Assembly (NCBI RefSeq): GCF_000512895.1
Contig: NZ_CP007033.1
Location: 2,033,001 to 2,097,000, forward strand
DNA length: 64,000 nucleotides
Origin: Dehalobacter restrictus DSM 9455
GTDB taxonomy: Bacteria > Bacillota > Desulfitobacteriia > Desulfitobacteriales > Syntrophobotulaceae
Direction of reading: 5' to 3'
Below, piece after piece: positions 1 through 64,000 of this stretch (position 1 is its first letter; the number at the start of each line of letters is the position of its first letter). The notes beneath the pieces are model-generated. The model worked only from the letters and a program-made list of their open reading frames with translations. It was not told the DNA's origin and made no database searches. The translations under genes were made by a program, and so were the position numbers.

Positions 1-2
1 TC

Positions 3-332
3 TACCGGAACAGAGATAACCTTAACTACTGCAAGAAACTGGGCATTCGATTGAGCGGTCCACCGCTCGGCAGACCAGCCAAAGATCAGGAACTATTAAG
101 AGAACAAAAGAAACAAGAACGGCTGGATGCTGGAATACGAAACGCTGTTGAAGGAAAATTCGGAGAAGGTAAGCGGTTTTATGGGCTCGGACGTATCATG
201 GCACGTCTCAAAGAAACCAGTGAGACTGTTATCGCCATGCAGCTGTTGGTAATGAACCTGGAGCGCAGGCTCCGGATTCTTATACTCAATTTTATTAGAG
301 AGAATTTCGGGCTGATCAGGTTAGCTTATTGA
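3..332 (+). pseudogene. IS5-type transposase, C-terminal part (cut by window edge)
   Basis: The reading frame is already open at the window edge (from base 3) and runs about 109 codons to a TAA. It contains the C-terminal block typical of IS5/IS1182-type DDE transposases: a conserved EGKFGEGKR stretch followed by YGLGRIMARL and MNLERRLR. The N-terminal and catalytic parts lie outside the window, so it cannot be judged intact or broken. The protein would cut and join the ends of its own element. It differs from the IS5-type transposase at 27.6 kb. It marks the left border of the island as a mobile-element junction. Confidence 0.75.
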
Positions 333-468
333 GAAAATAACATCCTGTTCAGCAGCCCCTAAGTATTTTTGTATAATGCAAACAAAGGAGCAATAGACTA
401 TTTCAGACTAATGCTCCCCAAAATATTCGCCTTATTATTTTATACAACATATATTATCGGGGCATTTC

Positions 469-843
469 TTAGTTTTTGTTCAATGTGTATTCAGACTCTT
501 GAACCTGAATTCCCCAATGTGCGAGTTGTTTTAGAATCGGCATCAGGTCACTGCAAAGGTCCGTCAATGCATATTCAACCCTCACCGGCATCTCCATATA
601 TTGTTTACGGCAGATAAGACCGTCTTCTTCCAATTCCTTCAATGAGCTCGCTAACATGGTATTTGTTATGCCTCTAATCTTACGTTTCAGTTCATTATAC
701 CTTGTTATCCCGTCTTGATTAAGCGCGCATAAAATAGGCACTTTCCATTTTCCGCCTATTAACCTTAGTGCGCTTCCCAATGGACAATCCTCCATACATG
801 GGCAGTTATCTCTGCATGCGCTGTTGTTTTGATCGTTTTTCAT
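469..843 (-). CDS. HxlR-family transcriptional regulator
   Basis: This is a 124-aa winged-helix regulator of the HxlR type. The core is visible as LIGGKWKVPILCAL (about residues 28-41), then the wing region with ITNTMLASSLKELEEDGLI. The N-terminus carries a cysteine cluster (Cys10, Cys14, Cys16, Cys20), as in many redox- or aldehyde-sensing HxlR proteins. The ATG start has an AAGGA site about 10 bases upstream. The gene is divergent from the flavoprotein gene at 970, which is the usual arrangement for an HxlR protein controlling its neighbour. The ligand is unknown. Confidence 0.9.
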   Translation of the reverse strand: MKNDQNNSACRDNCPCMEDCPLGSALRLIGGKWKVPILCALNQDGITRYNELKRKIRGITNTMLASSLKELEEDGLICRKQYMEMPVRVEYALTDLCSDLMPILKQLAHWGIQVQESEYTLNKN

Positions 844-956
844 AGTCAGTTTTTCCTTACCTACTCATCATTTTCTGCGTACTTGAAAAATAAAATCCAG
901 GTGGTAATATTGTACTAGGTAGCAAAACTAAAGTAAAGACTATCAAAAAAATACTA
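844..956. promoter_or_regulatory. divergent control region hxlR / flavoprotein gene
   Basis: This short AT-rich gap separates two divergent genes and must hold both promoters. It contains GTACTAGGTAGC, a partly symmetric motif that could be the HxlR operator. That identification is an inference from position only. Confidence 0.35.
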
Positions 957-969
957 AGGAGATGGCGAG

Positions 970-1275
970 ATGGTTATTAATGAAGGGGTCAAAGCAGTCA
1001 TTGAGGGTTCGGCCTTTCTCTCTCTTGTCACACTGGGTGCAGATGGCATTCCTCACCCAATTATTGTTGGCAAAGGCGAAGTTGTCGGTGACACAGTAGT
1101 CTTCGGCATTTACAAAATGGACGTAACACAACAGAATTTAGCAGCTGACAAAAACATATGGGTTGTTGCAGCCACAATGGACGGTGGTCCTAAAGGCTAT
1201 CGTCTCAATGGTACAGCTGAGGTCAAGGATAAACAGCTTATTTTTACCCCAGCAGAAGTCGATGCTCTGATATAG
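970..1275 (+). CDS. pyridoxamine 5'-phosphate oxidase-family (FMN split-barrel) protein
   Basis: This 101-aa protein has the FMN-binding split-barrel pattern. The first strand pair reads FLSLVTLGADGIPHP, followed by IIVGKGEVVGDTVVFG, then a DVTQQNLAADKNIWVVA segment in which small PNPOx-like proteins describe steady loss of flavin-contacting residues. It lacks the C-terminal PdxH signature, so pyridoxal synthesis is unlikely. A flavin reductase or flavin-storage role fits better. The ATG is preceded by AAGGAGATGG at good spacing. The divergent HxlR gene is the probable regulator, and a terminator follows the stop. Confidence 0.8.
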   Translation: MVINEGVKAVIEGSAFLSLVTLGADGIPHPIIVGKGEVVGDTVVFGIYKMDVTQQNLAADKNIWVVAATMDGGPKGYRLNGTAEVKDKQLIFTPAEVDALI

Positions 1276-1339
1276 ACCTTCTTTCTAGGAGCTATTGACA
1301 CTAATGTAAATAAATTAAGGTAATATGAGTCCCATCTCT

Positions 1340-1376
1340 AACGCTTCAATATTATTTTGAGGCGTTTTCCTTTTTT
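1340..1376 (+). terminator. rho-independent terminator
   Basis: AACGCTTCAA pairs with TTGAGGCGTT (one G-U pair) around a short loop and is followed by TTCCTTTTTT. It ends the flavoprotein transcript. Confidence 0.8.
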
Positions 1377-1458
1377 CTCGGGCAGCGCAGACGCATACAA
1401 GATACTCCGCAGGATACTCCACTCACAACGTTCTCGCAGCTACAATATTTGAAGTGAT

Positions 1459-1483
1459 AAAAAGCCAGGATTTTCTCCTGGCT
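1459..1483 (-). terminator. rho-independent terminator of methyltransferase cassette 1
   Basis: Read on the minus strand, AGCCAGGA pairs with TCCTGGCT around a short loop, followed by a run of five T. It lies about 100 bases downstream of the 47-aa microprotein gene and closes that operon. The sequence between 1377 and 1584 holds no other gene. Confidence 0.75.
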
Positions 1484-1584
1484 CGAGACTGTAGTAATCT
1501 TCTATGACATTAAATAAAACAGCCTGAAATTGACCTATTAACTTATTTCGGTTATTTTTTCTTAGTTTCCCTTATTCTCCTTGT

Positions 1585-1728
1585 TTAAAAGAGCGCCAGA
1601 AAAGTTACATAGGCGAAAATCATTTCCTGTCCGATATCCCAATTCATACCCATCGCAGGATCTTTGTCTGCGAGCTCCGGATGCTCTTTTACGATATCAC
1701 TCCAAGAGATCAACAATTGTTCTTCCAC
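1585..1728 (-). CDS. 47-aa conserved microprotein of corrinoid methyltransferase cassette (copy 1)
   Basis: I do not recognise a named family. The start is GTG at 1728, because AGGAGGTG lies six bases upstream. A longer in-frame reading into the methyltransferase gene has no ribosome site, and the third copy has ATG at exactly this codon. The protein begins VEEQLLISW, has an acidic middle (ELADKDPAM) and ends in the hydrophobic tail AYVTFLALF. Near-identical copies lie at 51790 and 54032, each 13-16 bases after a UroD-like gene, and a diverged 40-aa version lies at 11235. Conservation, context and a strong ribosome site argue for a real product, perhaps an assembly or regulatory subunit. Confidence 0.75.
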   Translation of the reverse strand: MEEQLLISWSDIVKEHPELADKDPAMGMNWDIGQEMIFAYVTFLALF

Positions 1729-1744
1729 CGTGAAGCACCTCCTA

Positions 1745-2917
1745 TTAATAAATACCATACTCCATGACAAACTTGTTTACGGCGATGATATTTTCCGCCT
1801 TGCCGTCAGCTGCCGAAAGAAGTTCCTTATCGGTAGAGAAAATATATCCTCCGCCAGGAGCCAGATCATCCAATAATTCTTTCGCTTTAGTAATACATTC
1901 TTCCTTCGTGCCATATTGTAACAACGTTAACGGAAAAAGACCTAGTATACACATGGTATTTCCAAGCTTTTGTTTAAGCTCTTTAGGATCTCCGTGTTCG
2001 AACCATCCCAGTGTTTTTTTGACAGGTAATTCTTGAAGATGATCATAGTATCTTGACCAATCTCCTTCATAGAATGGCATTGGAATTACTCCATTAGCAA
2101 CGAAGGCCTCGATAATCGTTTTAAACATAGGCCAGTAAAATTTATCAAAATCTGCTGTTTTAAGCATAGTAGGCAAATGTAAAGGAAGTAGGATGATTTT
2201 GGGGTTTGCTTTCGGTGGTGTTGAAAACATCTGACCCATTCCAAACCTTATTACTAACGGAGTAAGTGCCTGCGCAGCCTCAAGCAATTCTTCAGGCCGA
2301 CGACGCATATCCATAAATGCGCCTTTAATACCCCGGAAGAAATCGGCAATCCAATCTAATGGCATTATTGCTAAACCATCAAATAGCATAGGTATTCCAT
2401 ACTGGGTTATTAGATTAGCCTCTGCAGCTCCCTTTTTCGCTCCATACATACCAAATTGCATAGCGCCTTTTGCTAGTGCTAAATCCTTTGCAGGTGAATC
2501 TTTTGCCAATTCCGAATATTTCCGCGGCAAAACTTTTTCCACCATGAACCTAAATGGGTCTTTAATGAATTCAGGATATTCTTCGCTAGTCATTACTTCC
2601 GCATTCTCATCTGAATATTGAACAATGTTGCTTTCATTCAAATAATGAAAAGATTTACTGCCCAAAGCCTGATACATGCCACCGGGTCTGGCGTAAAACA
2701 TGTGCAAGACGTCCATCGGTATGTCGTTAACTACTTTTAGAAGGGACTTACTGCATTTATCCAAATCCCAGTTGGATTCGGAGTCAGTGTACCCTGCATA
2801 GTAGGAAGACCATGTTCCAAGAGCGGAAGAGATCGGAACGCGATCCGGTTGTTCTAGATTAATGGCTTTGTAAACTCTTTCTACACGTTTTTGGTAAAGG
2901 TTCATTATTTCACTCAT
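1745..2917 (-). CDS. UroD/MtaA-like corrinoid methyltransferase (cassette 1)
   Basis: This is a 390-aa protein of the uroporphyrinogen decarboxylase/MtaA/CmuA superfamily, with an N-terminal LEQPDRVPI typical of the fold. In the cytoplasm it would move a methyl group to or from the cobalt of the corrinoid protein encoded just upstream (gap 3 bases). Where MtaA-type enzymes carry the zinc-binding HxCG, this protein reads FYEGDW, followed by HLQELP and, later, EHGDPKE and TMCILG. The thiol-methyltransferase zinc site is therefore not visible. Function as a heme-pathway decarboxylase is unlikely from length and context. Methyl donors could be methoxy, N-methyl or halomethyl compounds. The substrate is unknown. 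Confidence 0.85.
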   Translation of the reverse strand: MSEIMNLYQKRVERVYKAINLEQPDRVPISSALGTWSSYYAGYTDSESNWDLDKCSKSLLKVVNDIPMDVLHMFYARPGGMYQALGSKSFHYLNESNIVQYSDENAEVMTSEEYPEFIKDPFRFMVEKVLPRKYSELAKDSPAKDLALAKGAMQFGMYGAKKGAAEANLITQYGIPMLFDGLAIMPLDWIADFFRGIKGAFMDMRRRPEELLEAAQALTPLVIRFGMGQMFSTPPKANPKIILLPLHLPTMLKTADFDKFYWPMFKTIIEAFVANGVIPMPFYEGDWSRYYDHLQELPVKKTLGWFEHGDPKELKQKLGNTMCILGLFPLTLLQYGTKEECITKAKELLDDLAPGGGYIFSTDKELLSAADGKAENIIAVNKFVMEYGIY

Positions 2918-2920
2918 CGA

Positions 2921-3559
2921 TCAACCCACCCATCTTTGGCATATTTTGACACCTTCAGCGGCGTTTGTCGAAAAGGCGTCCGCCCCTATGCTTTGACATA
3001 CATTCTCATTAACGGGTACGCCGCCGATAATCACCTTGACTGAATTTCTAAGGCCCGCATTGTTCAGTCCATCAACTGTTTCTTTCATACTATCCAGCGC
3101 TAAGGTCAGTACGCCGCTTAAGCCGACAATATCAGGGTTAACTTCTTTAACCTTGTCCACGATCTGGCTGACCGGAACATTGATCCCCAGGTCGATTACC
3201 TCAAAATTTGCGGCTTCAACCATGGATCTGAAAATATTTTTACCTATGTCATGAAGATCTCCGAAAACAGTAGCCAGGACAATCATTCCGCCTTTTGCTG
3301 AGGAATCTGCACTTAAAGCCGGTTTGAGCTTGTCCATTACACTTTGCAACACTTCCCCGGCAAAGACCAAGTCTCCGATAAAGTACTCGCCCGAATCATA
3401 GCGTTCACCTACGAGCGTCATACCTTGCTGACAGGCCTTAACAACTTCTTGAACTTCTGCAGTATTGTCGTCTTTGCTTAGCGCTTCATCAATCGCCTTG
3501 TTTAACACGTCTTCGTCCAAATCGGACATCGCTTGAGTCAGGACTTTTAAATCCACCAC
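2921..3559 (-). CDS. corrinoid (B12-binding) methyl-carrier protein, cassette 1
   Basis: This 212-aa protein has the two-domain layout of MtaC/MtbC/MtvC carriers. A helical cap comes first (about residues 1-88), then a Rossmann-type B12 domain. The cobalt-ligand motif DxHxxG is seen as DLHDIG (His103), the SxL region as GLSGVLT (about 147-152) and the GG loop as IIGG (about 177-180). It carries the methyl group between methyltransferases as methyl-cob(III)alamin. Two GTG codons in tandem can start it, with AGGAGG about ten bases upstream. It is the first gene of the cassette, and the same order recurs at 13.3, 53.8 and 56.0 kb. Confidence 0.93.
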   Translation of the reverse strand: MVDLKVLTQAMSDLDEDVLNKAIDEALSKDDNTAEVQEVVKACQQGMTLVGERYDSGEYFIGDLVFAGEVLQSVMDKLKPALSADSSAKGGMIVLATVFGDLHDIGKNIFRSMVEAANFEVIDLGINVPVSQIVDKVKEVNPDIVGLSGVLTLALDSMKETVDGLNNAGLRNSVKVIIGGVPVNENVCQSIGADAFSTNAAEGVKICQRWVG

Positions 3560-3631
3560 TTCAAATCATCCTCCTTAAAATTGTTTTCTTCTAGCTCGGT
3601 TCTACATCTTTAGTCTGAGATAATTCTGCTG

Positions 3632-3659
3632 TCTATACAGGTTAATATATCATAGTTAA
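3632..3659 (-). promoter_or_regulatory. cassette promoter, copy 1
   Basis: Minus strand: -35 TTAACT, 16-base spacer containing ATGATAT, -10 TATAGA. The same spacing, -10 and spacer core appear upstream of the corrinoid genes at 53758 and 56006. Confidence 0.5.
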
Positions 3660-3792
3660 AATTTAATAAATCTTAGCGCTTACTAAGGGTATAATTTATA
3701 TATTTTAAATTTTCAAAATTATTTACCGTATTATTTATACAACAGTTTCTACCCAAATTGTGGATTATTTTTATTGGCATAACAAATAATAA

Positions 3793-3814
3793 CAAATAAT
3801 ATTTATATTATTTG
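3793..3814. repeat. 22-bp perfect inverted repeat in divergent intergenic region
   Basis: CAAATAATA, four bases, then TATTATTTG. The left arm overlaps a tandem duplication of the 10-mer AACAAATAAT (3781-3800). It lies between the minus-strand methyltransferase cassette and the plus-strand CRP/FNR gene and could be an operator for either. The rest of the 3560-3962 gap holds the cassette promoter and the CRP-like box listed separately. Confidence 0.45.
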
Positions 3815-3883
3815 GAGATGCTTTAATTACCCTTATTTTCTGACGATTCTTTTGTTTTGCTTTTCTGATAATCAAAAACAGAG

Positions 3884-3926
3884 TGTGTCTTGATTCACAT
3901 ATCTCCAGAAACAGAAATGATATGAT
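3884..3926 (+). promoter_or_regulatory. CRP-like box plus -10, promoter of CRP/FNR gene
   Basis: TGTGT-CTTGAT-TCACA (3884-3899) is a near-symmetric CRP-type box. A -10 hexamer TATGAT starts 22 bases after the box (3921-3926). This matches class II activation geometry, with the box centred about 41 bases before the start site. The same arrangement occurs at 8031, 26916, 29108 and 35011. Its position in front of a CRP/FNR gene suggests autoregulation. Confidence 0.6.
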
Positions 3927-3962
3927 AGGGTATAGGGGAATCTGTATGCGGAGGTGATTGCA

Positions 3963-4637
3963 GTGTTTGACTATTCTATTTTCCCATGGGAACCTTCATC
4001 TAAAGAATTATTTGATTTTATGAAGACGAATGGTCAACGTTTTACTGTAAGCAAAGGAGAAAGAGTCATAAATACCGGTGAACAAATAAACTACATCCAG
4101 TGTGTCGAAAAAGGAACATTGAAGACTATGATGTTAAGTAAAGATGGAAGACAAAGAACAGTGAGTATTATTCAAGCCGGAGGACTTTACGGTTTAGTTC
4201 CCGTACTTTTGGAAGTAAAATCTTCTCCCCTTGAGATAAGGGCTTGTGAAGACAGCACAATTTGTTATATCACCAAAAATCAATTCTTTGAAAAAATTAA
4301 TGCTAACCCCATCTTGGCCTTTATTTTTATGAACTACTTGAGTAATTACGCTATTGCACTTGTAGAAAATTTTGAATCTCTTTGGTTTTTTAATCCAAGA
4401 CAGCGCTTTTTACTATTCTTACGTAATCTTTATTCACTCAATCACTTGGAATATGATCATTGGTATAAAGCCCCTTACATCCTTACTCATCAGGAAATTG
4501 CCGAATCTATTGGTGCTACGCGTGAATTTGTTACGAAACAATTCTCTGATTTAAAGAACAAAGGTATGATCAAAGTCATCGATCGGAATATCTATTTCCC
4601 TAAAGACTTCAAATCATGGGTTGAATCCCAATTATAA
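3963..4637 (+). CDS. CRP/FNR-family regulator with CRP-like recognition helix
   Basis: This 224-aa regulator has an N-terminal cyclic-nucleotide-type beta-roll, a long dimer helix and a C-terminal winged helix. The GTG at 3963 is preferred, because GGAGGT lies seven bases before it while the upstream GTG at 3954 is inside that ribosome site. The recognition helix reads ATREFVTK and so keeps the Arg-Glu pair that CRP uses to read the GTG half-site. The other eight CRP/FNR proteins in this window do not. Its own promoter carries a TGTGT-N6-TCACA box. It probably controls the adjacent rdh operon and other boxes in the island. The effector is unknown. Confidence 0.85.
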   Translation: MFDYSIFPWEPSSKELFDFMKTNGQRFTVSKGERVINTGEQINYIQCVEKGTLKTMMLSKDGRQRTVSIIQAGGLYGLVPVLLEVKSSPLEIRACEDSTICYITKNQFFEKINANPILAFIFMNYLSNYAIALVENFESLWFFNPRQRFLLFLRNLYSLNHLEYDHWYKAPYILTHQEIAESIGATREFVTKQFSDLKNKGMIKVIDRNIYFPKDFKSWVESQL

Positions 4638-4648
4638 ACTGGCCTCAT

Positions 4649-4855
4649 TTATTCTACTGCAAAGTTATGCATATCAATATTTTCTGGAATCTCAGGCTCC
4701 TGAGGAGTTTGGGATTCCATATTAATTTTCTGAGGATTCAAGTCTGTAGCAGAATTAGAATCTATGTTCTGCCAAAAGGTCAGACTGATTATTACAAGGG
4801 TAACAACACATAAAGCATGATTTAGGATATCACCAATATTGTATTTATTATTCAT
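4649..4855 (-). CDS. small single-pass membrane protein after rdhC
   Basis: This 68-aa protein has one predicted membrane helix (about residues 14-30, ALCVVTLVIISLTFW) and a Pro/Glu-rich tail. No family is recognised. It is the last gene of the rdhB-rdhA-rdhC operon, 28 bases after rdhC, with GAGAGG six bases before its ATG. Unrelated-looking but similarly built small membrane proteins follow rdhC at 31433 and 43727, and a broken one may follow at 16545. The position suggests a partner of the RdhC membrane flavoprotein. Confidence 0.65.
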   Translation of the reverse strand: MNNKYNIGDILNHALCVVTLVIISLTFWQNIDSNSATDLNPQKINMESQTPQEPEIPENIDMHNFAVE

Positions 4856-4883
4856 TTTCTCCCTCTCGTTGATTTAATTACAC

Positions 4884-6062
4884 CTACTCGGTTTTATTCA
4901 TCGGCATTTGGTGCTGGGTAACTTTCTCAGGTGAGTGCACCAGTTTTCCGAGTCTACGCCTGACTTTGGCGCAAATATCCAAAAAAGCACCTACCGGACA
5001 GAAGCAATCGCACCAGAATCGATAGATAAAGATGGACGCTGTCATAATCACAAGCAATAATAGCCAATTAAGAAAAGTCCCTGTAAGACCAAACAACGTG
5101 CCAAATGGTTCATAACTGCCAATAGCCGGGTTCCGGTACAGGAAAGTTAAAAGTAAGCCAGACCACAACAGTATCTTAGGCAATAATCTCAGGAGCTGAT
5201 TAGATACCCTTCGGCACTTGCTGCGACCTCTTACCATACTTGTTAATTCTTGTACCCCCCCGAAAGGACACAGCCAGTAACAGTATAGGTTGCGTCCTGA
5301 AAAAAGAGCGATTCCTAAACCACCTAGTACGATTACATACCAAATCATATTACTGTGTATAGGGGGCCAATACCCCATCAATAATGCCGAGATAGAAGAT
5401 AAGGATATCTGGATCTTAAGCCAGAATCCAAAGATAATGACTGCAGCAAGTAAAGTAATATACCGCATTTTGGACTTTTTCCACACCAAGCTTAGGACCC
5501 ATACGGCTAAAAGCAGAATGATTGCGCTTGCTTCCGCTAACCCAAACTTCCAGGATTCCGGCTTTTCCGATATGCTTAGACCAAGTTGATTGACTGCCAC
5601 TTCGTGACTTCCCTGTCGTACAGCATTGGCGATAGCCCTGGAACTTACCGTGGCCCCGGTGACGTAATCAATGTCAGCACCCAGTTCAATCGGATCATTT
5701 GCTTTTATGTTCTTAAACTGATCCAGAAATTTTGCCTTTAAGACTTTGTTCAAAAAACTAGGCGTCTCTCTGCTCTCCACAACCACAACCTGTTGGATCT
5801 CCCCCAGCGGATCAATTACTGCAGCTACCTTCATTGGCCCGCCGTAACCATTGGCCTCTCCAAATACGACATAATAATGTTCCTTGCCGTTGCTTTGATC
5901 CGTTTTAAAAGTTGGAGGGTTGTTACTTATTTTTTCAAAGTTTGTTTGTGGCAAAACCTGTTTCATGTAAAGGAGTTCATCCTTCTCTGCTGCCATATTG
6001 GAATATGCCAAAGCCCCAATCAATATAGCAACCGCAACAACTATCATTATGCGTTTTAACAT
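4884..6062 (-). CDS. rdhC: RdhC: NosR/PceC-like membrane FMN-binding protein
   Basis: The start is ATG at 6062, with GGAGG eight bases upstream. A longer reading has no ribosome site. The 392-aa product has an N-terminal membrane helix, then an extracytoplasmic FMN-binding domain with the flavinylation motif TGATVSS, where ApbE would attach FMN to Thr. Five or so membrane helices follow, with two CxxxCP motifs (CYWLCP and CDCFCP) as in NosR and PceC. Its proposed role is moving electrons from menaquinol toward exported RdhA, or helping its maturation. That role is inference. It follows rdhA after a strong hairpin. Confidence 0.92.
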   Translation of the reverse strand: MLKRIMIVVAVAILIGALAYSNMAAEKDELLYMKQVLPQTNFEKISNNPPTFKTDQSNGKEHYYVVFGEANGYGGPMKVAAVIDPLGEIQQVVVVESRETPSFLNKVLKAKFLDQFKNIKANDPIELGADIDYVTGATVSSRAIANAVRQGSHEVAVNQLGLSISEKPESWKFGLAEASAIILLLAVWVLSLVWKKSKMRYITLLAAVIIFGFWLKIQISLSSISALLMGYWPPIHSNMIWYVIVLGGLGIALFSGRNLYCYWLCPFGGVQELTSMVRGRSKCRRVSNQLLRLLPKILLWSGLLLTFLYRNPAIGSYEPFGTLFGLTGTFLNWLLLLVIMTASIFIYRFWCDCFCPVGAFLDICAKVRRRLGKLVHSPEKVTQHQMPMNKTE

Positions 6063-6098
6063 TATTGCATCCTCCAGGAAGTTTGACTTATAATGATA

Positions 6099-6124
6099 TG
6101 CCGGCTCCCGCTTGAGAGCCGGCA
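6099..6124 (-). promoter_or_regulatory. intercistronic hairpin between rdhA and rdhC
   Basis: TGCCGGCTC pairs perfectly with GAGCCGGCA around an 8-base loop. On the minus strand there is no T-run after it, so it looks like an attenuator or RNA-processing stem that would reduce rdhC expression relative to rdhA. On the plus strand it is followed by seven T. Confidence 0.6.
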
Positions 6125-6140
6125 ATTTTTTTAGTTATAC

Positions 6141-7544
6141 TTACTTCTTCGTACTTCTTGGAAAGAATTTATTAGGATCCTGCGCCCACCAGCTTGCCAC
6201 ATCTTTGGGTTCTGAATAGCCTAACATTTTTTCCATCTTGACAAGCGTGGACCCTAGCGTCGGCGCCAAATGCGCTGCTAACTTATGCATTTCGGTTTTG
6301 GGTTTATTGTACGGACAATAATGAACACAGTTACCACAAGCACTTATGTTGTGATCATCCCAATACGCTTTGCATTTACAAGCATCGAACGGCCACTTTT
6401 TAACACCATAATTTGTAGTGGAATATACGGCTTCGGAAGTACGATTATTATCCTTGGAAATAGATCCTGAAGGACAATTTTCGGCGCAAAGCCCACAGGT
6501 CTCACAGAACTTGGTCACTCCCATATCTATGGGTTTATCCGGCTGGATAGGCATGTCGGTGATAACACCGCAAATACGCAGACGAGGTCCAAAGTCCGGG
6601 TTGATGAGCAGACCATTCCTTCCCATTTCCCCCAGCCCTGCATCGACAGCCATTGGAATTCCCAATCCTGGTCCATAACTGCCAAATGGCCAAGCACGGT
6701 AACCCATATAATTAATAAAGAGAGCCAAGTGCATAATCAAGAATTTATCAAAGCTGTACGCCCGATACGTTTCAGCTATCTCAACACAAGAAAGGGTTCG
6801 CTGGTAAGCCTCGTAGTCCATTTCAATACCACAGACGATGACGTTATTCATCTCTTGAGGCAATTCATCATCGACGTGCGGCATTTGTAATTTTTTTCTT
6901 TCTTCGGGTGTCATCACCGGTCCCAACAGGCCTTTTTCAAGACCAAACACTTTTGTAAATAAGTCTTTGGCATCCGTCTTCCAATTCTCAACGTGATACC
7001 GGTGACTATAAAGCCAATCTCTATTAAGCTTACATGTCCCCACAACGCTTGCGCCAAAATGCTTAGCGGCCATTTTCACAGTCTGGGCTGCTTCTTCCGG
7101 AGTCGTCGTGTATGGTTGTGTTAATCCTGGAGGCAGTTCTGGCTCCCACAGATGCGACGCAGCAAAGCTGCCGATTTTAAACATCAGCGCGGAACTCATA
7201 AATAATGACAGATCACGATGATCAAACCCAGGTTTTGGTGTACCGGTAGCGATATTTCTTAAAGTATCATGAAAGGCTGTCATCCCTTGCGGGCCAAACA
7301 TATAAAACGACTGGCTTTCATCCCAATACCCGCGGGAATGAGCGTTATTTCTATTATCAAATCGCCCGACTTCACCTTCAACCTCATAAGGCGGTTTATC
7401 CACTCTGGGGTATTCCAGCGCACTCGCAGCACCGTCTCCGATCAACTTTTCTCTTGCTCCGGGCGTAAGTGTCAATAAACTGGTCAGAGCTCCCGTCAGT
7501 GCAGTACTTTTTAGAAAGGACCGTCTGCTAAGTTTTTTAGACAT
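6141..7544 (-). CDS. rdhA: reductive dehalogenase RdhA
   Basis: This 467-aa precursor has a Tat signal (RRSFLK at residues 7-12, then a hydrophobic stretch). The C-terminal ferredoxin-like region holds CETCGLCAENCP (about 347-358) and a second cluster CGNCVHYCP (about 403-411) with an upstream Cys pair CKC, giving the two [4Fe-4S] clusters of the family. The middle region forms the corrinoid-binding core. It would reduce carbon-halogen bonds at the outer face of the membrane. It is translated just downstream of rdhB and upstream of rdhC. It is not of the CprA or PceA subtype seen elsewhere in the window. The substrate is unknown. Confidence 0.95.
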   Translation of the reverse strand: MSKKLSRRSFLKSTALTGALTSLLTLTPGAREKLIGDGAASALEYPRVDKPPYEVEGEVGRFDNRNNAHSRGYWDESQSFYMFGPQGMTAFHDTLRNIATGTPKPGFDHRDLSLFMSSALMFKIGSFAASHLWEPELPPGLTQPYTTTPEEAAQTVKMAAKHFGASVVGTCKLNRDWLYSHRYHVENWKTDAKDLFTKVFGLEKGLLGPVMTPEERKKLQMPHVDDELPQEMNNVIVCGIEMDYEAYQRTLSCVEIAETYRAYSFDKFLIMHLALFINYMGYRAWPFGSYGPGLGIPMAVDAGLGEMGRNGLLINPDFGPRLRICGVITDMPIQPDKPIDMGVTKFCETCGLCAENCPSGSISKDNNRTSEAVYSTTNYGVKKWPFDACKCKAYWDDHNISACGNCVHYCPYNKPKTEMHKLAAHLAPTLGSTLVKMEKMLGYSEPKDVASWWAQDPNKFFPRSTKK

Positions 7545-7545
7545 A

Positions 7546-7863
7546 TTATGCTTTTTCTCCTTTCGTTAACTTGGCAATAATGTTTTTTCTAAAGAATTTG
7601 CTGACCAATAATTGAGCAACAGCAACAATAACGATCCCAATAATACCCATTAAGAATAATCCGACTATTCCGGCTTTGGGTTGCCCCTCCCATACTCCCA
7701 TGTAGAGCCAATATACGAGAAAATCTACATAGAGTGTAACAAATATTGATAATACCCAGTTCCAGATGCCGAACTTGCGGTTCTTCTTTTCCACAGACTT
7801 TTTGTATAATTGAATAAGCAATACCGTAGCAAGACCCAAAATATATGCGATAATTCCACCCAT
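7546..7863 (-). CDS. rdhB: RdhB membrane anchor
   Basis: This is about 105 aa with three membrane helices, the size and layout of RdhB proteins that tether RdhA to the membrane. The ATG at 7863 puts the first helix right at the N-terminus, as in every other rdhB here. A longer frame back to a TTG at 7929 adds about 20 basic, low-complexity residues and lacks a ribosome site. A GGGAG lies 14 bases before the ATG, so GTG at 7875 is an alternative start. A stronger AAGGAGGGG about 95 bases further upstream has no start codon behind it. Here rdhB precedes rdhA, as in cprBA. Confidence 0.8.
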   Translation of the reverse strand: MGGIIAYILGLATVLLIQLYKKSVEKKNRKFGIWNWVLSIFVTLYVDFLVYWLYMGVWEGQPKAGIVGLFLMGIIGIVIVAVAQLLVSKFFRKNIIAKLTKGEKA

Positions 7864-7992
7864 ACTATCGACCACGTCTCCCTTCTTCTCTACTTTTCCT
7901 TTTCTTTGTAATTTTTGCTTTTTTACCAATTTTTTTGTGACCTGAACCTAAATATCCCCTCCTTGTAAATACTTTTTTCAACTTCATACGTC

Positions 7993-8048
7993 ATCCGCTT
8001 CATAATATAAAGCATAATGTTAGAATTTTCTGTGTTACGATACACATA
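7993..8048 (-). promoter_or_regulatory. conserved promoter module with CRP-like box (copy 1, rdhBAC operon)
   Basis: Minus strand: box TGTGT-ATCGTA-ACACA (8031-8046) with five-base perfect arms, and -10 TATTAT 24 bases on (8002-8007). The whole block of about 55 bases aligns with 26879-26933 and 29071-29125, including an ATCCGC/ATTCGC end. It drives the rdhB-rdhA-rdhC operon through a leader of roughly 130 bases. Confidence 0.65.
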
Positions 8049-8055
8049 ACAAGAA

Positions 8056-8085
8056 GCCCACTCAAAAGTATAATCTTGAGTGGGC
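8056..8085 (-). terminator. hairpin terminator after CRP/FNR gene
   Basis: GCCCACTCAA pairs with TTGAGTGGGC. On the minus strand it is followed by a weak T-rich tract. It separates the regulator transcript from the rdh promoter just downstream. Confidence 0.6.
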
Positions 8086-8121
8086 CCTGGCTTGTATTTT
8101 TTTACCATCAACAATCCAAAG

Positions 8122-8820
8122 TTAGTACTTTAAAACTTCATTAATCATAGAAGCTAATTTTGAAAGATTGTAAATGTAAATCTTATCTTTTGTTTTTTTG
8201 AGTATTCTCTGCTCTTCTAGCATTTTAAACAGTTTACTCACTGAAACATAATGAGTTCCAGTAATGTCTCCAATAGTTTTTTGCGTTAGTTTGGTGTTTA
8301 TAATGTAATAATTGTCCACAAGCTTTCCTTCAGAGATACAGAGATTATATATAAACCGTAATATTCTGCTTGACGGCCGGTAATAACTTAAATCCCTTGT
8401 TTTAGCCATAAGACAATAAGACTTATCAAGAATATTTTGAATAACTTCCAGAAGTACCTGTTTATCCTCATTAAATATTTCCAGAATATCTTCAAGCGCA
8501 AAAAAGTAAACCGTACTTTTTCTGATCGCATAAACCTGAACTTCGCTATTGTCTTCATTTGAATTGATTGTTGCCCCGATCGTTTTTTCATTAACATGAA
8601 AAAGAAATTTGGTACAGCCATCATCTGAACCAATGCTTACACCCAGGCATCCGGACTTGACATAAAGAATAGAATTAGCATTTTTACCCTGAGCTTGAAC
8701 AATTGCTCCTTTAGGAAATATACGTTTATGTGCCAGATGCAAGTACTTCTCTAGTCTTTCAATTTTTTCAAAATTCTCAAGCATATAAGGTCGGGGAATT
8801 TGCTTCTTATTATCATCCAT
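8122..8820 (-). CDS. CprK-type CRP/FNR regulator of organohalide respiration
   Basis: This 232-aa protein has the same length as CprK. The N-terminal effector domain is a beta-roll (KGAIVQAQGKNANSILYVKSG region). The DNA-binding helix region TIGDITGTHYVSVSKL matches the CprK pattern ITGxHxVTVS. CprK proteins bind chlorinated phenols and activate rdh promoters. The effector of this one is unknown. It sits directly upstream of and codirectional with the rdhBAC operon, separated by a terminator and a CRP-like promoter. Several cysteines (Cys58, Cys68) are present, but a redox switch cannot be claimed. Confidence 0.88.
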   Translation of the reverse strand: MDDNKKQIPRPYMLENFEKIERLEKYLHLAHKRIFPKGAIVQAQGKNANSILYVKSGCLGVSIGSDDGCTKFLFHVNEKTIGATINSNEDNSEVQVYAIRKSTVYFFALEDILEIFNEDKQVLLEVIQNILDKSYCLMAKTRDLSYYRPSSRILRFIYNLCISEGKLVDNYYIINTKLTQKTIGDITGTHYVSVSKLFKMLEEQRILKKTKDKIYIYNLSKLASMINEVLKY

Positions 8821-9272
8821 TATCTAATTCCTCCTTTTGCATATACTAATATCCTTTATCGATTCTTATGCTAAGATTAGATTTAGCAGGAGTTTAATAA
8901 AAGTTATAACATTAGTCTTGAATAATACAAAAGATTAGATAATTATATTTTTTTACCTGCTTAAACAAATAAAAAATTGGATCAAAACATAGTTTATCAG
9001 AAATTATCTTATTTTAAAGAGTTTGTCAATTATTAGAAGAAGAAATTAATATAAAAGATTATATCTTTTATATTGTGTATTGGTAACATAAATTATGAAT
9101 ATATCGTTTATGAATATATCGTTCAGGTCTATTAATTTTTTTTACATAGCAATTTGTCTCTGATAACATTCGGATATAACAACTTAGGACTATTCCACTA
9201 TTATATCCAAAATACTACCAGAGACATATGCATTTCTTATTAAATTCTTTTTTAATTTACAAACTCAATGAG
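8821..9272. other. gene-free AT-rich region with short repeats
   Basis: No gene is seen in these 452 bases. The region holds a near-perfect palindrome ATAAAAGAT-N3-ATCTTTTAT (9051-9071), an exact tandem repeat of the 15-mer TATGAATATATCGTT (9094-9123) and a nested inverted repeat. In the last, GTCTCTG at 9156 pairs with CAGAGAC at 9219 and GGATATAA at 9172 pairs with TTATATCC at 9201. The nested stem lies downstream of the rdhA at 9273 and may end its transcript. The palindrome may be an operator for the regulator gene at 8122-8820. Confidence 0.5.
9094..9123. repeat. 15-bp tandem repeat (two exact units)
   Basis: TATGAATATATCGTT occurs twice in succession. No function is evident. It lies in the regulator/rdhA intergenic region. 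Confidence 0.6.
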
Positions 9273-10586
9273 TTAATAACGTTCAGGCCACTCTAACCAC
9301 CATTTGAACTTCTCGACCTGTTCTGTACCATAGCCAAACATATCATCAACCTGTTTGAGCAAATTTGAAGCAGTTTCCCCTTTACTACCGATAAATGTGC
9401 CGGCCTGATGGAACCAGGAGTCTTCTTTGGAATTCCATGGACATACCTTCATGCAGAGTCCGCACATGGATCCTTCTTTATTGGTTACACGGAATTCAAC
9501 GCATTTCTTAATGTCAGTCTGCCAACGCAAAATACCATTCTTTTCAATATAATCCTCGTCTTGGGTAATCGCTCCCGAAGGACAATTATCGGCACATTTT
9601 TTGCACACCCTGCAGAAATCCTGAGCGCCGAAATCAATTGGCCTATCTGGAGCTAGCGGCAAGTCTGTGGTCACAGCGGCAGCTTTGGTGCGGAATCCAA
9701 GTGTCGGGTGAGCCATACAGTCACCTGTCCTTGTCATCTCTCCCATTCCTGCGGATACCATACATGGAGCCAGGATCAAGGCATAATTGGAAAAATGATG
9801 CGCTCTGGCATTGTAACCAAGATTACGGATATAGTTTGCCAAGATTACCGAAATAACGGCAGTTGCATGGTAAGAACGGAATGATTGGGAACCGCTGATG
9901 CCGTCATAGCCGGTAGATGCCATCAGGGTCTCCAGGTGCTGATCAACCATGACAACGATGACATAAGGCAGGTTCTCTGTAACAGGCACTGATTTGGACA
10001 AGTCATCTTTCATCATATCTTCAAGAGGAGGCGCCTTGAACTCATAGTATGCAAATGAAGGCATTTTACCAATACCGACCTCGTCAGCCCTTAAGAAATA
10101 GGCGCAGTCTTTGATATGCTGGGACATCTGTTCAGGGTCAGGAATAGCCAATTTTTCGGGGGCGGGTTTTCCAGATACCATCGGAGCTAAGCTTAAAGTA
10201 AACTTGGCTAAAGCATCTCCCAAAGGATACTTTGAAGCAGCATGGTAATATAAGTTCGCCTTAAAAGCTGCCTCAGAAACCTTATGGCGGAAAACCAAGT
10301 TGAATCCTTGATTTGCCTCATGGAATCTTTTTATAGGGCCAACAATCTTGGTTGTGCCCAACCATTGGTCGTTAAAATCAGCCATTTTAACTGAGGCCAT
10401 GCCGTAATTCGTCGGATGAAGCTTCGACTGTCCTCCGGAGTTTGACACCGTCTCGGCGGCTTGCACCGGCAAAGCATTTGTCATACCAAGAACACCCATG
10501 GAAATAGCTGAGGCTGCTCCTGCCTTTAAAAAATTACGTCGGTTTATCCTTAACTCCTGCTTTCCTTCTTGTTTTTCAATAGACAT
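9273..10586 (-). CDS. rdhA: CprA-like reductive dehalogenase
   Basis: The start is ATG at 10586, because GAGGTG lies six bases before it and the upstream GTG (10595) is inside that site. The 437-aa precursor has the Tat motif RRNFLK and an Ala-rich helix ending near VQAA. It carries the CprA-type blocks [18 protein letters not shown] and STGYDGISG. The two Fe-S motifs are CRVCKKCADNCP (about 325-336) and CGLCMKVCP (about 375-383), with an extra upstream Cys. It should be a periplasm-side corrinoid/Fe-S reductase. The CprA family includes ortho-chlorophenol reductases, but the substrate here is not determinable. It follows rdhB by 13 bases. Confidence 0.95.
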   Translation of the reverse strand: MSIEKQEGKQELRINRRNFLKAGAASAISMGVLGMTNALPVQAAETVSNSGGQSKLHPTNYGMASVKMADFNDQWLGTTKIVGPIKRFHEANQGFNLVFRHKVSEAAFKANLYYHAASKYPLGDALAKFTLSLAPMVSGKPAPEKLAIPDPEQMSQHIKDCAYFLRADEVGIGKMPSFAYYEFKAPPLEDMMKDDLSKSVPVTENLPYVIVVMVDQHLETLMASTGYDGISGSQSFRSYHATAVISVILANYIRNLGYNARAHHFSNYALILAPCMVSAGMGEMTRTGDCMAHPTLGFRTKAAAVTTDLPLAPDRPIDFGAQDFCRVCKKCADNCPSGAITQDEDYIEKNGILRWQTDIKKCVEFRVTNKEGSMCGLCMKVCPWNSKEDSWFHQAGTFIGSKGETASNLLKQVDDMFGYGTEQVEKFKWWLEWPERY

Positions 10587-10599
10587 CCTTTTCACCTCT

Positions 10600-10911
10600 T
10601 TAAGCTTCTAAGCTTGTATTTGCTTTTTTCTGTTGTTTACCCAAAAATCCTAAGAGTCTTGCTAAGACTACCGCTAGTACAACTGAAATACCTAAAAACA
10701 AAAAGATTGCTGTACTTGTTGCTTTGACATGCCCTACGCTCGCATTAATATAAATGAAAGAAATCCCCATCCAAGTAATTGCATACCATGCAACATATAA
10801 AACCCAATTAAGAATAGTTTTCCATCTTTTGTCCGTATTTGCTCTAGGTTTAATAAATAGTAGGCCGGCTAAAAAAAGAACACCCGCTAGAAACACCAAA
10901 AATGTACCCAT
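10600..10911 (-). CDS. rdhB: RdhB membrane anchor (CprB-like)
   Basis: This 103-aa protein has three membrane helices. The first starts at residue 2 (GTFLVFLAGVLFLAGLLF), followed by IKPRA. The block SVGHVKATSTAIFLFLG is shared with the other CprB-like anchors in the window (15242, 22318, 49250). AGGAGG precedes the ATG. It would hold the CprA-like enzyme encoded immediately downstream. No TGTGT-N6-ACACA box is seen upstream of this pair. Confidence 0.92.
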   Translation of the reverse strand: MGTFLVFLAGVLFLAGLLFIKPRANTDKRWKTILNWVLYVAWYAITWMGISFIYINASVGHVKATSTAIFLFLGISVVLAVVLARLLGFLGKQQKKANTSLEA

Positions 10912-11000
10912 ATTTCTCCTCCTTTATTTTTTATTAGCGGCTTCCGCAATTGCCCTAATTCCGGAAACCACAACTTCCAATTAAATATAGCACTTATTAT

Positions 11001-11030
11001 AAAAAAAACGCTTAGTATTTTTTAAGCGTT
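11001..11030 (-). terminator. rho-independent terminator of diverged methyltransferase cassette
   Basis: AACGCTTA pairs with TAAGCGTT. Read on the minus strand it is followed by eight T. It is T-rich on both sides and could also act from the other strand. Confidence 0.75.
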
Positions 11031-11234
11031 TTTGATTAAAATTTCATAATCCCCAGGGGGGATGACCGCTTGGGAAAAACTAAGATTCGAATCCGGATTC
11101 GAATCTGGCAAGCCACTTTCCCCACTCCCAAAAGAAAAGACGCCATTTTGATTGACGTCCTTCATTGGGGCTAAGTTGTGATACTGCTGCCCCTAGTAGT
11201 GATATAACATTTTTACTTCTTGGTAACGTCAGAC
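11031..11234. other. gene-free stretch with 24-bp palindrome
   Basis: Between the terminator and the 40-aa ORF no gene is seen. A perfect 24-base palindrome lies at 11083-11106: AGATTCGAATCC followed by its own reverse complement GGATTCGAATCT. It may be a remnant of a mobile-element end. Nothing links it to neighbouring genes. Confidence 0.4.
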
Positions 11235-11357
11235 CTATGAAAAAAGCATTACGATCGTCAAAGCCAATTCAACCCCGTCTTTTTCCTGATCTGAATTAAG
11301 AAACTGTGATAAAATTCTTTCCCTTGCCATTTTAAAGATCATTTCCATGTCACTCAT
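11235..11357 (-). CDS. 40-aa microprotein of methyltransferase cassette (diverged form)
   Basis: This small ORF begins MSDMEMIFKMARER and ends ELALTIVMLFS. GGAGGG lies ten bases before the ATG. It sits 66 bases downstream of the UroD-like gene, the slot occupied by the 47-aa microprotein in the other three cassettes. Like that protein it has a charged middle and a short hydrophobic tail. Sequence identity is too low to prove homology, so equivalence rests on position, size and shape. No known domain is recognised. Confidence 0.5.
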   Translation of the reverse strand: MSDMEMIFKMARERILSQFLNSDQEKDGVELALTIVMLFS

Positions 11358-11423
11358 CTTAAGAACACCCTCCTATTCTTTAGGGGTACATATTTATTTT
11401 CAGATAACAGATGGAAGTTTCTA

Positions 11424-12593
11424 TTACTTAGAGCCATATTCCACAATAAATTCCGTAACAGCTTTTAAATTTTCTGCCTTGGCATCATTTTTAGTTGCCA
11501 AAACTTTGTCCGGTGCAAAGACAAATCCACCACCCGGAGCTAAATCATCAATTAAGCCCTTGGCAACTTCGATGCATTTTTCCTTTGTTCCGTAGTACAG
11601 GTCGTTTGTCTTTAAACCACCGGCAATACACATCGTTTTTCCTAAAGCTTTCTTCGCCTTTCTCAGATCATCTTCTTCAAAGAATCCAATGACCGATCCC
11701 TTTGGAAGCTCCTGTATATACTCATACAGATGTTCCCAATTCTTTTCAAATAGAATGAGAATTTTAATACCTCTTGCTGCAACCGTATCAACATATTTTT
11801 TGAAGGACGGCCAGTAAACCTTTTCAAACTCTTTCGCTCTGATAAATTGCGGCAAATGCAGATATAAATGAACATACTTGTCATCGGAAACAGTATGCAT
11901 TTTTCCATATGTGTCTTTGATCAAAGGGTCGACCATAGCCATACAGGCTTCAGCCACTTTATCAGGACATTTTTTGATATCTCTCATAATCCCTTTGAAA
12001 TCCCTTAAATAGTCCATGATGATATCACCGGGCATAAAATGATTTACACCCGCGTTGGTTATCGGAAGCCCATGTTCAGTTTTGAACCTATCCGACAACA
12101 TCTTTGTTGTTTGACCAAACTTAAAGAAGATGGAAAGGGAATTGGCATATTTCGCGAACTTTTCTTCCACTGTCCCCTCTTGGAAAATCTTATGTTTTCT
12201 TGGAAGAATTTTGTCACGGATAAATTTCATCGGATCGGCAATAAGCTCATCATACTCTTCTACCGCCATAAGTTCAGATTGTCCAGTGGCGATTTGAATG
12301 GTTTCCGTCGCATTGTTAAAAATTCCGCCGCCTAAGGAATACACAAAATTAAGGGGAAAGGTTATGCGTGAGGCAAGCGCGCCATCAAAGGGAAAATCAG
12401 TTAAAGCTTTAGAATAAGCTTTATATTCAAGTTCAACGTCTTTTAATCCCTCTTCTAAGGTTATCCCATAATAAGAAAGAGCCCAATTGTCTACCAGACC
12501 GTAAATAGGAACCCTGTCCGGTTCTCTTAATTCGATGGCATCTTTGAGCCTTTTGACACGTTCGTCATATAATTTCATTTTATCATCACTCAT
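11424..12593 (-). CDS. UroD/MtaA-like corrinoid methyltransferase (diverged cassette)
   Basis: This 389-aa member of the UroD/MtaA superfamily starts with the LREPDRVPI motif. The end DDLAPGGGFVFAPDK matches the catalytic-barrel C-terminus of the other three copies. At the position of the HxCG zinc motif it reads LFEKNW, and EEDDL replaces the EHGDP of the others. The metal site and substrate pocket therefore differ both from MtaA and from its paralogues. AGGAGG precedes the ATG. It follows the corrinoid gene by 49 bases. It may use a different methyl donor from the other cassettes. Confidence 0.82.
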   Translation of the reverse strand: MSDDKMKLYDERVKRLKDAIELREPDRVPIYGLVDNWALSYYGITLEEGLKDVELEYKAYSKALTDFPFDGALASRITFPLNFVYSLGGGIFNNATETIQIATGQSELMAVEEYDELIADPMKFIRDKILPRKHKIFQEGTVEEKFAKYANSLSIFFKFGQTTKMLSDRFKTEHGLPITNAGVNHFMPGDIIMDYLRDFKGIMRDIKKCPDKVAEACMAMVDPLIKDTYGKMHTVSDDKYVHLYLHLPQFIRAKEFEKVYWPSFKKYVDTVAARGIKILILFEKNWEHLYEYIQELPKGSVIGFFEEDDLRKAKKALGKTMCIAGGLKTNDLYYGTKEKCIEVAKGLIDDLAPGGGFVFAPDKVLATKNDAKAENLKAVTEFIVEYGSK

Positions 12594-12642
12594 ACTAGAT
12601 CCTCCTGTGCTATTTATTCACAAGTTTTCTTGGTTGCGGGTT

Positions 12643-13278
12643 TTAACCCACCCACTTCTGGCATATTTTTACTCCTTCTGCTGCATTCGTGGTAAATGCA
12701 TCAGCACCAATTGTTTCACAAGCTTCCTTCGTTACAGGGTTTCCACCGATAATAACTTTAACTTTGCTGCGTAATCCCGCTTCTTCTAAAGCCTCAACAA
12801 TATTTTTCATCGATTCCAATGCTAACGTCAAAACACCGCTTAAACCAATAATTTCAGGATTTACCTCTTTTACTTTTTTTACAAATTCACCAGCTGATTG
12901 ATCGATACCCAGGTCGTATACTTTAAAACCTGCTGCTTCAGCCATGCTCTTAAAAATGTTTTTTCCAATGTCATGTAAGTCACCTGCAACAGTTCCAAGC
13001 ACCATTGAACCGACAGTTCCAGCATTTTGGGTGTCCATAATCGGCTTTAAAATATCAATTGCACTGGTTAACAACTCCCCGGCAAAGATCAAATCACCGA
13101 CAAAGTATTCCCCCTTTTCAAAAAAATCTCCGACTACTGACATCCCGCTCTGACAAGCAGCTACCACCTTTTTGGTTTCATCTGGACTGGGATTTGTGTT
13201 AACAAATTCATTCAGCATTTCAAATACTTTTTCTTCATCAAGTTCTCCAATTTTCTGTGTTAATAGCGACAAATCCAT
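12643..13278 (-). CDS. corrinoid methyl-carrier protein (diverged cassette)
   Basis: This 211-aa two-domain corrinoid protein has a cap helix domain, then DLHDIG (cobalt-binding His at about 103), GLSGVLT and IIGG. It begins MDLSLLTQKIGELDE, whereas the other three begin VDLKVLTQAM, so it is an older paralogue. AGGAGGTAA lies ahead of its ATG. It is the first gene of the cassette. Cobalt would cycle between Co(I) and methyl-Co(III), and a separate activator is needed but none is encoded in this window. Confidence 0.92.
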   Translation of the reverse strand: MDLSLLTQKIGELDEEKVFEMLNEFVNTNPSPDETKKVVAACQSGMSVVGDFFEKGEYFVGDLIFAGELLTSAIDILKPIMDTQNAGTVGSMVLGTVAGDLHDIGKNIFKSMAEAAGFKVYDLGIDQSAGEFVKKVKEVNPEIIGLSGVLTLALESMKNIVEALEEAGLRSKVKVIIGGNPVTKEACETIGADAFTTNAAEGVKICQKWVG

Positions 13279-13480
13279 TTAGTTTACCTCCTGTATTTTA
13301 AAATTATTAATATAATGTTAACCTATTAATTAAAAAAAATTTATTGCCGAATAACGTTATCTTCTTTTTAGTTGTATTGTATATACATTTATATATATTT
13401 TCATTTAGTAAATACTTATCATATTTTAAATATTTTTTGTTGTGCAAGTCTGCAACAGCCCATGAAAAAGTTAAAGACGC

Positions 13481-13522
13481 AAAAAATTTCCAGCGACCCT
13501 TACAAAGGCGACGCTGGAAATT
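13481..13522 (-). terminator. rho-independent terminator of rdhBA pair
   Basis: AATTTCCAGCG pairs with CGCTGGAAATT. On the minus strand it is followed by six T. An identical hairpin lies at 25071-25112 after the duplicate pair. Confidence 0.85.
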
Positions 13523-13542
13523 CTTTACCTATACTCGTTGGA

Positions 13543-14916
13543 TTAATATTTGAACTTATACAGTTCCGGCCATTCCAACCACCATTTATATTTATCAACA
13601 ATCTCTGTGCCATAACCAAACATATCATCAATACCTTTTAAGAGGCTTGAAGCAGTTTCCCCTTTGCTTCCAATCCAAATTCCGGCCTCGTGAAACCATG
13701 AACTTTCCTTGGAACTCCATGGACATACCTTAATACAAACGCCGCAGCTAACTCCTTGATCATTACCTGCCCTAAATTGTGCGCACTTTTTGAAATCGCT
13801 GTTCCAACGCAAATAGCCGTTATAATCTACCATATCCCTGTCATGCGTGATAGCTTGGGAAGGACAATTATCGGCGCACTTATTGCACACACGGCAGAAA
13901 TCCGCCATTCCGAAATCAATCGGTTTATCCGGAACCAAAGGCAAATCCGTGGTGATGGCTGCCACTTTGTTGCGGAATCCCATGCGCGGGTGGGCAACAC
14001 AGTCTCCGGTCCGGGTAAGTTCCCCCATCCCCGCAGCGATTAAACAGGGCGCCATTACGGCTCCATAGTTGCCGAAATGGTGTGCTCTGGCATGGTATCC
14101 AAGCTCTCTGATGTATTTAGCCATAATGATAGAAATGTTGGCGGTCGCGTGATAACAGCGGAAAGATTGGGAATCTGAAATTCCGTCATATCCGGTTGAG
14201 GCCAAGTAAGTCTCTAAATGCTGCTCAACCGCAACAACGATGACATAGGGCATCTTCTCCGTAAAGGGTACATCTTGAAGGGGAGTCCCCCTTGGCACCA
14301 TACCGCCGATAATCCCCATCATCGGGGGATTCATTTTATCAGAGTAATAACCGTATTCAGGCATTTTCCCGATCCCGACTTCATCAGCTCTCAGATAGTA
14401 AGCAACATCTTTAATATGCATGGACATTTGCTCGGGATCAGGTATCGGAAGTTTCTCCGGTTTGGGCTGACCATCAACGATGTTTTCTCCGAATATGGGG
14501 GAAATAGCCCAACCGAGCGCATCACTCAGCGGGTGTCTAATACCGATCGTATAGAACCCCGCCTGTGCCTTGGGTCCTAAAAGACCTTGGGCAACTAACG
14601 CAAATCCCATATCTTTTTCTTTAAACTTCTTTACCGTCCCTACAATTTTGGAGGTGCCAAGCCATTGGTCATTGTGCTCTGCGTAACTGACAGAAGCGCC
14701 TCCATAATTCGGTTCGGGTCTCAGCTTGGACCACTGTCCTTTTTTGGGGGTGATGTATTCGTAGTTGCTTACCGCAGCTTCAGCTATTTTTGAGGGTGCT
14801 TTAATCGCGCCAAAAACGCCCATTGCTGCTGCAGCCGCTCCAGTTTTCAAGAAACCTCGGCGGCTTACCTGAAATTTTTTCTCTGGAGCATTTTTACTTT
14901 CTAAAGAATCTGCCAT
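13543..14916 (-). CDS. rdhA: CprA-like reductive dehalogenase (duplicate 1)
   Basis: The start is ATG at 14916 (MADSLESK), with AAAGGAGG seven bases upstream. The in-frame upstream ATG is part of that site. The 457-aa precursor has the Tat motif RRGFLK, then [10 protein letters not shown] and STGYDGISDSQS. The Fe-S clusters are CRVCNKCADNCP and CGVCIKVCP. The C-terminus WWLEWPELY is CprA-like. From about residue 75 almost to the end it is identical at the protein level to the enzyme at 25133. The N-terminal 75 residues differ at seven places. This indicates recent duplication or gene conversion. Confidence 0.95.
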   Translation of the reverse strand: MADSLESKNAPEKKFQVSRRGFLKTGAAAAAMGVFGAIKAPSKIAEAAVSNYEYITPKKGQWSKLRPEPNYGGASVSYAEHNDQWLGTSKIVGTVKKFKEKDMGFALVAQGLLGPKAQAGFYTIGIRHPLSDALGWAISPIFGENIVDGQPKPEKLPIPDPEQMSMHIKDVAYYLRADEVGIGKMPEYGYYSDKMNPPMMGIIGGMVPRGTPLQDVPFTEKMPYVIVVAVEQHLETYLASTGYDGISDSQSFRCYHATANISIIMAKYIRELGYHARAHHFGNYGAVMAPCLIAAGMGELTRTGDCVAHPRMGFRNKVAAITTDLPLVPDKPIDFGMADFCRVCNKCADNCPSQAITHDRDMVDYNGYLRWNSDFKKCAQFRAGNDQGVSCGVCIKVCPWSSKESSWFHEAGIWIGSKGETASSLLKGIDDMFGYGTEIVDKYKWWLEWPELYKFKY

Positions 14917-14930
14917 CTTTTTTCCTCCTT

Positions 14931-15242
14931 TCATGCTGATACTGATTCATTGTCTTTTATTTTTCTAGTACCGATGAATCCTAGCAGGCGCGCTAAAATC
15001 ACTGCAATTACAACTGCAATTCCTCCAAATAAGAAGATGGCTGTACTTGTTGCCTTGGCGTGACCGACAGTGGCATTAATGTAAACAAAGGAAACTCCCA
15101 TCCATAAGACAGCGCTCCCAACTACGTATAAAGCCCAAACAAGCACGGTCTTCCACATGACATCCTTTTTGGCACGCGGTTTAATAAACAAAATTCCGGC
15201 TAAAAATAATATCCCAGCTAAGAAAATTAATATAGTTCCCAT
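14931..15242 (-). CDS. rdhB: RdhB membrane anchor (intact partner of duplicate 1)
   Basis: This 103-aa three-helix anchor starts at the ATG of MGTILIFLAG, with GGGAGGTG upstream. The first helix and IKPRAKKD loop are followed by INATVGHAKATSTAIFLFGG and an Arg/Lys-rich end. It overlaps the ribosome site of the rdhA behind it. The copy at 26831 has the same N-terminus but is frameshifted, so this is the functional version of the pair. Confidence 0.92.
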   Translation of the reverse strand: MGTILIFLAGILFLAGILFIKPRAKKDVMWKTVLVWALYVVGSAVLWMGVSFVYINATVGHAKATSTAIFLFGGIAVVIAVILARLLGFIGTRKIKDNESVSA

Positions 15243-15367
15243 TATCTTTTCACCTCCCTTTTTATGCATATTGTATATGATTAAGATTTTCTCCGTGTTT
15301 GCCCTGACTACTTACATAAATTAATTTGTAAAAAAACTAATTTGATTAAATTACTTTGACTTTTCTA

Positions 15368-15410
15368 ACAAAAAAGCCTTGAATGTACAAAAAAATGTAT
15401 ATCAAGGCTT
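15368..15410 (-). terminator. rho-independent terminator after creatininase remnant
   Basis: AAGCCTTGA pairs with TCAAGGCTT. On the minus strand it is followed by six T. It is nearly identical to 26971-27012, which ends the fuller creatininase gene. Confidence 0.75.
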
Positions 15411-15435
15411 AGCTTATTTATTTTTTGATACCTGT

Positions 15436-15510
15436 TTATTTAATCAATTCAAGTTCCTCTTCAACTACAATGTCAGAGAAAATATCGTATACCTTATCAC
15501 CAATAAAGTG
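15436..15510 (-). pseudogene. creatininase-family gene remnant (C-terminus only)
   Basis: Reading minus, the last about 23 codons are GDKVYDIFSDIVVEEELELIK and stop. They differ by one residue from the end of the creatininase-family gene at 27041. The upstream coding sequence is missing and replaced by unrelated bases up to the CRP/FNR gene. It shows that the ancestral module was creatininase, then rdhB-rdhA, and that this copy lost the creatininase. Confidence 0.75.
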
Positions 15511-15567
15511 TAAAGCACTTAATTCAAGGAGTCTTTTGTTAAGAAGCAGGGATTTTGATTTTACCTT

Positions 15568-16254
15568 TTAGTAAGGTATGCCTTCCTCAAACAGTTCTTT
15601 TAGTTTTTCCATATCATAGATGATAATTTTATTTTTTCTTTTCCTCAGAATATTTTCTTTTTTTAAACTTCCTAATATTTTACTTACCGTTACAAAGTGA
15701 AGCCCAGTAATCTCGGAAATTTTTCTGTTTGTTAATTGAATTTCTACTTCCCAAACATCATTATTGTATTTTCCTTGTGATTGACAAAGTTCATAAAATA
15801 AGTGTAGAAGCCTCACCGAAGGGGAATATAAGTTTATTTCGTTGGATAGATTTAAAAAGTAATAAGCTTTGGAATCATAATGTCTTAAGACATCAATCAC
15901 AATTTCTAAATCTTGTGCAAAAACATTCAGCAGTTGTTCTTTCGAGAAGAGACATACTTGACTGTCCTCGGCTGCAACAATCTGCATATGGTCATTCTCA
16001 AAAGTAAATAACCTATCCATAAAACAATACTGCCCCGCTGAATAGACAAATTTTTCTCTGCCATCATCTGTGATCTTAGAGACATTTAATCTACCCGAAA
16101 GTACAAATATCATTTTGCCAAGTACTTCATCAGGCAATAAGACGGCTTGCCCCTTAGAATAACTGCGTTTTGTGCCTAAATGGATATAGTTTTTTAATCT
16201 ACTTACGGGATAAAATGTATCTGGCAGAACAAAACTTTTAAGAATTTCTCCCAT
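15568..16254 (-). CDS. CprK-type CRP/FNR regulator
   Basis: This 228-aa protein has an effector beta-roll beginning near DTFYPVSRLKNYIHLG, which closely follows the CprK N-terminus, and the HTH ISEITGLHFVTVSKIL. The C-terminus KNKIIIYDMEKLKEL is also CprK-like. It should respond to a halogenated compound and activate nearby rdh genes. Its nearest target is the rdhBA pair at 13543-15242, downstream on the same strand. It is a close paralogue of the regulator at 22538. Confidence 0.9.
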   Translation of the reverse strand: MGEILKSFVLPDTFYPVSRLKNYIHLGTKRSYSKGQAVLLPDEVLGKMIFVLSGRLNVSKITDDGREKFVYSAGQYCFMDRLFTFENDHMQIVAAEDSQVCLFSKEQLLNVFAQDLEIVIDVLRHYDSKAYYFLNLSNEINLYSPSVRLLHLFYELCQSQGKYNNDVWEVEIQLTNRKISEITGLHFVTVSKILGSLKKENILRKRKNKIIIYDMEKLKELFEEGIPY

Positions 16255-16544
16255 TTTTTCCCTCCAAAGAAAATATTGATAATGATTCTTGGACTAAAAT
16301 AATTCTTACTTCAATTATAATAATTCGACAAAGTCAAAATTTTAGCTACAGCTACCTTTTGCGTTTTTTTTGACGAAATACAAATATTTTTATAACACTT
16401 GCAAACCAAAATCTCCTGATCAAACAAAAAAGCATGTATTATTCATTTTCTTCCCTTAAAAACAAAAAAAATACATGGTCATTTTACTAGTGAGGCTAAA
16501 TCGAAATTGACCATGGATATATACTTTTTTATATATACTTTTTT
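16255..16544. other. gene-free region with minus-strand terminator
   Basis: This region lies upstream of the regulator at 16254, so it should hold that gene's promoter. Towards the other end CATGGTCA (16474) pairs with TGACCATG (16508). Read on the minus strand the stem is followed by a run of eight T. This terminates the rdhABC operon that starts at 19600. No open frame is seen. Confidence 0.6.
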
Positions 16545-16649
16545 TAAATAGAGCTATATAGTTGATACATATTCAAAAGGATCAAGATGCTGACCAGCCC
16601 AATCAGTGTAATAAATATTAAATCTTTAGCGGTAAATTTGGTTTTCATG
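16545..16649 (-). pseudogene. small membrane protein gene after rdhC, apparently frameshifted
   Basis: An ATG at 16647-16649 has GAGGT six bases upstream and opens MKTKFTAKD. After a run of four T the frame leaves a clearly hydrophobic peptide, LIFITLIGLVSILILLN, which continues only in the neighbouring frame to a stop near 16544. Joining the two gives a 34-aa single-pass membrane protein, in the slot where small membrane proteins follow rdhC elsewhere. The alternative is that the 31-aa in-frame peptide is made, or that nothing is. Confidence 0.4.
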
Positions 16650-16679
16650 TTTACCTCACATCATTTCAATACTTTTGTT

Positions 16680-17831
16680 TCATCTTTCAACTAATGTCCC
16701 TTTAAAATCACCTTTTTTCCTATGTATCTTTCTAATGCTTCTCCTAATTAGTAAGATAACCTCATTTATCACCATAACCGGACAAAAAAACCTGCACCAG
16801 AATCTGCTGATAAACAACGAAGTAAACAATACTACAGGCAGAACAAGCCATTGCAAGCCAACTCCCTGCCTAGCAAATAAAGCAGCAAAAGGCTCATAAC
16901 CGGCGAAACTTGGAGACTTTAAGATGAATGCCCCTAATAACGCAAAATATGCCAATCCATATTTAATTTGAGCGGCTTTTGCTTCAAACGCTTTGTTAGG
17001 GCACTTGAATTTGCCTCCACCGATTTTTGCTGTTATTTCCTGAAGTGCACCAAAAGGACAAAGCCAAAAACAGTAAACATTCTTTCCTATGATTAATGTG
17101 ATGATTGGAATTCCGATGATCAGTATATACCAGATTAAATTTGTTTTTACTGATGGGAAGTTTCCCATTAAAAGTGAACATACATTGGCAAGAGAAATCG
17201 GCGTATTGTACTGAAACCCAATAACCACTAGACTACCTAGCAGAGTTATCCATCTGAGCTTTGAATGCTTGAAGCAAACTCCGATCAACATCAAAAAGAC
17301 TAAGGAAATAACAAAAACCTCTTTTAAACCGAATCTGAAAGGCTCGACCTCTTCAGTTACATTTAATTCGAATTGGGTTCTAGCAACTGCGTGACAGCCA
17401 AGAGAAACGGCTTTGGCAATTCCCCTGGAAGAATAAGTCGCACCCGATATTCGGTCAATATCCTGGTTAATGCTTAAGGGCTCCGTAATGCTCTTCCCTA
17501 TAAATTTCTCAAGATATTTCTTACTGATAACTTCATCCATAAAAGAAGGAGTGTCTTTATGATCGGCAATAACTGTTCCCACGATCCTTCCCTTAAGGTT
17601 GATTCCGGTTACCATTTTTATTGGTCCCCCGTACGCAATTGCCTGATCGATTACTACATAGCCGACCTTTTCTTCTGCTCCGTTTTGGTCTTTTGTCTTT
17701 CCTTCATAAATTAAGGGGGAAAGCGCAATCTTTTCAAAAGATTGCGCTTCGGGAAGTGCTTTTTCCACCAGCTGAAGTAAATCGCCATCTGTTACAATCC
17801 AATTTGTACCTAAGGGGAACAATAAAGCCAT
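16680..17831 (-). CDS. rdhC: RdhC: NosR/PceC-like membrane FMN-binding protein (start region frameshifted)
   Basis: At least 383 aa. The FMN domain has SGATYSS, the flavinylation site. Five membrane helices and the CxxxCP motifs CFWLCP and CRFFCP follow. The visible start at 17831 cuts off half of the first membrane helix. A better ATG at 17885-17887 lies 15 bases after the rdhB stop, behind AAAGGAA. It encodes MTDIKQKK and enters the same helix (GIVFFIAIMALLF), but only if one base is gained in a run of eight A (17862-17869). The gene is either mutated there, expressed by slippage at the A-run, or affected by a sequencing error. Confidence 0.85.
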   Translation of the reverse strand: MALLFPLGTNWIVTDGDLLQLVEKALPEAQSFEKIALSPLIYEGKTKDQNGAEEKVGYVVIDQAIAYGGPIKMVTGINLKGRIVGTVIADHKDTPSFMDEVISKKYLEKFIGKSITEPLSINQDIDRISGATYSSRGIAKAVSLGCHAVARTQFELNVTEEVEPFRFGLKEVFVISLVFLMLIGVCFKHSKLRWITLLGSLVVIGFQYNTPISLANVCSLLMGNFPSVKTNLIWYILIIGIPIITLIIGKNVYCFWLCPFGALQEITAKIGGGKFKCPNKAFEAKAAQIKYGLAYFALLGAFILKSPSFAGYEPFAALFARQGVGLQWLVLPVVLFTSLFISRFWCRFFCPVMVINEVILLIRRSIRKIHRKKGDFKGTLVER

Positions 17832-17901
17832 GATAGCGATGAAGAAAACAATACCTTTAAGTTTTTTTTCTGTTTGATGTCTGTCATTGTTTTTCCTTTA
17901 C

Positions 17902-18216
17902 TTAGCTTCTTACTGAAGTGGTCTTATCCGGGTCAGATTTAAAACTCTTTAATTTTGTTACATCAAATCTTATGGTCAGGAAAATTAAGCCGAATAGTAT
18001 TGCACCGAATATTAACAACCCCATACCTGCAGCTTGAGATTCCCCTTCTGCAAGGCTGCTTACAATCCATGCTATTGTAAAGCTTCCCCACAAAACAGAA
18101 ATCGCTGTTCCAACCCACCTGGCTATAGACATTTTACCAGCTACATCCAATTTAAAATATAAGAACCAAACCGAAGATGCTATTAATGCTCCAAGAAATA
18201 TCCAAAATATTGTCAT
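17902..18216 (-). CDS. rdhB: RdhB membrane anchor
   Basis: The start is ATG at 18216 (MTIFWIFLGA), with AAGGAGAG upstream. A longer frame running back into rdhA has no ribosome site. The 104-aa product has three membrane helices and a charged C-terminus. It is not CprB-like in sequence. Gene order here is rdhA-rdhB-rdhC, unlike the BA order of most neighbours. rdhA stops 13 bases upstream and rdhC begins 14 bases downstream. Confidence 0.88.
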   Translation of the reverse strand: MTIFWIFLGALIASSVWFLYFKLDVAGKMSIARWVGTAISVLWGSFTIAWIVSSLAEGESQAAGMGLLIFGAILFGLIFLTIRFDVTKLKSFKSDPDKTTSVRS

Positions 18217-18229
18217 AGTACCTCTCTCC

Positions 18230-19600
18230 TTAACTTTTTTTATTCCAAAATTCCTTCGTTTTTTGTACGGTATCAGTTTTCCCATATCCAAATAAATCGT
18301 CGAAATACCTAAGGGCTGATCTCGCAGGTGTATTTGCTCCTAACCTTGCCAAATCATGCTGCCATTCTTTTTGTTTGTTAAAGGGACATACTTGTATGCA
18401 TATTGCACAGTCGCTGCCAAGCTCAGCCCAATTGCTGATACATTTCACGCAATCTAAGGCCCATCTTTTCACGCCCGCGCTTGTCGAAATCGTAGCCTTG
18501 TCAAAACTTGGTTCTTTCTGTTTGGATATTGCTTGTTTCGGACAGTGATCCGCACACTTCATACAAGATGTACAAAATTCCTTAACGCCAAAAGTAATCG
18601 GTTTATCCGGTGTCATAGGTAAATCGGTAATAACCTTACATAAACGAACTCTCGGTCCATATTCCGGTGTAACGAGAATCCCAATCCTGCTCAATTCTCC
18701 TAGGCCGGCATGAATAGCCATAGGGACACTTAAGCCGGTATCATTGCCGCAGGGGATAGCGTTATATCCGCACAATCTTATGAAAGAAGCCACTTTATGC
18801 GCTATATTACCCATTTCGGAATATTCATTGCCCACTGCAGCATGTTCGAGTATTCCCGGAGCTGCATCAATAGCGTCAAAATCCATTTCAAGTGCAAAAA
18901 CAAGGACATTTGTAGGAGTAAACGGGAATTTTGTCTCCTGGTAATTCAAGTTAGTAAAGGCGGACTCTTTATGATTCTTACTCCCGCTATCAGACGGCGT
19001 GACAATACTATAAGAATAAATCCACCGTTCATCATACGGCGCAATTCCAACTTTATCCGCGCCTAAAAATAAAGATGCTTTTTTCAGAATTTTGCTGGCC
19101 TCGTCCGGACTAGAAAACTGGTACTTGTTCGGGCTGACAGGACCGTCCCATTTATACATTCCGAGACCCGCGAAACCTGGAGCATGATAATCGTTAATAT
19201 CATCTTCTACGGACCAGGCCGCTCCTCTTAACGCGAATTCAAGCTGTCCGAAGCCTTCTCCGCCCGTAGTGGGTATTACCCCCATTTTTTTATTTAGGTA
19301 TTCGTTCAAAATAGGCAATATGTCCGTTTCTCCGCCGTATCCTCGAAAAAACACATTACCTCTTTGATCGTACCGTTTGTACTCGCTGTTCATCTCTACC
19401 GGGAAATCATCGAGTTCTGTTACACCATAAGCCTTTCCGGAATCTCCAGGCACTTCGGTGCCCAGCAAGGCAGCGGCACCTGCTACTCCGACCCCCAATC
19501 CCATCGATCTTAAGAACCCACGTCTGCTTACTCCTTTGGAACCAATTTCTGGTGCTTCATTGTTCTGAGCTTTTTCACAATTTTCATTCTCCTGCGTCAT
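18230..19600 (-). CDS. rdhA: reductive dehalogenase RdhA
   Basis: This 456-aa precursor has the Tat motif RRGFLRSMG after about 25 residues. The Fe-S region has CTSCMKCADHCP and CAICIQVCPF, with a preceding CVKC. The corrinoid-binding half includes GADKVGIAPYDERW, a version of the GADxVGIAPYD block also seen in the PceA-like enzymes of this window. GGAGAG lies before the ATG. It is first in an rdhA-B-C operon. The length and GxDTGxS block resemble the CfrA/PceA side of the family more than CprA. The substrate is unknown. Confidence 0.94.
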   Translation of the reverse strand: MTQENENCEKAQNNEAPEIGSKGVSRRGFLRSMGLGVGVAGAAALLGTEVPGDSGKAYGVTELDDFPVEMNSEYKRYDQRGNVFFRGYGGETDILPILNEYLNKKMGVIPTTGGEGFGQLEFALRGAAWSVEDDINDYHAPGFAGLGMYKWDGPVSPNKYQFSSPDEASKILKKASLFLGADKVGIAPYDERWIYSYSIVTPSDSGSKNHKESAFTNLNYQETKFPFTPTNVLVFALEMDFDAIDAAPGILEHAAVGNEYSEMGNIAHKVASFIRLCGYNAIPCGNDTGLSVPMAIHAGLGELSRIGILVTPEYGPRVRLCKVITDLPMTPDKPITFGVKEFCTSCMKCADHCPKQAISKQKEPSFDKATISTSAGVKRWALDCVKCISNWAELGSDCAICIQVCPFNKQKEWQHDLARLGANTPARSALRYFDDLFGYGKTDTVQKTKEFWNKKS

Positions 19601-19660
19601 AACCTAGCTCTCCTTTCCAAACCGAATTTTAATTATCTTTCCGTTATTAGATTAGCATAG

Positions 19661-19707
19661 AAAAAAATAAGCACCTTATAGTGTAAACTACAAGGTGCTT
19701 ATTTTTT
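19661..19707 (-). terminator. rho-independent terminator of CRP/FNR gene
   Basis: AAAATAAGCACCTT pairs with AAGGTGCTTATTTT, giving T-runs on both strands. It ends the regulator gene at 19714 and sits just upstream of the rdhABC operon. Confidence 0.8.
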
Positions 19708-19713
19708 TAAATT

Positions 19714-20400
19714 TTAATTTAATTCGAACAATTCAATTAACTTTTCCATTCTATCTATATTTATCGAGTACATTCCTTCTACTCTTTCAATTAAACCTTC
19801 TTCTTTAAAATTTGCTAAGATTTTTGCGACGGTTACCCTATTGATACCTGCTAAATCACTAACAAATTGTTGGCTAATAGGAAAGTGAATTAACCGAAGC
19901 TCATTTTGGTTGCTATTTATGCCGAAATAGTACGCGAACTGCAGTAGTAATTTGCCAACCTTGGTTTCTGCATTACTAAAACAAGATTGACTCAATTGTC
20001 CAACCAACATCATAACTTTGCTACTGAGGGAGCGTAAAATATAGTCTCTGATACATGGATAATTATCTAATAAGATTTTAACGTCAGATTTGCTAATAAA
20101 ACAAGTTTCGAGCTGAGTAAGAGCTTTATAATAAACCGGTTGCAATTCCTCTTCAAAAGTTCCGACATCTCCCAAAAGGCACCCCGGTATTTCTATTCCT
20201 ATAGTTTTTTTTCGTCCATCGGAAGACATGAAAAAAACATCTACATTCCCTTTAATGATATAGTGAATACCCTCAATCGGAGTTTCGGGATTCGAGAGCG
20301 TTTCACCTTTCTTTAGAAAACGCAAATCGCCATTTTTTTCGAAATACGTCCTTACATTTATTTCATCATTCGATAAGATAGGAAAATATTTGTCTTTCAT
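19714..20400 (-). CDS. CRP/FNR-family regulator (non-CprK subtype)
   Basis: The start is ATG at 20400, with AAGGAG six bases upstream. The 228-aa product has a beta-roll with GDVGTFEEELQPVYYKALT and a helix-turn-helix FVSDLAGINRVTVAKILANF. The recognition helix INRVTVAK resembles the plus-strand regulator at 38055 rather than CprK. The gene lies directly upstream of and codirectional with the rdhABC operon, from which it is separated by a terminator. It is the likely local activator. The effector is unknown. Confidence 0.87.
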   Translation of the reverse strand: MKDKYFPILSNDEINVRTYFEKNGDLRFLKKGETLSNPETPIEGIHYIIKGNVDVFFMSSDGRKKTIGIEIPGCLLGDVGTFEEELQPVYYKALTQLETCFISKSDVKILLDNYPCIRDYILRSLSSKVMMLVGQLSQSCFSNAETKVGKLLLQFAYYFGINSNQNELRLIHFPISQQFVSDLAGINRVTVAKILANFKEEGLIERVEGMYSINIDRMEKLIELFELN

Positions 20401-20570
20401 TTCAATCTCCTTTCTAAACACTGTTGAATTCTGTTTTATAACTCAGTGCCGATAAAGGATATTTTTATCATAACCTAGGATTTACATTTTAACACAGACT
20501 AATAAGATGCCCTTGTAGTTTAAGTTACAAAATGAGAACTTGTCGAATTCCCTTTGGTTTTTGAACATAA

Positions 20571-20603
20571 TTTTTAGCGATGCCTTAACAGCACCGCTAA
20601 AAA
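20571..20603 (-). terminator. hairpin after rdhA
   Basis: TTTTTAGCG pairs with CGCTAAAAA. The T-run is weak on the minus strand. It lies 17 bases past the rdhA stop. Confidence 0.5.
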
Positions 20604-20619
20604 TTTTCTTACATTTGGA

Positions 20620-21993
20620 TTAATACTTAAATTTATACATCTCCGGCCATTCCAGCCACCATTTGTATTTTTCGATCTCTTCAGTCCCGTAACCAAACAT
20701 ATCGTCTATGCCTTTAAGAAGTTTGGCACTAGTCTCCCCTTTGCTGCCGATCCAAATGCCGGCTTCATGAAACCAGGAACTTTCCTTAGAATTCCATGGA
20801 CATGTTTTAATACAACGGCCACAGCAGTTTCCAGCATCGTTGCCGGTTCTAAATCCCGTACATTTCTTAAAATCACTGTTCCATCGTATATATCCGTTAT
20901 ATTCTACAGGATCCTTATCAAAAGAAATTGCTTGGGCAGGACAATTGTCCGCGCACTTTCTGCATACTCTGCAAAAATCCAACATTCCAAAGTCAATGGG
21001 TTTATCCGGAACCAAAGGCAAATCCGTGGTGATAGCTGCTACTTTGCTGCGAAATCCTATACGCGGATGGGCTACACAGTCTCCTGTTCGAGTAAGTTCA
21101 CCCATACCAGCCGAGATTAAAGCAGGTGCCATAACTGCTCCATAGTTACCAAAATGATGTGCCCTGGCATGATAACCAAGTGCCCTGATGTATCCGGCAA
21201 TAATCACTGAAATATTGGCTGTTGCATGATAACACCGAAATGATTGGGTATTAGCAATGCCATCATACCCGGTTGATGCCATATAGGTTTCCAAGTGCTG
21301 CTCTACTGCAACCATAATGACATAAGGCATCCGTTCATTGAAAGGAGTCTCTGTAATTGGAACTCCTTTGGGAACCGCACCGGCAACAATCGCTATAAGC
21401 GGAGGATTCATTTTATTCGAGTAATAAGCTAATTCCGGCATTTTTCCAATTCCGACCTCATCCGCCCTCAGGTAGTACGCTAAATCTTTAATATGCATGG
21501 ACATTTGTTCCGGATCAGGAATAGGAAGTTTTTCAGGACTCGGGGCGCCGTCAACAATTGGTTCACCGGAAATTTGAGCCATAGCAGGACCAATACCCGC
21601 ATTAATCGGATACCTTGGCCCGAGTGTAAATAGCCCCGCTTGTGATTTAGGGCCAAAATTTCCTTGGGCAGCCTGCGCAAATCCCATATTTTTTTCACTG
21701 GTCTGTTTTACAGTTCCAACAATTTGACTTGTCCCAAGCCATTGATCATTATGCTCAGCATAACTGACCGAAGCACCCCCATAATTCGGTTCGGGCCTCA
21801 GCTTGGACCATAGACCTTTTTTCCCGGGAATGTATCCATAGTTGCTTACAGCTGCATCAGCTATCTTGGAGGGAGCCTGAATTGCTCCAAGAACGCCCAT
21901 GGCAGCCGCAGCTGCTCCTGTTTTTAAAAAACCTCGACGAGTAACTTCAAATTTTTTTTCTGATTTACCATTCCGTTTATCAGAGCCAAACAT
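20620..21993 (-). CDS. rdhA: CprA-like reductive dehalogenase
   Basis: The start is ATG at 21993 (MFGSDKRNG), with GAGGTG seven bases upstream. The 457-aa precursor has the Tat motif RRGFLKTGAAAAAMG, then [26 protein letters not shown] and STGYDGIANTQS. The Fe-S clusters are CRVCRKCADNCP and CGRCIKTCPW. It is close to, but clearly distinct from, the duplicated pair at 13543 and 25133. An RdhB gene precedes it by 13 bases and a CprK-like regulator lies upstream. The substrate is not predictable from sequence. Confidence 0.95.
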   Translation of the reverse strand: MFGSDKRNGKSEKKFEVTRRGFLKTGAAAAAMGVLGAIQAPSKIADAAVSNYGYIPGKKGLWSKLRPEPNYGGASVSYAEHNDQWLGTSQIVGTVKQTSEKNMGFAQAAQGNFGPKSQAGLFTLGPRYPINAGIGPAMAQISGEPIVDGAPSPEKLPIPDPEQMSMHIKDLAYYLRADEVGIGKMPELAYYSNKMNPPLIAIVAGAVPKGVPITETPFNERMPYVIMVAVEQHLETYMASTGYDGIANTQSFRCYHATANISVIIAGYIRALGYHARAHHFGNYGAVMAPALISAGMGELTRTGDCVAHPRIGFRSKVAAITTDLPLVPDKPIDFGMLDFCRVCRKCADNCPAQAISFDKDPVEYNGYIRWNSDFKKCTGFRTGNDAGNCCGRCIKTCPWNSKESSWFHEAGIWIGSKGETSAKLLKGIDDMFGYGTEEIEKYKWWLEWPEMYKFKY

Positions 21994-22006
21994 ACTATCC
22001 CACCTC

Positions 22007-22318
22007 TCAAGCTTGAACAGATTCATCTGTCTTATTCAGTTTCTTTGAACCGATAAATCCTAATAAACGAGCTAAGATGATAGCGATAACTATCGCTATT
22101 CCGCCAAATAAGAATATGGCTGTACTTGTTGCCTTGGCGTGACCGACGCTGGCATTAATGTAGATGAAGGATACTCCCATCCAAAGTACAGCGTTCCCGA
22201 CTACGTATAGCGCCCAAATTAGTACTCTTTTCCACATAACCCCCTTGATAAGTGGATTGATAAATAAAATTCCAGCTAAAAATAGAATTCCCGCCAAGAA
22301 AATTAAAAAAATACTCAT
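22007..22318 (-). CDS. rdhB: RdhB membrane anchor (CprB-like)
   Basis: This 103-aa three-helix protein begins MSIFLIFLAGILFLAG, with AAGGAGGTG upstream. The block INASVGHAKATSTAIFLFGG is shared with other CprB-like anchors. It pairs with the CprA-like enzyme directly downstream. TTGTATACAA, a 10-base palindrome at 22346-22355, lies about 30 bases before the start codon and may contain the -10. Confidence 0.92.
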   Translation of the reverse strand: MSIFLIFLAGILFLAGILFINPLIKGVMWKRVLIWALYVVGNAVLWMGVSFIYINASVGHAKATSTAIFLFGGIAIVIAIILARLLGFIGSKKLNKTDESVQA

Positions 22319-22483
22319 TATATTTCACCTCCTTTCTACTCAAAATTGTATACAAATCCAATTTATATTTTTTTAGTTTCAACAACTATTTTAAAATTTA
22401 GTTTTAATAGCACGGTGAACTCTTCATTTTTTAAATTTTAAAAACAATTAATATCTTCTGATTTCAACTAATCCGTTAGAAGC

Positions 22484-22528
22484 AAAAAAAACTGCTTTAA
22501 CTCAGTCCCACTGAGCAAGCAGTTTTTT
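22484..22528 (-). terminator. rho-independent terminator of CprK-type gene
   Basis: AAAAAACTGCTT pairs with AAGCAGTTTTTT, with T-runs on both strands. It is ten bases past the stop of the regulator gene. Confidence 0.85.
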
Positions 22529-22537
22529 ATAACTATA

Positions 22538-23224
22538 TCAGTACGTTATTCCCTCATCAATTAAACTTTTTAGCCTTTCCACATCATAGATAATAATTTT
22601 AGTTTTTGTTTTCTTTAATATTTTTTGTCTCTTCAAATATCCGAATATTTTACTAACCGTCACAAAGTGAAGCCCGGTTATCTCAGATATACCTTTATTA
22701 GGCAAATAGATATTTATTTCCCAAGTGTTATTTTTATATTTTCCCTTACTTTTATATAGTTCGTAAAGCAATCGTAAAATTCTTGCTGATGGACTATATA
22801 AATTCAATTCATTGGTTTGATTTAAGAAATAATACACTTTTGAGGCAAAATTTCTTAGGACATCAATAATTAGTTCTTCATCCTGTTTAAAAACCATCAG
22901 TAACTGCTCTTTTGTAAAAAAGCATACCTTGCTGTCCTCAACCGCAATGATTAGGATATGATCTTCTTCAAAACTAAATAATCTATCCATAAGACAATAC
23001 TGCCCGGCCGAATAAATAAATTTTTCTCTGCCATCTGGGGTTATGGTTGAAACTTTTAATCTTCCTGATAGAACGAATATTATTTTACCTAAGACTTCAT
23101 CGGGCAATAATACTGCTTCTCCCTTTCGATAACTGCGCTGTGAGCCGAAATCAAGGTAATCACATAGATTTTCGACCGGATAAAAAGTATCTGGTAGAAC
23201 ACAGCCTCTAAGAACTTCTCCCAT
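22538..23224 (-). CDS. CprK-type CRP/FNR regulator
   Basis: The start is ATG at 23224, with GGAGG eight bases upstream. This gives 228 aa, the same as its paralogue at 15568. The effector domain begins LPDTFYPVENL. The HTH is ISEITGLHFVTVSKIF. It is codirectional with the rdhBA pair at 20620-22318. An inverted repeat ATAAATTA-N8-TAATTTAT (23270-23293) lies 45 bases upstream of the gene and could be its own operator. The inducer is unknown. Confidence 0.9.
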   Translation of the reverse strand: MGEVLRGCVLPDTFYPVENLCDYLDFGSQRSYRKGEAVLLPDEVLGKIIFVLSGRLKVSTITPDGREKFIYSAGQYCLMDRLFSFEEDHILIIAVEDSKVCFFTKEQLLMVFKQDEELIIDVLRNFASKVYYFLNQTNELNLYSPSARILRLLYELYKSKGKYKNNTWEINIYLPNKGISEITGLHFVTVSKIFGYLKRQKILKKTKTKIIIYDVERLKSLIDEGITY

Positions 23225-23269
23225 AACTTCATCCTCCAAGGTATTTAAATTATTTTTGAACGCAAAAAT

Positions 23270-23293
23270 ATAAATTAGTTATAATTAATTTAT
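23270..23293. promoter_or_regulatory. inverted repeat upstream of CprK-type gene
   Basis: ATAAATTA and TAATTTAT form perfect 8-base arms separated by 8 bases. The AT-rich symmetry resembles but does not match the published dehalobox TTAAT-N4-ATTAA. Confidence 0.3.
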
Positions 23294-23462
23294 ATTTTAA
23301 GTTAGCAGTCAATAAAAAGGTTTAGTTTCGACTATTTTTTTGTTTTTTATTTATATTTAAAATGCCAATAAGCCCTGGTTTGAACAATTCATGGATACAC
23401 CAAGGCTCTTTGCGTTCCTGATGTAAATAGATTTCTGCAAAATCCGGTTGTTTTGAAACTGA

Positions 23463-24152
23463 TTACACTAGTACTCTGTAACAGCTAAAAGTTAACAATA
23501 GGATAAAGGCGCTTGAGCTTAATCCTGGCGTCATCTGTAGTAAAGTGCCAATCAATTCCTCGTTGTTTCTTGTTCGGTCTACAAACCAGAACTTAAGTTC
23601 CTTTCGTAATAATTCAAGCGAGGGGATACGTCTGCTTTCCAAGCACTGCCGCCCAAGAGCGGATAATTCAATCTCAGCAATGTTCATCCAGCTTCCGTGT
23701 TTTGGTGTGTAATGTATTTCCAGGCGATTTGCAATCTCAAAAGCGCGTTTTGGCTCAAAAGCATCATATAATGATGCAACGGAATGGATATTTAGGTTAT
23801 CCATGACAAGCACAATCTTTTTGGCCTCTGGATATTGATCTTCGGCTAGCCACGCTATTTGCTTCGCCCAATCGATTTTTGTTCGGTGCTCTTGGGCGTC
23901 TGCATATCGCCAGCCTTGCAGTGGCTCTGTAAACAGAAAGATACAACCGTTTCCGTTTTTGATATATTCATGATCATAATACCCTGCAGCATTCCGCCTT
24001 GACCTAAAGCCCTTTCGTGTATCAGCAAAGAATTGAATTGGTTTTTCATCCATGCAGATCACAGGATAATCCTGATTATAAGGTCGGCTATATACCTCTA
24101 ACACGTTTTCCATTGCGGCAACAAAAGCTGAACTTTGCTCCGGTGGTATCAT
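23463..24152 (-). CDS. IS630 transposase, catalytic half (OrfB)
   Basis: This 229-aa DDE domain has CMDEKPIQ (first Asp), VLVMDNLNIH (second Asp) and GSWMNIAEIELSALGRQC (Glu), the DDE_3 signature. The reading frame opens inside the element and joins the N-terminal half by a -1 shift at a run of seven A (in the region 24184-24190). Both halves otherwise look intact. The frame overlaps the left terminal repeat at its 3' end. Confidence 0.85.
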   Translation of the reverse strand: MIPPEQSSAFVAAMENVLEVYSRPYNQDYPVICMDEKPIQFFADTRKGFRSRRNAAGYYDHEYIKNGNGCIFLFTEPLQGWRYADAQEHRTKIDWAKQIAWLAEDQYPEAKKIVLVMDNLNIHSVASLYDAFEPKRAFEIANRLEIHYTPKHGSWMNIAEIELSALGRQCLESRRIPSLELLRKELKFWFVDRTRNNEELIGTLLQMTPGLSSSAFILLLTFSCYRVLV

Positions 24153-24709
24153 CCAGCATTTTTTCAGGTGAGGCTTAAGTTCGTTTTTTTAAGTGTACGA
24201 CTTATTGTCATAGGTGAGATAGACTTGACATAGCCAAGTTCTATACACTTCTCTGACAAGAGTCGGACTGTCCAACGTGAATATCCCTTAGGGGGATTGC
24301 TGCAACATAATGCGATTATATGCGCTTCAACGTCTCCTGTAACCTTGGCTGGCACGGGCGGGATCTTCCGTTTTCTCCTTACGAGTGTCTGCTCTAATCC
24401 CTTTTCCACGTATGTTGTTTTCACTGTCTGTACAGTGGTGGGTGTTGTATGAAAAGTTTCCGCTATTTCAGCTACTGTCATATGTTTGGTACTGTTTCTG
24501 TCAGACGCCAAAAGTATATTCGCTCGTAGAATTAATTTTGCTGGTGCTATTCCTTTAGTTACGAGGTCTGTCAATGCTTTTCTGTCACTTTCGGTCAGTT
24601 CTATTATGTATTTGACTGAAGGCATATAATATTCCCCCTCTTTCGTTTGAGAATATTATACGCCAGCTATGTATTTTATACAACTTTTAGATGTTGCAAG
24701 GTACTAGTG
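23466..24709 (-). mobile_element. IS630-family insertion sequence
   Basis: This 1244-base element has imperfect terminal inverted repeats of about 30 bases. Both ends start CACTAGTAC and share CTAAAAGTT further in. It is flanked by TA on each side (23464-23465 and 24710-24711), as expected from IS630/mariner TA duplication. It carries the two transposase frames listed below. It sits between the CprK-type gene at 22538 and the duplicated rdhBA pair. Confidence 0.88.
24164..24625 (-). CDS. IS630 transposase, DNA-binding half (OrfA)
   Basis: This 153-aa N-terminal half has a helix-turn-helix (MTVAEIAETFHTTPTTVQTV) and a second winged helix region GYSRWTVRLLSEKC. It stops just after TLKK at an A-run. 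A -1 slip would continue as NELKPHLKKCWMIPPE into the catalytic half. IS630 members commonly use this kind of slippage, so the split need not mean inactivity. Confidence 0.8.
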   Translation of the reverse strand: MPSVKYIIELTESDRKALTDLVTKGIAPAKLILRANILLASDRNSTKHMTVAEIAETFHTTPTTVQTVKTTYVEKGLEQTLVRRKRKIPPVPAKVTGDVEAHIIALCCSNPPKGYSRWTVRLLSEKCIELGYVKSISPMTISRTLKKTNLSLT

Positions 24710-24711
24710 TA

Positions 24712-25070
24712 GTCAAATCTCAAAAACGGCAATTTTTAATCATCTCTCCGAATTTATTTCTCCCGAAACATAAAAATATTCCAAACATTTATTGGAATAT
24801 GATATGTACAGACTTGGAAAAAGGAAAGACTCAGCATTCATACTCGGCATTTTCTCATTGATTGGATTGATTTCTTTGAATAATTCCCGGCTTTGAAAAT
24901 AGGGGCTCCAGGTTCATTTGGTTGATGGCTTTATTGACTACACGGACTACATGATTTTAAATTTCTTCAAATGTGAAATGTTAGCGCGGCTTCCTGTTTA
25001 TAGCTGCGATAACGTGTGAGCGATGTATTCTGTTCAAGTCTGCAACACCCCATAAAAAAGTTAAAGACGC
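24712..25070. other. gene-free region between IS630 and duplicated rdhBA pair
   Basis: No gene or clear regulatory motif is seen. From about 25030 the sequence matches the region from about 13443, marking the left edge of the duplicated block. Confidence 0.5.
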
Positions 25071-25112
25071 AAAAAATTTCCAGCGACCCTTACAAAGGCG
25101 ACGCTGGAAATT
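25071..25112 (-). terminator. rho-independent terminator (duplicate of 13481-13522)
   Basis: Same AATTTCCAGCG / CGCTGGAAATT stem with six T on the minus strand. Confidence 0.85.
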
Positions 25113-25132
25113 CTTTACCTATACTTGTTGGA

Positions 25133-26506
25133 TTAATATTCGAACTTATACAGTTCCGGCCATTCCAACCACCATTTATATTTATCGACAATCTCTGTGC
25201 CATAACCAAACATATCATCAATACCTTTTAAGAGGCTTGAAGCAGTTTCCCCTTTGCTTCCAATCCAAATTCCGGCCTCGTGAAACCATGAACTTTCCTT
25301 GGAACTCCATGGACATACCTTAATACAAACGCCGCAGCTAACTCCTTGATCATTACCTGCCCTAAATTGTGCGCACTTTTTGAAATCGCTGTTCCAACGC
25401 AAATAGCCGTTATAATCTACCATATCCCTGTCATGCGTGATAGCTTGGGAAGGACAATTATCGGCGCACTTATTGCACACACGGCAGAAATCCGCCATTC
25501 CGAAATCAATTGGCTTATCCGGGACCAAAGGCAAATCCGTGGTGATGGCTGCCACTTTATTGCGGAACCCCATACGCGGGTGGGCAACACAATCCCCGGT
25601 CCGGGTAAGTTCCCCCATCCCTGCAGCGATTAAACAGGGCGCCATTACGGCTCCATAGTTGCCAAAATGATGTGCTCTGGCATGGTATCCAAGCTCTCTG
25701 ATGTATTTAGCCATAATGATAGAAATGTTGGCGGTCGCATGATAACAGCGGAAAGATTGGGAATCTGAAATTCCGTCATATCCGGTTGAGGCCAAGTAAG
25801 TCTCTAAATGCTGCTCAACCGCAACAACGATGACATAGGGCATCTTCTCCGTAAAGGGTACATCTTGAAGGGGCGTCCCCCTTGGCACCATACCGCCGAT
25901 AATTCCCATCATCGGGGGATTCATTTTATCAGAGTAATAACCGTATTCAGGCATCTTCCCGATTCCGACTTCATCAGCTCTCAGATAGTAAGCAACATCT
26001 TTAATATGCATGGACATTTGCTCGGGATCAGGTATCGGAAGTTTCTCCGGTTTGGGCTGACCATCAACGATGTTTTCTCCGAATATGGGGGAAATAGCCC
26101 AACCGAGCGCATCACTCAGCGGGTGTCTAATACCGATCGTATAGAACCCCGCCTGTGCCTTGGGTCCTAAGAGACCTTGGGCAACTAACGCAAATCCCAT
26201 ATCTTTTTCTTTAAACTTCTTTACCGTCCCTACAATTTTGGAGGTGCCAAGCCATTGGTCATTGTGCTCTGCGTAACTGACAGAAGCGCCTCCATAATTC
26301 GGTTCCGGTTTCAATTTAGACCATTGTCCTTTTTTGGGGGTGATGTATTCGTAGTTGCTTACCGCAGCTTCAGCTACTTTTGAGGGCGCTTTGATCGCGC
26401 CAAGAACACCTATTGCTGCTGCAGCCGCTCCAGTTTTCAAGAAACCTCGGCGGCTTACCTGAAGTTTTTCTTCTGGAGCATTTTTACTTTTTAAAGAATC
26501 TGCCAT
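25133..26506 (-). CDS. rdhA: CprA-like reductive dehalogenase (duplicate 2)
   Basis: The start is ATG at 26506 (MADSLKSK), behind AAAGGAGG. The 457-aa enzyme is identical to the one at 13543 through the corrinoid and Fe-S domains (CRVCNKCADNCP and CGVCIKVCP). It differs in the Tat signal region (AAIGVLGAIKAPSKV) and at the second-last residue. DNA differences are mostly silent and concentrated toward the 5' end. Its rdhB partner is frameshifted, so membrane attachment of this copy may depend on another RdhB. Confidence 0.94.
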   Translation of the reverse strand: MADSLKSKNAPEEKLQVSRRGFLKTGAAAAAIGVLGAIKAPSKVAEAAVSNYEYITPKKGQWSKLKPEPNYGGASVSYAEHNDQWLGTSKIVGTVKKFKEKDMGFALVAQGLLGPKAQAGFYTIGIRHPLSDALGWAISPIFGENIVDGQPKPEKLPIPDPEQMSMHIKDVAYYLRADEVGIGKMPEYGYYSDKMNPPMMGIIGGMVPRGTPLQDVPFTEKMPYVIVVAVEQHLETYLASTGYDGISDSQSFRCYHATANISIIMAKYIRELGYHARAHHFGNYGAVMAPCLIAAGMGELTRTGDCVAHPRMGFRNKVAAITTDLPLVPDKPIDFGMADFCRVCNKCADNCPSQAITHDRDMVDYNGYLRWNSDFKKCAQFRAGNDQGVSCGVCIKVCPWSSKESSWFHEAGIWIGSKGETASSLLKGIDDMFGYGTEIVDKYKWWLEWPELYKFEY

Positions 26507-26520
26507 CTTTTTTCCTCCTT

Positions 26521-26831
26521 TCATGCTGATACTGATTCATTGTCTTTATTTTCTAGTACCGATGAATCCTAGCAGGCGCGCTAAAATCACTGCAATTACA
26601 ACTGCAATTCCTCCAAATAAGAAGATGGCTCGTACTTGTTGCCTTGGCGTGACCGACAGTGGCATTAATGTAAACAAAGGAAACTCCCATCCATAAGACA
26701 GCGCTCCCAACTACGTATAAAGCCCAAACAAGCACGGTCTTCCACATGACATCCTTTTTGGCACGCGGTTTAATAAACAAAATTCCGGCTAAAAATAATA
26801 TCCCAGCCAAAAAAATCAATACAGTACCCAT
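26521..26831 (-). pseudogene. rdhB: rdhB anchor, frameshifted (duplicate 2)
   Basis: The first 68 or so codons match the intact anchor at 15242. An extra C in the sequence for ATSTA (GGCTCGTACTTG instead of GGCTGTACTTG, near 26629) shifts the frame. The third membrane helix is replaced by SHLLIWRNCSCN and the frame stops at 26553. Two single-T losses further on confirm decay. GGGAGGTG and the promoter module upstream are preserved. Confidence 0.85.
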
Positions 26832-26878
26832 AGCTTTTTCACCTCCCTTATAAAAGAACTACTTTCATCCCATGCACC

Positions 26879-26933
26879 ATCCGCTAATAATATAAAACAT
26901 AATTTTGAAATGTTCTGTGTTACTATGCACATA
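26879..26933 (-). promoter_or_regulatory. conserved promoter module with CRP-like box (copy 2)
   Basis: Minus strand: box TGTGC-ATAGTA-ACACA (26916-26931), and -10 TATTAT 24 bases downstream (26887-26892). It aligns over about 55 bases with the modules at 7993 and 29071. It drives the duplicated rdhBA pair. The paralogous pair at 13543-15242 lacks this module. Confidence 0.65.
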
Positions 26934-26970
26934 TAATTGGCTACCATCAGGTAAAAAAATTTACTACAAC

Positions 26971-27012
26971 AAAAAAAGCCTTGAATGTACAAATAAATGT
27001 ATGTCAAGGCTT
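26971..27012 (-). terminator. rho-independent terminator of creatininase-family gene
   Basis: AAGCCTTGA pairs with TCAAGGCTT. On the minus strand it is followed by seven T. Confidence 0.8.
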
Positions 27013-27040
27013 AGCTTTGCTTATATAATTTTTCCCCTGT

Positions 27041-27536
27041 TTATTTAATTAGCTCAAGTACCTCTTCAACTACAATGTCGGAGAAAATATCATATACCTT
27101 GTCACCGGTTTCTTTCGTAGCGATTTGTGGATCGCCTAAATATGCCAAAGGAGCGCCTACATCTTTCCAGTCGTTTTTACCAGCAGAAATTCTCTCAAAG
27201 AGATGTTCTGCCTCATAATTAGGTTTTAGCTTAATTAATTCTTCCTGATCCACTAATTCGGGATGTCTAAGTAAGATTAAACCTGTTTCCCATTCTCCGG
27301 CATGAAAATCCCATTCCGGATGTTCTCCCTTGCATACTGAACTCATTCTAGGCAGTCCATGATGAAACCACGCGGATACCTTAACCTTTAATCCATCTTT
27401 TTTCACTGAAGCTCTTTTGATTCCTTCTTTGATCGCTTCGTTATTTTTGGGCTCGCCATGAGCGCATATAATGACTATTTTATCAAATCCCCATTTGGCT
27501 AAACCAAGACAAACGTCTTCTACAATATTAGGGAAA
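27041..27536 (-). pseudogene. creatininase-family amidohydrolase, C-terminal part (interrupted by IS)
   Basis: This is the downstream part of the gene whose 5' part lies at 28727-29015. Continuous coding runs from FPNIVEDVCLGLAKWGF through IVIICAHGEP to the metal-site block DFHAGEWETG and ends VVEEVLELIK. His and Glu of HAGEWET are the family's second metal-ligand pair. The 27640 end of the open frame lies inside the insertion and is not native. Creatininase-family proteins are cytosolic Zn/Mn amidohydrolases, among them MftE. A role in organohalide metabolism has not been described to my knowledge. Confidence 0.8.
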
Positions 27537-28726
27537 CACTGATTAAATCGCCCCCCGGACAAAAAAATGGTAAAATTAAAGAAAACAGTAACAGGTGGTA
27601 AAAATGGGGCAACAAACCTTTTCGGATATAGAATACTCAAACCGACGGAAGAAAACGAAACGAGAAGAATTTCTTGAAATAATGAACGAGATCATCCCCT
27701 GGGACGAATGGGTGGCGCTTATACAGCCGCACTATTTTGACGGTAAGCGCGGTCGTCCACCGCTCGGGATTGAAAAAATGCTGAGAATGTATCTGCTGCA
27801 GATATGGTTTAGCCTTTCTGACGAAGGTGTAGAGGATGCCATTTACGACAGTTACGCCATGCGAAAATTTATGGGAATAGACTTCATACATGAGCAGGCG
27901 CCGGATGCGACCACCCTGCTCAAATTCCGTCATTTGATTGAGGAAAGCGGCTTAGGGAAGGCATTCTTTGAGGCGATCAACCGTTGTTTGGAACAGTGCG
28001 GACATATCATGAAAGGTGGAACCATTGTTGACGCCACACTGATCAGCGCGCCATCCTCAACGAAGAACGCAAGCGGTAGCCGCGATCCGGAGATGCACCA
28101 AACAAAGAAGGGTAATCAGTGGTATTTCGGCATGAAATGCCATATCGGTGTGGACGCAGGGACCGGTTATATTCATGGTATAGCGGCAACAGGCGCAAAT
28201 GTGCATGACATAGCCGAAGCGTCAAAGCTAATGAGGCCGGAAGACGAGGTTTTCTACGGTGACGCCGGATATTTGGGACTAAATAAACGACCGGAAATCA
28301 CAGAGGACCCTCACAAATCACAAATTGATTACCGTATCGCTGAGCGTCCCGGAAAGAAACGCAGCATGGACAATGGCCCTGCACGGGATTTTTATTGCCA
28401 TATAGAGTTTCGGAAAGCGTCTGTCCGAGCCAAAGTGGAGCACGCCTTTCATATCATTAAGAACATATTTGGCTTCAAAAAGGTTTGTTATAGAGGAATT
28501 GCCAAGAATCTGAATAGACTGTATATGCTGGCCGCCAGCGCAAACCTGCTGATGTGCGCCCGAAGCGGCGGCTGGCGAAGCCAATGCGCGTAATCCGGGG
28601 ATAAGTACGCCTTTTTTCGAGAATTACTCGGAAAAGGCAGCTGAAATCGGCGGCGATAGGGCCGCTAACTTGGGATTATCCCACTTTATTATTTATTGGG
28701 ATGATAAAAAACGTTATTAATCAGTG
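27537..28726 (+). mobile_element. IS5-type insertion sequence inside creatininase-family gene
   Basis: This element of about 1190 bases is bounded by inverted CACTGATTAA (27537-27546) and TTAATCAGTG (28717-28726). Flanking sequence on both sides codes for one creatininase-family protein. A clear target duplication is not visible, so the exact ends may be a few bases off. It carries one transposase gene. GC content is higher than that of the host gene. Confidence 0.75.
27604..28593 (+). CDS. IS5-family transposase
   Basis: This is about 329 aa from the ATG at 27604, with AGGTGG five bases before it. A GTG at 27595 is inside the ribosome site. The N-terminal DUF772-like region reads YFDGKRGRPPLGIEKMLRMYLLQ. 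The catalytic core has GGTIVDATLI (Asp), VFYGDAGYLG (Asp) and RAKVEHAFHIIK (Glu), the IS5 DDE pattern. It appears intact, so the element may still be mobile. It is oriented opposite to the gene it interrupts. Confidence 0.93.
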   Translation: MGQQTFSDIEYSNRRKKTKREEFLEIMNEIIPWDEWVALIQPHYFDGKRGRPPLGIEKMLRMYLLQIWFSLSDEGVEDAIYDSYAMRKFMGIDFIHEQAPDATTLLKFRHLIEESGLGKAFFEAINRCLEQCGHIMKGGTIVDATLISAPSSTKNASGSRDPEMHQTKKGNQWYFGMKCHIGVDAGTGYIHGIAATGANVHDIAEASKLMRPEDEVFYGDAGYLGLNKRPEITEDPHKSQIDYRIAERPGKKRSMDNGPARDFYCHIEFRKASVRAKVEHAFHIIKNIFGFKKVCYRGIAKNLNRLYMLAASANLLMCARSGGWRSQCA

Positions 28727-29015
28727 GTTCCTTAGCAACAGTTTCAAATTTCAGAGTGATATTGCCATCAAATGAGTTTGCAATATCAGCTAAAGTATAA
28801 TGAAGTGTGGGAGCTATTAATGTTTCAATACCTTTGTCTTTCAATTTTTTGGCAGCTCGTTCAGTCATTTCGTTAGCACTCGTTACATCGACCTTCATTG
28901 GCAGATGTGTCCCATGAACTTCGCATGGTCCCATTGGAAATAGAGCAATGTTCGTCTTTTCTTCTAAATTCCTAACTTGCTTTGTTGTCATATTAGACAG
29001 ATAGTTAAGTTTCAT
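28727..29015 (-). pseudogene. creatininase-family amidohydrolase, N-terminal part (interrupted by IS)
   Basis: It begins MKLNYLSNMTTKQV. The first metal site reads FPMGPCEVHGTHLPMKVD, the creatininase ExHGxHLPxxxD pattern with Glu, His and Asp ligands. Coding continues to NITLKFETVAKE and is then cut by the IS5-type element. The rest is at 27041-27536. The gene is preceded by the same CRP-box promoter module as rdhB genes and lies upstream of an rdhBA pair. The insertion probably abolishes function. Confidence 0.8.
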
Positions 29016-29070
29016 TATCCATATTCCCCTTTATTTTTTATTTGGCATATGGTTTTTCATCTCATAGGCC

Positions 29071-29125
29071 ATTCGCTAACAATATATAGCATCATATTGA
29101 AATCTTCTGTGTTATTATTCACATG
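29071..29125 (-). promoter_or_regulatory. conserved promoter module with CRP-like box (copy 3, creatininase gene)
   Basis: Minus strand: box TGTGA-ATAATA-ACACA (29108-29123), and -10 TATTGT at 29079-29084 (24 bases on). It aligns with the rdhB promoter modules at 7993 and 26879. Its presence here suggests the creatininase-family gene was coexpressed with rdh genes. Confidence 0.65.
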
Positions 29126-29504
29126 TCATTACCACCGTGGAAGCTCCCGATAACGTAAGATATGCAAATACATATTTGATTTTAAGCCAAATAGATCATG
29201 AAGAAACGTCGGATTCCTGGCGTTTCTTCATGATCTATTAAAACGGTTTTTATTTTGATATTATTTCTAACTTCACTTCAATATCACAGAAATTAACTGC
29301 CTCTGCTCTTGCAGCTACTTCAATACTCATTTTTCCATTATATGTTCCATCAGTAAATAATCTTTTTTAAGGAATATTTATGTAAAAAAGAGAAAGCGAT
29401 TGAGAATTTATACTGCTTTCTCTTAATAACAAATCAAAGTCCTGAGACGATGCATATGAGCTCTATTGTTTCAACTATTACGGCATTATTTTATTTTCAT
29501 CCAA
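29126..29504. other. gene-free region with long stem-loop and terminator
   Basis: A perfect 19-base stem with 12-base loop spans 29190-29239 (AATAGATCATGAAG... pairing with ...CTTCATGATCTATT). A second hairpin, AAGAGAAAGC (29388) with GCTTTCTCTT (29415), is followed on the minus strand by six T and ends the CRP/FNR gene at 29505. Between them a short minus frame (TDGTYNGKMSIEVAA) is visible but too short and unsupported to call. Confidence 0.55.
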
Positions 29505-30179
29505 TCATTCAATTAAGTTTTTAAGCCCTTGCAAGTCAAAGACTGTAATCTTATTTGTCGTTTTATGCAGAATATTTGCTTTTCTTAGATATCCGAATAG
29601 TTTGCAGACAGTCACATAGTGAATACCTGTCATTTCTGAGATAGACTTTTGAGATAATTTTACGTCAATTTGATAAACACCATCAACTAATTTCCCCTGA
29701 TTAATGCAAAGATCATAAAGCAAGCGCAAGACCCGGGCTGATGGGCTATAAACGGCCATCTCATGAGTTTCCCGCATAAAATAACTACATTTCGACGAAT
29801 AGGATGTAATGAATTCAAGAATCATTTCTTTATCCATCTGGAAGATCTCTGAAAGTTGTTCTTTGGAGAAAAAACATACTGTACTTTTTTCTACCGAGAC
29901 AACATGAACAGAGCAGGGATCAACCGGGAATAATCTGTCGGAAAAGGTATACGGATCCGCATAGAACATTATTTTTTTCCGTCCGTCTTCATTAAGAAAA
30001 CTTATACTTAGTTTCCCGGAAAGCACATAGATGATTCTATCTATTAACTCTCCGGGCAATACAATGGAATCGCCTTTACGATATTCACGGACAACGCCCA
30101 TGTGAATATAATTTTGCAGCTTCTTAATCGGATAAAAATGATTCGGCAAGGCCCCATAATTATTTGCTATTTTTTCCAT
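29505..30179 (-). CDS. CprK-type CRP/FNR regulator
   Basis: The start is ATG at 30179 (MEKIANNYG), with GGGAG nine bases upstream. The 224-aa product has effector domain features LPNHFYPIKKLQNYIHMG and the HTH ISEMTGIHYVTVCKLF, the CprK pattern with Cys replacing the usual Ser in the recognition helix. It lies upstream of the creatininase-rdhBA module on the same strand. The effector is unknown. Confidence 0.9.
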   Translation of the reverse strand: MEKIANNYGALPNHFYPIKKLQNYIHMGVVREYRKGDSIVLPGELIDRIIYVLSGKLSISFLNEDGRKKIMFYADPYTFSDRLFPVDPCSVHVVSVEKSTVCFFSKEQLSEIFQMDKEMILEFITSYSSKCSYFMRETHEMAVYSPSARVLRLLYDLCINQGKLVDGVYQIDVKLSQKSISEMTGIHYVTVCKLFGYLRKANILHKTTNKITVFDLQGLKNLIE

Positions 30180-30380
30180 ACTTTTATTCTCCCGCAAATG
30201 TAACATCCTTAAATTCAGACAATAAATTTAAATTATTATACTCCTTTTATAAATGATTAAACTATTAACTGTGATTTAGATAAAAATCTTATTCCCCGAA
30301 TCAATATTAACATAGAATAAGAATTCTGTATGTTATCCAGTATACAAATATAGAAAATGTTGAATACGATCAAAAGACAA

Positions 30381-30400
30381 GAAGCAGCTTTAAGCTGCCT
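30381..30400 (-). terminator. short hairpin after rdhT
   Basis: GAGGCAGC pairs with GCTGCTTC-like sequence and is followed on the minus strand by a T-rich tract. It is the likely end of the first pceABCT-like operon. Confidence 0.45.
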
Positions 30401-30417
30401 CTCCTAATGTATTGACA

Positions 30418-31404
30418 CTATCCTTTTGCCAAATTCGCCTCCAGCAAGAAATCCATGGCAGTTCTTCGCAGCTGTTGGGTCTCCAACATCTTTAGCTCTC
30501 CAGCCAAATCCGCTGCTTGATTGTCTTGCTGACTTTTCCTTTTCTTCAACTGTTCTTTTGCCTGCTTCATTTCTTCGTCAGTCAGCTGAATCCCTTCTGC
30601 TTGAATCACTGCATCCAAAATTTTCTCGCCAAGAATTATTTTCGCAGCCTCTTCTTTACATTCAGCCAGCAGCTCATCAGCCGTTATCTTCCTTTGCATC
30701 AAGTAATGAATGAGTTCCATGTCGTGGACGGCCTTAAGCTCCTCGGCAAATTTTCGGTACAAATTCTCTGCCGCTTGCTTTAAGGTCTCTTCATCAAATT
30801 CATATTTGCTTTGATCGGCCAGAGCCTGAAATACTTTTTCGATGTTGGCTGCGCGTGCTATTGCCTTTTTCTCTTGGTTGATCTCTGCTGCTAAGAATTC
30901 TTTTAATTCCTGCAGCGTTTTTACTCGCGGTTCAATTTTCCGGATCATATCATCTGTCAATTCCGGCTCTTTTATACAATATACTTTTACAATCTCGACG
31001 GAAAAGGTGATAAGCTGCCCCCATAAGGCTTGGTATTCCAGTAAGACAGGTTGTATCGAGGTTTCAAATATCACTGTCTCGCCCATTTTCTTACCAAGCA
31101 GGTTGGCGGAGAATTCCTGTAAAACGTTTTCGTCACCCAATCTGAACTTAAAGCTTCTCTCTCTAAACTTCGGGACTGTCTTGCCATTCTCCGTCCCTTC
31201 AAAATTTACGATGACATAGTCTCCGGTTTCGATCGGTTCATTTTTTTCGACCTGGATCTCGTCCAAAGATTTCTTAACATAATTAAGCGCTTCGTTAAGT
31301 TCTTCTTCTTTGACGGAGACATCAAAACGATCGACGTTTAATCCTTTGTATTTTCCAAGTTCAAATTGTTTCATTCCGTCTCTAAGCTCTATGTTGACTG
31401 CCAC
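30418..31404 (-). CDS. rdhT: RdhT/PceT-like trigger-factor chaperone
   Basis: This 328-aa protein has an FKBP-type peptidyl-prolyl isomerase domain (GDYVIVNFEGTENGK to GKKMGETV, about residues 60-115) and a trigger-factor C-terminal helical domain. The N-terminal ribosome-binding domain is largely missing, as in PceT, which binds the Tat signal of the PceA precursor until corrinoid and Fe-S clusters are in place. The GTG start is preceded by GGAGG at six bases. It is last in an operon with rdhA, rdhB and rdhC. A close paralogue lies at 42714. Confidence 0.9.
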   Translation of the reverse strand: MAVNIELRDGMKQFELGKYKGLNVDRFDVSVKEEELNEALNYVKKSLDEIQVEKNEPIETGDYVIVNFEGTENGKTVPKFRERSFKFRLGDENVLQEFSANLLGKKMGETVIFETSIQPVLLEYQALWGQLITFSVEIVKVYCIKEPELTDDMIRKIEPRVKTLQELKEFLAAEINQEKKAIARAANIEKVFQALADQSKYEFDEETLKQAAENLYRKFAEELKAVHDMELIHYLMQRKITADELLAECKEEAAKIILGEKILDAVIQAEGIQLTDEEMKQAKEQLKKRKSQQDNQAADLAGELKMLETQQLRRTAMDFLLEANLAKG

Positions 31405-31432
31405 TTGAAACCTCCTCCCCTTCCGGAAATTT

Positions 31433-31636
31433 TTAACGGTCTGCCCGGATAATGCCTACTGATTGAAGCATTACGATGATGTGAGCTGCTCCCAGTATCA
31501 GTATTAAGGCAATAAATAGCAGATTCTTTATTTTCAGGCTTTGTTGCTTTTCTCTTGGTTCAATCCTTGGTTCTACCTTTGGTTCCCTATTCGGTTCCAT
31601 TTTTGGTTCCCTATTTTGTTCCACATTTGTTTCCAT
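31433..31636 (-). CDS. small single-pass membrane protein overlapping rdhC 3' end
   Basis: This 67-aa protein has an N-terminal acidic repeat (EPKMEPNREPKVEP) and one membrane helix (about residues 39-58, LLFIALILILGAAHIIVML). The first 64 bases are shared with the end of rdhC in another frame. Both frames are repetitive. It is conserved at 43727 with the same overlap. No known family is recognised. Placement between rdhC and rdhT suggests a part in the membrane complex. Confidence 0.65.
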   Translation of the reverse strand: METNVEQNREPKMEPNREPKVEPRIEPREKQQSLKIKNLLFIALILILGAAHIIVMLQSVGIIRADR

Positions 31637-32826
31637 ACGCTCACCCCGTTATTCCGCCAGCGATTGAGTAAGTTGAGTATAAAGCCGACTGGACAGAAGA
31701 ATTGACAATAAAACCGGCTGATAAACAGACTGATGAAAATAAATACCGGCAGCATTAACCACATGACCCATACAGCTTTAAACAGGAAGAATGCACTAAA
31801 CGGCTGATAATCCAATGTTCCATAGTCCCCTAGGAAGGTTCCAAGCAGGATGGCCGCCCATAGGCTGGTCGGCGCAGCCAGCTTTAGTTTCTTGGTGACT
31901 TGCGGGGAAATCCCCAAGGATTTAAAACCTGCTGCTTTGTTGATAACCTCTTGGGCTGCTCCAAAAGGGCAAATCCACGCACAGTAAATGTTCTTGCCTA
32001 GGAGGACTATAAAGCCCAATGTTCCGAAAATAAGCACATACCATCCTATATTGGTCAAGCCCGGTATTTGCAGTGTTATTAGTGAGAATAAGTTGCTGGC
32101 TGCTACGAATTCTTTTACGAAAAACCCCATAACCCCGAAACTTGCTAAAAGTATCCAAATCCGCAATCGCACGAGTTTCTTGATGAAGGCTGCAGCGAGC
32201 GCGATGATATAGATCACCATCATTGCCAAATCCTGCCGGTTAAATTGATAACTGTCATAGGGATTGCTCCAGCGCGTATTGAAGAATTTGGATGCGATAT
32301 AGGCAGTTCCTTTATTGACGGCCTCAGCTACAGCATGAGACGATACGGTAGAACCGGTTACTCTATCAATGTAGTTATGGGTTTGTTTTTCATTCAGATA
32401 ACCGGAATAGCCTGAGGCCCCTCCTAAATAAATGGGTTCTTTGACGGAAAGGTTTTTAAATTGATCAAACAGTTTTCCGGTATAGAGTCTTGTAAAGAAG
32501 ATGGGGGTCTCTCCCTGCTGGGTGACAATTACTTTTTCCACCAAACCTTCTTGGTTGATAATGGTCATAGCTTCAATGCGGGATTGATAGCCTACTGCGG
32601 AGTCACAGACGGCATAATATTTCTTTCCTGCAGCATCAACTTGATAAGCACGTTGGGCCCCGATCATTTTCTCAATAGATGTGGCACCGGGAATGTTCTG
32701 CTGAATAACCGCCTCGTAATCAATGGTTTTACTCGTCCAAAAGATACCGTAAAAGATCGCTGCGATTGCAGTTATGAATAGTACGATCAGATAGCAGGAC
32801 TCCAGGTCTCTCTTTTTACTAGCCAT
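31573..32826 (-). CDS. rdhC: RdhC/PceC-like membrane FMN-binding protein
   Basis: This 417-aa protein has an N-terminal helix (YLIVLFITAIAAIFYGIF), an exported FMN domain with the flavinylation motif TGSTVSS (Thr to be linked to FMN by ApbE), five further helices and the CxxxCP motifs CAWICP and CQFFCP. This is the PceC layout. It would link the quinone pool to exported PceA-like RdhA, or help cofactor reduction. It follows rdhB after a hairpin and precedes the small membrane protein and rdhT. It is about the same length as the paralogue at 43855, with few differences. Confidence 0.93.
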   Translation of the reverse strand: MASKKRDLESCYLIVLFITAIAAIFYGIFWTSKTIDYEAVIQQNIPGATSIEKMIGAQRAYQVDAAGKKYYAVCDSAVGYQSRIEAMTIINQEGLVEKVIVTQQGETPIFFTRLYTGKLFDQFKNLSVKEPIYLGGASGYSGYLNEKQTHNYIDRVTGSTVSSHAVAEAVNKGTAYIASKFFNTRWSNPYDSYQFNRQDLAMMVIYIIALAAAFIKKLVRLRIWILLASFGVMGFFVKEFVAASNLFSLITLQIPGLTNIGWYVLIFGTLGFIVLLGKNIYCAWICPFGAAQEVINKAAGFKSLGISPQVTKKLKLAAPTSLWAAILLGTFLGDYGTLDYQPFSAFFLFKAVWVMWLMLPVFIFISLFISRFYCQFFCPVGFILNLLNRWRNNGVSVWKQMWNKIGNQKWNRIGNQR

Positions 32827-32878
32827 CTTTTTTCATCCTTCGCTGTTTTTGAGAATGAATATAATAGACGTAATAAAG

Positions 32879-32918
32879 TACGCAAGCCACTATGCCAAAC
32901 GGATAAGTGGCTGGCGTA
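32879..32918 (-). promoter_or_regulatory. intercistronic hairpin between rdhB and rdhC
   Basis: AAGCCACT pairs with AGTGGCT and outer TACGC pairs with GCGTA. The stem is imperfect, with one bulged base. The second pceABCT-like operon has the same AAGCCACTTA stem at 45160-45207. It lacks a strong T-run, so partial termination or RNA processing is more likely than full termination. Confidence 0.6.
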
Positions 32919-32947
32919 TTTTAAAAGCATCTTATTCCTTCATTTAT

Positions 32948-33265
32948 CTAGACTGAGGTGGTTGCAGAATTATTTTTGCTCTTCTTTTCTGAACGGTTTA
33001 ATAGTCTATACGTAATAATACCCGGAATGAGCGTTGCACCTCCAAAAAAGACAAACCCCATAGAGACAGCCTGGTATTCATGCTCAAGAAGGCTGGCGTA
33101 CGCCCATGCTAAAGTAAATATAAATAAGAAGTTCGTAAGAAAACCACAAAGCTGTATTGGAATCGTATTTTTTGCTTTGCTTTTTGAATACTGCCAAATA
33201 CCAAATTGAATAAAGAGCATTAACATACCGAAAAACATCCAAACAAAGTCATTCGCAATTTTCAT
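32948..33265 (-). CDS. rdhB: RdhB/PceB-like membrane anchor
   Basis: This 105-aa protein has three membrane helices. Blocks such as IQFGIWQYSKSK, EYQAVSMGFVFFGG and IPGIITYRLLNR match the PceB pattern. It anchors the PceA-like enzyme encoded just upstream (gap 15 bases). Gene order is A-B-C-small ORF-T, as in pceABCT. Only one ATG fits the first helix. Confidence 0.92.
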   Translation of the reverse strand: MKIANDFVWMFFGMLMLFIQFGIWQYSKSKAKNTIPIQLCGFLTNFLFIFTLAWAYASLLEHEYQAVSMGFVFFGGATLIPGIITYRLLNRSEKKSKNNSATTSV

Positions 33266-33280
33266 TTTAGTTTCCCTCCT

Positions 33281-34939
33281 TTATTTTGTTGGTTCTGTAT
33301 CCTTCCAGAAGTCTTTGACCATATTCGCGACATAGCCGGACTCAATCCGTTCTTCAGGATTTACCGGGCCATTGTAGCCAAACCACTCGTCAAACTTACG
33401 GGCTGCATCTTGAACCAAAGGAATTTGGGTAGCAATTCTCGCCACATCGTGCTGCCATTGATCGATTTTATTCCAAGAACAGACCGAGATACAGTTTCCG
33501 CAATCTCCACCGTTATAGGCAAAGAAAGAGAGACAGCGATGAGAGTCGACATGCCATTTTTCCGTGTAAGGATTTTCCGACGGACCACAATCCTCAGGCT
33601 GCAAAACCCGTGCTTCTTTCTCGTGAGAGATGGCCTGTGACGGACAAGCATCCGCGCATTTCATGCACAAGCGGCAGAACTCACGCACACCGAAACTTCT
33701 TGGCTTATCAGGGACGAGTTCCAAATCTGTGTAGACCTTAGCAATACGCAGCCGGGGCCCGTATTTTTGGGTGATTAGCTGTCCGGTTCTTCCTGCCTCT
33801 CCCAGACCGGCTTGAATTGCAATTGGAATACTCATTCCGGTATCATTTCCCGACGGGATTGCATAGTACCCAATCTCTCTTAAGAAGTTTGCCACTTTGA
33901 AGGCCACTTCTCCCATGTTCGAGTAAGATTTACCCGGCGCGGCGCTGTGAAGGATTGACGGGGCCGTGCGGTATGCTTCGTAATCCATCTCGAAAACCAT
34001 CGCAATGACTGATTTCGGCTTAAAACCGGCATATTTTTTCCAGTCCGCCTCAACAATGGTTTGCCCGAAAGTCTCTACTTCCCCTTTCATAAATTTATAA
34101 GGATCCGTCGGAAAATATTCAGTTCTTCCACTTCCATCCGGTAATTTGAAAGGTTTAAGGTTTGGCCGGGACCAGGTTGAATAGGTCCAGCGATCATCAT
34201 AGGGCGCAATGCCGACCAGATCTGCCCCCAGGAAGCGGGCCGCTTTTTTCACAATTCTACTGGCCTCTTCACCTGAATCGAATTTCCATTGCCGACCTTG
34301 ACCACGTCTCTCCACAACTTTGGAATTGTCCCAAGAATACATGCCCTGGATAACCACCGGTTCTGTCCCAGATTCATTGGTTACGGGATTAAATGGATAA
34401 TGTGCAATGACGCCGCCGGGGCCACTCCCAGGTGCTGTAAATCCATTGAATTTATATTCTACTGACCAGGCTGCCACATCCAATGCTACCTCCAGTTCAC
34501 GCCATCCCAACTCATCCTTGCGCAGTGGTAAAACCGTACCGTCATGATGGGAGAAAAAGATACCTCCCGTTTCAGTAAGGGTTGCATCGCGTCCTTTAAT
34601 TCCTAGCGTCTCAGCGTTAATTCTGGGAAGTTCTTTCCCGGTGTCTTTTTTTCCTGTGATTTTAGAAACATCATCGTGCTTAAATTTAAGTGGGGATTTG
34701 TTTTCTTCCGGATCAAAGACCCTTTGGTATAAGAGCTTGTTTCCGGGCAAACGTTGGTATTTTGCATCCACGGTGTAAGGAAATTCCGAGGTCTCTTTGA
34801 TTGGAGCTACGATCTCTGCCGCTTCAGCTGTTAATGGGCTAAAAGTTTCTTTCGCCGCTGCAGCGGATGCAACTGCAACAGCTACGGCACCCATGAGCGA
34901 TGTTTTGAAAAAGGATCTCCTGCTTACATTGTGCGCCAT
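33281..34939 (-). CDS. rdhA: PceA/DcaA-type reductive dehalogenase
   Basis: This 552-aa precursor has the same length as PceA of Desulfitobacterium and Dehalobacter. The Tat motif is RRSFFKTSLMG. Long family-specific stretches are recognisable: APIKETSEFPYTVDAKYQRL, DDVSKITGKKDTGK, GADLVGIAPYDDRWTYSTW and EFCRLCMKCADACP. The second cluster is CGNCISVCSW, with the CxxxCS variant of PceA. It would reduce chlorinated C1/C2 compounds if it behaves like PceA, DcaA or related enzymes. That is an inference from family only. Its promoter carries a perfect TGTGT-N6-ACACA box. Confidence 0.95.
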   Translation of the reverse strand: MAHNVSRRSFFKTSLMGAVAVAVASAAAAKETFSPLTAEAAEIVAPIKETSEFPYTVDAKYQRLPGNKLLYQRVFDPEENKSPLKFKHDDVSKITGKKDTGKELPRINAETLGIKGRDATLTETGGIFFSHHDGTVLPLRKDELGWRELEVALDVAAWSVEYKFNGFTAPGSGPGGVIAHYPFNPVTNESGTEPVVIQGMYSWDNSKVVERRGQGRQWKFDSGEEASRIVKKAARFLGADLVGIAPYDDRWTYSTWSRPNLKPFKLPDGSGRTEYFPTDPYKFMKGEVETFGQTIVEADWKKYAGFKPKSVIAMVFEMDYEAYRTAPSILHSAAPGKSYSNMGEVAFKVANFLREIGYYAIPSGNDTGMSIPIAIQAGLGEAGRTGQLITQKYGPRLRIAKVYTDLELVPDKPRSFGVREFCRLCMKCADACPSQAISHEKEARVLQPEDCGPSENPYTEKWHVDSHRCLSFFAYNGGDCGNCISVCSWNKIDQWQHDVARIATQIPLVQDAARKFDEWFGYNGPVNPEERIESGYVANMVKDFWKDTEPTK

Positions 34940-34982
34940 GTAGTCTCTCCTCCCTTAATATGGAATTATTAATCCATTTTTT

Positions 34983-35026
34983 ATTGTAGGCTATCCTAAA
35001 TTATTGTCTCTGTGTCTAGGAACACA
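34983..35026 (-). promoter_or_regulatory. CRP-like box and -10 upstream of PceA-like gene
   Basis: Minus strand: TGTGT-TCCTAG-ACACA (35011-35026), perfect five-base arms, then -10 TACAAT 23 bases on (34983-34988). The start codon lies 72 bases past the box. The geometry matches the boxes at 3884, 8031, 26916 and 29108. Confidence 0.6.
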
Positions 35027-35231
35027 TTTGCTAAACTATTGTTGAAAACATTTCTTAATGAAAAGAAAAATAGCAAAAAAAGACCACCTTGAATATTCAA
35101 GGCAGCCTAAAAACTATTATATAGCAAGTAAAGCACGCATCATTGCCATTCGGAGAGCTGCTGTCCTAAGTTCATGAAAATGTTCTAAGACCTTTTCCTA
35201 TAAAAGGTAATCATAAGCTTGGTTTTTATTG

Positions 35232-36029
35232 CTAAACATTCAAATCTCTCTTTTGATAAGCTACATAAGTTACAAAAACCAGCACAGCAATGATCACGAA
35301 CGAAAGGATCAGAAATACCGGTTCAAACCCTCCTCCATTCAATAGCCTTTCAGCCTTGAAATACTCAAAAGGCGTAATATACTTTAAACGATCAAGGCTG
35401 CTGTTCATATTAATGGCAGACGAAATGATGAATGTAACCAATAGAATTGCCGTAGCGACTGAAGCAGCAGACCTTGGATGCCTGCTTACAGCTGCTGTCG
35501 CTGTACCGATTAACAAGAACATCAGCTGTAAAATAAACATTCCAACCATCAAGATACTTATCTCACCCGTTAAATTCTCTCCTTTGGCGTACTTCCCCAT
35601 AAGGACAACTGAAAAAATCAGGGTTACAAGGTTGAATACGATAATATTACAAAGTGAAGCAAGAAGTTTTGCCGTTATTACTTTCTGTCTTGAGACAGGC
35701 TTCACCAGCAAAAATTCCGTCGTCTTATCCTGCTCTTCCTTTGAAATGATGTTGGCGCCAAGTAAGGAAGCATGGACGGTCGCCAATAAAAGAAGATACA
35801 AATACAACATCCCATAAAATCCGCTGACTTTTGTCAGGTCAAAATCACCCATCCCCAATACTGCTTTAATCGAACTCGGGATTTGTGACAACAATGCATT
35901 CATTGACTGGCCTGTTTCAGCATAAGCGGTAAATTTGCCGACTGAGGAAACGATCATCAAAAAGATAGCAATGCTCCAAATAATAAGTGATCTTCGATGA
36001 GCCTTTAATTCTCTTAAAAAAATATTCAT
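35232..36029 (-). CDS. ABC-2 type transporter permease
   Basis: This 265-aa permease has about six membrane helices. It begins MNIFLRELKAHRRSLIIW, like the permease upstream (MNIVLHELKAYRKSIIIW), so the two are paralogues forming a heterodimer. The cytoplasmic coupling segment ISKEEQDKTTEFLLVKPVSR is visible at about 93-112. It is the last gene of a three-gene exporter operon. The type is common in peptide or antibiotic resistance (Bcr/NatAB-like). The cargo is unknown. Confidence 0.88.
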   Translation of the reverse strand: MNIFLRELKAHRRSLIIWSIAIFLMIVSSVGKFTAYAETGQSMNALLSQIPSSIKAVLGMGDFDLTKVSGFYGMLYLYLLLLATVHASLLGANIISKEEQDKTTEFLLVKPVSRQKVITAKLLASLCNIIVFNLVTLIFSVVLMGKYAKGENLTGEISILMVGMFILQLMFLLIGTATAAVSRHPRSAASVATAILLVTFIISSAINMNSSLDRLKYITPFEYFKAERLLNGGGFEPVFLILSFVIIAVLVFVTYVAYQKRDLNV

Positions 36030-36041
36030 CCGTTATCCCTC

Positions 36042-36836
36042 CTAAGCTACATGGATGTCTTTTTTTAGATAGACCAGGTAGCTTCCTGCAATTGCGGCAA
36101 TAATAAAAACAATGCCAATGACAACGAAAGATACTTCATAGGCGGCATGTTTGATAATATATGCCGTATCAAAATACCTGAACGGGGAAAAATACCTGAC
36201 TTTTTCTTCACCAAGAAACGATCCAAGAGAACCTAAGATGTAAAACCCGAAAACAGTACTCAGGGATACTGAAATCACCGACTTTATTCTTCCTGCCATA
36301 ACTGAAATTAAAACCCCCAGGGCCATGAATATCAATTGAACAAAGAACATCGTAACAGAAATCATAAAGAACACTTTTAGATTAAACGTGCCAACTAAAG
36401 CGACGGCAGCCGAAACCGTCAGCCCCAGATAAATGATATTTGTCATCACCAAAGCAGAAAATGCTGCTATCAGTTTGGACGTCATAATGTAACTACGGCT
36501 TACAGGTTTTGTCATTAAAAAATCTGCGGTTCTATCTCTCATCTCTTTTGAAACGATGGCCGTTCCAAGATTCATTGCCTGAATTGCTCCACATAATACA
36601 ACAAATGAGAAGACAAAAGAGTAAAAGCCTTCAAGCGTAGAAATGCTGTCAATGAATATGTTGAAACTCTTTTTTATGACATCCGGCATGTTATTCAAAA
36701 AAGCTTTAAAATTTTCAATGTCATGACCAAGTCCTTTGAAAAGAAAAATATACAGCACCGCCAAAAGAGTCATGGAGCATGCCCAAATGATGATCGATTT
36801 GCGGTATGCCTTCAGCTCATGCAGAACTATATTCAT
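36042..36836 (-). CDS. ABC-2 type transporter permease
   Basis: This 264-aa permease has six predicted helices. The start is placed at ATG 36836 because it gives the same N-terminus as its paralogue and AAGGAGG lies ten bases away. The ATG at 36845, overlapping the ATPase stop, has no usable spacing. The coupling segment VSKEMRDRTADFLMTKPVSR matches the paralogue. It works with the ATPase encoded just upstream. Confidence 0.87.
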   Translation of the reverse strand: MNIVLHELKAYRKSIIIWACSMTLLAVLYIFLFKGLGHDIENFKAFLNNMPDVIKKSFNIFIDSISTLEGFYSFVFSFVVLCGAIQAMNLGTAIVSKEMRDRTADFLMTKPVSRSYIMTSKLIAAFSALVMTNIIYLGLTVSAAVALVGTFNLKVFFMISVTMFFVQLIFMALGVLISVMAGRIKSVISVSLSTVFGFYILGSLGSFLGEEKVRYFSPFRYFDTAYIIKHAAYEVSFVVIGIVFIIAAIAGSYLVYLKKDIHVA

Positions 36837-36841
36837 GATCC

Positions 36842-37726
36842 TCATGCCTCCTTTTCATAATAGTGTATAAAGATTTCCTCAAGACTCGGCTCCTCGATCA
36901 AAATATTGGTTATTTCCACATCCGAGAGCTTATTTATCATTAGGTTGATATTCCCCTTGAATAAAAAGCTTACTTTGTTGCCTTTAATCTCAAGGTTATT
37001 TATCCCACCAAGTTCGAAGTAGTCTTTGCCAATTTCCTCTTTCATTTCAATTTTAAATTTTTTGTAATTATGTTCCGTCAAATCACTGATCTTCTCCAGC
37101 CTGATAATCTTACCGTCTTTGATGATTGCGACACGGCTGCACAGCCTTTGGACCTCGCTTAAAACATGAGAGGACAAAAGAATGGTTGCGCCTTTCTTAT
37201 TTTCTTCAAGCAGCAGATCAAAGAATTTCTGCTGCATTAGCGGATCAAGGCCGCTGGTAGGCTCATCCAGAATGATCAGCTTCGGCTCGTGCAGCAAGCC
37301 CTGGACGATTCCAACCTTCTTTTTATTTCCGAAAGATAAGTCATCAATTCTTTTTTTCAGATCCAGATCCATTATTTCTGCAAGTTCTTTGATTCTTTTA
37401 CTGCAATCCTTTTTATAGAAACTTGCTGCGTATTTTAAAAGGTCAATCACCTTCATCTTGTCGTAATAAAATACTTCAGAGGGCAGATAGCCTACTTCCT
37501 TGGCAATTTCAGGAGCAAACTTAATGCAATCCTTGCCAAAGATTGTCGCACTTCCGCTGGTAGGATAAATCAAAGACAGTAAAGTCCTGATCGTAGTCGA
37601 TTTACCAGCCCCATTTGGCCCAATAAAGCCAAAAATCTCACCTTCTTCGACATTGAAACTGACATCTACGATTCCCCTGGACTTGCCATAGTATTTGGTA
37701 AGATTTTCAATTTCTATTACATTCAC
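36842..37726 (-). CDS. ABC transporter ATP-binding protein
   Basis: This is a 294-aa ATPase. Walker A is GPNGAGKSTT (about residues 37-46). The signature is LSFGNKKKVGI (variant LSFGN in place of LSGGQ). Walker B is LIILDEPTSGLD and the switch His lies in LLSSH. The C-terminal extension (about 220-294) is typical of BcrA/NatA-type subunits. The GTG start has GGAGGTTG upstream. It is first gene of the exporter operon. The operon is inserted between organohalide loci with no evident link to dehalogenation. Confidence 0.92.
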   Translation of the reverse strand: MNVIEIENLTKYYGKSRGIVDVSFNVEEGEIFGFIGPNGAGKSTTIRTLLSLIYPTSGSATIFGKDCIKFAPEIAKEVGYLPSEVFYYDKMKVIDLLKYAASFYKKDCSKRIKELAEIMDLDLKKRIDDLSFGNKKKVGIVQGLLHEPKLIILDEPTSGLDPLMQQKFFDLLLEENKKGATILLSSHVLSEVQRLCSRVAIIKDGKIIRLEKISDLTEHNYKKFKIEMKEEIGKDYFELGGINNLEIKGNKVSFLFKGNINLMINKLSDVEITNILIEEPSLEEIFIHYYEKEA

Positions 37727-38054
37727 GGCAACAACCTCCCGTTAATATGAATTACTTAATATTATAATATAATATTAGTACCAGCATACACAATACTACG
37801 CAAATCCAACGCATAATCTCACTGGTAAATAGTTTGATTAATGCCTTAACCTCTTTAATCTATTAAAAAATAAGTCCTTTCAATTTTAACTTTTATCATT
37901 CTATGATACACTAACATACAAATGATGCTTTGTTAGAAACGGATGATTAAATATTACCAGACAACAAAATCAGCGAGTCGGAAAGATGTCAGCCTCAATG
38001 TCTTTGGCATTAAACCTATGTGAAAACGATTCTTTATTTTAGGAGGATAAAAGT
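37727..38054. promoter_or_regulatory. divergent control region: ABC operon / CRP-FNR gene
   Basis: There is no gene in this 328-base gap. TTAAT-ATGA-ATTAC at 37742-37755 matches the published CprK dehalobox TTAAT-N4-ATTAA at nine of ten positions. An AT-rich near-palindrome (ATATTATAATATAATATTA) follows at about 37758. The box is only 16 bases before the ATPase start codon, so it may act on the ABC operon or be a chance match in AT-rich DNA. Confidence 0.35.
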
Positions 38055-38732
38055 ATGGAAGGAAATAACTGCTTTATCTTCGGAAATAAAATAGTGCCTG
38101 GCATTTTTTTTGAAAGGGGAAATGAACTAAAATTTAAGCGCAATCAAATTATTTATTATCCCGGGCAGTTATTGGAAGGCATACTTATCGTAACAGAAGG
38201 CAGAGTAGAAAATTTTATCTATTCCTCTAATGGTAATTCCAAAATCTTTTTCATCTTTGGTCCCGGTTCGATAATAGGCGAAACCAATATTTTTGGGAAT
38301 GTGCTGAATCCTGTTTATTATAAAGCATCCGATAATGCCAAGGCCTTATATGTAAGTAGAAATACGCTTGTCGATATCTTGAAAACGGATTATACTGCTG
38401 TTGAATTTTTGATGGAATCAATGGCTAAAAAAATAGTAACTTTCTATTACCAGACTCAGGATCTGACTTTTGGTGAGGCAGAAACTCGAGTATGCAATAC
38501 ATTAATTCAACTTGCCAGATATTATGGAGAAAAGAATAGTGACAATACTGTTAGTCTAAATATTAAGATCACTCATCAGTTTCTTAGTGATATATTGGGT
38601 ATTAATAGGACAACAGCATCCAAAATAGCTATTAGCTTAAAAAAACGGAATCTCATTGATGTTAAAAGCGGAAAATACATTATTACGGATATAGATAAAC
38701 TATCTGCTTATAATAAGGCTATAACAGAATAA
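38055..38732 (+). CDS. CRP/FNR-family regulator (non-CprK subtype)
   Basis: This 225-aa regulator has an effector beta-roll ending with IIGETNIFGNVLNPVYYKASD and an HTH FLSDILGINRTTASKIAISL. The recognition helix INRTTASK resembles that of the regulator at 19714 (INRVTVAK). These two form a subgroup adjacent to non-CprA rdh operons. The ATG is preceded by AGGAGG. It lies directly upstream of and codirectional with the rdhB-rdhA-rdhC operon at 38962. Confidence 0.88.
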   Translation: MEGNNCFIFGNKIVPGIFFERGNELKFKRNQIIYYPGQLLEGILIVTEGRVENFIYSSNGNSKIFFIFGPGSIIGETNIFGNVLNPVYYKASDNAKALYVSRNTLVDILKTDYTAVEFLMESMAKKIVTFYYQTQDLTFGEAETRVCNTLIQLARYYGEKNSDNTVSLNIKITHQFLSDILGINRTTASKIAISLKKRNLIDVKSGKYIITDIDKLSAYNKAITE

Positions 38733-38961
38733 CTACGAAAAAATTTATCCACAAAGCTTATAAAGTACTAATATTTTAAAAGGCAAAGAAAATATGTAGC
38801 CTAGACAACAAAATCCCTGTTGTCCGGGCAATATGTTTTCTTTTTTTATTTTGCTATCTTTATCTCAAAAGAGCTATAGCCTTTCATCACAAACAAAATC
38901 TCAATGTCTAAAGGGGGTATCTAACAACAAAGTTAAACAAAACGATTAGGTGTCCGTAATC

Positions 38962-39303
38962 ATGGCAGATCAAAAAAAGGGAGTGGTTTTTGTGTGGTTA
39001 ATTTGGATGGCGGCAGGAGCTTTAAGTTTCTTTATCGCCCAAACATTCAACAAGCGCTTGAAGGAAAAAGAAATTATTTTAAAATGGTATCAATGGGGAG
39101 TTTTTGTCATTTGGTATGCCCTTGCCTTTTTGGCAATTGATATTGTCTGTCTCAGTATTGCTGAAGATGAAACAAGAGCTGCTGCAATTATGGGAGGGAC
39201 TATTATAGCCATCATGCTGGTATTATTACCCCTTCTCAGGAAAATGCTTACCCCGGGTAAAAAGAACTCGGTCAACATGGAGAAAAAGGGGGAAGTGGCA
39301 TGA
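38962..39303 (+). CDS. rdhB: RdhB membrane anchor
   Basis: This is about 113 aa with three membrane helices (near WLIWMAAGALSFFIA, GVFVIWYALAFLAIDIV and AIMGGTIIAIMLVLL). The start is uncertain. ATG at 38962 has AGGTG nine bases upstream, while GTG at 38992 has GGGAG eight bases upstream and would begin directly at the first helix, as in other rdhB genes. It overlaps the rdhA start by four bases (ATGA). Its dehalogenase partner is frameshifted. Confidence 0.82.
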   Translation: MADQKKGVVFVWLIWMAAGALSFFIAQTFNKRLKEKEIILKWYQWGVFVIWYALAFLAIDIVCLSIAEDETRAAAIMGGTIIAIMLVLLPLLRKMLTPGKKNSVNMEKKGEVA

Positions 39304-40593
39304 AGACTTCAAGAAGAAATTTCTTAAAAGCAGCGCTAGCGGCCGGAGCAGCCTTAAGCGTTCCTGCCCTAATAGTGCCGGAACAAGCCCAGGCTAAAAC
39401 CGTAGATAAACCAGTTTACGAGTTGACTAAGGATTATGGCCGTTTCGATCAGAAGAATACCATGTTCGCTCGCAAATTTTGGGATGCTGAATACAACGCC
39501 TGGAGAAAAACTTTACAGGCTCGCGATTTTAGTGTAAAAGATGAGCACGAATACATGGCTATGAACTTGGCCGCATGGCACGTGCATAATAACGGGGCAT
39601 TTATGAACGCTTTTGGAGTTTCTGCCCAATCACCTTTAATGCGGTGGGACGATGCCGTTATTACCATGGATGAGAAAATCTCTGAAGCCTATAATACAGT
39701 TACTACTAAAAATACTGATAACCCCATGATTTGGGATGATACGATAGCTCCGAATGCTTTTCAAGAAGAGCCTGAGATATTTAGCCGAAAGGTCAAGAAC
39801 GCAGGCTTATTTCTGGGAGCTTTTGATGTAGGCATTGCCAAATTAGACCCTAATTGGATTTATTCGCAATACTTTAACTTTAAAGAAAAAACGAGTAAGC
39901 CTTGGCCGAAAGATCCTGCACAGTTTAAGTATGCTGTAGTGGCAGCAATTGAGATGAAAAATGACCCAATTCGTGATCTAAAAACCTATAGTGCTTCAGC
40001 AAGTGCCGGACTTGGCTACTCTAACATGGTGGAAGTTGCTGACTCACTGGCTAGGTTCATCCGAGGTTTAGGATATCCGGCCATCCCTATCGGTAATGAT
40101 ACGATGCCAACAATTCCTGCCGCACTTGAAGCCGGTATGGGCGAATTAGGAAGAAACGGATTGTTGATTACGCCTAAATTTGGTCCCCGGGTACGGTTAT
40201 GTGCCGTACTTACCGACGCACCTCTGATGCCAGATAAGCCTGTGGATATGGGCGTTAAAGCATTCTGCGATGTCTGCAAAAAATGTGACAGAAAATTGTC
40301 CTAACGGTTGTATTAGCTCAGGTGAACAAACAGCTGAAACACTCAACATATCCAACCGCCCCGGTGTCGTCAGATGGCCTGTCGACGGAAGAAAATGTTT
40401 TGACTTTTGGAGAATAAATCGTTCATCTTGCAGTGTTTGCATAGGAGTATGTCCGTACAATAAGGTAAAAGGAACAGCCTGGTTCCATGACATCACACCT
40501 TCGATCATAGAACATGCCTCACCACTTGATCGTTTCCTTGTCTTCGTGGATAAAACTTTGGGATATGGTGCAAAGAAACCTTTCAAACTTTAA
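39300..40593 (+). pseudogene. rdhA: reductive dehalogenase RdhA, frameshifted in first Fe-S motif
   Basis: Frame one (39300 to 40304) gives a Tat signal (RRNFLKAALAAG) and the full corrinoid half, up to FCDVCKKC. An extra A (about 40288, TGTGACAGAA where TGTGCAGAA is expected) then shifts the frame. The correct continuation AENCPNGCIS, the second cluster CSVCIGVCPYN and the C-terminus are in the next frame, to 40593. Without correction the product lacks both Fe-S clusters. Everything else looks functional, so the lesion is recent or a sequencing error. Confidence 0.85.
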
Positions 40594-40621
40594 TGAAAGA
40601 CGGTAAGTAAAATATAACCAT

Positions 40622-40656
40622 AGGGGGAGTGTTAATTTTAGAAGCGCACTTCCCCT
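40622..40656 (+). promoter_or_regulatory. intercistronic hairpin between rdhA and rdhC
   Basis: GGGGGAGTG pairs with CACTTCCCC (one G-U-type mismatch) around a loop of about 15 bases. It lies 22 bases before the rdhC start. It is the counterpart of hairpins at 6099, 32879 and 45160. Confidence 0.5.
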
Positions 40657-40677
40657 ACCTTTCTGGAGATGTAGAAT

Positions 40678-41928
40678 ATGAAAAATTATTTGCTGGTTAA
40701 AAAGGTAATAATATTTCTGGCCATCGTTTCACTACTTGGGGCTTGGTGCTTTCTACACAAAGAAATAACGAGTGAAAAAACAGACGAGGCTAATCAATAT
40801 GCTAAAGTATTAAAACAAGCGTATCCGCAAGCAGAAGAATTCGAAAAAATTTCCCCAGACCCTTTAACTTTTTTGGTAAGAGATTCAAATCAAAAAGAGA
40901 TCGGTTTTGTAGCTTTTGGAGAAGCCAATGGTTATGGCGGTCCTCTAAAGATTGCAGTAGGTATAGATTTAGACGGACAAATTATTAGCACAATTATTGC
41001 CGAACAAAAAGAGACCCCTTCTTATTTAGAAGAAGTCCTTAGAAAAGGTTATTTGGACAAATTTAAGACTGCAAAAGTAACTTCCCCTTTTGTTCTGGGA
41101 GCAGACCTTAACGGAGTCTCAGGTGCCACCATCTCCTCAAAAGCTATAGCCAAAGCGATTCGCAACGCATCCCATGCTGTCGGCAGAGAAAATCTGAACC
41201 TTGAAGTCAAAGAAATAAGTGAACCATGGAATTTTGGAGCGGCAGAAGCTGCCGTAATGTTGATATTTATTTGCGCTATCATTTTTTCTTTCTTCAATAA
41301 GCAATTGAATCTTCTTATTAAAAGAAAATTAAATCTTCGATTTCCAATCATTTGCTGTAGTATAATCGTGCTTGGTTTTTGGCTTAATCGTCCAATATCT
41401 ATGCAATATTTGACAGGCGCGATGTTAGGTTTCTTCCCTTCAATACGGGAAAATTTTTTATGGTATTTAGTCTTATTTACAGGAATTGGTTTGCCATTAT
41501 TTACAGGAAAAAATATTTATTGCTTTTGGGTTTGCCCCTTTGGCGGTCTGCAGGAAATCATCAATAAACTTTGTGGGGTAAAATACCGTTTGAAAATTGC
41601 CAAAATCTTTAAAGTAACACGTTATTTCTTGCTATGGCTTGGTATTTTTCTAGTAATAATCAATAACAATCCGGCTTCAGGAAATATTGAACCGTTTGGA
41701 ACAGTATTTGGCTTCAAAGGAACAGGATTTGATTGGATAGAACTTATCATCGTGTTGGTAATAGCGGTATTTAGCTATAGGTTCTGGTGCTATTTCTTAT
41801 GCCCCATAGGTGCAGTAATGGACCTATTAAGTAACGTAAACCATGTGGTTTCAAAAGAATTATTACAACTATATAAAAGAATAGTTATTCACAAACCAGA
41901 AAGTATATCTTCAAATCCCAAACAATGA
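40678..41928 (+). CDS. rdhC: RdhC: NosR/PceC-like membrane FMN-binding protein
   Basis: This 416-aa protein has an N-terminal helix, an exported FMN domain with the flavinylation motif SGATISS (about residue 151), five membrane helices and the CxxxCP motifs CFWVCP and CYFLCP. GEANGYGGPLKIAV is nearly the same as in the RdhC at 4884, so these two are closest relatives. GGAG lies before the ATG. It is last in the rdhB-rdhA-rdhC operon. With rdhA broken, this gene may be without a local partner. Confidence 0.92.
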   Translation: MKNYLLVKKVIIFLAIVSLLGAWCFLHKEITSEKTDEANQYAKVLKQAYPQAEEFEKISPDPLTFLVRDSNQKEIGFVAFGEANGYGGPLKIAVGIDLDGQIISTIIAEQKETPSYLEEVLRKGYLDKFKTAKVTSPFVLGADLNGVSGATISSKAIAKAIRNASHAVGRENLNLEVKEISEPWNFGAAEAAVMLIFICAIIFSFFNKQLNLLIKRKLNLRFPIICCSIIVLGFWLNRPISMQYLTGAMLGFFPSIRENFLWYLVLFTGIGLPLFTGKNIYCFWVCPFGGLQEIINKLCGVKYRLKIAKIFKVTRYFLLWLGIFLVIINNNPASGNIEPFGTVFGFKGTGFDWIELIIVLVIAVFSYRFWCYFLCPIGAVMDLLSNVNHVVSKELLQLYKRIVIHKPESISSNPKQ

Positions 41929-41940
41929 AAATAGTCAATC

Positions 41941-42678
41941 TCAAATTTTTGTTAGCAGCCGGGCATCTGTCGAACCATCAATTTCTATTACCCCGTATTC
42001 TTCTACGAGTCCCCTGTGAATAAAAAGCCTATTTCTTACAGTTTTAAGTTTCCCTGTATGTTTACACTGGCTGATCATTCGGCATACCGTACTCCGAGAG
42101 GCACTGATAATTTCCCCTATTCGCTCGTGGGACAGATTTACCGGCAACTCATACCAATCCCCGTTCCCGTGTTTCTTCTGTTCACCAGATTGGAGCAAGG
42201 AAACGAAATAATAGATCAGCCTCTGATTGGGAGTTGTCAAAGAAGAAAAGATATTTTCCCCTTCTAAAATTGACCGCAATCTCAATGTTACAATGGATAC
42301 CATTTCGATTCCTAAATTAATGTCCTCAAGCATGGCCTGAATCAAATCTTTTCGGGAAATCTTATACGCCTCGCAATCTTCGATAGCTTGAATACTTCCG
42401 CTAACTGGAAGCTGATCGAATGCCGGTCCTAAGCCGAAAATCCTCCTAGGACCTACTAAAGAGGCAATCCTTTCTTCTCCACAGAGATTATTCAGATAAT
42501 ATGCAGCCCATCCCTTAATGACAACATAGGCATGCTCCGCAACACTCCCTTCCGGAATGATGATAGCGCCTTTTTTAAATGATACCCTGGTTCCATGACT
42601 TGAAGCGTATCTGATAACAGTGTCTTTAACCGGCCGTTCAATCCACTGCAAATACACAAGCGAATTGGCGATATACAT
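41941..42678 (-). CDS. CRP/FNR-family regulator
   Basis: This is about 245 aa from ATG 42678. An earlier ATG at 42699 lacks a ribosome site, while GGG-rich sequence lies before 42678. The HTH region reads IGEIISASRSTVCRMI. The recognition helix SRSTVCR keeps Arg but replaces the CRP Glu with Ser. The effector domain has GPRRIFGLGPAFDQLP. It begins 35 bases after the rdhT stop codon and may be cotranscribed with the second pceABCT-like operon. It ends convergently with rdhC at 41928. Confidence 0.85.
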   Translation of the reverse strand: MYIANSLVYLQWIERPVKDTVIRYASSHGTRVSFKKGAIIIPEGSVAEHAYVVIKGWAAYYLNNLCGEERIASLVGPRRIFGLGPAFDQLPVSGSIQAIEDCEAYKISRKDLIQAMLEDINLGIEMVSIVTLRLRSILEGENIFSSLTTPNQRLIYYFVSLLQSGEQKKHGNGDWYELPVNLSHERIGEIISASRSTVCRMISQCKHTGKLKTVRNRLFIHRGLVEEYGVIEIDGSTDARLLTKI

Positions 42679-42713
42679 GTTATCCCAACCCCCAAACATA
42701 TTATTTTATAAAG

Positions 42714-43697
42714 TTATGGTTTTACTAAATTTGCCTCCAGCAAAAAATCCATGGCTGTTCTTCGCAAAAGTTGGGTTTCCAACACTTTTTGCTCTCCTGC
42801 CAGACCGACGTCCTGATCCTCTTGCCAGTTTTTCTTCAGTTGTTCTTTTGCCTGTTTGATTTCTTCATCAGTAAGTTGAATTCCTTCTGTTTGAATGACA
42901 GCATCCAAGATTTTTTCTCCAAGAATTATTTTCGCAGCCTCTTTTTTACACTCAGCAAGTAACTCTTCAGCCGTTATCTTTCTTTGCATTAAGTAATTAA
43001 TAAGTTCTATGTCATGGCTTTTTTCCAGCTCATTAGCAAATTTCTGGTACAAATTTTCCGCTGCTTGATTTAAGATCTCCTCATCGAATTCATACTTACT
43101 TCCATCCGCCAGAGCCTGGAACACTTTTTCGATATTTGCTGTGCGTGCCATTGCTTCTTTTTCATGGTTAATCTCTGCTGCCAATAATTCCTTTAACTCC
43201 AGCAGCGTTTTTACTCTTGGGTCAATTTCCCGGACAATATCGTCCGTCAATTCCGGCTCTTTCATACGGTATACTTTTACAATCTCGACAGAAAAATTGA
43301 TACGCTGCCCCCATGAGGCTTGGTACTCCGGCAAAACAGGCTGTATTGTTGTTGTAAATTTCACTGTCTCGCCCATTTTCTTACCAAGCAGGTTGGCTGA
43401 GAATTCTTGTAAGATGTTTTCGTCGCCCGATCTGAACTTAAAGCCCCTCTCCCTAAATTTGGGGACTATCTTTCCATTTTCCGTTCCTTCAAAATTTACA
43501 ATGATATAATCTCCGGTTTCGATCGGTTCATCATTTTTTTCGACCTGGATTTCGTCCAAAGATTTTTTAACATAATTGAGTGCTTCGTTAAGTTCTTCTT
43601 CTTTGACGGAGACATCAAAACGATCGACATTTAATCCTTTGTACTGTCCAAGTTCGAATTGTTTCATCCTGTCTCTAACCTTTATGTTGATTGCCAC
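42714..43697 (-). CDS. rdhT: RdhT/PceT-like trigger-factor chaperone
   Basis: This 327-aa protein is a close paralogue of the protein at 30418, with the same start context (GGAGGTTTCAA then GTG). The FKBP-like domain spans about residues 60-115 (GDYIIVNFEGTENGK). The C-terminal chaperone arms are helical and charged. It is expected to hold the Tat signal of the PceA-like precursor during cofactor insertion. It is last of the A-B-C-small-T set. Confidence 0.9.
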   Translation of the reverse strand: MAINIKVRDRMKQFELGQYKGLNVDRFDVSVKEEELNEALNYVKKSLDEIQVEKNDEPIETGDYIIVNFEGTENGKIVPKFRERGFKFRSGDENILQEFSANLLGKKMGETVKFTTTIQPVLPEYQASWGQRINFSVEIVKVYRMKEPELTDDIVREIDPRVKTLLELKELLAAEINHEKEAMARTANIEKVFQALADGSKYEFDEEILNQAAENLYQKFANELEKSHDIELINYLMQRKITAEELLAECKKEAAKIILGEKILDAVIQTEGIQLTDEEIKQAKEQLKKNWQEDQDVGLAGEQKVLETQLLRRTAMDFLLEANLVKP

Positions 43698-43726
43698 TTG
43701 AAACCTCCTCCCCTTCCGGTAATTTT

Positions 43727-43918
43727 TTAACGGTCTGCCCGGATAATGCCGACTGATTGGAGCATTACGATGATGTGAGCTGCTCCTAGTATCAGTATTA
43801 AGGCAATAAATAACAGATCCTTTATTTTCAGGCTTTGTTGCTTTTTCTTTGGTTCTACCTTTGGTTCCCTATTCGGTTCCATTTTTGGTTCCCTATTTTG
43901 TTCCACATTTGTTTCCAT
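43727..43918 (-). CDS. small single-pass membrane protein overlapping rdhC 3' end
   Basis: This 63-aa protein is nearly identical to the one at 31433, but with four fewer residues in the acidic repeat (EPNREPKVEPKKKQQ). One membrane helix, LLFIALILILGAAHIIVML. It shares 64 bases with rdhC in a second frame. Retention of the overlap in both operons supports a real gene. Function unknown. Confidence 0.65.
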   Translation of the reverse strand: METNVEQNREPKMEPNREPKVEPKKKQQSLKIKDLLFIALILILGAAHIIVMLQSVGIIRADR

Positions 43919-45108
43919 ACGTTCACCCCGTTATTCCGCCAACGATTGAGTAAGTTGAGTATAAAGCCGACTGGACAGAAGAATTGACAATAAAACCGGC
44001 TGATAAACAGACTGATGAAAATAAATACCGGCAGCATTAACCACATGACCCATACGGCTTTAAACAGGAAGAATGCACTAAACGGCTGGTAATCCAATGT
44101 TCCATAGTCCCCTAGGAAGGTTCCTAGCATGATGGCCGCCCATAGGATGGTCGGTGCAGCCAGCTTTAGTTTCCTGGTAACTTGCGGGGAAATCCCCAAG
44201 GATTTAAAACCTGCTGCTTTGTTAATAACCTCTTGGGCTGCTCCGAAAGGGCAGATCCACGCACAGTAAATGTTCTTGCCCAAAAGGACTATAAAGCCCA
44301 ATGTTCCGAAAATAAGCACATACCATCCTATATTGGTCAAGCCCGGTATTTGCAGTGTTATTAGTGAGAATAAGTTGCTGGCTGCTACGAATTCTTTTAC
44401 GAAAAATCCCATAACCCCGAAACTTGCTAAAAGTATCCAAATCCGCAATCGCACGAGTTTTTTGATGAAGGCTGCAGCGAGCGCGATGATATAGATCACC
44501 ATCATCGCCAAATCCTGCCGGTTAAATTGATAGCTGTCATAGGGATTGCTCCAGCGCGTGTTGAAGAATTTGGATGCGATATAAGCAGTTCCTTTGTTTA
44601 CTGCCTCAGCTACAGCATGAGACGATACAGTGGAACCGGTTACCCGGTCAATGTAGTTATTGGTTTGTTTTTCATCCAGATAACCGGAATAGCCTGAGGC
44701 CCCTCCTAGATATATAGGTTCTTTGACGGAGAGGTTTTTAAATTGATCAAACAGCTTTCTGCTATAGAGTCTCTCAAAGAAGATGGGGGTCTCGCCCTGC
44801 TGGGTGACAATTACTTTTTCCACGAAGCCTTCTTGGCTGACGATGGTCATGGCTTCGATGCGGGATTGATATCCTACTGCGGAGTCACAGACGGCATAAT
44901 ATTTTTTTCCTGCAGCATCAACTTGATAAGCGCGTTGGGCCCCGATCATTTTCTCGATGGATGTGACACCAGGAATGTTCTGCTGAATGACCGCCTCGTA
45001 ATCAATGGTTTTACTCGTCCAAAAGATACCATAAAAGATCGCCGCGATTGAAGTTATAAATAATACAGCCAAATAGTAGGTCTCCGGATTTTTCCTTTTC
45101 CCTTCCAC
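43855..45108 (-). CDS. rdhC: RdhC/PceC-like membrane FMN-binding protein
   Basis: This 417-aa protein is nearly identical to the protein at 31573, differing mainly in the first 20 residues and a few FMN-domain positions. It has TGSTVSS as the flavinylation site, CAWICP and CQFFCP, and six membrane helices in all. It comes after a strong hairpin that follows rdhB. It would serve the PceA-like enzyme at 45577. Confidence 0.93.
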   Translation of the reverse strand: MEGKRKNPETYYLAVLFITSIAAIFYGIFWTSKTIDYEAVIQQNIPGVTSIEKMIGAQRAYQVDAAGKKYYAVCDSAVGYQSRIEAMTIVSQEGFVEKVIVTQQGETPIFFERLYSRKLFDQFKNLSVKEPIYLGGASGYSGYLDEKQTNNYIDRVTGSTVSSHAVAEAVNKGTAYIASKFFNTRWSNPYDSYQFNRQDLAMMVIYIIALAAAFIKKLVRLRIWILLASFGVMGFFVKEFVAASNLFSLITLQIPGLTNIGWYVLIFGTLGFIVLLGKNIYCAWICPFGAAQEVINKAAGFKSLGISPQVTRKLKLAAPTILWAAIMLGTFLGDYGTLDYQPFSAFFLFKAVWVMWLMLPVFIFISLFISRFYCQFFCPVGFILNLLNRWRNNGVNVWKQMWNKIGNQKWNRIGNQR

Positions 45109-45159
45109 ATCTTCATCCTCATCTTATATGTTTTTTTGAACTGTATGTTTGATGGCACG

Positions 45160-45207
45160 GACACGCAAGCCACTTAATACAATTAACAACATAAGTGGCT
45201 GCGTGTC
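45160..45207 (-). promoter_or_regulatory. intercistronic hairpin between rdhB and rdhC
   Basis: GACACGCAAGCCACTTA pairs with TAAGTGGCTGCGTGTC (one bulged A), giving 16 paired bases. There is no T-run on the minus strand. It is stronger than the equivalent stem at 32879. Confidence 0.7.
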
Positions 45208-45237
45208 TAAAACGGATTACATTATCTTAAATTATTC

Positions 45238-45558
45238 CTAAATCGCGTTAGTTTCACCTTTTTCTATGGTCTTCTTTGTGGAACGATTTGCCAGCCTATA
45301 TGTGATAATGGCCGGAATCAACGCTACACCGCCAAAGAAAAGAAAGCCCATAGCAACTGCTTGATATTCCCCTTCAACAAAACTGGCATAACCCCAAGCG
45401 AAAGAAAACACCAAGAAAAAGTTTGCACCAAAACCGCCAAGTTGAAAACCAATCGTATTCTTTCCTTTGCTTTTCAAATACCACCAAATACCATATTGAA
45501 TTAGAAGCAATAATATGCCGAAACTCATCCAAGTCAGGACATCTACAATCGTCATCAT
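45238..45558 (-). CDS. rdhB: RdhB/PceB-like membrane anchor
   Basis: This 106-aa protein has three membrane helices. LIQYGIWWYLKSKGK, EYQAVAMGFLFFGG and IPAIITYRLANR are very like PceB. GGAGGTG lies upstream. Two ATG codons in tandem are possible starts. It follows the PceA-like gene by 18 bases. Confidence 0.92.
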   Translation of the reverse strand: MMTIVDVLTWMSFGILLLLIQYGIWWYLKSKGKNTIGFQLGGFGANFFLVFSFAWGYASFVEGEYQAVAMGFLFFGGVALIPAIITYRLANRSTKKTIEKGETNAI

Positions 45559-45576
45559 GATGGATCACACCTCCAA

Positions 45577-47232
45577 TTATTTTACCGGCTCCAGGTTATT
45601 CCAGAAATCATTCACTTTGTTCTTAACATACCCGGACTCGATCCGTTCTTCGGGGTCTACCGGGCCGTTGTAGCCAAACCACTCATCGAACTTACGCGCC
45701 GCATCTTGAACCAAGGGAACTTGGGTAGCGATTCTGGCAATATCATGATTCCATTGCCCGATCTTATTCCAAGAACATACTGCTATACATACTCCGCAGT
45801 CATTGCCGTTATAAGCCCAGAATGAATTACAACGGTGAGCGTCAACCTGCCATTTTTCTGTATAAGGATTCTCTGAAGTACCGCAATCTTCAGGCTGCAG
45901 AACACGTGCCTCTTTCTCATGAGAGATAGCCTGAGCCGGGCAACCGTCCGCGCATTTCAGGCAAAGGCGGCAGAACTCACGCACCCCGAAACTTTTCGGC
46001 TTGTCAGGAATAAGTTCCAAATCTGTGTAGACTTTGGCGATACGAGCCCGAGGACCGAATTTTTGAGTAATAAGCAACCCGTTTCTTCCGGCCTCTCCGA
46101 GACCGGCTTGAACTGCAATAGGAACGCTCATCCCCGTGTCGTTTCCTGACGGGATTGCATTGTGCCCCAGATATCTTAAAAAAGTTGCAAGCTTGTTGGT
46201 CATCTCTGCCATCTTTGAGTAAGCCATACCTGGCCCAGCACTCTGCAGAATCGCTGGTGCTGTGCGAAAAGCCTCGTAACTCATTTCAAAAGCTACAGTA
46301 ATCACGTATTTTGGCTTAAAGCCGGCATATTTTTCCCAATCCGCATCAAACCTATTCAGTCCGAAGACTTCTACTCCCTCATTTTTAAGTAATTTGTCAA
46401 GATTATACGGTACATATGCAGTACTGCCATTAGGTAGTTTGAACGGCTTGTGTTTTGGTCTGCACCAGTTGGCGTAGGTCCAGCGGTCATCATAGGGTGC
46501 AATACCGACCAGATCTGCCCCCAGATGAATAGCCGCCCTTTTTATATATTTTGTGGCCTCTTCCGCAGAGTTGAATTTCCATTGTCTCCCCTGATTTCGC
46601 CTCGCCTCTGCTAAACTATTATCCCAATTATACAATCCCTGGACAGCCACTGGCTCTTTCGCCACTTCATTTGTTTCGGGATTAATGGGATACTGATAAA
46701 TTACTCCTGACGGACCGCTGCCTATTGCAGTAAATCCGCCAAACGACAGTTCCACCGCCCAGGCGGCTAAAGCCAATGCAGCGTCTATTTGACGCCACCC
46801 TTCTTCCCCATCGCGCAGTGGTAGAACAGTACCATCATGTTGAGAGAATAAACTTACTCCCGTTTCGCTAACGGTTGAATTACGCCCTTTAATCCCAAGC
46901 TTCTCGGCGTTAATCCGCGGAAGGTCTTTCCCGGTATCTTTTTTCCCAGTGATTTTAGAAACATCATCGTTCACAAATTTAATCGGCGTCTTATTTTCTT
47001 CAGTGTCAAATACTTTTTGATAATAAATCTTGTCCCCCGGCAACCGTTGATACTTTTCATCCACTGTGTAAGGAAATTCTGAAGTCTCCTTGATAGGCGC
47101 TACGATGTCTGCCGCCTGGGCAACCAAAGGATTAAATGTTTCCTTTGCCACCGTAGCCGTTGCAACAGCGGCAGCGACAGTACCCATGAGTGAAGTTTTC
47201 AAAAAACTTCGTCTGTCTAAGTTGTTTCCCAT
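45577..47232 (-). CDS. rdhA: PceA/DcaA-type reductive dehalogenase
   Basis: This 551-aa precursor has the Tat motif RRSFLKTSLMG. It shares with the enzyme at 33281 the block APIKETSEFPYTVDEKYQRL, and DDVSKITGKKDTGK, GADLVGIAPYDDRWTYANW, CRLCLKCADGCP and CGVCIAVCSW. It differs substantially in the region of residues 140-220 and 270-300, which in RdhA line the substrate entry. The two may therefore differ in substrate. The promoter has only a degenerate box (TATAT-N6-ATACA at 47299), unlike its paralogue. Confidence 0.95.
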   Translation of the reverse strand: MGNNLDRRSFLKTSLMGTVAAAVATATVAKETFNPLVAQAADIVAPIKETSEFPYTVDEKYQRLPGDKIYYQKVFDTEENKTPIKFVNDDVSKITGKKDTGKDLPRINAEKLGIKGRNSTVSETGVSLFSQHDGTVLPLRDGEEGWRQIDAALALAAWAVELSFGGFTAIGSGPSGVIYQYPINPETNEVAKEPVAVQGLYNWDNSLAEARRNQGRQWKFNSAEEATKYIKRAAIHLGADLVGIAPYDDRWTYANWCRPKHKPFKLPNGSTAYVPYNLDKLLKNEGVEVFGLNRFDADWEKYAGFKPKYVITVAFEMSYEAFRTAPAILQSAGPGMAYSKMAEMTNKLATFLRYLGHNAIPSGNDTGMSVPIAVQAGLGEAGRNGLLITQKFGPRARIAKVYTDLELIPDKPKSFGVREFCRLCLKCADGCPAQAISHEKEARVLQPEDCGTSENPYTEKWQVDAHRCNSFWAYNGNDCGVCIAVCSWNKIGQWNHDIARIATQVPLVQDAARKFDEWFGYNGPVDPEERIESGYVKNKVNDFWNNLEPVK

Positions 47233-47478
47233 GAATGTATCTCCTCCTAAATGGTATTAATATTTCAGTTGTATTTTACTTCAGCTAAAATGATTGACTA
47301 TATCTGGAGATACAATTATAAAAATATTTTGTTCGTCATTTCTTATTTATAATGCCAAACCTTAAACAAGATTTTCTTTTCATTTTTGCACATACTAAAT
47401 TTCTTTAAAACATTTCATGCTAAAATATTACATGAAGAAAAGGTGGAAGAAGGTCTTCTCCCGTAATGGAATAAATTT
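47233..47478. promoter_or_regulatory. upstream region of PceA-like gene
   Basis: No gene is seen. TATAT-CTGGAG-ATACA (47299-47314) sits at about the same distance from the start codon (67 bases) as the perfect CRP-like box of the paralogous operon (72 bases). It looks like a decayed or retargeted version. A weak TACAAC (47268-47273) is at about -10 position. Confidence 0.35.
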
Positions 47479-47505
47479 AAGCGACGGGTTAAAAACCCGT
47501 CGCTT
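47479..47505 (-). terminator. hairpin terminator after CprA-like gene
   Basis: AAGCGACGGGTT pairs perfectly with AACCCGTCGCTT around three A. An AT-rich tract follows on the minus strand. Confidence 0.75.
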
Positions 47506-47537
47506 ACAGTGCATTGTTCTATTACGAAAAAATAATT

Positions 47538-48929
47538 TTAATGAGCGGGAGAAGCCTTTGGGGCCGGAGCCGGAGGGATACTGGCAGGTATCTTATAAAG
47601 TTCCGGCCACTCCAACCACCACTTGTACTTCTCGATTTGTTCAGTGCCATAGCCGAACATATCGTCAATTGACTTGAGAAGCTTTGCATTGGCTTCCCCT
47701 CTGCTCCCAATCCACAACCCAGCTTCATGAAACCAAGAATCTTCCTTGGAGTTCCAGGGACAGACTTTCATGCAGCGTCCGCAGGAAGAACCTTCTTCAT
47801 TGGATACACGGAATTCCGTGCACTTTTTCATGTCGCTGTTCCAACGTAAGTAACCGTTATATTCAATTGGGTCTTTGTCAGGCGTGATGGCTTTGGATGG
47901 ACATTCATCCGCGCATTTTCCACATACTCTGCAGAAATCCAGCATGCCAAAATCGATTGGTTTATTGGGAAGCAGTGGCAAATCTGTGGTAACAGCCGCT
48001 ACTTTAAGACGGAATCCGAGCCGGGGATGGGCTGCACAGTCTCCTGTTCTGGTTAATTCCCCCAACCCTGCCGCCAATATTAGAGGTGGCATAACGGCCA
48101 TATAGTTTCTTGCGTGGTGAGCTCTGGCATTATAGCCGAGGCTTCTGATATATTTTGCTATTATAACCGCAATATTGCCCGTAGCATGATAGCTGCGCAT
48201 AGATTGAGACGCACTGACTCCATCATAGCCAGTCGATCCCAACATGGTCTCCAGGTGTTGGTCAACCATTACGACGATTACATAGGGATAACGTTGTGTT
48301 ACTGGATAAACACATTCTTCTACCGGTTGGTAAGCTAAATCCTTTGTGGGATATACTTTATGAGAATAGTAAGCATAAGAAGGCATTTTCCCAATGCCCA
48401 CCTCATCGGCTCTCAAAAAATAGGCAAGGTCTCTAATATGCTGGGACATTTGCTCCGGGTCTGGAATCGGTAATTTTTCAGGCGCCGGTTTGCCGTCCAC
48501 TGCATCTTCTGTGCCAACAAAACCGAGAGTCGCACTTATTGCTCCTCCCTGAGGATGTTTAGGAACGAAATTATAAACTCCTCTATGGGCTCTATCACTA
48601 ATTAGCCCCCTCCGGGCCAAATTAAACCCCATATCAGCCTCATTGGTATTTTTCACTGTCCCAACAAGCTTAGATGTCCCTAACCATTGATCATTATTTT
48701 CCGCAAACGTAACGCTAGCTCCGCCATAGTTATGCTCGGGATGAAGTTTCGACCATTGCCCTTTGGCCGGGGCTAAGTAGTTAACACTACTTGGAACAGC
48801 AGCATTCGCCAATTTTGCCGGAGCCTTGATCGCTCCTATGACCCCCATTGCTGTTGCGGCCATTCCAGCTTTCAGAAAATTGCGCCGGTTCATTCCTAAT
48901 TTTTGTTTTTGCTCTGTTTTTTCTACCAT
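47538..48929 (-). CDS. rdhA: CprA-like reductive dehalogenase
   Basis: This 463-aa precursor begins with [31 protein letters not shown]-type Tat sequence, almost the CprA signal peptide. It then has [46 protein letters not shown] and [16 protein letters not shown] precedes the ATG. With the CprB-like anchor and CprK-like regulator next to it, this is the set in the window closest to the cprKBA organisation known for ortho-chlorophenol reduction. The C-terminal Pro/Ala-rich tail ([16 protein letters not shown]) is unusual for the family. Confidence 0.95.
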
Positions 48930-48944
48930 GTTATGACCTCCCTT

Positions 48945-49250
48945 CTAAGCTTGTACTGCATTGCTTGCTTTTTTTACGCCAATAAAACCTAACAGACGAG
49001 CCAAAACAACCGCAAGAACCACAGAAATTCCCAAGAATAAGAATATTGCCGTACTTGTTGCTTTGACATGGCCAACGCTGGCATTAATGTAAACAAAGGA
49101 AATACCGGTCCAAGTAATGGCATACCATAGTACAAATAAGCTCCAGTTGAGAACCGTTTTCCACATTAATTCACGCTTGGCACGGGGTTTAATGAAAATA
49201 ATTCCTCCTAAAAATAACACACCGGCGATAAAAATTAAAAATGTGCTCAT
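48945..49250 (-). CDS. rdhB: RdhB membrane anchor (CprB-like)
   Basis: The start is ATG at 49250 (MSTFLIFIAG), with AAGGAGGTG upstream. An upstream extension of the frame has no ribosome site. The 101-aa product has three membrane helices and the shared block INASVGHVKATSTAIFLFLG. It is most like the anchor at 10600. Partner of the CprA-like enzyme 15 bases downstream. Confidence 0.92.
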   Translation of the reverse strand: MSTFLIFIAGVLFLGGIIFIKPRAKRELMWKTVLNWSLFVLWYAITWTGISFVYINASVGHVKATSTAIFLFLGISVVLAVVLARLLGFIGVKKASNAVQA

Positions 49251-49316
49251 ATTTTTCACCTCCTTCCCAGTTAAGAAATAAATTTGTTCATACAAGTACA
49301 TTATATAAAACAACAA

Positions 49317-49354
49317 GCAATTGAATCTTTAAATCGGTTTAAAACTTCAATTGC
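49317..49354 (-). terminator. hairpin terminator after CprK-like gene
   Basis: GCAATTGAA pairs with TTCAATTGC, with an inner TTTAAA-N4-TTTAAA. T-rich sequence follows on the minus strand. Confidence 0.6.
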
Positions 49355-49407
49355 CTGTTGTAAAATAATTAGGAAAAACTATATTTTTGTTGTTTTCTAT
49401 TTTTCAA

Positions 49408-50124
49408 TTATCTTATTCTTTTTCCATGTGTTACTTCTAAAACATGTGTTTCATGTGTCAGCATATATAGCTTTGGTAAATCGCGGATAATTATTTTGTT
49501 TTTCTTTTTTTCCAAGATATTCTGCCTTCTTAACCATCCCAATACTTTAGATACTGTTACATAGTGCGTCCCCGTAATTTCCGATATATCTTTCATCGAT
49601 AGGTCAATATTAATCTCTATACAATCGTCTACTTCGATACCACTGGTAAGGCAAAGTTTGTGAAGTAACCTTACCACTCTGACAGTAGGATTAAAATAAT
49701 TCATTTCTGTTACTTGTCTTAAATAATAATTTATTTTCGATTGATAGTTCTTAAGAACATCAATTACAATATCGTCATCTATACGAAAGATTTGTCTGAT
49801 TTGCTGCTCGGTAAAAAAACAAACTTGGCTGTCTTCAGTGGCAACAGCATAGATGCGACTGAACTCTGTGAATAAAAGACTCAATATACAATACTTCCCA
49901 GCAAAATACATCAACTTTTCCCGTTCATCCTCAATGAACCTATTGATTCTAAGCCTTCCATAAATGACATAACCTAGAGTTAGCATTCTATCTCCCGGAA
50001 AAACAACCGTACTTCCTTTCGGATAGGTTTTTACAGACCCTAAATGAGTATACTTAACTAGTTTCTCAACTGGAAAGAATGTATCCGGAACTACTACGTC
50101 CAATTTTTTAAGATCTTCTTTCAT
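49408..50124 (-). CDS. CprK-like CRP/FNR regulator
   Basis: This 238-aa protein has effector-domain features VVPDTFFPVEKLVKYTHLG and TEDSQVCFF, and the HTH ISEITGTHYVTVSKVLGWL, all closely following CprK. CprK binds ortho-chlorophenols and activates cprBA at dehaloboxes. Here no perfect TTAAT-N4-ATTAA is seen in front of the rdhB at 49250, so its binding site may differ. The C-terminus is about ten residues longer than usual and basic (THGKRIR). Confidence 0.92.
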   Translation of the reverse strand: MKEDLKKLDVVVPDTFFPVEKLVKYTHLGSVKTYPKGSTVVFPGDRMLTLGYVIYGRLRINRFIEDEREKLMYFAGKYCILSLLFTEFSRIYAVATEDSQVCFFTEQQIRQIFRIDDDIVIDVLKNYQSKINYYLRQVTEMNYFNPTVRVVRLLHKLCLTSGIEVDDCIEINIDLSMKDISEITGTHYVTVSKVLGWLRRQNILEKKKNKIIIRDLPKLYMLTHETHVLEVTHGKRIR

Positions 50125-50353
50125 ACCCTTCTTCCTCCCGTCATTTTTTCAACCGCCGGGCAATATGCTGGTTAAATGCCTATCTCCCCTTTCCTCATTT
50201 TGTATAAAAAATGTTCCAAATGTTTGCATACATTAATAATTTTGTAAATATTTTATGGTAAACTAAGTTAAGGAAGATTGAAGTCACAACAGCATAATAA
50301 AGTGTTAATACTAGATTTAACCAAGATAATATTCTTATCATTTGGTTTGTATA
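50125..50353. other. gene-free promoter region of CprK-like gene
   Basis: AT-rich. It holds the promoter of the minus-strand regulator. No conserved box recognised. Confidence 0.4.
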
Positions 50354-50434
50354 GTGGCACGTCCTAAAGAAATAATTGAGAATTTATTAAGTGCTGCTAT
50401 TAAGTGCTTTACTATCTTAGGAATGCAACTATAG
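50354..50434 (+). pseudogene. TetR-family regulator remnant (N-terminus)
   Basis: A GTG-started 27-codon frame reads MARPKEIIENLLSAAIKCFTILGMQL then stop. This is the first helix of a TetR DNA-binding domain (pattern: xxIleAAxxxFxxxG). No continuation of the HTH (TTVRDIA type) is found in any plus frame before the IS3 element at 50590. The gene was probably truncated by a deletion or by the IS insertion. The match is short, so confidence is moderate. Confidence 0.4.
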
Positions 50435-50589
50435 CGCATATATTATACAATATAAACTTTTATTATTCTTTAATCCGCGTTAAGACGCTATGCCTGCTTT
50501 ACCTTCGGAATCGTACTGTTGTTTTTTTCTCCGATGATAATCAACATCTTTTTTTCTTATATCTTCTAGTAAAAACAGCCAGGATGAAC

Positions 50590-51753
50590 TGCCCCCTGTC
50601 AAGTAGACAGATAAAAAAACTAAAAACTTTATGCTGCTAAGGTCTGATTTCGATACTCTATCGGAGTCAGGCCTTTTAGATTTTTCTGTAATCTTCTCGT
50701 GTTATAGAAATCAATGTATTGATCAATCGCTAGTTCTAATTCCTCATAGGTATGGAACTTCTGCAAATAGTACATCTCAGATTTGATGATTCCCCAAAAG
50801 CCTTCCATCGGACCATTATCGATACATCTACTGACACGGGACATACTTTGCGTACCACTAATGCTATCAATCTTATTTTTGAACTGTCTATTGGTATATT
50901 GAAAACCTCTATCACTATGGAATAGTGGCTTTGCATCAGGATTGGCTGCTACTGCCAGGTCAAAGGTTTTAAAGACGAGCTGGTTGTTATTGGCATGCCC
51001 AAGGACATAAGAAACGATTCTTCTGTCGCCGAGATCCAGTATCGCACTCAGATAAGCTTTCAGCCCATTTGTAAGTTTGAATTCCGTGACATCAGTCAAC
51101 CATTTTTGATTCGGTTTATCTGCCTGGAAATTCCTGTTCAGTATATTTTCAGCGGTTATCTGAGGTGTACTTGGGATATAGTTCTTCCGCTTCTTGCGAA
51201 TGACAGACTTCATATTGACAGATTCCATCAATCGATAGATGCGTTTGTGATTGTACTGTTGGCTCATGATCCTGTTGATATTCATCGTCATGCGCCGGTA
51301 TCCGTAAATACCATGAACTTCTGTGTATAGCCGAATCATCTCTTCCAGTATCAGTGTATTCCTTCTGTCTGTTTCACTTTCTGGCCGATTAATCCATTTA
51401 TAGTATGAAGAGCGTGCGATATCAGCAAAATTACATAATTCTGCTATGGCATATCGCTCTTCTTCATCTGTAACTGCCTGCAATTTTATTGTATCAGGAT
51501 AACATTTATTAGCTCTTAAAGTCTGTAGTCCTTGTTTTCCTTCTATTTGATATTTGCGAAGCCAGGCTTGAAAGGAGCTCTTATGAATTTGTAATTCGTA
51601 ACAGATTTGAGATGTCCCTCTTTTGCCAGAAAGATAATCTTCAATTGCTCTCAATTTTTCCCCTATTGGAACTTTTGTTTTCCGTCCCATAAAAAATATG
51701 CTCCCTTCATAAAAACAGTTTTATTATTTTAACTGTCTACTACGAAGGGAGCA
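50590..51753 (-). mobile_element. IS3-family insertion sequence
   Basis: An element of about 1164 bases with imperfect terminal inverted repeats. Both ends read TGCxCCCT... and share AGTAGACAG about 12 bases in, followed by AT-rich tracts. A target duplication is not clear. It carries one transposase frame. It lies 36 bases past the stop of the microprotein gene of methyltransferase cassette 2, so it probably removed or displaced that operon's terminator. Confidence 0.8.
50629..51690 (-). CDS. IS3-family transposase, single fused frame with short N-terminal region
   Basis: This 353-aa protein has an N-terminal helix-turn-helix (GTSQICYELQIHKSSFQAWL), then after only about 75 residues the OrfB part begins (ADIARSSYYKWINRPES). 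The DDE core has KWLTDVTEF (Asp), LFHSDRGFQY (Asp) and NGPMEGFWGIIKSE (Glu). Standard IS3/IS150 elements have a longer OrfA with a second HTH and leucine zipper, and a frameshift to OrfB. Here that middle appears deleted in frame. Activity is doubtful. Confidence 0.85.
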   Translation of the reverse strand: MGRKTKVPIGEKLRAIEDYLSGKRGTSQICYELQIHKSSFQAWLRKYQIEGKQGLQTLRANKCYPDTIKLQAVTDEEERYAIAELCNFADIARSSYYKWINRPESETDRRNTLILEEMIRLYTEVHGIYGYRRMTMNINRIMSQQYNHKRIYRLMESVNMKSVIRKKRKNYIPSTPQITAENILNRNFQADKPNQKWLTDVTEFKLTNGLKAYLSAILDLGDRRIVSYVLGHANNNQLVFKTFDLAVAANPDAKPLFHSDRGFQYTNRQFKNKIDSISGTQSMSRVSRCIDNGPMEGFWGIIKSEMYYLQKFHTYEELELAIDQYIDFYNTRRLQKNLKGLTPIEYRNQTLAA

Positions 51754-51789
51754 TATCAGGTCTTTTAAGTCTTTCTTATTCTCTTTATT

Positions 51790-51933
51790 TTAAAAGAGCG
51801 CCAGGAAAGTGACATAGGCAAAAATCATTTCCTGTCCGATATCCCAGCTCATAGCCATTGCAGGATCCTTATCTGCGAGTTCCGGATGCTGTTTAACGAT
51901 ATCACTCCAAGAGATTAACAATTGTTCTTCCAC
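51790..51933 (-). CDS. 47-aa conserved microprotein (cassette 2)
   Basis: The start is GTG at 51933, with AGGAGGTG six bases upstream, the same as cassette 1. It reads VEEQLLISW...ELADKDPAMAMSWDIGQEM and ends AYVTFLALF. It differs from copy 1 at three positions. It lies 13 bases after the UroD-like gene. Strong conservation of start signal and protein across three cassettes supports expression. Function unknown. Confidence 0.75.
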   Translation of the reverse strand: MEEQLLISWSDIVKQHPELADKDPAMAMSWDIGQEMIFAYVTFLALF

Positions 51934-51946
51934 CGTGAAGCACCTC

Positions 51947-53119
51947 CTATTTATAAATACCATACTCCATGACAAATTTGTTTACGGCAATGACGTTTTC
52001 TGCTTTAGCATCCTGCGGCGCGATAAGTTCCTTATCGGTACCAAAAATGTATCCTCCACCAGGTGCCAGATTATCCAATAATTCTTTTGCTTTGGCAATA
52101 CATTCTTCCTTGGTGCCATATTGCAGCAGTGTCGCCGGGAAAAGTCCGATGATGCACATGGTATCTTGGAGCTTTTGTTTCATTTCTTTGGGATCTCCGT
52201 GTTCAAACCAGCCCATTGTTTTCTTAGCCGGAAGTTCTTGAAGATGATTGTAAAAACGTGACCAATCGCCTTCGTAGAACGGTATTACATAGACATTATG
52301 GGCAGCGAAAAATTCCATGATCATTTTAAACGACGGCCAGTAATACTTGTCGAAGTCCGCTACTTTCAGCATGGTAGGTAAATGCAGCGGTAAAAGAAGA
52401 GCTTTTGGGTTTGGGCTCGGCGGTGCCATGTGAACCTGCCCCATGCCAAGTCTGATGACCAACGGTGTAAACGCTTGGATAGCCTCTGACAATTCCGCCG
52501 GACGACGGCGAATGTCCCCGAATACTCCTTTAATGCCCCTGAAGAAATCCGCAATCCAATCCATTGGGTGTAAAATAATGCCGTCAAATAGCACGGGCAT
52601 TCCTTGCGCGGCAAGTGAACCCTTAATGGCTCCCTTTTGGGCGCCAAACATCCCAAACTTCATGGCGCCTTTGGCAAATGCTAAATCCCTCATCGGTGAA
52701 TCCTTAGCCAGCTCAGCGTATTTTCGCGGCAACACCTTCTCTACCAAGAACCTGAATGGATCTTTGCTGAATTCCGGATATTCATCATCTTTCATTATTT
52801 GGGCAGATTCGTCGGAATACTGGACAATATTGCTGTCACTTAAGTAGTGAAATGCCTTACTCCCCAACGCCTGATAAACGCCGCCTGGTCTGGCAAAAGG
52901 CTGATGAAGCATATCCATCGGAATATCATTCGCCATCTTCAGCATTGCTTTACCGCATTTATCCATGTCCCAATTCGTCTCAGAATCAGTATATCCTCCA
53001 TAGTAAGCACCCCAAGTCCCATAAGTACCTAGCACTGGGACGCGATCCGCTTGTTCCAACCTTAAAGTTTTGAAGACACGGTCCAAACGTTCTTGATAAG
53101 TATTCATTACTTCACTCAT
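51947..53119 (-). CDS. UroD/MtaA-like corrinoid methyltransferase (cassette 2)
   Basis: 390 aa. The N-terminal LEQADRVPVLGTYGTW and C-terminal DNLAPGGGYIFGTDKEL mark the UroD barrel. PFYEGDW replaces the HxCG zinc motif of MtaA, with GWFEHGDPKE and TMCIIG conserved from cassette 1. It is the tandem paralogue of the gene at 54189, with which it shares long identical stretches (residues of about 85-150 and 255-390). The corrinoid gene ends three bases upstream. Confidence 0.85.
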   Translation of the reverse strand: MSEVMNTYQERLDRVFKTLRLEQADRVPVLGTYGTWGAYYGGYTDSETNWDMDKCGKAMLKMANDIPMDMLHQPFARPGGVYQALGSKAFHYLSDSNIVQYSDESAQIMKDDEYPEFSKDPFRFLVEKVLPRKYAELAKDSPMRDLAFAKGAMKFGMFGAQKGAIKGSLAAQGMPVLFDGIILHPMDWIADFFRGIKGVFGDIRRRPAELSEAIQAFTPLVIRLGMGQVHMAPPSPNPKALLLPLHLPTMLKVADFDKYYWPSFKMIMEFFAAHNVYVIPFYEGDWSRFYNHLQELPAKKTMGWFEHGDPKEMKQKLQDTMCIIGLFPATLLQYGTKEECIAKAKELLDNLAPGGGYIFGTDKELIAPQDAKAENVIAVNKFVMEYGIYK

Positions 53120-53122
53120 TGA

Positions 53123-53758
53123 TCAACCCACCCATCCTTGGCATATTTTCACACCTTCAGCTGCGTTTGTCGAGAAGGCGTCGGCACCTATGCTTTTACA
53201 AACAACCTCATTAACCGGTACTCCGCCGATAATCACCTTGACTGAACTTCTGAAGCCTGCTTCATTAAGCGCATTAACCGTTTCCTTCATACTATCCAGC
53301 GCCAAAGTCAATACGCCGCTTAATCCCACAATATCAGGATTAACCTCTTTAACCTTGTCCACGATCTGGCTGACCGGAACATTGATCCCCAGGTCGATTA
53401 CCTCAAAATTTGCGGCTTCAACCATGGATCTGAAAATATTTTTACCTATGTCATGAAGATCTCCGAAAACTGTAGCCAGGACAATTTTTCCACCTTTTGC
53501 TGAGGAACCTGCACTTAAAGCCGGTTTGAGCTTGTCCATTACACTTTGCAACACTTCCCCGGCAAAGACCAAGTCTCCGATAAAGTACTCGCCCGAATCA
53601 TAACGTTCACCTACGAGCGTCATACCTTGCTGACAGGCTTTAACAACTTCTTGAGCTGCGGCATTGTCGTCTTTGCTTAGTACTTCATCAATCGCCTTGT
53701 TTAACACGTCTTCGTCCAAATCGGACATCGCTTGAGTCAGGACTTTCAAATCCACCAC
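53123..53758 (-). CDS. corrinoid methyl-carrier protein (cassette 2)
   Basis: This 211-aa protein has one residue fewer than the other two close copies (NAAAQEV in the cap linker). The cobalt-binding motif is DLHDIG, then GLSGVLT and IIGGVPVNE. It starts with tandem GTG codons after AGGAGG. Nearly identical to 2921 and 55368, so the three carriers are likely interchangeable between cassettes. Confidence 0.93.
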   Translation of the reverse strand: MVDLKVLTQAMSDLDEDVLNKAIDEVLSKDDNAAAQEVVKACQQGMTLVGERYDSGEYFIGDLVFAGEVLQSVMDKLKPALSAGSSAKGGKIVLATVFGDLHDIGKNIFRSMVEAANFEVIDLGINVPVSQIVDKVKEVNPDIVGLSGVLTLALDSMKETVNALNEAGFRSSVKVIIGGVPVNEVVCKSIGADAFSTNAAEGVKICQGWVG

Positions 53759-53831
53759 TTCAAATCATCCTCCTTAAATTTTTTTGTTTAGTTTTGTAAT
53801 TCTGAAATAATTTTTTTATTCCATTAACTCG

Positions 53832-53859
53832 TCTATACAAGTAAAGATATCATTTGCAA
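53832..53859 (-). promoter_or_regulatory. cassette promoter, copy 2
   Basis: Minus strand: -35 TTGCAA, 16-base spacer beginning ATGATAT, -10 TATAGA. Same geometry as 3632 and 56094. Confidence 0.55.
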
Positions 53860-53949
53860 AAAACATATGAATTAGTGGGCGATAATTTGTTCATAGGTCT
53901 TTTGATTTTTTCCAATGATAATCGTTAAGTCTCCCCTTTATGATTAAGT

Positions 53950-54005
53950 AAAACGGGGCCGTTGCAAAACGAATTAAGATAATTCGTTAGCAACGGCCCC
54001 GTTTT
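53950..54005 (-). terminator. rho-independent terminator of cassette 3
   Basis: AAAACGGGGCCGTTGC pairs perfectly with GCAACGGCCCCGTTTT, and an inner ACGAATTA/TAATTCGT stem extends the hairpin. T-rich on both sides. Confidence 0.88.
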
Positions 54006-54031
54006 ATTTAGTCTTCCTTATTCTCTTTGTT

Positions 54032-54175
54032 TTAAAAGAGTGCAAGGAAAGTTACATAGGCAAAAATCATTTCCTGTCCAATATCCCAATTCATTCCCAT
54101 CGCGGGGTCCTTGTCTGCGAGTTCCGGATGCTCTTTAACGATATCACTCCAAGAGATCAACAATTGTTCTTCCAT
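54032..54175 (-). CDS. 47-aa conserved microprotein (cassette 3)
   Basis: This copy has ATG, not GTG, at the start codon (54175), with AGGAGGTG six bases upstream. That settles where all three copies begin. Sequence MEEQLLISW through GMNWDIGQEM to AYVTFLALF is identical to copy 1 apart from the initiator. It lies 13 bases after the UroD-like gene and is followed by a strong terminator. Function unknown. Confidence 0.78.
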   Translation of the reverse strand: MEEQLLISWSDIVKEHPELADKDPAMGMNWDIGQEMIFAYVTFLALF

Positions 54176-54188
54176 CGTGAAACACCTC

Positions 54189-55364
54189 CTATTTATAAAT
54201 ACCATACTCCATGACAAATTCATTTACGGCGATGATGTTTTCCGCCTTGCCATCAGCTGGCGCAAGAAGCTCCTTATCGGTGCCAAAAATGTATCCTCCG
54301 CCAGGTGCCAGATTATCCAATAATTCTTTCGCTTTGGCAATACATTCTTCCTTGGTGCCATATTGCAGCAGTGTCGCCGGGAAAAGTCCGATGACGCACA
54401 TGGTGTCTTTGAGTTTATCTTTTATCTCTTTAGGATCACCATGTTCGAACCAACCCCCTGTTTTCTTGGCTGGAAGCTCTTGAAGATGATTGTAATAACG
54501 CGACCAATCACCTTCGTAGAACGGTATTACATAGACATTATGGGCAGCAAAAAATTCCATGATCATTTTAAACGACGGCCAGTAATACTTGTCGAAGTCC
54601 GCTACTTTCAGCATCGTAGGTAAATGCAGCGGGAAAAGAAGGACTTTGGGGTTTGGTTTCGGTGGCCCCATGTGCACTTGACCCATGCCAAGCCTGATGA
54701 CCAACGGTGTAAACGCTTGGATGGCCTCTGCGAATTCCGCCGGACGACGGCGAATGTCTCCAAATACTCCTTTTATGCCCCGGAAGAAATCCGCAATCCA
54801 ATCCATCGGGTGTAAAATAATACCGTCAAATAGCAAAGGCATTCCATATTGCGCGGCAAGTGAACCCTCAATAGCTCCCTTTTGGCCGCCATACATTCCA
54901 AACTTCATGGCTCCTTTGGCAAATGCTAAATCCCTCATCGGTGAATCCTTAGCCAGTTCGGCATATTTTCGCGGCAAAACCTTTTCTACCAAAAACCTGA
55001 ACGGATCTTTGGTAAATTCGGGATATTCATCATCTTTCATTATTTGGGCAGACTCGTCGGAATACTGGACGATATTGCTGTCACTTAAGTAGTGGAATGC
55101 ACTGCTCCCCAATGCCTGATACACGCCACCCGGCCTGTTATAGATCATATGGATCATATCTACTGGAAGCTCATCTGCTACTTTCATTAGGGCTTTGCCG
55201 CATTTATCCGTATCCCAATTGGTTTCTGCATCGGTATACCCTGCAAAGTAAGAACTCCAAGTTCCATACGTGCCCAGCACAGGAACACGGTCGGCTTGTT
55301 CCAGTCTTAAGGTTTTAAAAATTCGGTTCAGACGTTCTTGATATAGGTTCATAACTTCACTCAT
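54189..55364 (-). CDS. UroD/MtaA-like corrinoid methyltransferase (cassette 3)
   Basis: 391 aa. LEQADRVPVLGTYGTW lies at the N-terminus and DNLAPGGGYIFGTDKEL at the C-terminus. PFYEGDW sits where MtaA has HxCG. It differs from cassette 2 chiefly at residues 40-80 (YFAGYTDAETNWDTDKC and MIHMIYNRPGG), in the part that in UroD-fold methyltransferases shapes the substrate side. A different methyl donor is possible. Tandem duplicate of the gene at 51947. Confidence 0.85.
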   Translation of the reverse strand: MSEVMNLYQERLNRIFKTLRLEQADRVPVLGTYGTWSSYFAGYTDAETNWDTDKCGKALMKVADELPVDMIHMIYNRPGGVYQALGSSAFHYLSDSNIVQYSDESAQIMKDDEYPEFTKDPFRFLVEKVLPRKYAELAKDSPMRDLAFAKGAMKFGMYGGQKGAIEGSLAAQYGMPLLFDGIILHPMDWIADFFRGIKGVFGDIRRRPAEFAEAIQAFTPLVIRLGMGQVHMGPPKPNPKVLLFPLHLPTMLKVADFDKYYWPSFKMIMEFFAAHNVYVIPFYEGDWSRYYNHLQELPAKKTGGWFEHGDPKEIKDKLKDTMCVIGLFPATLLQYGTKEECIAKAKELLDNLAPGGGYIFGTDKELLAPADGKAENIIAVNEFVMEYGIYK

Positions 55365-55367
55365 TAA

Positions 55368-56006
55368 TCAACCCACCCATCCTTGGCATATTTTTACGCC
55401 TTCAGCGGCGTTTGTTGAGAAAGCATCTGCCCCTATGCTTTTACATACATTCTCATTAACGGGTACGCCGCCGATAATAACCTTAACTGAATTTCTAAGG
55501 CCTGCTTCATTAAGCGCATTAACTGTTTCTTTCATACTATCCAGCGCCAAAGTCAGTACACCGCTTAATCCCACAATATCAGGGTTAACCTCTTTAACCT
55601 TGTCCACGATCTGGCTGACCGGAACATTGATCCCCAGGTCGATCACCTCAAAATTTGCGGCTTCAACCATGGATCTGAAAATATTTTTGCCTATGTCATG
55701 AAGATCTCCAAAAACTGTAGCTAAAACAATCTTTCCGCCTTTTGCTGAGGAACCTGCACTTAAAGCCGGTTTGAGCTTGTCCATTACACTTTGCAACACT
55801 TCCCCGGCAAAGACCAAATCCCCGATAAAGTACTCGCCCGAATCATAGCGTTCACCTACGAGTGTCATACCTTGCTGACAGGCTTTAACAACTTCTTGAG
55901 CTTCTGCGGCATTGTCGTCTTTGCTTAGTACTTCATCAATAGCCTTGTTTAACACGTCTTCGTCCAGATCAGACATCGCTTGGGTCAGGACTTTCAAATC
56001 CACCAC
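55368..56006 (-). CDS. corrinoid methyl-carrier protein (cassette 3)
   Basis: 212-aa two-domain B12 carrier: cap helices, DLHDIG with the cobalt-ligand His at 103, GLSGVLT and IIGG. GTG start with AGGAGG about ten bases upstream. Differs from the copy at 2921 at only about seven residues. First gene of the cassette, three bases before the UroD-like gene. Confidence 0.93.
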   Translation of the reverse strand: MVDLKVLTQAMSDLDEDVLNKAIDEVLSKDDNAAEAQEVVKACQQGMTLVGERYDSGEYFIGDLVFAGEVLQSVMDKLKPALSAGSSAKGGKIVLATVFGDLHDIGKNIFRSMVEAANFEVIDLGINVPVSQIVDKVKEVNPDIVGLSGVLTLALDSMKETVNALNEAGLRNSVKVIIGGVPVNENVCKSIGADAFSTNAAEGVKICQGWVG

Positions 56007-56093
56007 TTCAAATCATCCTCCTTAAATTTTTCTTTCATACCGATTGTGCTTGCAGTTCTTAGCCTGGAACAATATCCTCATTTTATTCTATTG

Positions 56094-56121
56094 TCTATAC
56101 AAGTAAGTATATCATATGCAA
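56094..56121 (-). promoter_or_regulatory. cassette promoter, copy 3
   Basis: Minus strand: -35 TTGCAT, 16-base spacer beginning ATGATAT, -10 TATAGA, about 90 bases before the corrinoid gene start. Confidence 0.55.
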
Positions 56122-56155
56122 ATAATATGCGTTATAGTTACAACTAAATCTTTGT

Positions 56156-56256
56156 TTATATTTTTAAAATTTTCTCGCATACACTGCAGAAATCCTGCAG
56201 ACCAAAATCAATTGGTTTGTCAGGGGCAAGCGGTAAATCAGTGGTTACTGCGCCCA
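56156..56256 (-). pseudogene. rdhA: reductive dehalogenase remnant
   Basis: A minus frame encodes [18 protein letters not shown] then [10 protein letters not shown] before running into a stop. This is the segment just before and at the start of the first Fe-S motif of CprA-like enzymes (compare [17 protein letters not shown] in the protein at 9273). About 30 codons remain. The Tat, corrinoid and remaining cluster regions are gone. It shows that another rdhA once lay here, at the island's right edge. Confidence 0.75.
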
Positions 56257-56260
56257 CTAA

Positions 56261-57256
56261 TTAAACAACATAAATAATGGGTATATTACCCAGCTTTTGT
56301 GATATTTGCTCTCTTAAGAACTGCTCACTCTGTTTTCGTATATGATCGCGATAGCAATATTTCCCTCGCCCTCTTCCTGTCATAAGCGTTTTATCGTAAA
56401 GCTCTATGGCATTAGGAAATGCTTCACTGTTGATTGCGCGATGAACATAGCTGTAAGTCATAAAAATGATCTCAATGAATATTTCTTTCTTTACTTTATC
56501 ACTAAGTTCATCGGAGAGTTGTTCAATGAGCTCCGAATATTGAGCCATCCAATCATCTACTAATATAACGGGAGCAATTAAAAGCCCAACCTTATATCCT
56601 GCATCGCACATTATATTTAATGCTTTAATTCTATTTTTTAGTGATGATGTTCCTATTTCCGCCTTTTGAATAATAAATTGAGGATTTACGCTCATGCGCA
56701 TAATGGTTCTGCCCCTATGATCTAATTTAAGAAAAGGTTCCACCATAGCAAACTTTGTTGGAAATGTAATAAATCCTTTATCGTTTTGTGCAAAGTTTTT
56801 TATTGTCCATTCCAAATTGCCGGTTATCGTATTTTCCAAAACCAAATCGCTGTTGCTTCCGATTTCAAACGTCAAATCGTTTGGTGAGGAATTCGCTTTT
56901 TTAAGCAATTTATCCATCATCTGCTCACGGTTAACAAAAAGTCGCAAATATGAGCATTTATTATAATTACACACCAGATAGCAATACAAACACATGGCAC
57001 TACATCCAGAGGAAGTAAATGGTACCAGAAAATCAGACACCTTATGATTGGGCTCATATTTATGAGTCTTTCGTATGCCAATGATGAGATATCTTTTCAT
57101 CCTTGCAAATTCTTTATTAGAATTTGAACGAAGCGGCTCAATATTGTTATGATTCCCAATCTCCACCCATGGAACATCCGAAAACTTGTCTTTTAAAAAT
57201 ATGCCTAGTTCATATCCAAGAGCCGCCGGCTCATAATATATTTTATCTGGAAACAA
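56261..57256 (-). CDS. splB: spore photoproduct lyase-like radical SAM protein
   Basis: This 331-aa protein has a radical-SAM motif CSAMCLYC (CxxxCxxC, about residues 84-91), preceded by FLVPFTSSG and followed by YLVCNYNKCSYLR, as in SplB. Downstream blocks ARxKxYLIIG, LTFEIGSNSDLVLE and RGKYCYRD also fit. SplB repairs the thymine dimer of UV-irradiated spores by an S-adenosylmethionine radical. The TTG start has AAGGGG seven bases upstream. It implies a spore-forming organism. It differs slightly in length from B. subtilis SplB (about 342 aa). Confidence 0.85.
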   Translation of the reverse strand: MFPDKIYYEPAALGYELGIFLKDKFSDVPWVEIGNHNNIEPLRSNSNKEFARMKRYLIIGIRKTHKYEPNHKVSDFLVPFTSSGCSAMCLYCYLVCNYNKCSYLRLFVNREQMMDKLLKKANSSPNDLTFEIGSNSDLVLENTITGNLEWTIKNFAQNDKGFITFPTKFAMVEPFLKLDHRGRTIMRMSVNPQFIIQKAEIGTSSLKNRIKALNIMCDAGYKVGLLIAPVILVDDWMAQYSELIEQLSDELSDKVKKEIFIEIIFMTYSYVHRAINSEAFPNAIELYDKTLMTGRGRGKYCYRDHIRKQSEQFLREQISQKLGNIPIIYVV

Positions 57257-57284
57257 ATCACCATCCCCTTGAATTAATAATCAA

Positions 57285-57713
57285 TTATAAGAACTTCTTC
57301 AGCTGCTGAATATTATTCTCTTCATATTTCAGCAGCTTTTCCATAAGATCCAAGATATCCCTTTCAGCTCCCGGGTATTTCTTAATGTTTTTTACAGCAT
57401 CGATTACACCCATATTGCTTCCGATTATTAGCATTTCTGAAATATGAGAAGGCGTTTTGTCGGTCACAGTTTGTATGTTGATCATCAAATAGGTTTTAGT
57501 TTTATCAAATGTACTAATGCCTTTTTCATCATAACCGTTTTTGTTTAGCAGTGACTTTGAGGCAGTATGGATTTCTTGGTACTCATTCAACTGAGACTCT
57601 AAATGTTTTTTAAATTTCTCATCGTCGACAACTCCAATCAATTGTTTTATTGTATCTACGCCCATTTCAGAATTCTGGTAGATATAGTTTAACAGTTCTG
57701 CATTTCCATTCAT
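57285..57713 (-). CDS. hypothetical ferritin-like helical protein
   Basis: 142 aa, almost all helical, with a repeated pattern of Glu/Lys-rich amphipathic helices (ELLNYIYQNSEMGVDTIKQLIG, then FKKHLESQLNEYQEIHTASKSLL). The size and ExxxH spacing suggest a four-helix bundle of the ferritin-like or DUF2383 type, but no family is claimed. It lies 28 bases upstream of the spore photoproduct lyase gene and is probably cotranscribed. A sporulation-linked role would be an inference. Confidence 0.6.
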   Translation of the reverse strand: MNGNAELLNYIYQNSEMGVDTIKQLIGVVDDEKFKKHLESQLNEYQEIHTASKSLLNKNGYDEKGISTFDKTKTYLMINIQTVTDKTPSHISEMLIIGSNMGVIDAVKNIKKYPGAERDILDLMEKLLKYEENNIQQLKKFL

Positions 57714-57941
57714 TGCATATCATCTCCTTTAGATTAACGTTCCCTAGTTTTAGCTCAAGTATTCGAGTTCTCTATATCCCAGCGTACTCTTATTATTTTA
57801 AACAATTATGGCTTCCACATGCCTTGAGGTTACAAAAAAGATGCCGACTGAGCCGGTGGGGCCTAGGTGTCAGGATGTATTTCAAAAAAAAGCCTGTGGA
57901 TGCAGCAGTGTAAAATCTTAATAAATTCTTATGAGAACTTA

Positions 57942-58916
57942 TTATTTTCTTATACTGTTGTATACAGCTAATGCATCGGTAATATTATACTGTTCCGAAT
58001 GCTGATCTCCTTTTGCACCAGCTGAAATCAGAATATATTCTTGTTTATCCACTTTGGCGAGACTCGCGAGACATAGACCGGCCTCATCGGTATACCCAGT
58101 TTTCCCTCCTAAAATTCCCCCACCGATAATGTTTTGATTGTTGAGTTCTTCAAACATGGTATTGTAAAAGGTTATCCCGCCAGGATGCTTATTGGTAGGT
58201 TGTGTGGAATGACGGGACGAAGTAAAAATCTCCCGGAAAGTATCATTTTGCAAAGCATAGCATAGAAGAATAGCCAGATCTTTGACTGTTGTGTAGTGGT
58301 TTTCATTGTGAAGTCCGATCGCATTTTCAAAATGGGTATTGTCCATACCAAGACCTGCCGCCTTTTGATTCATTATTTTTACAAAATTCTGCTCTGATCC
58401 CGCAACCTGATCAGCAAGTCCAATACTACACTCTGCGCCGCTCGGCAGCATTACTCCGTATAAAAGATCGATTGCCCTGACCTGCTCACCCGGTTCGAAA
58501 CCTGCCATTGATGCATCTGCTTCGTACAGCCCCTGAAACGTAGAATTGGTAAGTTTGATTTCTTCGTTCAGATCAGGTAAATTTTCTATCGTAACAATGG
58601 CTGTCATCATTTTAGTCAAAGAAGCAGGATAGATTTTTCTTTCGCTGTTTTTTTGCATCATGATGGTATGATCTTTAAACCGGATCAAAATCGCATTAGG
58701 ACTGTTCAGCTTGTCGAAAGATATAGAAGCAGAAGAATCGGGGGTTATCTTTAAAGAAGAATATGACGAGGTTTTATCGTCATATTCTTTCTCAAATATT
58801 TGGTGGTTTCCTGGAGTAATGATTGATTTGTAAGCCAAAGCGGCAATGACAATTATTAATGGAAATGTTACAAATATACGTATTCCTGACTTTTTCTTTT
58901 TTACTTTTCGTGCCAT
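57942..58916 (-). CDS. D-alanyl-D-alanine carboxypeptidase (S11 family, VanY-like role)
   Basis: 324 aa. One N-terminal membrane helix (FVTFPLIIVIAALAYKSI) is followed by a penicillin-binding S11 domain. SxxK is SLTK (about residue 99), the second motif is SGAE (SGN in the classical enzymes), and KTG lies in GGKTGYTDEAG. It removes the terminal D-Ala of cell-wall peptides outside the membrane. Next to VanRS-like genes it may fill the role of VanY in glycopeptide tolerance. A hairpin in the leader includes its ribosome site. The missing S11 C-terminal beta domain makes it shorter than DacA. Confidence 0.85.
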   Translation of the reverse strand: MARKVKKKKSGIRIFVTFPLIIVIAALAYKSIITPGNHQIFEKEYDDKTSSYSSLKITPDSSASISFDKLNSPNAILIRFKDHTIMMQKNSERKIYPASLTKMMTAIVTIENLPDLNEEIKLTNSTFQGLYEADASMAGFEPGEQVRAIDLLYGVMLPSGAECSIGLADQVAGSEQNFVKIMNQKAAGLGMDNTHFENAIGLHNENHYTTVKDLAILLCYALQNDTFREIFTSSRHSTQPTNKHPGGITFYNTMFEELNNQNIIGGGILGGKTGYTDEAGLCLASLAKVDKQEYILISAGAKGDQHSEQYNITDALAVYNSIRK

Positions 58917-58921
58917 ACCCT

Positions 58922-58978
58922 AAAACAGCTCCTTATTCTGTGCTGATATTATTCAACCACAGAACAAGGAGCTGTTTT
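58922..58978 (-). promoter_or_regulatory. leader hairpin covering the carboxypeptidase ribosome site
   Basis: AAAACAGCTCCTT-x-TTCTGTG pairs with CACAGAA-x-AAGGAGCTGTTTT (20 pairs, one mismatch). On the minus strand the 3' arm contains AAGGAG, the ribosome-binding sequence of the carboxypeptidase. Only six bases separate the stem from the ATG. It may sequester translation or, with its four T, act as a terminator for read-through transcripts. Confidence 0.6.
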
Positions 58979-58996
58979 GGAATTCCAGCTTATGAA

Positions 58997-59014
58997 TTTC
59001 TTAAGATTTTCTTA
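58997..59014. promoter_or_regulatory. candidate VanR-type binding site
   Basis: TTTCTTA occurs twice with 11-base periodicity (58997 and 59008), as expected for tandem binding of an OmpR-family response regulator. TTCTTAAGATT is repeated, on the other strand, upstream of the regulator gene (61236-61246). Binding by the VanR-like protein is inferred. Confidence 0.35.
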
Positions 59015-59283
59015 TAACGGTATCTGGAGTTAGAGTAACGGATATTGATGATTTACTGATGAATACGCTTGGAGCGTTAATCGGATGGGTAATTTTTAGG
59101 CTGCTGAAAGAACATTTATTAAAATTACAGGACAAGGTTGCTGTCCAAAGTACCAATATCGAAAAAACCCCCTTACTCCTTCGAGAAGAGGCCTGTTTTT
59201 CTATGGCTTGCGCATTCGCCGGTATGTTCTTTGTGTATAACCCATTTTTAATTTACCCATTTTTAAGATCTTTATTAAATTAA
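59005..59283 (+). pseudogene. vanZ: VanZ-family protein, 5'-truncated
   Basis: The plus frame from 59005 reads DFLITVSGVRVTDIDDLLMNTLGALIGWVIFRLL and continues to a membrane segment before the stop. DIDDLxxNTLGxxIGY is the VanZ signature near the C-terminal end of the full protein (about 150 aa). The N-terminal membrane helices are absent: an in-frame stop lies at 59002 and no start with a ribosome site precedes it. An internal ATG at 59059 could make 74 aa, but this is probably a decayed gene. VanZ contributes to teicoplanin tolerance. Confidence 0.7.
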
Positions 59284-59304
59284 CAAAAAGACAAGCTATC
59301 TGAC

Positions 59305-60471
59305 TTATGCAGATAACTTGTCCTTTTCTTGCTTTTGTGGAAGCACGACAGTAAAGACTGTCTTTTCTGTATTACTTTGCACGAAAATATTGCCTCCATG
59401 CGCGTTTACGATTTCTTTGGCAATAGCCAATCCAAGCCCGGCGCCGCCTGTATTGGCAGAACGGGATGTGTCCAGCCGAAAAAATTTCTCAAATATCGTT
59501 TCCAGTTTTTCTCGTGGGATAGGATTACCTTGATTCGTAAAAGTAATAACAATATTTTTGTCCTGCTGTTTGGCAGAAATGTCAATGACGCTGTTTTCAT
59601 AGCTATAGGCTAGCGCATTTTTCAGAATGTTATTAAACACCCGGGCCAGTTTGTCTGCATCTCCCCACAGGGTAAGTCCATCGGGCACATTGACGGACAC
59701 CTGCTTTCCTTTTGGAGTCAACATTGGATAGAATTCATCCGCCATCTGCTGGAGCATGAACTGTAAATTGATTTTTTCTTTATTCAAAACAATCGTTTGA
59801 AGATTAAATCTTGTAATCTCAAAAAACTCATCGATAAGCTGCTCTAAACGATAAGCTTTTTCCAAGGTAATACCGACATATTTTGCCTTCTGCTCAGGAG
59901 GCATATCAGGAGCTTCATCCAGAAGACTTAAGTATCCTATAACGGAGGTCAGAGGTGTCTTGATATCATGAGCCAAGTAAACTACCAAATCATTTTTGCG
60001 CTGCTCGGCCTCAAGCGCGGCTTTCTTTTGTTTTCCCAAGTTGTTTTTCATCTGATTAAGCTTATTTTCCATAAAATCCAATTCCGGTGCCAAGATAATT
60101 TCAGCATTATATTCCTCAGCAAGTTTATCCATTCCGGCGCTGATTTCATCAAAATATTTTGTGAACCATGAAACAAAAAATCCAAAAAGGGTAACTAAAA
60201 AAATCAGGCTTACAACAAAAAGAATCATATCCATATTGTTGCGAATCACCAACTGATAGATCGTCAATGCGTCCGAATAATTAAAATGAAAAGCATTGAC
60301 TAAAAATTGAACGATAAGATCTCCGAACTGTCCACGCAGGATTTCGCGCAATAGATAAACAGTCACAGCGGCGGTAACTGTGATCAGACTGATTTGCAAA
60401 AATACTTTCCTTTTTAATTTGGAATAATCATTCTTTCTTTTAGCTCCCTTACTCTTCAATTTTATAGCCAA
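59305..60471 (-). CDS. vanS: VanS-like sensor histidine kinase
   Basis: The start is TTG at 60471 (LAIKLKSKGAKRKNDYSK). This copies the known VanS start, which also lies inside the end of vanR. 388 aa. Two membrane helices flank a short outer loop. Then come a HAMP-like linker, the H-box VVYLAHDIKTPLTSVIGYLSLLDEAPDMP (His of LAHD), the N-box FNNILKNALAYS and the G2 box GGAGLGLAIAKEI. The similarity to VanS is very strong, including LLDEAPDMPPEQKAKYVGITLEKAYRLEQ. It would sense glycopeptides and phosphorylate the VanR-like protein. Confidence 0.92.
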   Translation of the reverse strand: MAIKLKSKGAKRKNDYSKLKRKVFLQISLITVTAAVTVYLLREILRGQFGDLIVQFLVNAFHFNYSDALTIYQLVIRNNMDMILFVVSLIFLVTLFGFFVSWFTKYFDEISAGMDKLAEEYNAEIILAPELDFMENKLNQMKNNLGKQKKAALEAEQRKNDLVVYLAHDIKTPLTSVIGYLSLLDEAPDMPPEQKAKYVGITLEKAYRLEQLIDEFFEITRFNLQTIVLNKEKINLQFMLQQMADEFYPMLTPKGKQVSVNVPDGLTLWGDADKLARVFNNILKNALAYSYENSVIDISAKQQDKNIVITFTNQGNPIPREKLETIFEKFFRLDTSRSANTGGAGLGLAIAKEIVNAHGGNIFVQSNTEKTVFTVVLPQKQEKDKLSA

Positions 60472-61156
60472 CCCCCCATACCGTCTTGACATATTTAGGA
60501 TGCTCCGCGCTATCTTGCATTTTTTCCCTTAAATGCCGGATATGAACCATTACCGTATTATTGCTGTTGCTGAAATACTTGTCTCCCCATACCTCTTGGA
60601 ACAATTCCTCCGAACTTACCACCCGTCCACGGTTGGAACAAAGGACCCAAAGAATGGAGAATTCCGTAGGAGTGAGAGAAAGCCTTTTTTCATTCAGGGT
60701 ACATTCATGGGTGTCCATGTCCAATACCAAGCCGGAAAAGGCAATCAAGCGTTCTTCCTGATTTCGCTCTGAAGAATTATATTTGGTAAATCTCCGGAGC
60801 TGCGCCTTGACACGGGCAATAAGCTCCAAGGGACGAAACGGCTTGGTGATATAGTCGTCCGCGCCTAAGGTCAGTCCGGTGATCTTATCGATTTCTTCTT
60901 CTTTGGCTGTCAGCATGATAACCGGAAAATTATGCTTTTCCCGGATTTGCTGACAGATAGAAAAACCATCTACATCAGGAAGCATGACATCCAAAATGGC
61001 GAGATCCAATCGTTCACTTTCAATGCAGTTAAGGGCATCCTTGCCGTCATAAAATTTTAAGACATTATAATTTTCGTTTTTCAGATAAACTTCTACCAAA
61101 TCGGCAATAGCCTGTTCATCATCAACTATTAAAATATTTGCGGCCAAAAGCGTCAT
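60449..61156 (-). CDS. vanR: VanR-like response regulator (OmpR family)
   Basis: 235 aa. The receiver domain has acidic residues in ILIVDDEQAIADLVE, the phospho-Asp in AILDVMLPDVDG (about residue 55) and Lys in ITKPFRPLELIARVKAQLRR. The C-terminal winged helix ends VKTVWGVGYKIEE. The blocks KITGLTLGADDYITKPFRP and FSNSNNTVMVHIRHLREKM are those of VanR. The gene end overlaps vanS by 23 bases. A -10 TATAAT lies at 61189-61194 on the minus strand. No vanHAX genes are in this window. Confidence 0.93.
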   Translation of the reverse strand: MTLLAANILIVDDEQAIADLVEVYLKNENYNVLKFYDGKDALNCIESERLDLAILDVMLPDVDGFSICQQIREKHNFPVIMLTAKEEEIDKITGLTLGADDYITKPFRPLELIARVKAQLRRFTKYNSSERNQEERLIAFSGLVLDMDTHECTLNEKRLSLTPTEFSILWVLCSNRGRVVSSEELFQEVWGDKYFSNSNNTVMVHIRHLREKMQDSAEHPKYVKTVWGVGYKIEE

Positions 61157-61462
61157 CTTCTTTCTTTTAAGTATATATCCCCATAATTATTATACCGCAA
61201 AGCAATAATCCATTTTATAGCTTCTTACTTATTATAATCTTAAGAATTTCTGAATATCGCAATACTGATAGTCTTTTACTTGTGGTCCAGAATCATCATC
61301 AGCGGAACTCCTATTTCCAGAGACAAAGTCCGTTCACTCTTGCCATGATAGGCCTCATCCTAAAAAAGATGTCCTACCCATCTGGTTTCCCCTTAGCTGA
61401 AGGTCATCTGCTTGCCGCTTAGCATCCGTTATAGATGAAATTTATTATCAGAGCAAACGCTA
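61157..61462. promoter_or_regulatory. divergent region vanR / padR operon
   Basis: No gene is seen. On the minus strand TATAAT (61189-61194) is the probable vanR -10, and TTCTTAAGATT (61236-61246) upstream of it matches the sequence near the carboxypeptidase gene. The plus-strand promoter and operator of padR follow at 61463. Confidence 0.45.
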
Positions 61463-61505
61463 TTGACAAAGCATCTACTATGTCTTACTATATAGCAGTA
61501 GTAAG
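61463..61505 (+). promoter_or_regulatory. padR operon promoter with overlapping operator
   Basis: -35 TTGACA (61463-61468), 17-base spacer, -10 TACTAT (61486-61491). Inverted repeat CTTACTA-N8-TAGTAAG (61484-61505) overlaps the -10. This is the expected layout for repression by the PadR protein of the first gene. Confidence 0.7.
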
Positions 61506-61547
61506 TAATACTTTATACTGGTCATACCGAATAGCAAGGGGGTGCTT

Positions 61548-61874
61548 GTGCTGGAAAACCTAACGGAAATGCTCAAAGGCGTGCTTGAGGGCTGCGTCCT
61601 TGAAATTATAAGCCGCAAAGAAACCTATGGCTACGAAATCACGCGGCGGCTGAACGCCCTCGGCTTTCCAGATGTTGTGGAGGGAACGGTGTACACTATC
61701 CTGATCCGGCTTGAAAAAAGCAAGCTGGTAGAGATCACCAAAAAGCCCTCCGACATGGGGCCGCCGCGAAAGTTTTTCGCGCTCAACGACGCGGGGCGTG
61801 AGGAGCTGCGGAGGTTCTGGGAAAAATGGGAATTTGTCGCGTCGAAAATCAACCAATTAAAGGAGGAGCAGTAA
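61548..61874 (+). CDS. PadR-family transcriptional regulator
   Basis: 108 aa from the GTG at 61548. AGGGGG lies about five bases upstream, and the GTG at 61542 falls within it. The winged-helix core reads VLEIISRKETYGYEITRRL, then GTVYTILIRLEKSKLVEI and GPPRKFFALNDAGREEL, the complete PadR signature. It is first in an operon with two DUF1048 genes and an ABC transporter, a common drug-efflux arrangement in Firmicutes. It probably represses the operon from the inverted repeat over its promoter. Confidence 0.92.
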   Translation: MLENLTEMLKGVLEGCVLEIISRKETYGYEITRRLNALGFPDVVEGTVYTILIRLEKSKLVEITKKPSDMGPPRKFFALNDAGREELRRFWEKWEFVASKINQLKEEQ

Positions 61875-61876
61875 CA

Positions 61877-62248
61877 ATGCTTGATTCTTTTAAAAAACTG
61901 ATAATAGGCGACATGGAAGAAAAACGGGCCTATAAACAAATGATGAAAAGGGTTGACGCCCTGCCGAAAGATTATCGGTTTGCATTTCGCAAAATTCAAC
62001 ATTATATGTATAGCGTTGGCCCCTCTGGTGGTGACATGACGATATTTACAGACTTGACGATGTTTACGGACTTAGTGGATTTATTCGAAGCAAGCGCGGC
62101 AGAGAGCAGACATATTCTTGATGTCATAGGCAATGACGTCGGCAAATTTTGTGATGAGTTTATGCGCGCGTCGGTTGCCAATACTGAAACACTGCGAGAA
62201 AGAATAAACAAAGAGGTCATGGAAAAATTTAACAAGGAGGGGCGATAA
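61877..62248 (+). CDS. DUF1048-family protein (first of tandem pair)
   Basis: 123 aa from the ATG at 61877, with AAAGGAGG upstream and two bases after the PadR stop. A longer frame back into padR has no ribosome site. DUF1048 helical protein: KRVDALPKDYRFAFRKIQHYM, then LVDLFEASAAESRHILDVIGNDVGKFCDEF. It is predicted cytosolic and helical. Family members accompany PadR and ABC genes. Their molecular role is not known. Confidence 0.85.
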   Translation: MLDSFKKLIIGDMEEKRAYKQMMKRVDALPKDYRFAFRKIQHYMYSVGPSGGDMTIFTDLTMFTDLVDLFEASAAESRHILDVIGNDVGKFCDEFMRASVANTETLRERINKEVMEKFNKEGR

Positions 62249-62250
62249 CG

Positions 62251-62604
62251 ATGCTGGAGCTTATCAAAAAGATGATCGGGGACAAAAAAGAGTATAGGGA
62301 GCAAATGGCAAGAGTAGAAGCGCTGCCTGAAGACTATCGGTTCGTATTTAAAAAAATCCAGGGATACATGTGGAATTTCGCGGGAGGAGACGGCTCTGAC
62401 ATGTTGAAAACTCAGTACGAATTGATAGAGTTGTTTGAAGCCAGCGCAGAGGACGGCAGGCACGTTCTCGACGTGACGGGCGAAGATGTTGTCGGGTTCT
62501 GTGACGAGCTTTTGCGCGACACGAAAGTGTGGACCGATAACTTCCGCCAAAAATTAAACCGTGACATTATGAACAAATTCGGAAGGGAGAAAGATTCTAA
62601 ATGA
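62251..62604 (+). CDS. DUF1048-family protein (second of tandem pair)
   Basis: 117 aa, paralogous to the preceding gene: ARVEALPEDYRFVFKKIQGYMW and LIELFEASAEDGRHVLDVTGEDVVGFCDEL. AAGGAGGGG lies ahead of the ATG. The stop overlaps the start of the ATPase gene (ATGA). The close paralogy suggests an internal duplication and perhaps a heterodimer. Confidence 0.87.
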   Translation: MLELIKKMIGDKKEYREQMARVEALPEDYRFVFKKIQGYMWNFAGGDGSDMLKTQYELIELFEASAEDGRHVLDVTGEDVVGFCDELLRDTKVWTDNFRQKLNRDIMNKFGREKDSK

Positions 62605-63365
62605 AAGACATCGCAATCCAAGTGAAAGGACTGCAAAAGTCTTACCATAAGCTTCATGTCCTCAAGGACGTGAATTTGGAGGTGGAAAAGGGCAGTATTT
62701 TCGCCCTGCTCGGCTCCAACGGCGCGGGCAAGACAACGATTGTCAAAATCCTCACCACGCTGCTCAAACAGGATAGCGGAACTGCCATCGTCAACGGCTT
62801 CGACGTTGCGGCAAAGCCCGACTATGTACGGCAATTGATCAGTCTGACCGGGCAGTTTGCCGCCGTGGACGAGATTTTGACCGGGCGGGAAAACCTTATT
62901 ATGATCGCCAAGCTCCGGCACCTCGACAACCCACGTCAGATTGCAGGTGATTTACTGAACCGCTTCGGTCTGACCGAGGCCGCCGACCGCAGGGTATCCA
63001 CTTATTCGGGCGGTATGCGCCGCAGGCTCGACATCGCCATGAGCCTGATCGGAAAACCGCAGCTTATTTTTCTCGACGAACCGACCACCGGGCTTGATCC
63101 CGAGGCGCGCATTGAGGTTTGGAAGATTGTCAAAGAACTTGCTAACAGCGGCACGACGGTATTCCTGACCACGCAACATCTGGATGAAGCTGAACAGCTT
63201 GCCGATCAAATTGCCATTCTGCATGAGGGCAGGATTATCGCGGGCGGCACACTCGCGGAGCTGAAAAAGCTGTTCCCGCCCGCCAAGGTGGAGTATGTGG
63301 AAAAACAGCTAACATTGGAGGAGATATTCCTGGCCATCATCGGCAAACGTCCACGGATGGACTAA
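62601..63365 (+). CDS. ABC transporter ATP-binding protein (DrrA-like)
   Basis: 254 aa. Walker A is GSNGAGKTTIVK (about residues 37-48). The signature is STYSGGMRRRLDIAMSL, Walker B is LIFLDEPTTGLD and the switch His lies in TTQHLDEAEQLADQ. This matches daunorubicin-resistance DrrA-type ATPases, though the C-terminal tail is shorter than usual. It overlaps the DUF1048 gene by four bases. It powers the permease encoded next. GC content is visibly higher than in the dehalogenase island, which hints at separate acquisition. Confidence 0.92.
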   Translation: MKDIAIQVKGLQKSYHKLHVLKDVNLEVEKGSIFALLGSNGAGKTTIVKILTTLLKQDSGTAIVNGFDVAAKPDYVRQLISLTGQFAAVDEILTGRENLIMIAKLRHLDNPRQIAGDLLNRFGLTEAADRRVSTYSGGMRRRLDIAMSLIGKPQLIFLDEPTTGLDPEARIEVWKIVKELANSGTTVFLTTQHLDEAEQLADQIAILHEGRIIAGGTLAELKKLFPPAKVEYVEKQLTLEEIFLAIIGKRPRMD

Positions 63366-63414
63366 TACCGCGGTGCCATGGATGGCAAAGAGCGGTAAAA
63401 AGGAGGAGAAATAA

Positions 63415-64000
63415 ATGGAAACAATCAGGAAACACTTTTTCAGCGATATGAGCGTTATGCTCAGACGTTCCATGCTTCATATTTTCCGCAGCATGGATAC
63501 CATTATCACGGTCACCGTCACTCCGGTCGCGATGATGCTGCTGTTCGTTTATGTGTTGGGCGGCGCGATTCAAACCGGCACGGATAACTATGTGAATTAC
63601 CTGCTACCCGGCATCCTGCTGATTGCGATTGCAAGCGGCATCGCCTATACGGCTTACCGTCTGTTTATGGATATGCAAAGAGGCATCTTTGAACGGTTCC
63701 ACTCCATGCCGATTGCGCGTTCGGCCGCACTGTGGGGGCATGTGTTGACCTCTCTGGTATCCAATGCGATTTCGGTTGTCGTCATCATTCTCGTAGCGCT
63801 AATAATGGGTTTCCGCTCGTCGGCAGGCGTATTGTCATGGCTTGCCGTGGCTGGTATACTCGCGCTGTTTACGCTGGCCTTGACCTGGATCGCGGCGATT
63901 GCCGGACTGTCCGCAAAATCGGTGGACGGTGCAGGCGCCTTTTCCTACCCGCTAATCTTCCTCCCATTTATCAGTTCGGCGTTTGTGCCCACCGAATCGA
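63415..64000 (+). CDS. ABC-2 type permease (DrrB-like), cut by window edge
   Basis: The ATG at 63415 has AAGGAGGAG upstream. At least 195 codons are open to the window end. The product begins METIRKHFFSDMSVMLRRS and shows four membrane helices (near VTPVAMMLLFVYVLGG, YLLPGILLIAIASGIAY, LVSNAISVVVIILVALIMG and WLAVAGILALFTLALTW), with coupling segment RGIFERFHSMPIAR. This is the ABC-2 efflux type. The C-terminus lies outside the window. It forms the transporter with the preceding ATPase. Confidence 0.88.
   Translation, partial: METIRKHFFSDMSVMLRRSMLHIFRSMDTIITVTVTPVAMMLLFVYVLGGAIQTGTDNYVNYLLPGILLIAIASGIAYTAYRLFMDMQRGIFERFHSMPIARSAALWGHVLTSLVSNAISVVVIILVALIMGFRSSAGVLSWLAVAGILALFTLALTWIAAIAGLSAKSVDGAGAFSYPLIFLPFISSAFVPTES

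Follow-up and report, generated by a model that had tools for sequence, protein, structure and literature searches.

Candidate GTG-N8-CAC operators of CRP/FNR-family activators in place of the dehalobox in an organohalide respiration island of Dehalobacter restrictus

Introduction

CRP, whose recognition helix has the form SRE..R, binds GTG-N8-CAC, and its residues Arg180 and Glu181 go with the GTG of the half-site. CRP/FNR activators of organohalide respiration that act at class II promoters are likewise a known class of mechanism. In Desulfitobacterium, the dehalobox (DB7 and DB8, served by CprK/RdhK proteins) is a palindrome near -41.5 before rdh operons, DB7 itself being centred near -41.5, and CRP/FNR-family regulators are encoded alongside (PMC7062800). 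Val192 of CprK, the counterpart of FNR Glu209, goes together with an A, not a G, as the third base of the half-site (PMC2610375). NtcA sites, GTAN8TAC, also lie near -41.5 (PMC3898017). For D. restrictus, three rdhUV copies are given in the literature, and the genome paper describes pceA as an exception that lacks a nearby CRP/FNR regulator.

The five promoters described here resemble the class II CRP sites of Escherichia coli and GlxR-like sites in the TGTG...CACA palindrome, the centre-to-centre distance and the -10 spacing, and crp3954, a regulator encoded next to two of the boxes, carries the R-E helix signature of CRP. They differ from the E. coli class II site (TGTGA-N6-TCACA) at the fifth base, which is T, A or C, and in being confined to one dehalogenase island. 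Like the dehalobox they are palindromes with family regulators encoded alongside, and their -10 spacing predicts a centre near -41.5, but their half-sites are GTG/CAC instead of TTA/TAA, and the best-matching regulator has Arg-Glu in its recognition helix, whereas dehalobox regulators have His-Val. NtcA belongs to the CRP/FNR family and its sites have the -41.5 position (PMC3898017) predicted for the boxes, but the third base of all five boxes is G, not A; boxes of a similar TGTA type adjoin NRV/SRV regulators of the island.

Results

The window, by which we mean the whole 64-kb stretch of DNA analysed, contains CRP/FNR regulators, several rdhBA, rdhBAC and rdhABCT operons and four rdhUV-like pairs, a content that fits rdh "cluster B" of D. 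restrictus PER-K23. The D. restrictus genome (G000, 2.94 Mb) was compared with related Dehalobacter species (G001, G002 and G004) and with G003. The rdhUV-like pairs, corrinoid-protein/methyltransferase-like genes named according to PMC9888536, lie at window positions 1745-3559, 11424-13278, 51947-53758 and 54189-56006, and three of the four have dehalobox-like sites with a -10 hexamer at class II spacing.

A sequence-only reading had placed boxes at 3884, 8031, 26916, 29108 and 35011. All five are present and are the sole TGTG-N8-CACA matches within the window, against 0.53 expected, and the count of 5 was reached in 0 of 100 shuffles. Box A (TGTGTCTTGATTCACA, 3884-3899, plus strand), which emerged from both the window count and the genome-wide search for box plus -10, lies upstream of crp3954 (3954-4637, plus strand), with a -10 hexamer, TATGAT, at 3921-3926 on the same strand. 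The remaining four boxes and their promoters are on the minus strand. Box B (TGTGTATCGTAACACA, 8031-8046; -10 TATATT at 8004-8009) fronts the rdhBAC operon at 4884-7929 (rdhB 7546-7929, rdhA 6141-7544, rdhC 4884-6125). Box C (TGTGCATAGTAACACA, 26916-26931; -10 TATATT at 26889-26894) fronts an rdhBA pair at 25133-26831 (rdhB 26553-26831, rdhA 25133-26524), and box D (TGTGAATAATAACACA, 29108-29123; -10 TATATT at 29081-29086) fronts a creatininase-family gene at 27041-29015. Box E (TGTGTTCCTAGACACA, 35011-35026; -10 TACAAT at 34983-34988) fronts the pceA-like rdhABCT operon at 30418-34939 (rdhA 33281-34939, rdhB 32948-33265, rdhC 31573-32826), whose last gene, rdhT (30418-31404), is trigger-factor-like. 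Thus B, C and E stand before rdh operons, A before a regulator gene and D before a creatininase gene. These targets, which the earlier reading had named, were upheld by open reading frames, translations and Pfam, although two of them are broken in this strain. An Rfam search returned no element overlapping the five promoters.

In every case the -10 hexamer lies on the side of the gene that the box fronts, starting 22 bases past boxes A-D and 23 bases past box E. From this spacing, the box centres would fall at -41.5 (A-D) and -42.5 (E) relative to the predicted starts, which is the class II position. The class II geometry proposed earlier, with the -10 at 22-24 bases, is supported, but for B-D the TATTAT or TATTGT chosen at 24 overlaps a TATATT whose place at 22 is better. 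The GTG-N8-CAC core of a CRP-type operator is present in all five boxes. The fifth half-site base is A in just one half-site each of A and D and is otherwise T or C, so that none of the boxes matches the consensus TGTGA-N6-TCACA.

Genome-wide, the pattern TGTG-N8-CACA-N20-24-TANNNT had five matches in 2.94 Mb, boxes A-E alone, with 0 in the reversed control. Outside the window, TGTGT-N7-CACA occurred at two sites (527,138 and 2,792,900), both within unrelated coding frames; the many equally good boxes in unrelated coding DNA that might have been feared were not seen. The looser pattern of GTG-N8-CAC plus a -10 showed no excess over the genome (29 matches versus 28 in the control), which indicates no broader regulon built on this form. 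This last count, together with the derivation of B, C and D from one event (see below), is what can be said for the five being chance palindromes in AT-rich intergenic DNA. We regard chance as highly improbable, given that the exact box with its -10 is found in the island alone and that boxes are conserved between species where the flanks differ. The restriction to rdh cluster B also bears on a global CRP- or HcpR-like regulator acting from outside the island in a redox or carbon response. TGTG-N8-CACA is a classical CRP-type site and the genome has other R-type CRP/FNR genes, but there are no sites of box plus -10 outside the cluster, and the only Arg-Glu regulator besides crp3954 is a paralog linked to pceA; such a regulator is very unlikely.

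The boxes do differ in sequence from TTAAT-N4-ATTAA, as had been noted: neither this dehalobox nor its close variant TTAGT-N4-GCTAA occurs at the five promoters. The accompanying idea of a second control layer on organohalide genes fared less well, because no dehalobox, with up to 1 mismatch allowed, was found within -200 to +60 of any box promoter. The rdhUV and rdhK promoters of the same island do carry dehaloboxes, with equal -10 spacing, as exemplified by TTAGTAAGCGCTAA (3673-3686, minus strand; canonical type, -10 TATATT), which fronts the rdhUV genes at 2921-3559 and 1745-2917. The two operator types thus look mutually exclusive, and the TGTG boxes look like an alternative specificity that replaces the dehalobox rather than a layer added to it. 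The window has 18 dehalobox-like sites with a -10, compared with 5-15 in shuffled sequence, and a weak one taken singly may be due to chance.

Boxes A and B recur in G001 and G004, and the other three in G002; B is identical in G001 and G004, and C, D and E match letter for letter in G002. Box A of G004, TGTGTATCGATTCACA, keeps both half-sites with a changed spacer, and the sequence upstream of it is unrelated to that of D. restrictus (z 1.3). For the box D orthologs, all 16 of 16 box positions agree while the upstream sequence does not align (z 0.3), the conserved block beginning at the box. The z values of the boxes themselves are 7-8 for A and D, where conservation starts at the box; the upstream flank is partly conserved for B, C and E, and box conservation consequently adds less there. 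At rdh promoters, the extended pattern of B-E was found in Dehalobacter alone among the 74 genomes of the order searched. Taken together, exclusivity, class II spacing and conservation indicate that the boxes are probably operators of CRP/FNR-family activators.

In G004, box A (L039 8448-8463) has a second -10, TATAAT, at 22 bases on the opposite side, facing rdhUV, and so stands between two divergent promoters, those of crp3954 and rdhUV. The corresponding rdhUV operon of D. restrictus and G001 carries the dehalobox TTAGTAAGCGCTAA instead, an apparent operator swap at the rdhUV promoter between G004 and D. restrictus. Two other matches were rejected as regulon members: a TGTG match common to G001 and G003 lies within unrelated coding DNA, and a further one in G003 has amino-acid biosynthesis genes around it.

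Across the box and roughly the next 50 bases, promoters B, C and D can be aligned at 71-78% identity (z about 8). Upstream of the box they show no alignment (z -0.5 to 0.8), and the genes behind them are unrelated, comprising rdhB of two distinct types and a creatininase. An alignment that starts at the box with unrelated genes behind it points to the copying of a small promoter module whose 5' edge is the box. As copies of one module, the three do not count as separate events, and the five boxes would represent about three independent origins. Beyond the box itself, promoters A and E have no flank in common with the other three.

In D. restrictus, C and D front broken genes, both of which are intact in G002. 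The rdhB behind box C is frameshifted relative to a near-identical paralog at 14931-15269, and the rdhBA pair may for that reason be non-functional. An IS, whose transposase gene (Pfam DDE_Tnp_1) occupies 27595-28593 on the plus strand, splits the creatininase gene into pieces at 28689-29015 and 27041-27640, the two halves covering positions 2-85 and 84-236 of the Pfam Creatininase profile. The intact creatininase copy of a related species of Dehalobacter lies at L078 4390-5160.

The protein encoded by crp3954 scored above cut-off with Pfam PF00027, PF13545 and PF00325 (cNMP_binding, HTH_Crp_2 and Crp), which places it in the CRP/FNR superfamily. Its similarity to CprK structures, at about 25 bits, is not the close one of the RdhK/CprK subfamily; RdhK29505 scores about 200 bits. 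The recognition helix, GATREFVTK, has the Arg-Glu-x-x-x-Arg/Lys arrangement of CRP. Among the CRP/FNR regulators read from the genome, an Arg-Glu helix was found only in crp3954 (TREFVTK) and in the pceA-linked paralog (TTREYVTLH). The gene is adjacent to boxes A and B, and three species have it together with these boxes. On the strength of the helix, the adjacency and the co-occurrence, crp3954 is the likely binder of A and B.

The paralog is 43% identical and lies at L040 9436-10140 (genome 2,414,436-2,415,140), about 1.8 kb upstream of an rdhABCT operon at 2.41 Mb that is taken to be pceABCT. The rdhA of the box E operon is 67% identical to that of the 2.41-Mb operon. No TGTG box was found in the paralog's own neighbourhood.

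Other regulators of the island agree with the pairings of CprK and NtcA: His-Tyr/Phe/His-Val proteins sit by TTA boxes, and Asn/Ser/Thr-Arg-Val proteins by TGTA boxes such as TGTAGT-N4-ACTACA. The NtcA recognition helix is STRVTVTR. Half-sites at neighbouring promoters were associated with regulator type, Arg proteins with "TG" and those of the His-Tyr/Phe/His kind with "TT" (5/13 versus 1/46; Fisher P 0.001, an exploratory association found after looking). TGTAGT-N4-ACTACA boxes, of the NtcA-like GTA-N8-TAC type, were also observed at the L043 5889-6590 and L155 8296-9006 promoters, where they front CRP/FNR genes of the INRIT type in rdh cluster A.

A competing reading holds that the binders are CprK-like, with RdhK8122 (8122-8820, minus strand; helix THYVSVSK) on A and B and RdhK29505 (29505-30206, minus strand; E 3e-58 to CprK structures) on C, D and E, and that the boxes are divergent dehaloboxes. 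RdhK8122, encoded upstream of rdhBAC, is the regulator nearest upstream of box B. Its orthologs occur in D. restrictus, G001 and G004, the species with A and B, just as those of RdhK29505 occur in D. restrictus and G002, the species with C, D and E; moreover, the homology of promoters B, C and D suggests binders from one subfamily. Both proteins, however, have Val at the position of CprK Val192, which pairs with A and not G. The nearly identical helix GVHYVTVCKIF belongs to a paralog that adjoins an ATAAT-N4-ATTAT box, the promoter of RdhK29505 itself carries AGAAT-N4-ATTCT, and RdhK29505 of D. restrictus is without the C-terminal residues through which CprK contacts DNA. We consider CprK-like binding of the boxes somewhat unlikely.

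Assignment of C, D and E to crp3954 meets a difficulty in G002. No ortholog of crp3954 or other Arg-Glu regulator was found in its draft assembly. The missing segment is flanked by the end of contig C110 and the start of contig C125, and contig C5 starts inside an rdhU copy and runs into amino-acid biosynthesis genes. As no contig holds the segment and C5 continues into other genes, the crp3954 block is probably absent from G002, and an assembly gap alone is the less likely explanation. If so, C, D and E would need another binder in that species. RdhK29505 is a linked, co-occurring candidate, though its helix predicts a TTA-type box. Its ortholog in G002 is 94% identical and has a normal tail, so the short C-terminus in D. 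restrictus, which lacks residues corresponding to the DNA-contacting region of CprK, is a loss by local frameshift; adaptation to the 6-base spacer was rejected on the same ground.

For box E, a second candidate comes from a homologous promoter, that of a sibling pceA-like operon in G002, with the diverged box TGTGCT-N4-AGCATA. This box adjoins a crp41941-type regulator (TRVTVCR), making a binder of that type possible for E. These observations feed the reading that the boxes are not one regulon: A would be a crp3954 site, B, C and D a duplicated module, and E one of the TGT[AG]-type sites that pceA-like operons have, with a crp41941-type binder, the resemblance being partly convergent. The sibling promoter beside its TRVTVCR regulator, the further pceA-like operons with TGTATC-N4-GATATA, and the lack of any flank shared by A and E with B, C and D all fit it. 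The exclusivity of box plus -10 to the island, genome-wide, is easier to explain with shared binders. We take this to be a serious possibility, although we lean against it. The earlier notion of one regulon under one protein is in any case not established, given the ancestral promoter shared by B, C and D, the kinship of E with its sibling, and the presence of C, D and E in G002 without crp3954.

Discussion

The explanation that we favour, with moderate confidence, is that the five boxes are GTG-N8-CAC operators of CRP/FNR activators used instead of the dehalobox, with crp3954 acting at A and B. Dimeric activators of this family, bound to the boxes at about -41.5, would make contacts with RNA polymerase of the kind made at class II CRP promoters, and within the dehalobox system of organohalide-respiring Firmicutes the boxes would represent a variant with CRP-type specificity. 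Bound to A and B, crp3954 would switch on both its own gene and rdhBAC, the operon convergent with it. C, D and E would be bound by crp3954 or by a linked paralog, either RdhK29505 or, for E, a crp41941-type protein. We infer that the signal would be an organohalide.

A more ambitious form of the proposal has crp3954 alone running a dispersed organohalide regulon through GTG-N8-CAC, spread as a copied cassette, with orthogonal TTA, GTA and GTG specificities set by two helix residues; we judge it unlikely. Neither the DNA specificity nor the copied promoter module has a precedent in the literature searched, and the boxes themselves may have earlier mention.

In Dehalobacter, where rdh operons and CRP/FNR regulators number in the dozens, linking regulators to targets is hard. 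A clean operator class combined with a helix rule (His-Val with TTA, Arg-Val with GTA, Arg-Glu with GTG) would yield testable regulator-target pairs, suited to in vitro tests that need neither culturing nor genetics of these organisms. The same findings suggest that regulators which are paralogs within one island may avoid cross-talk by altered DNA specificity.
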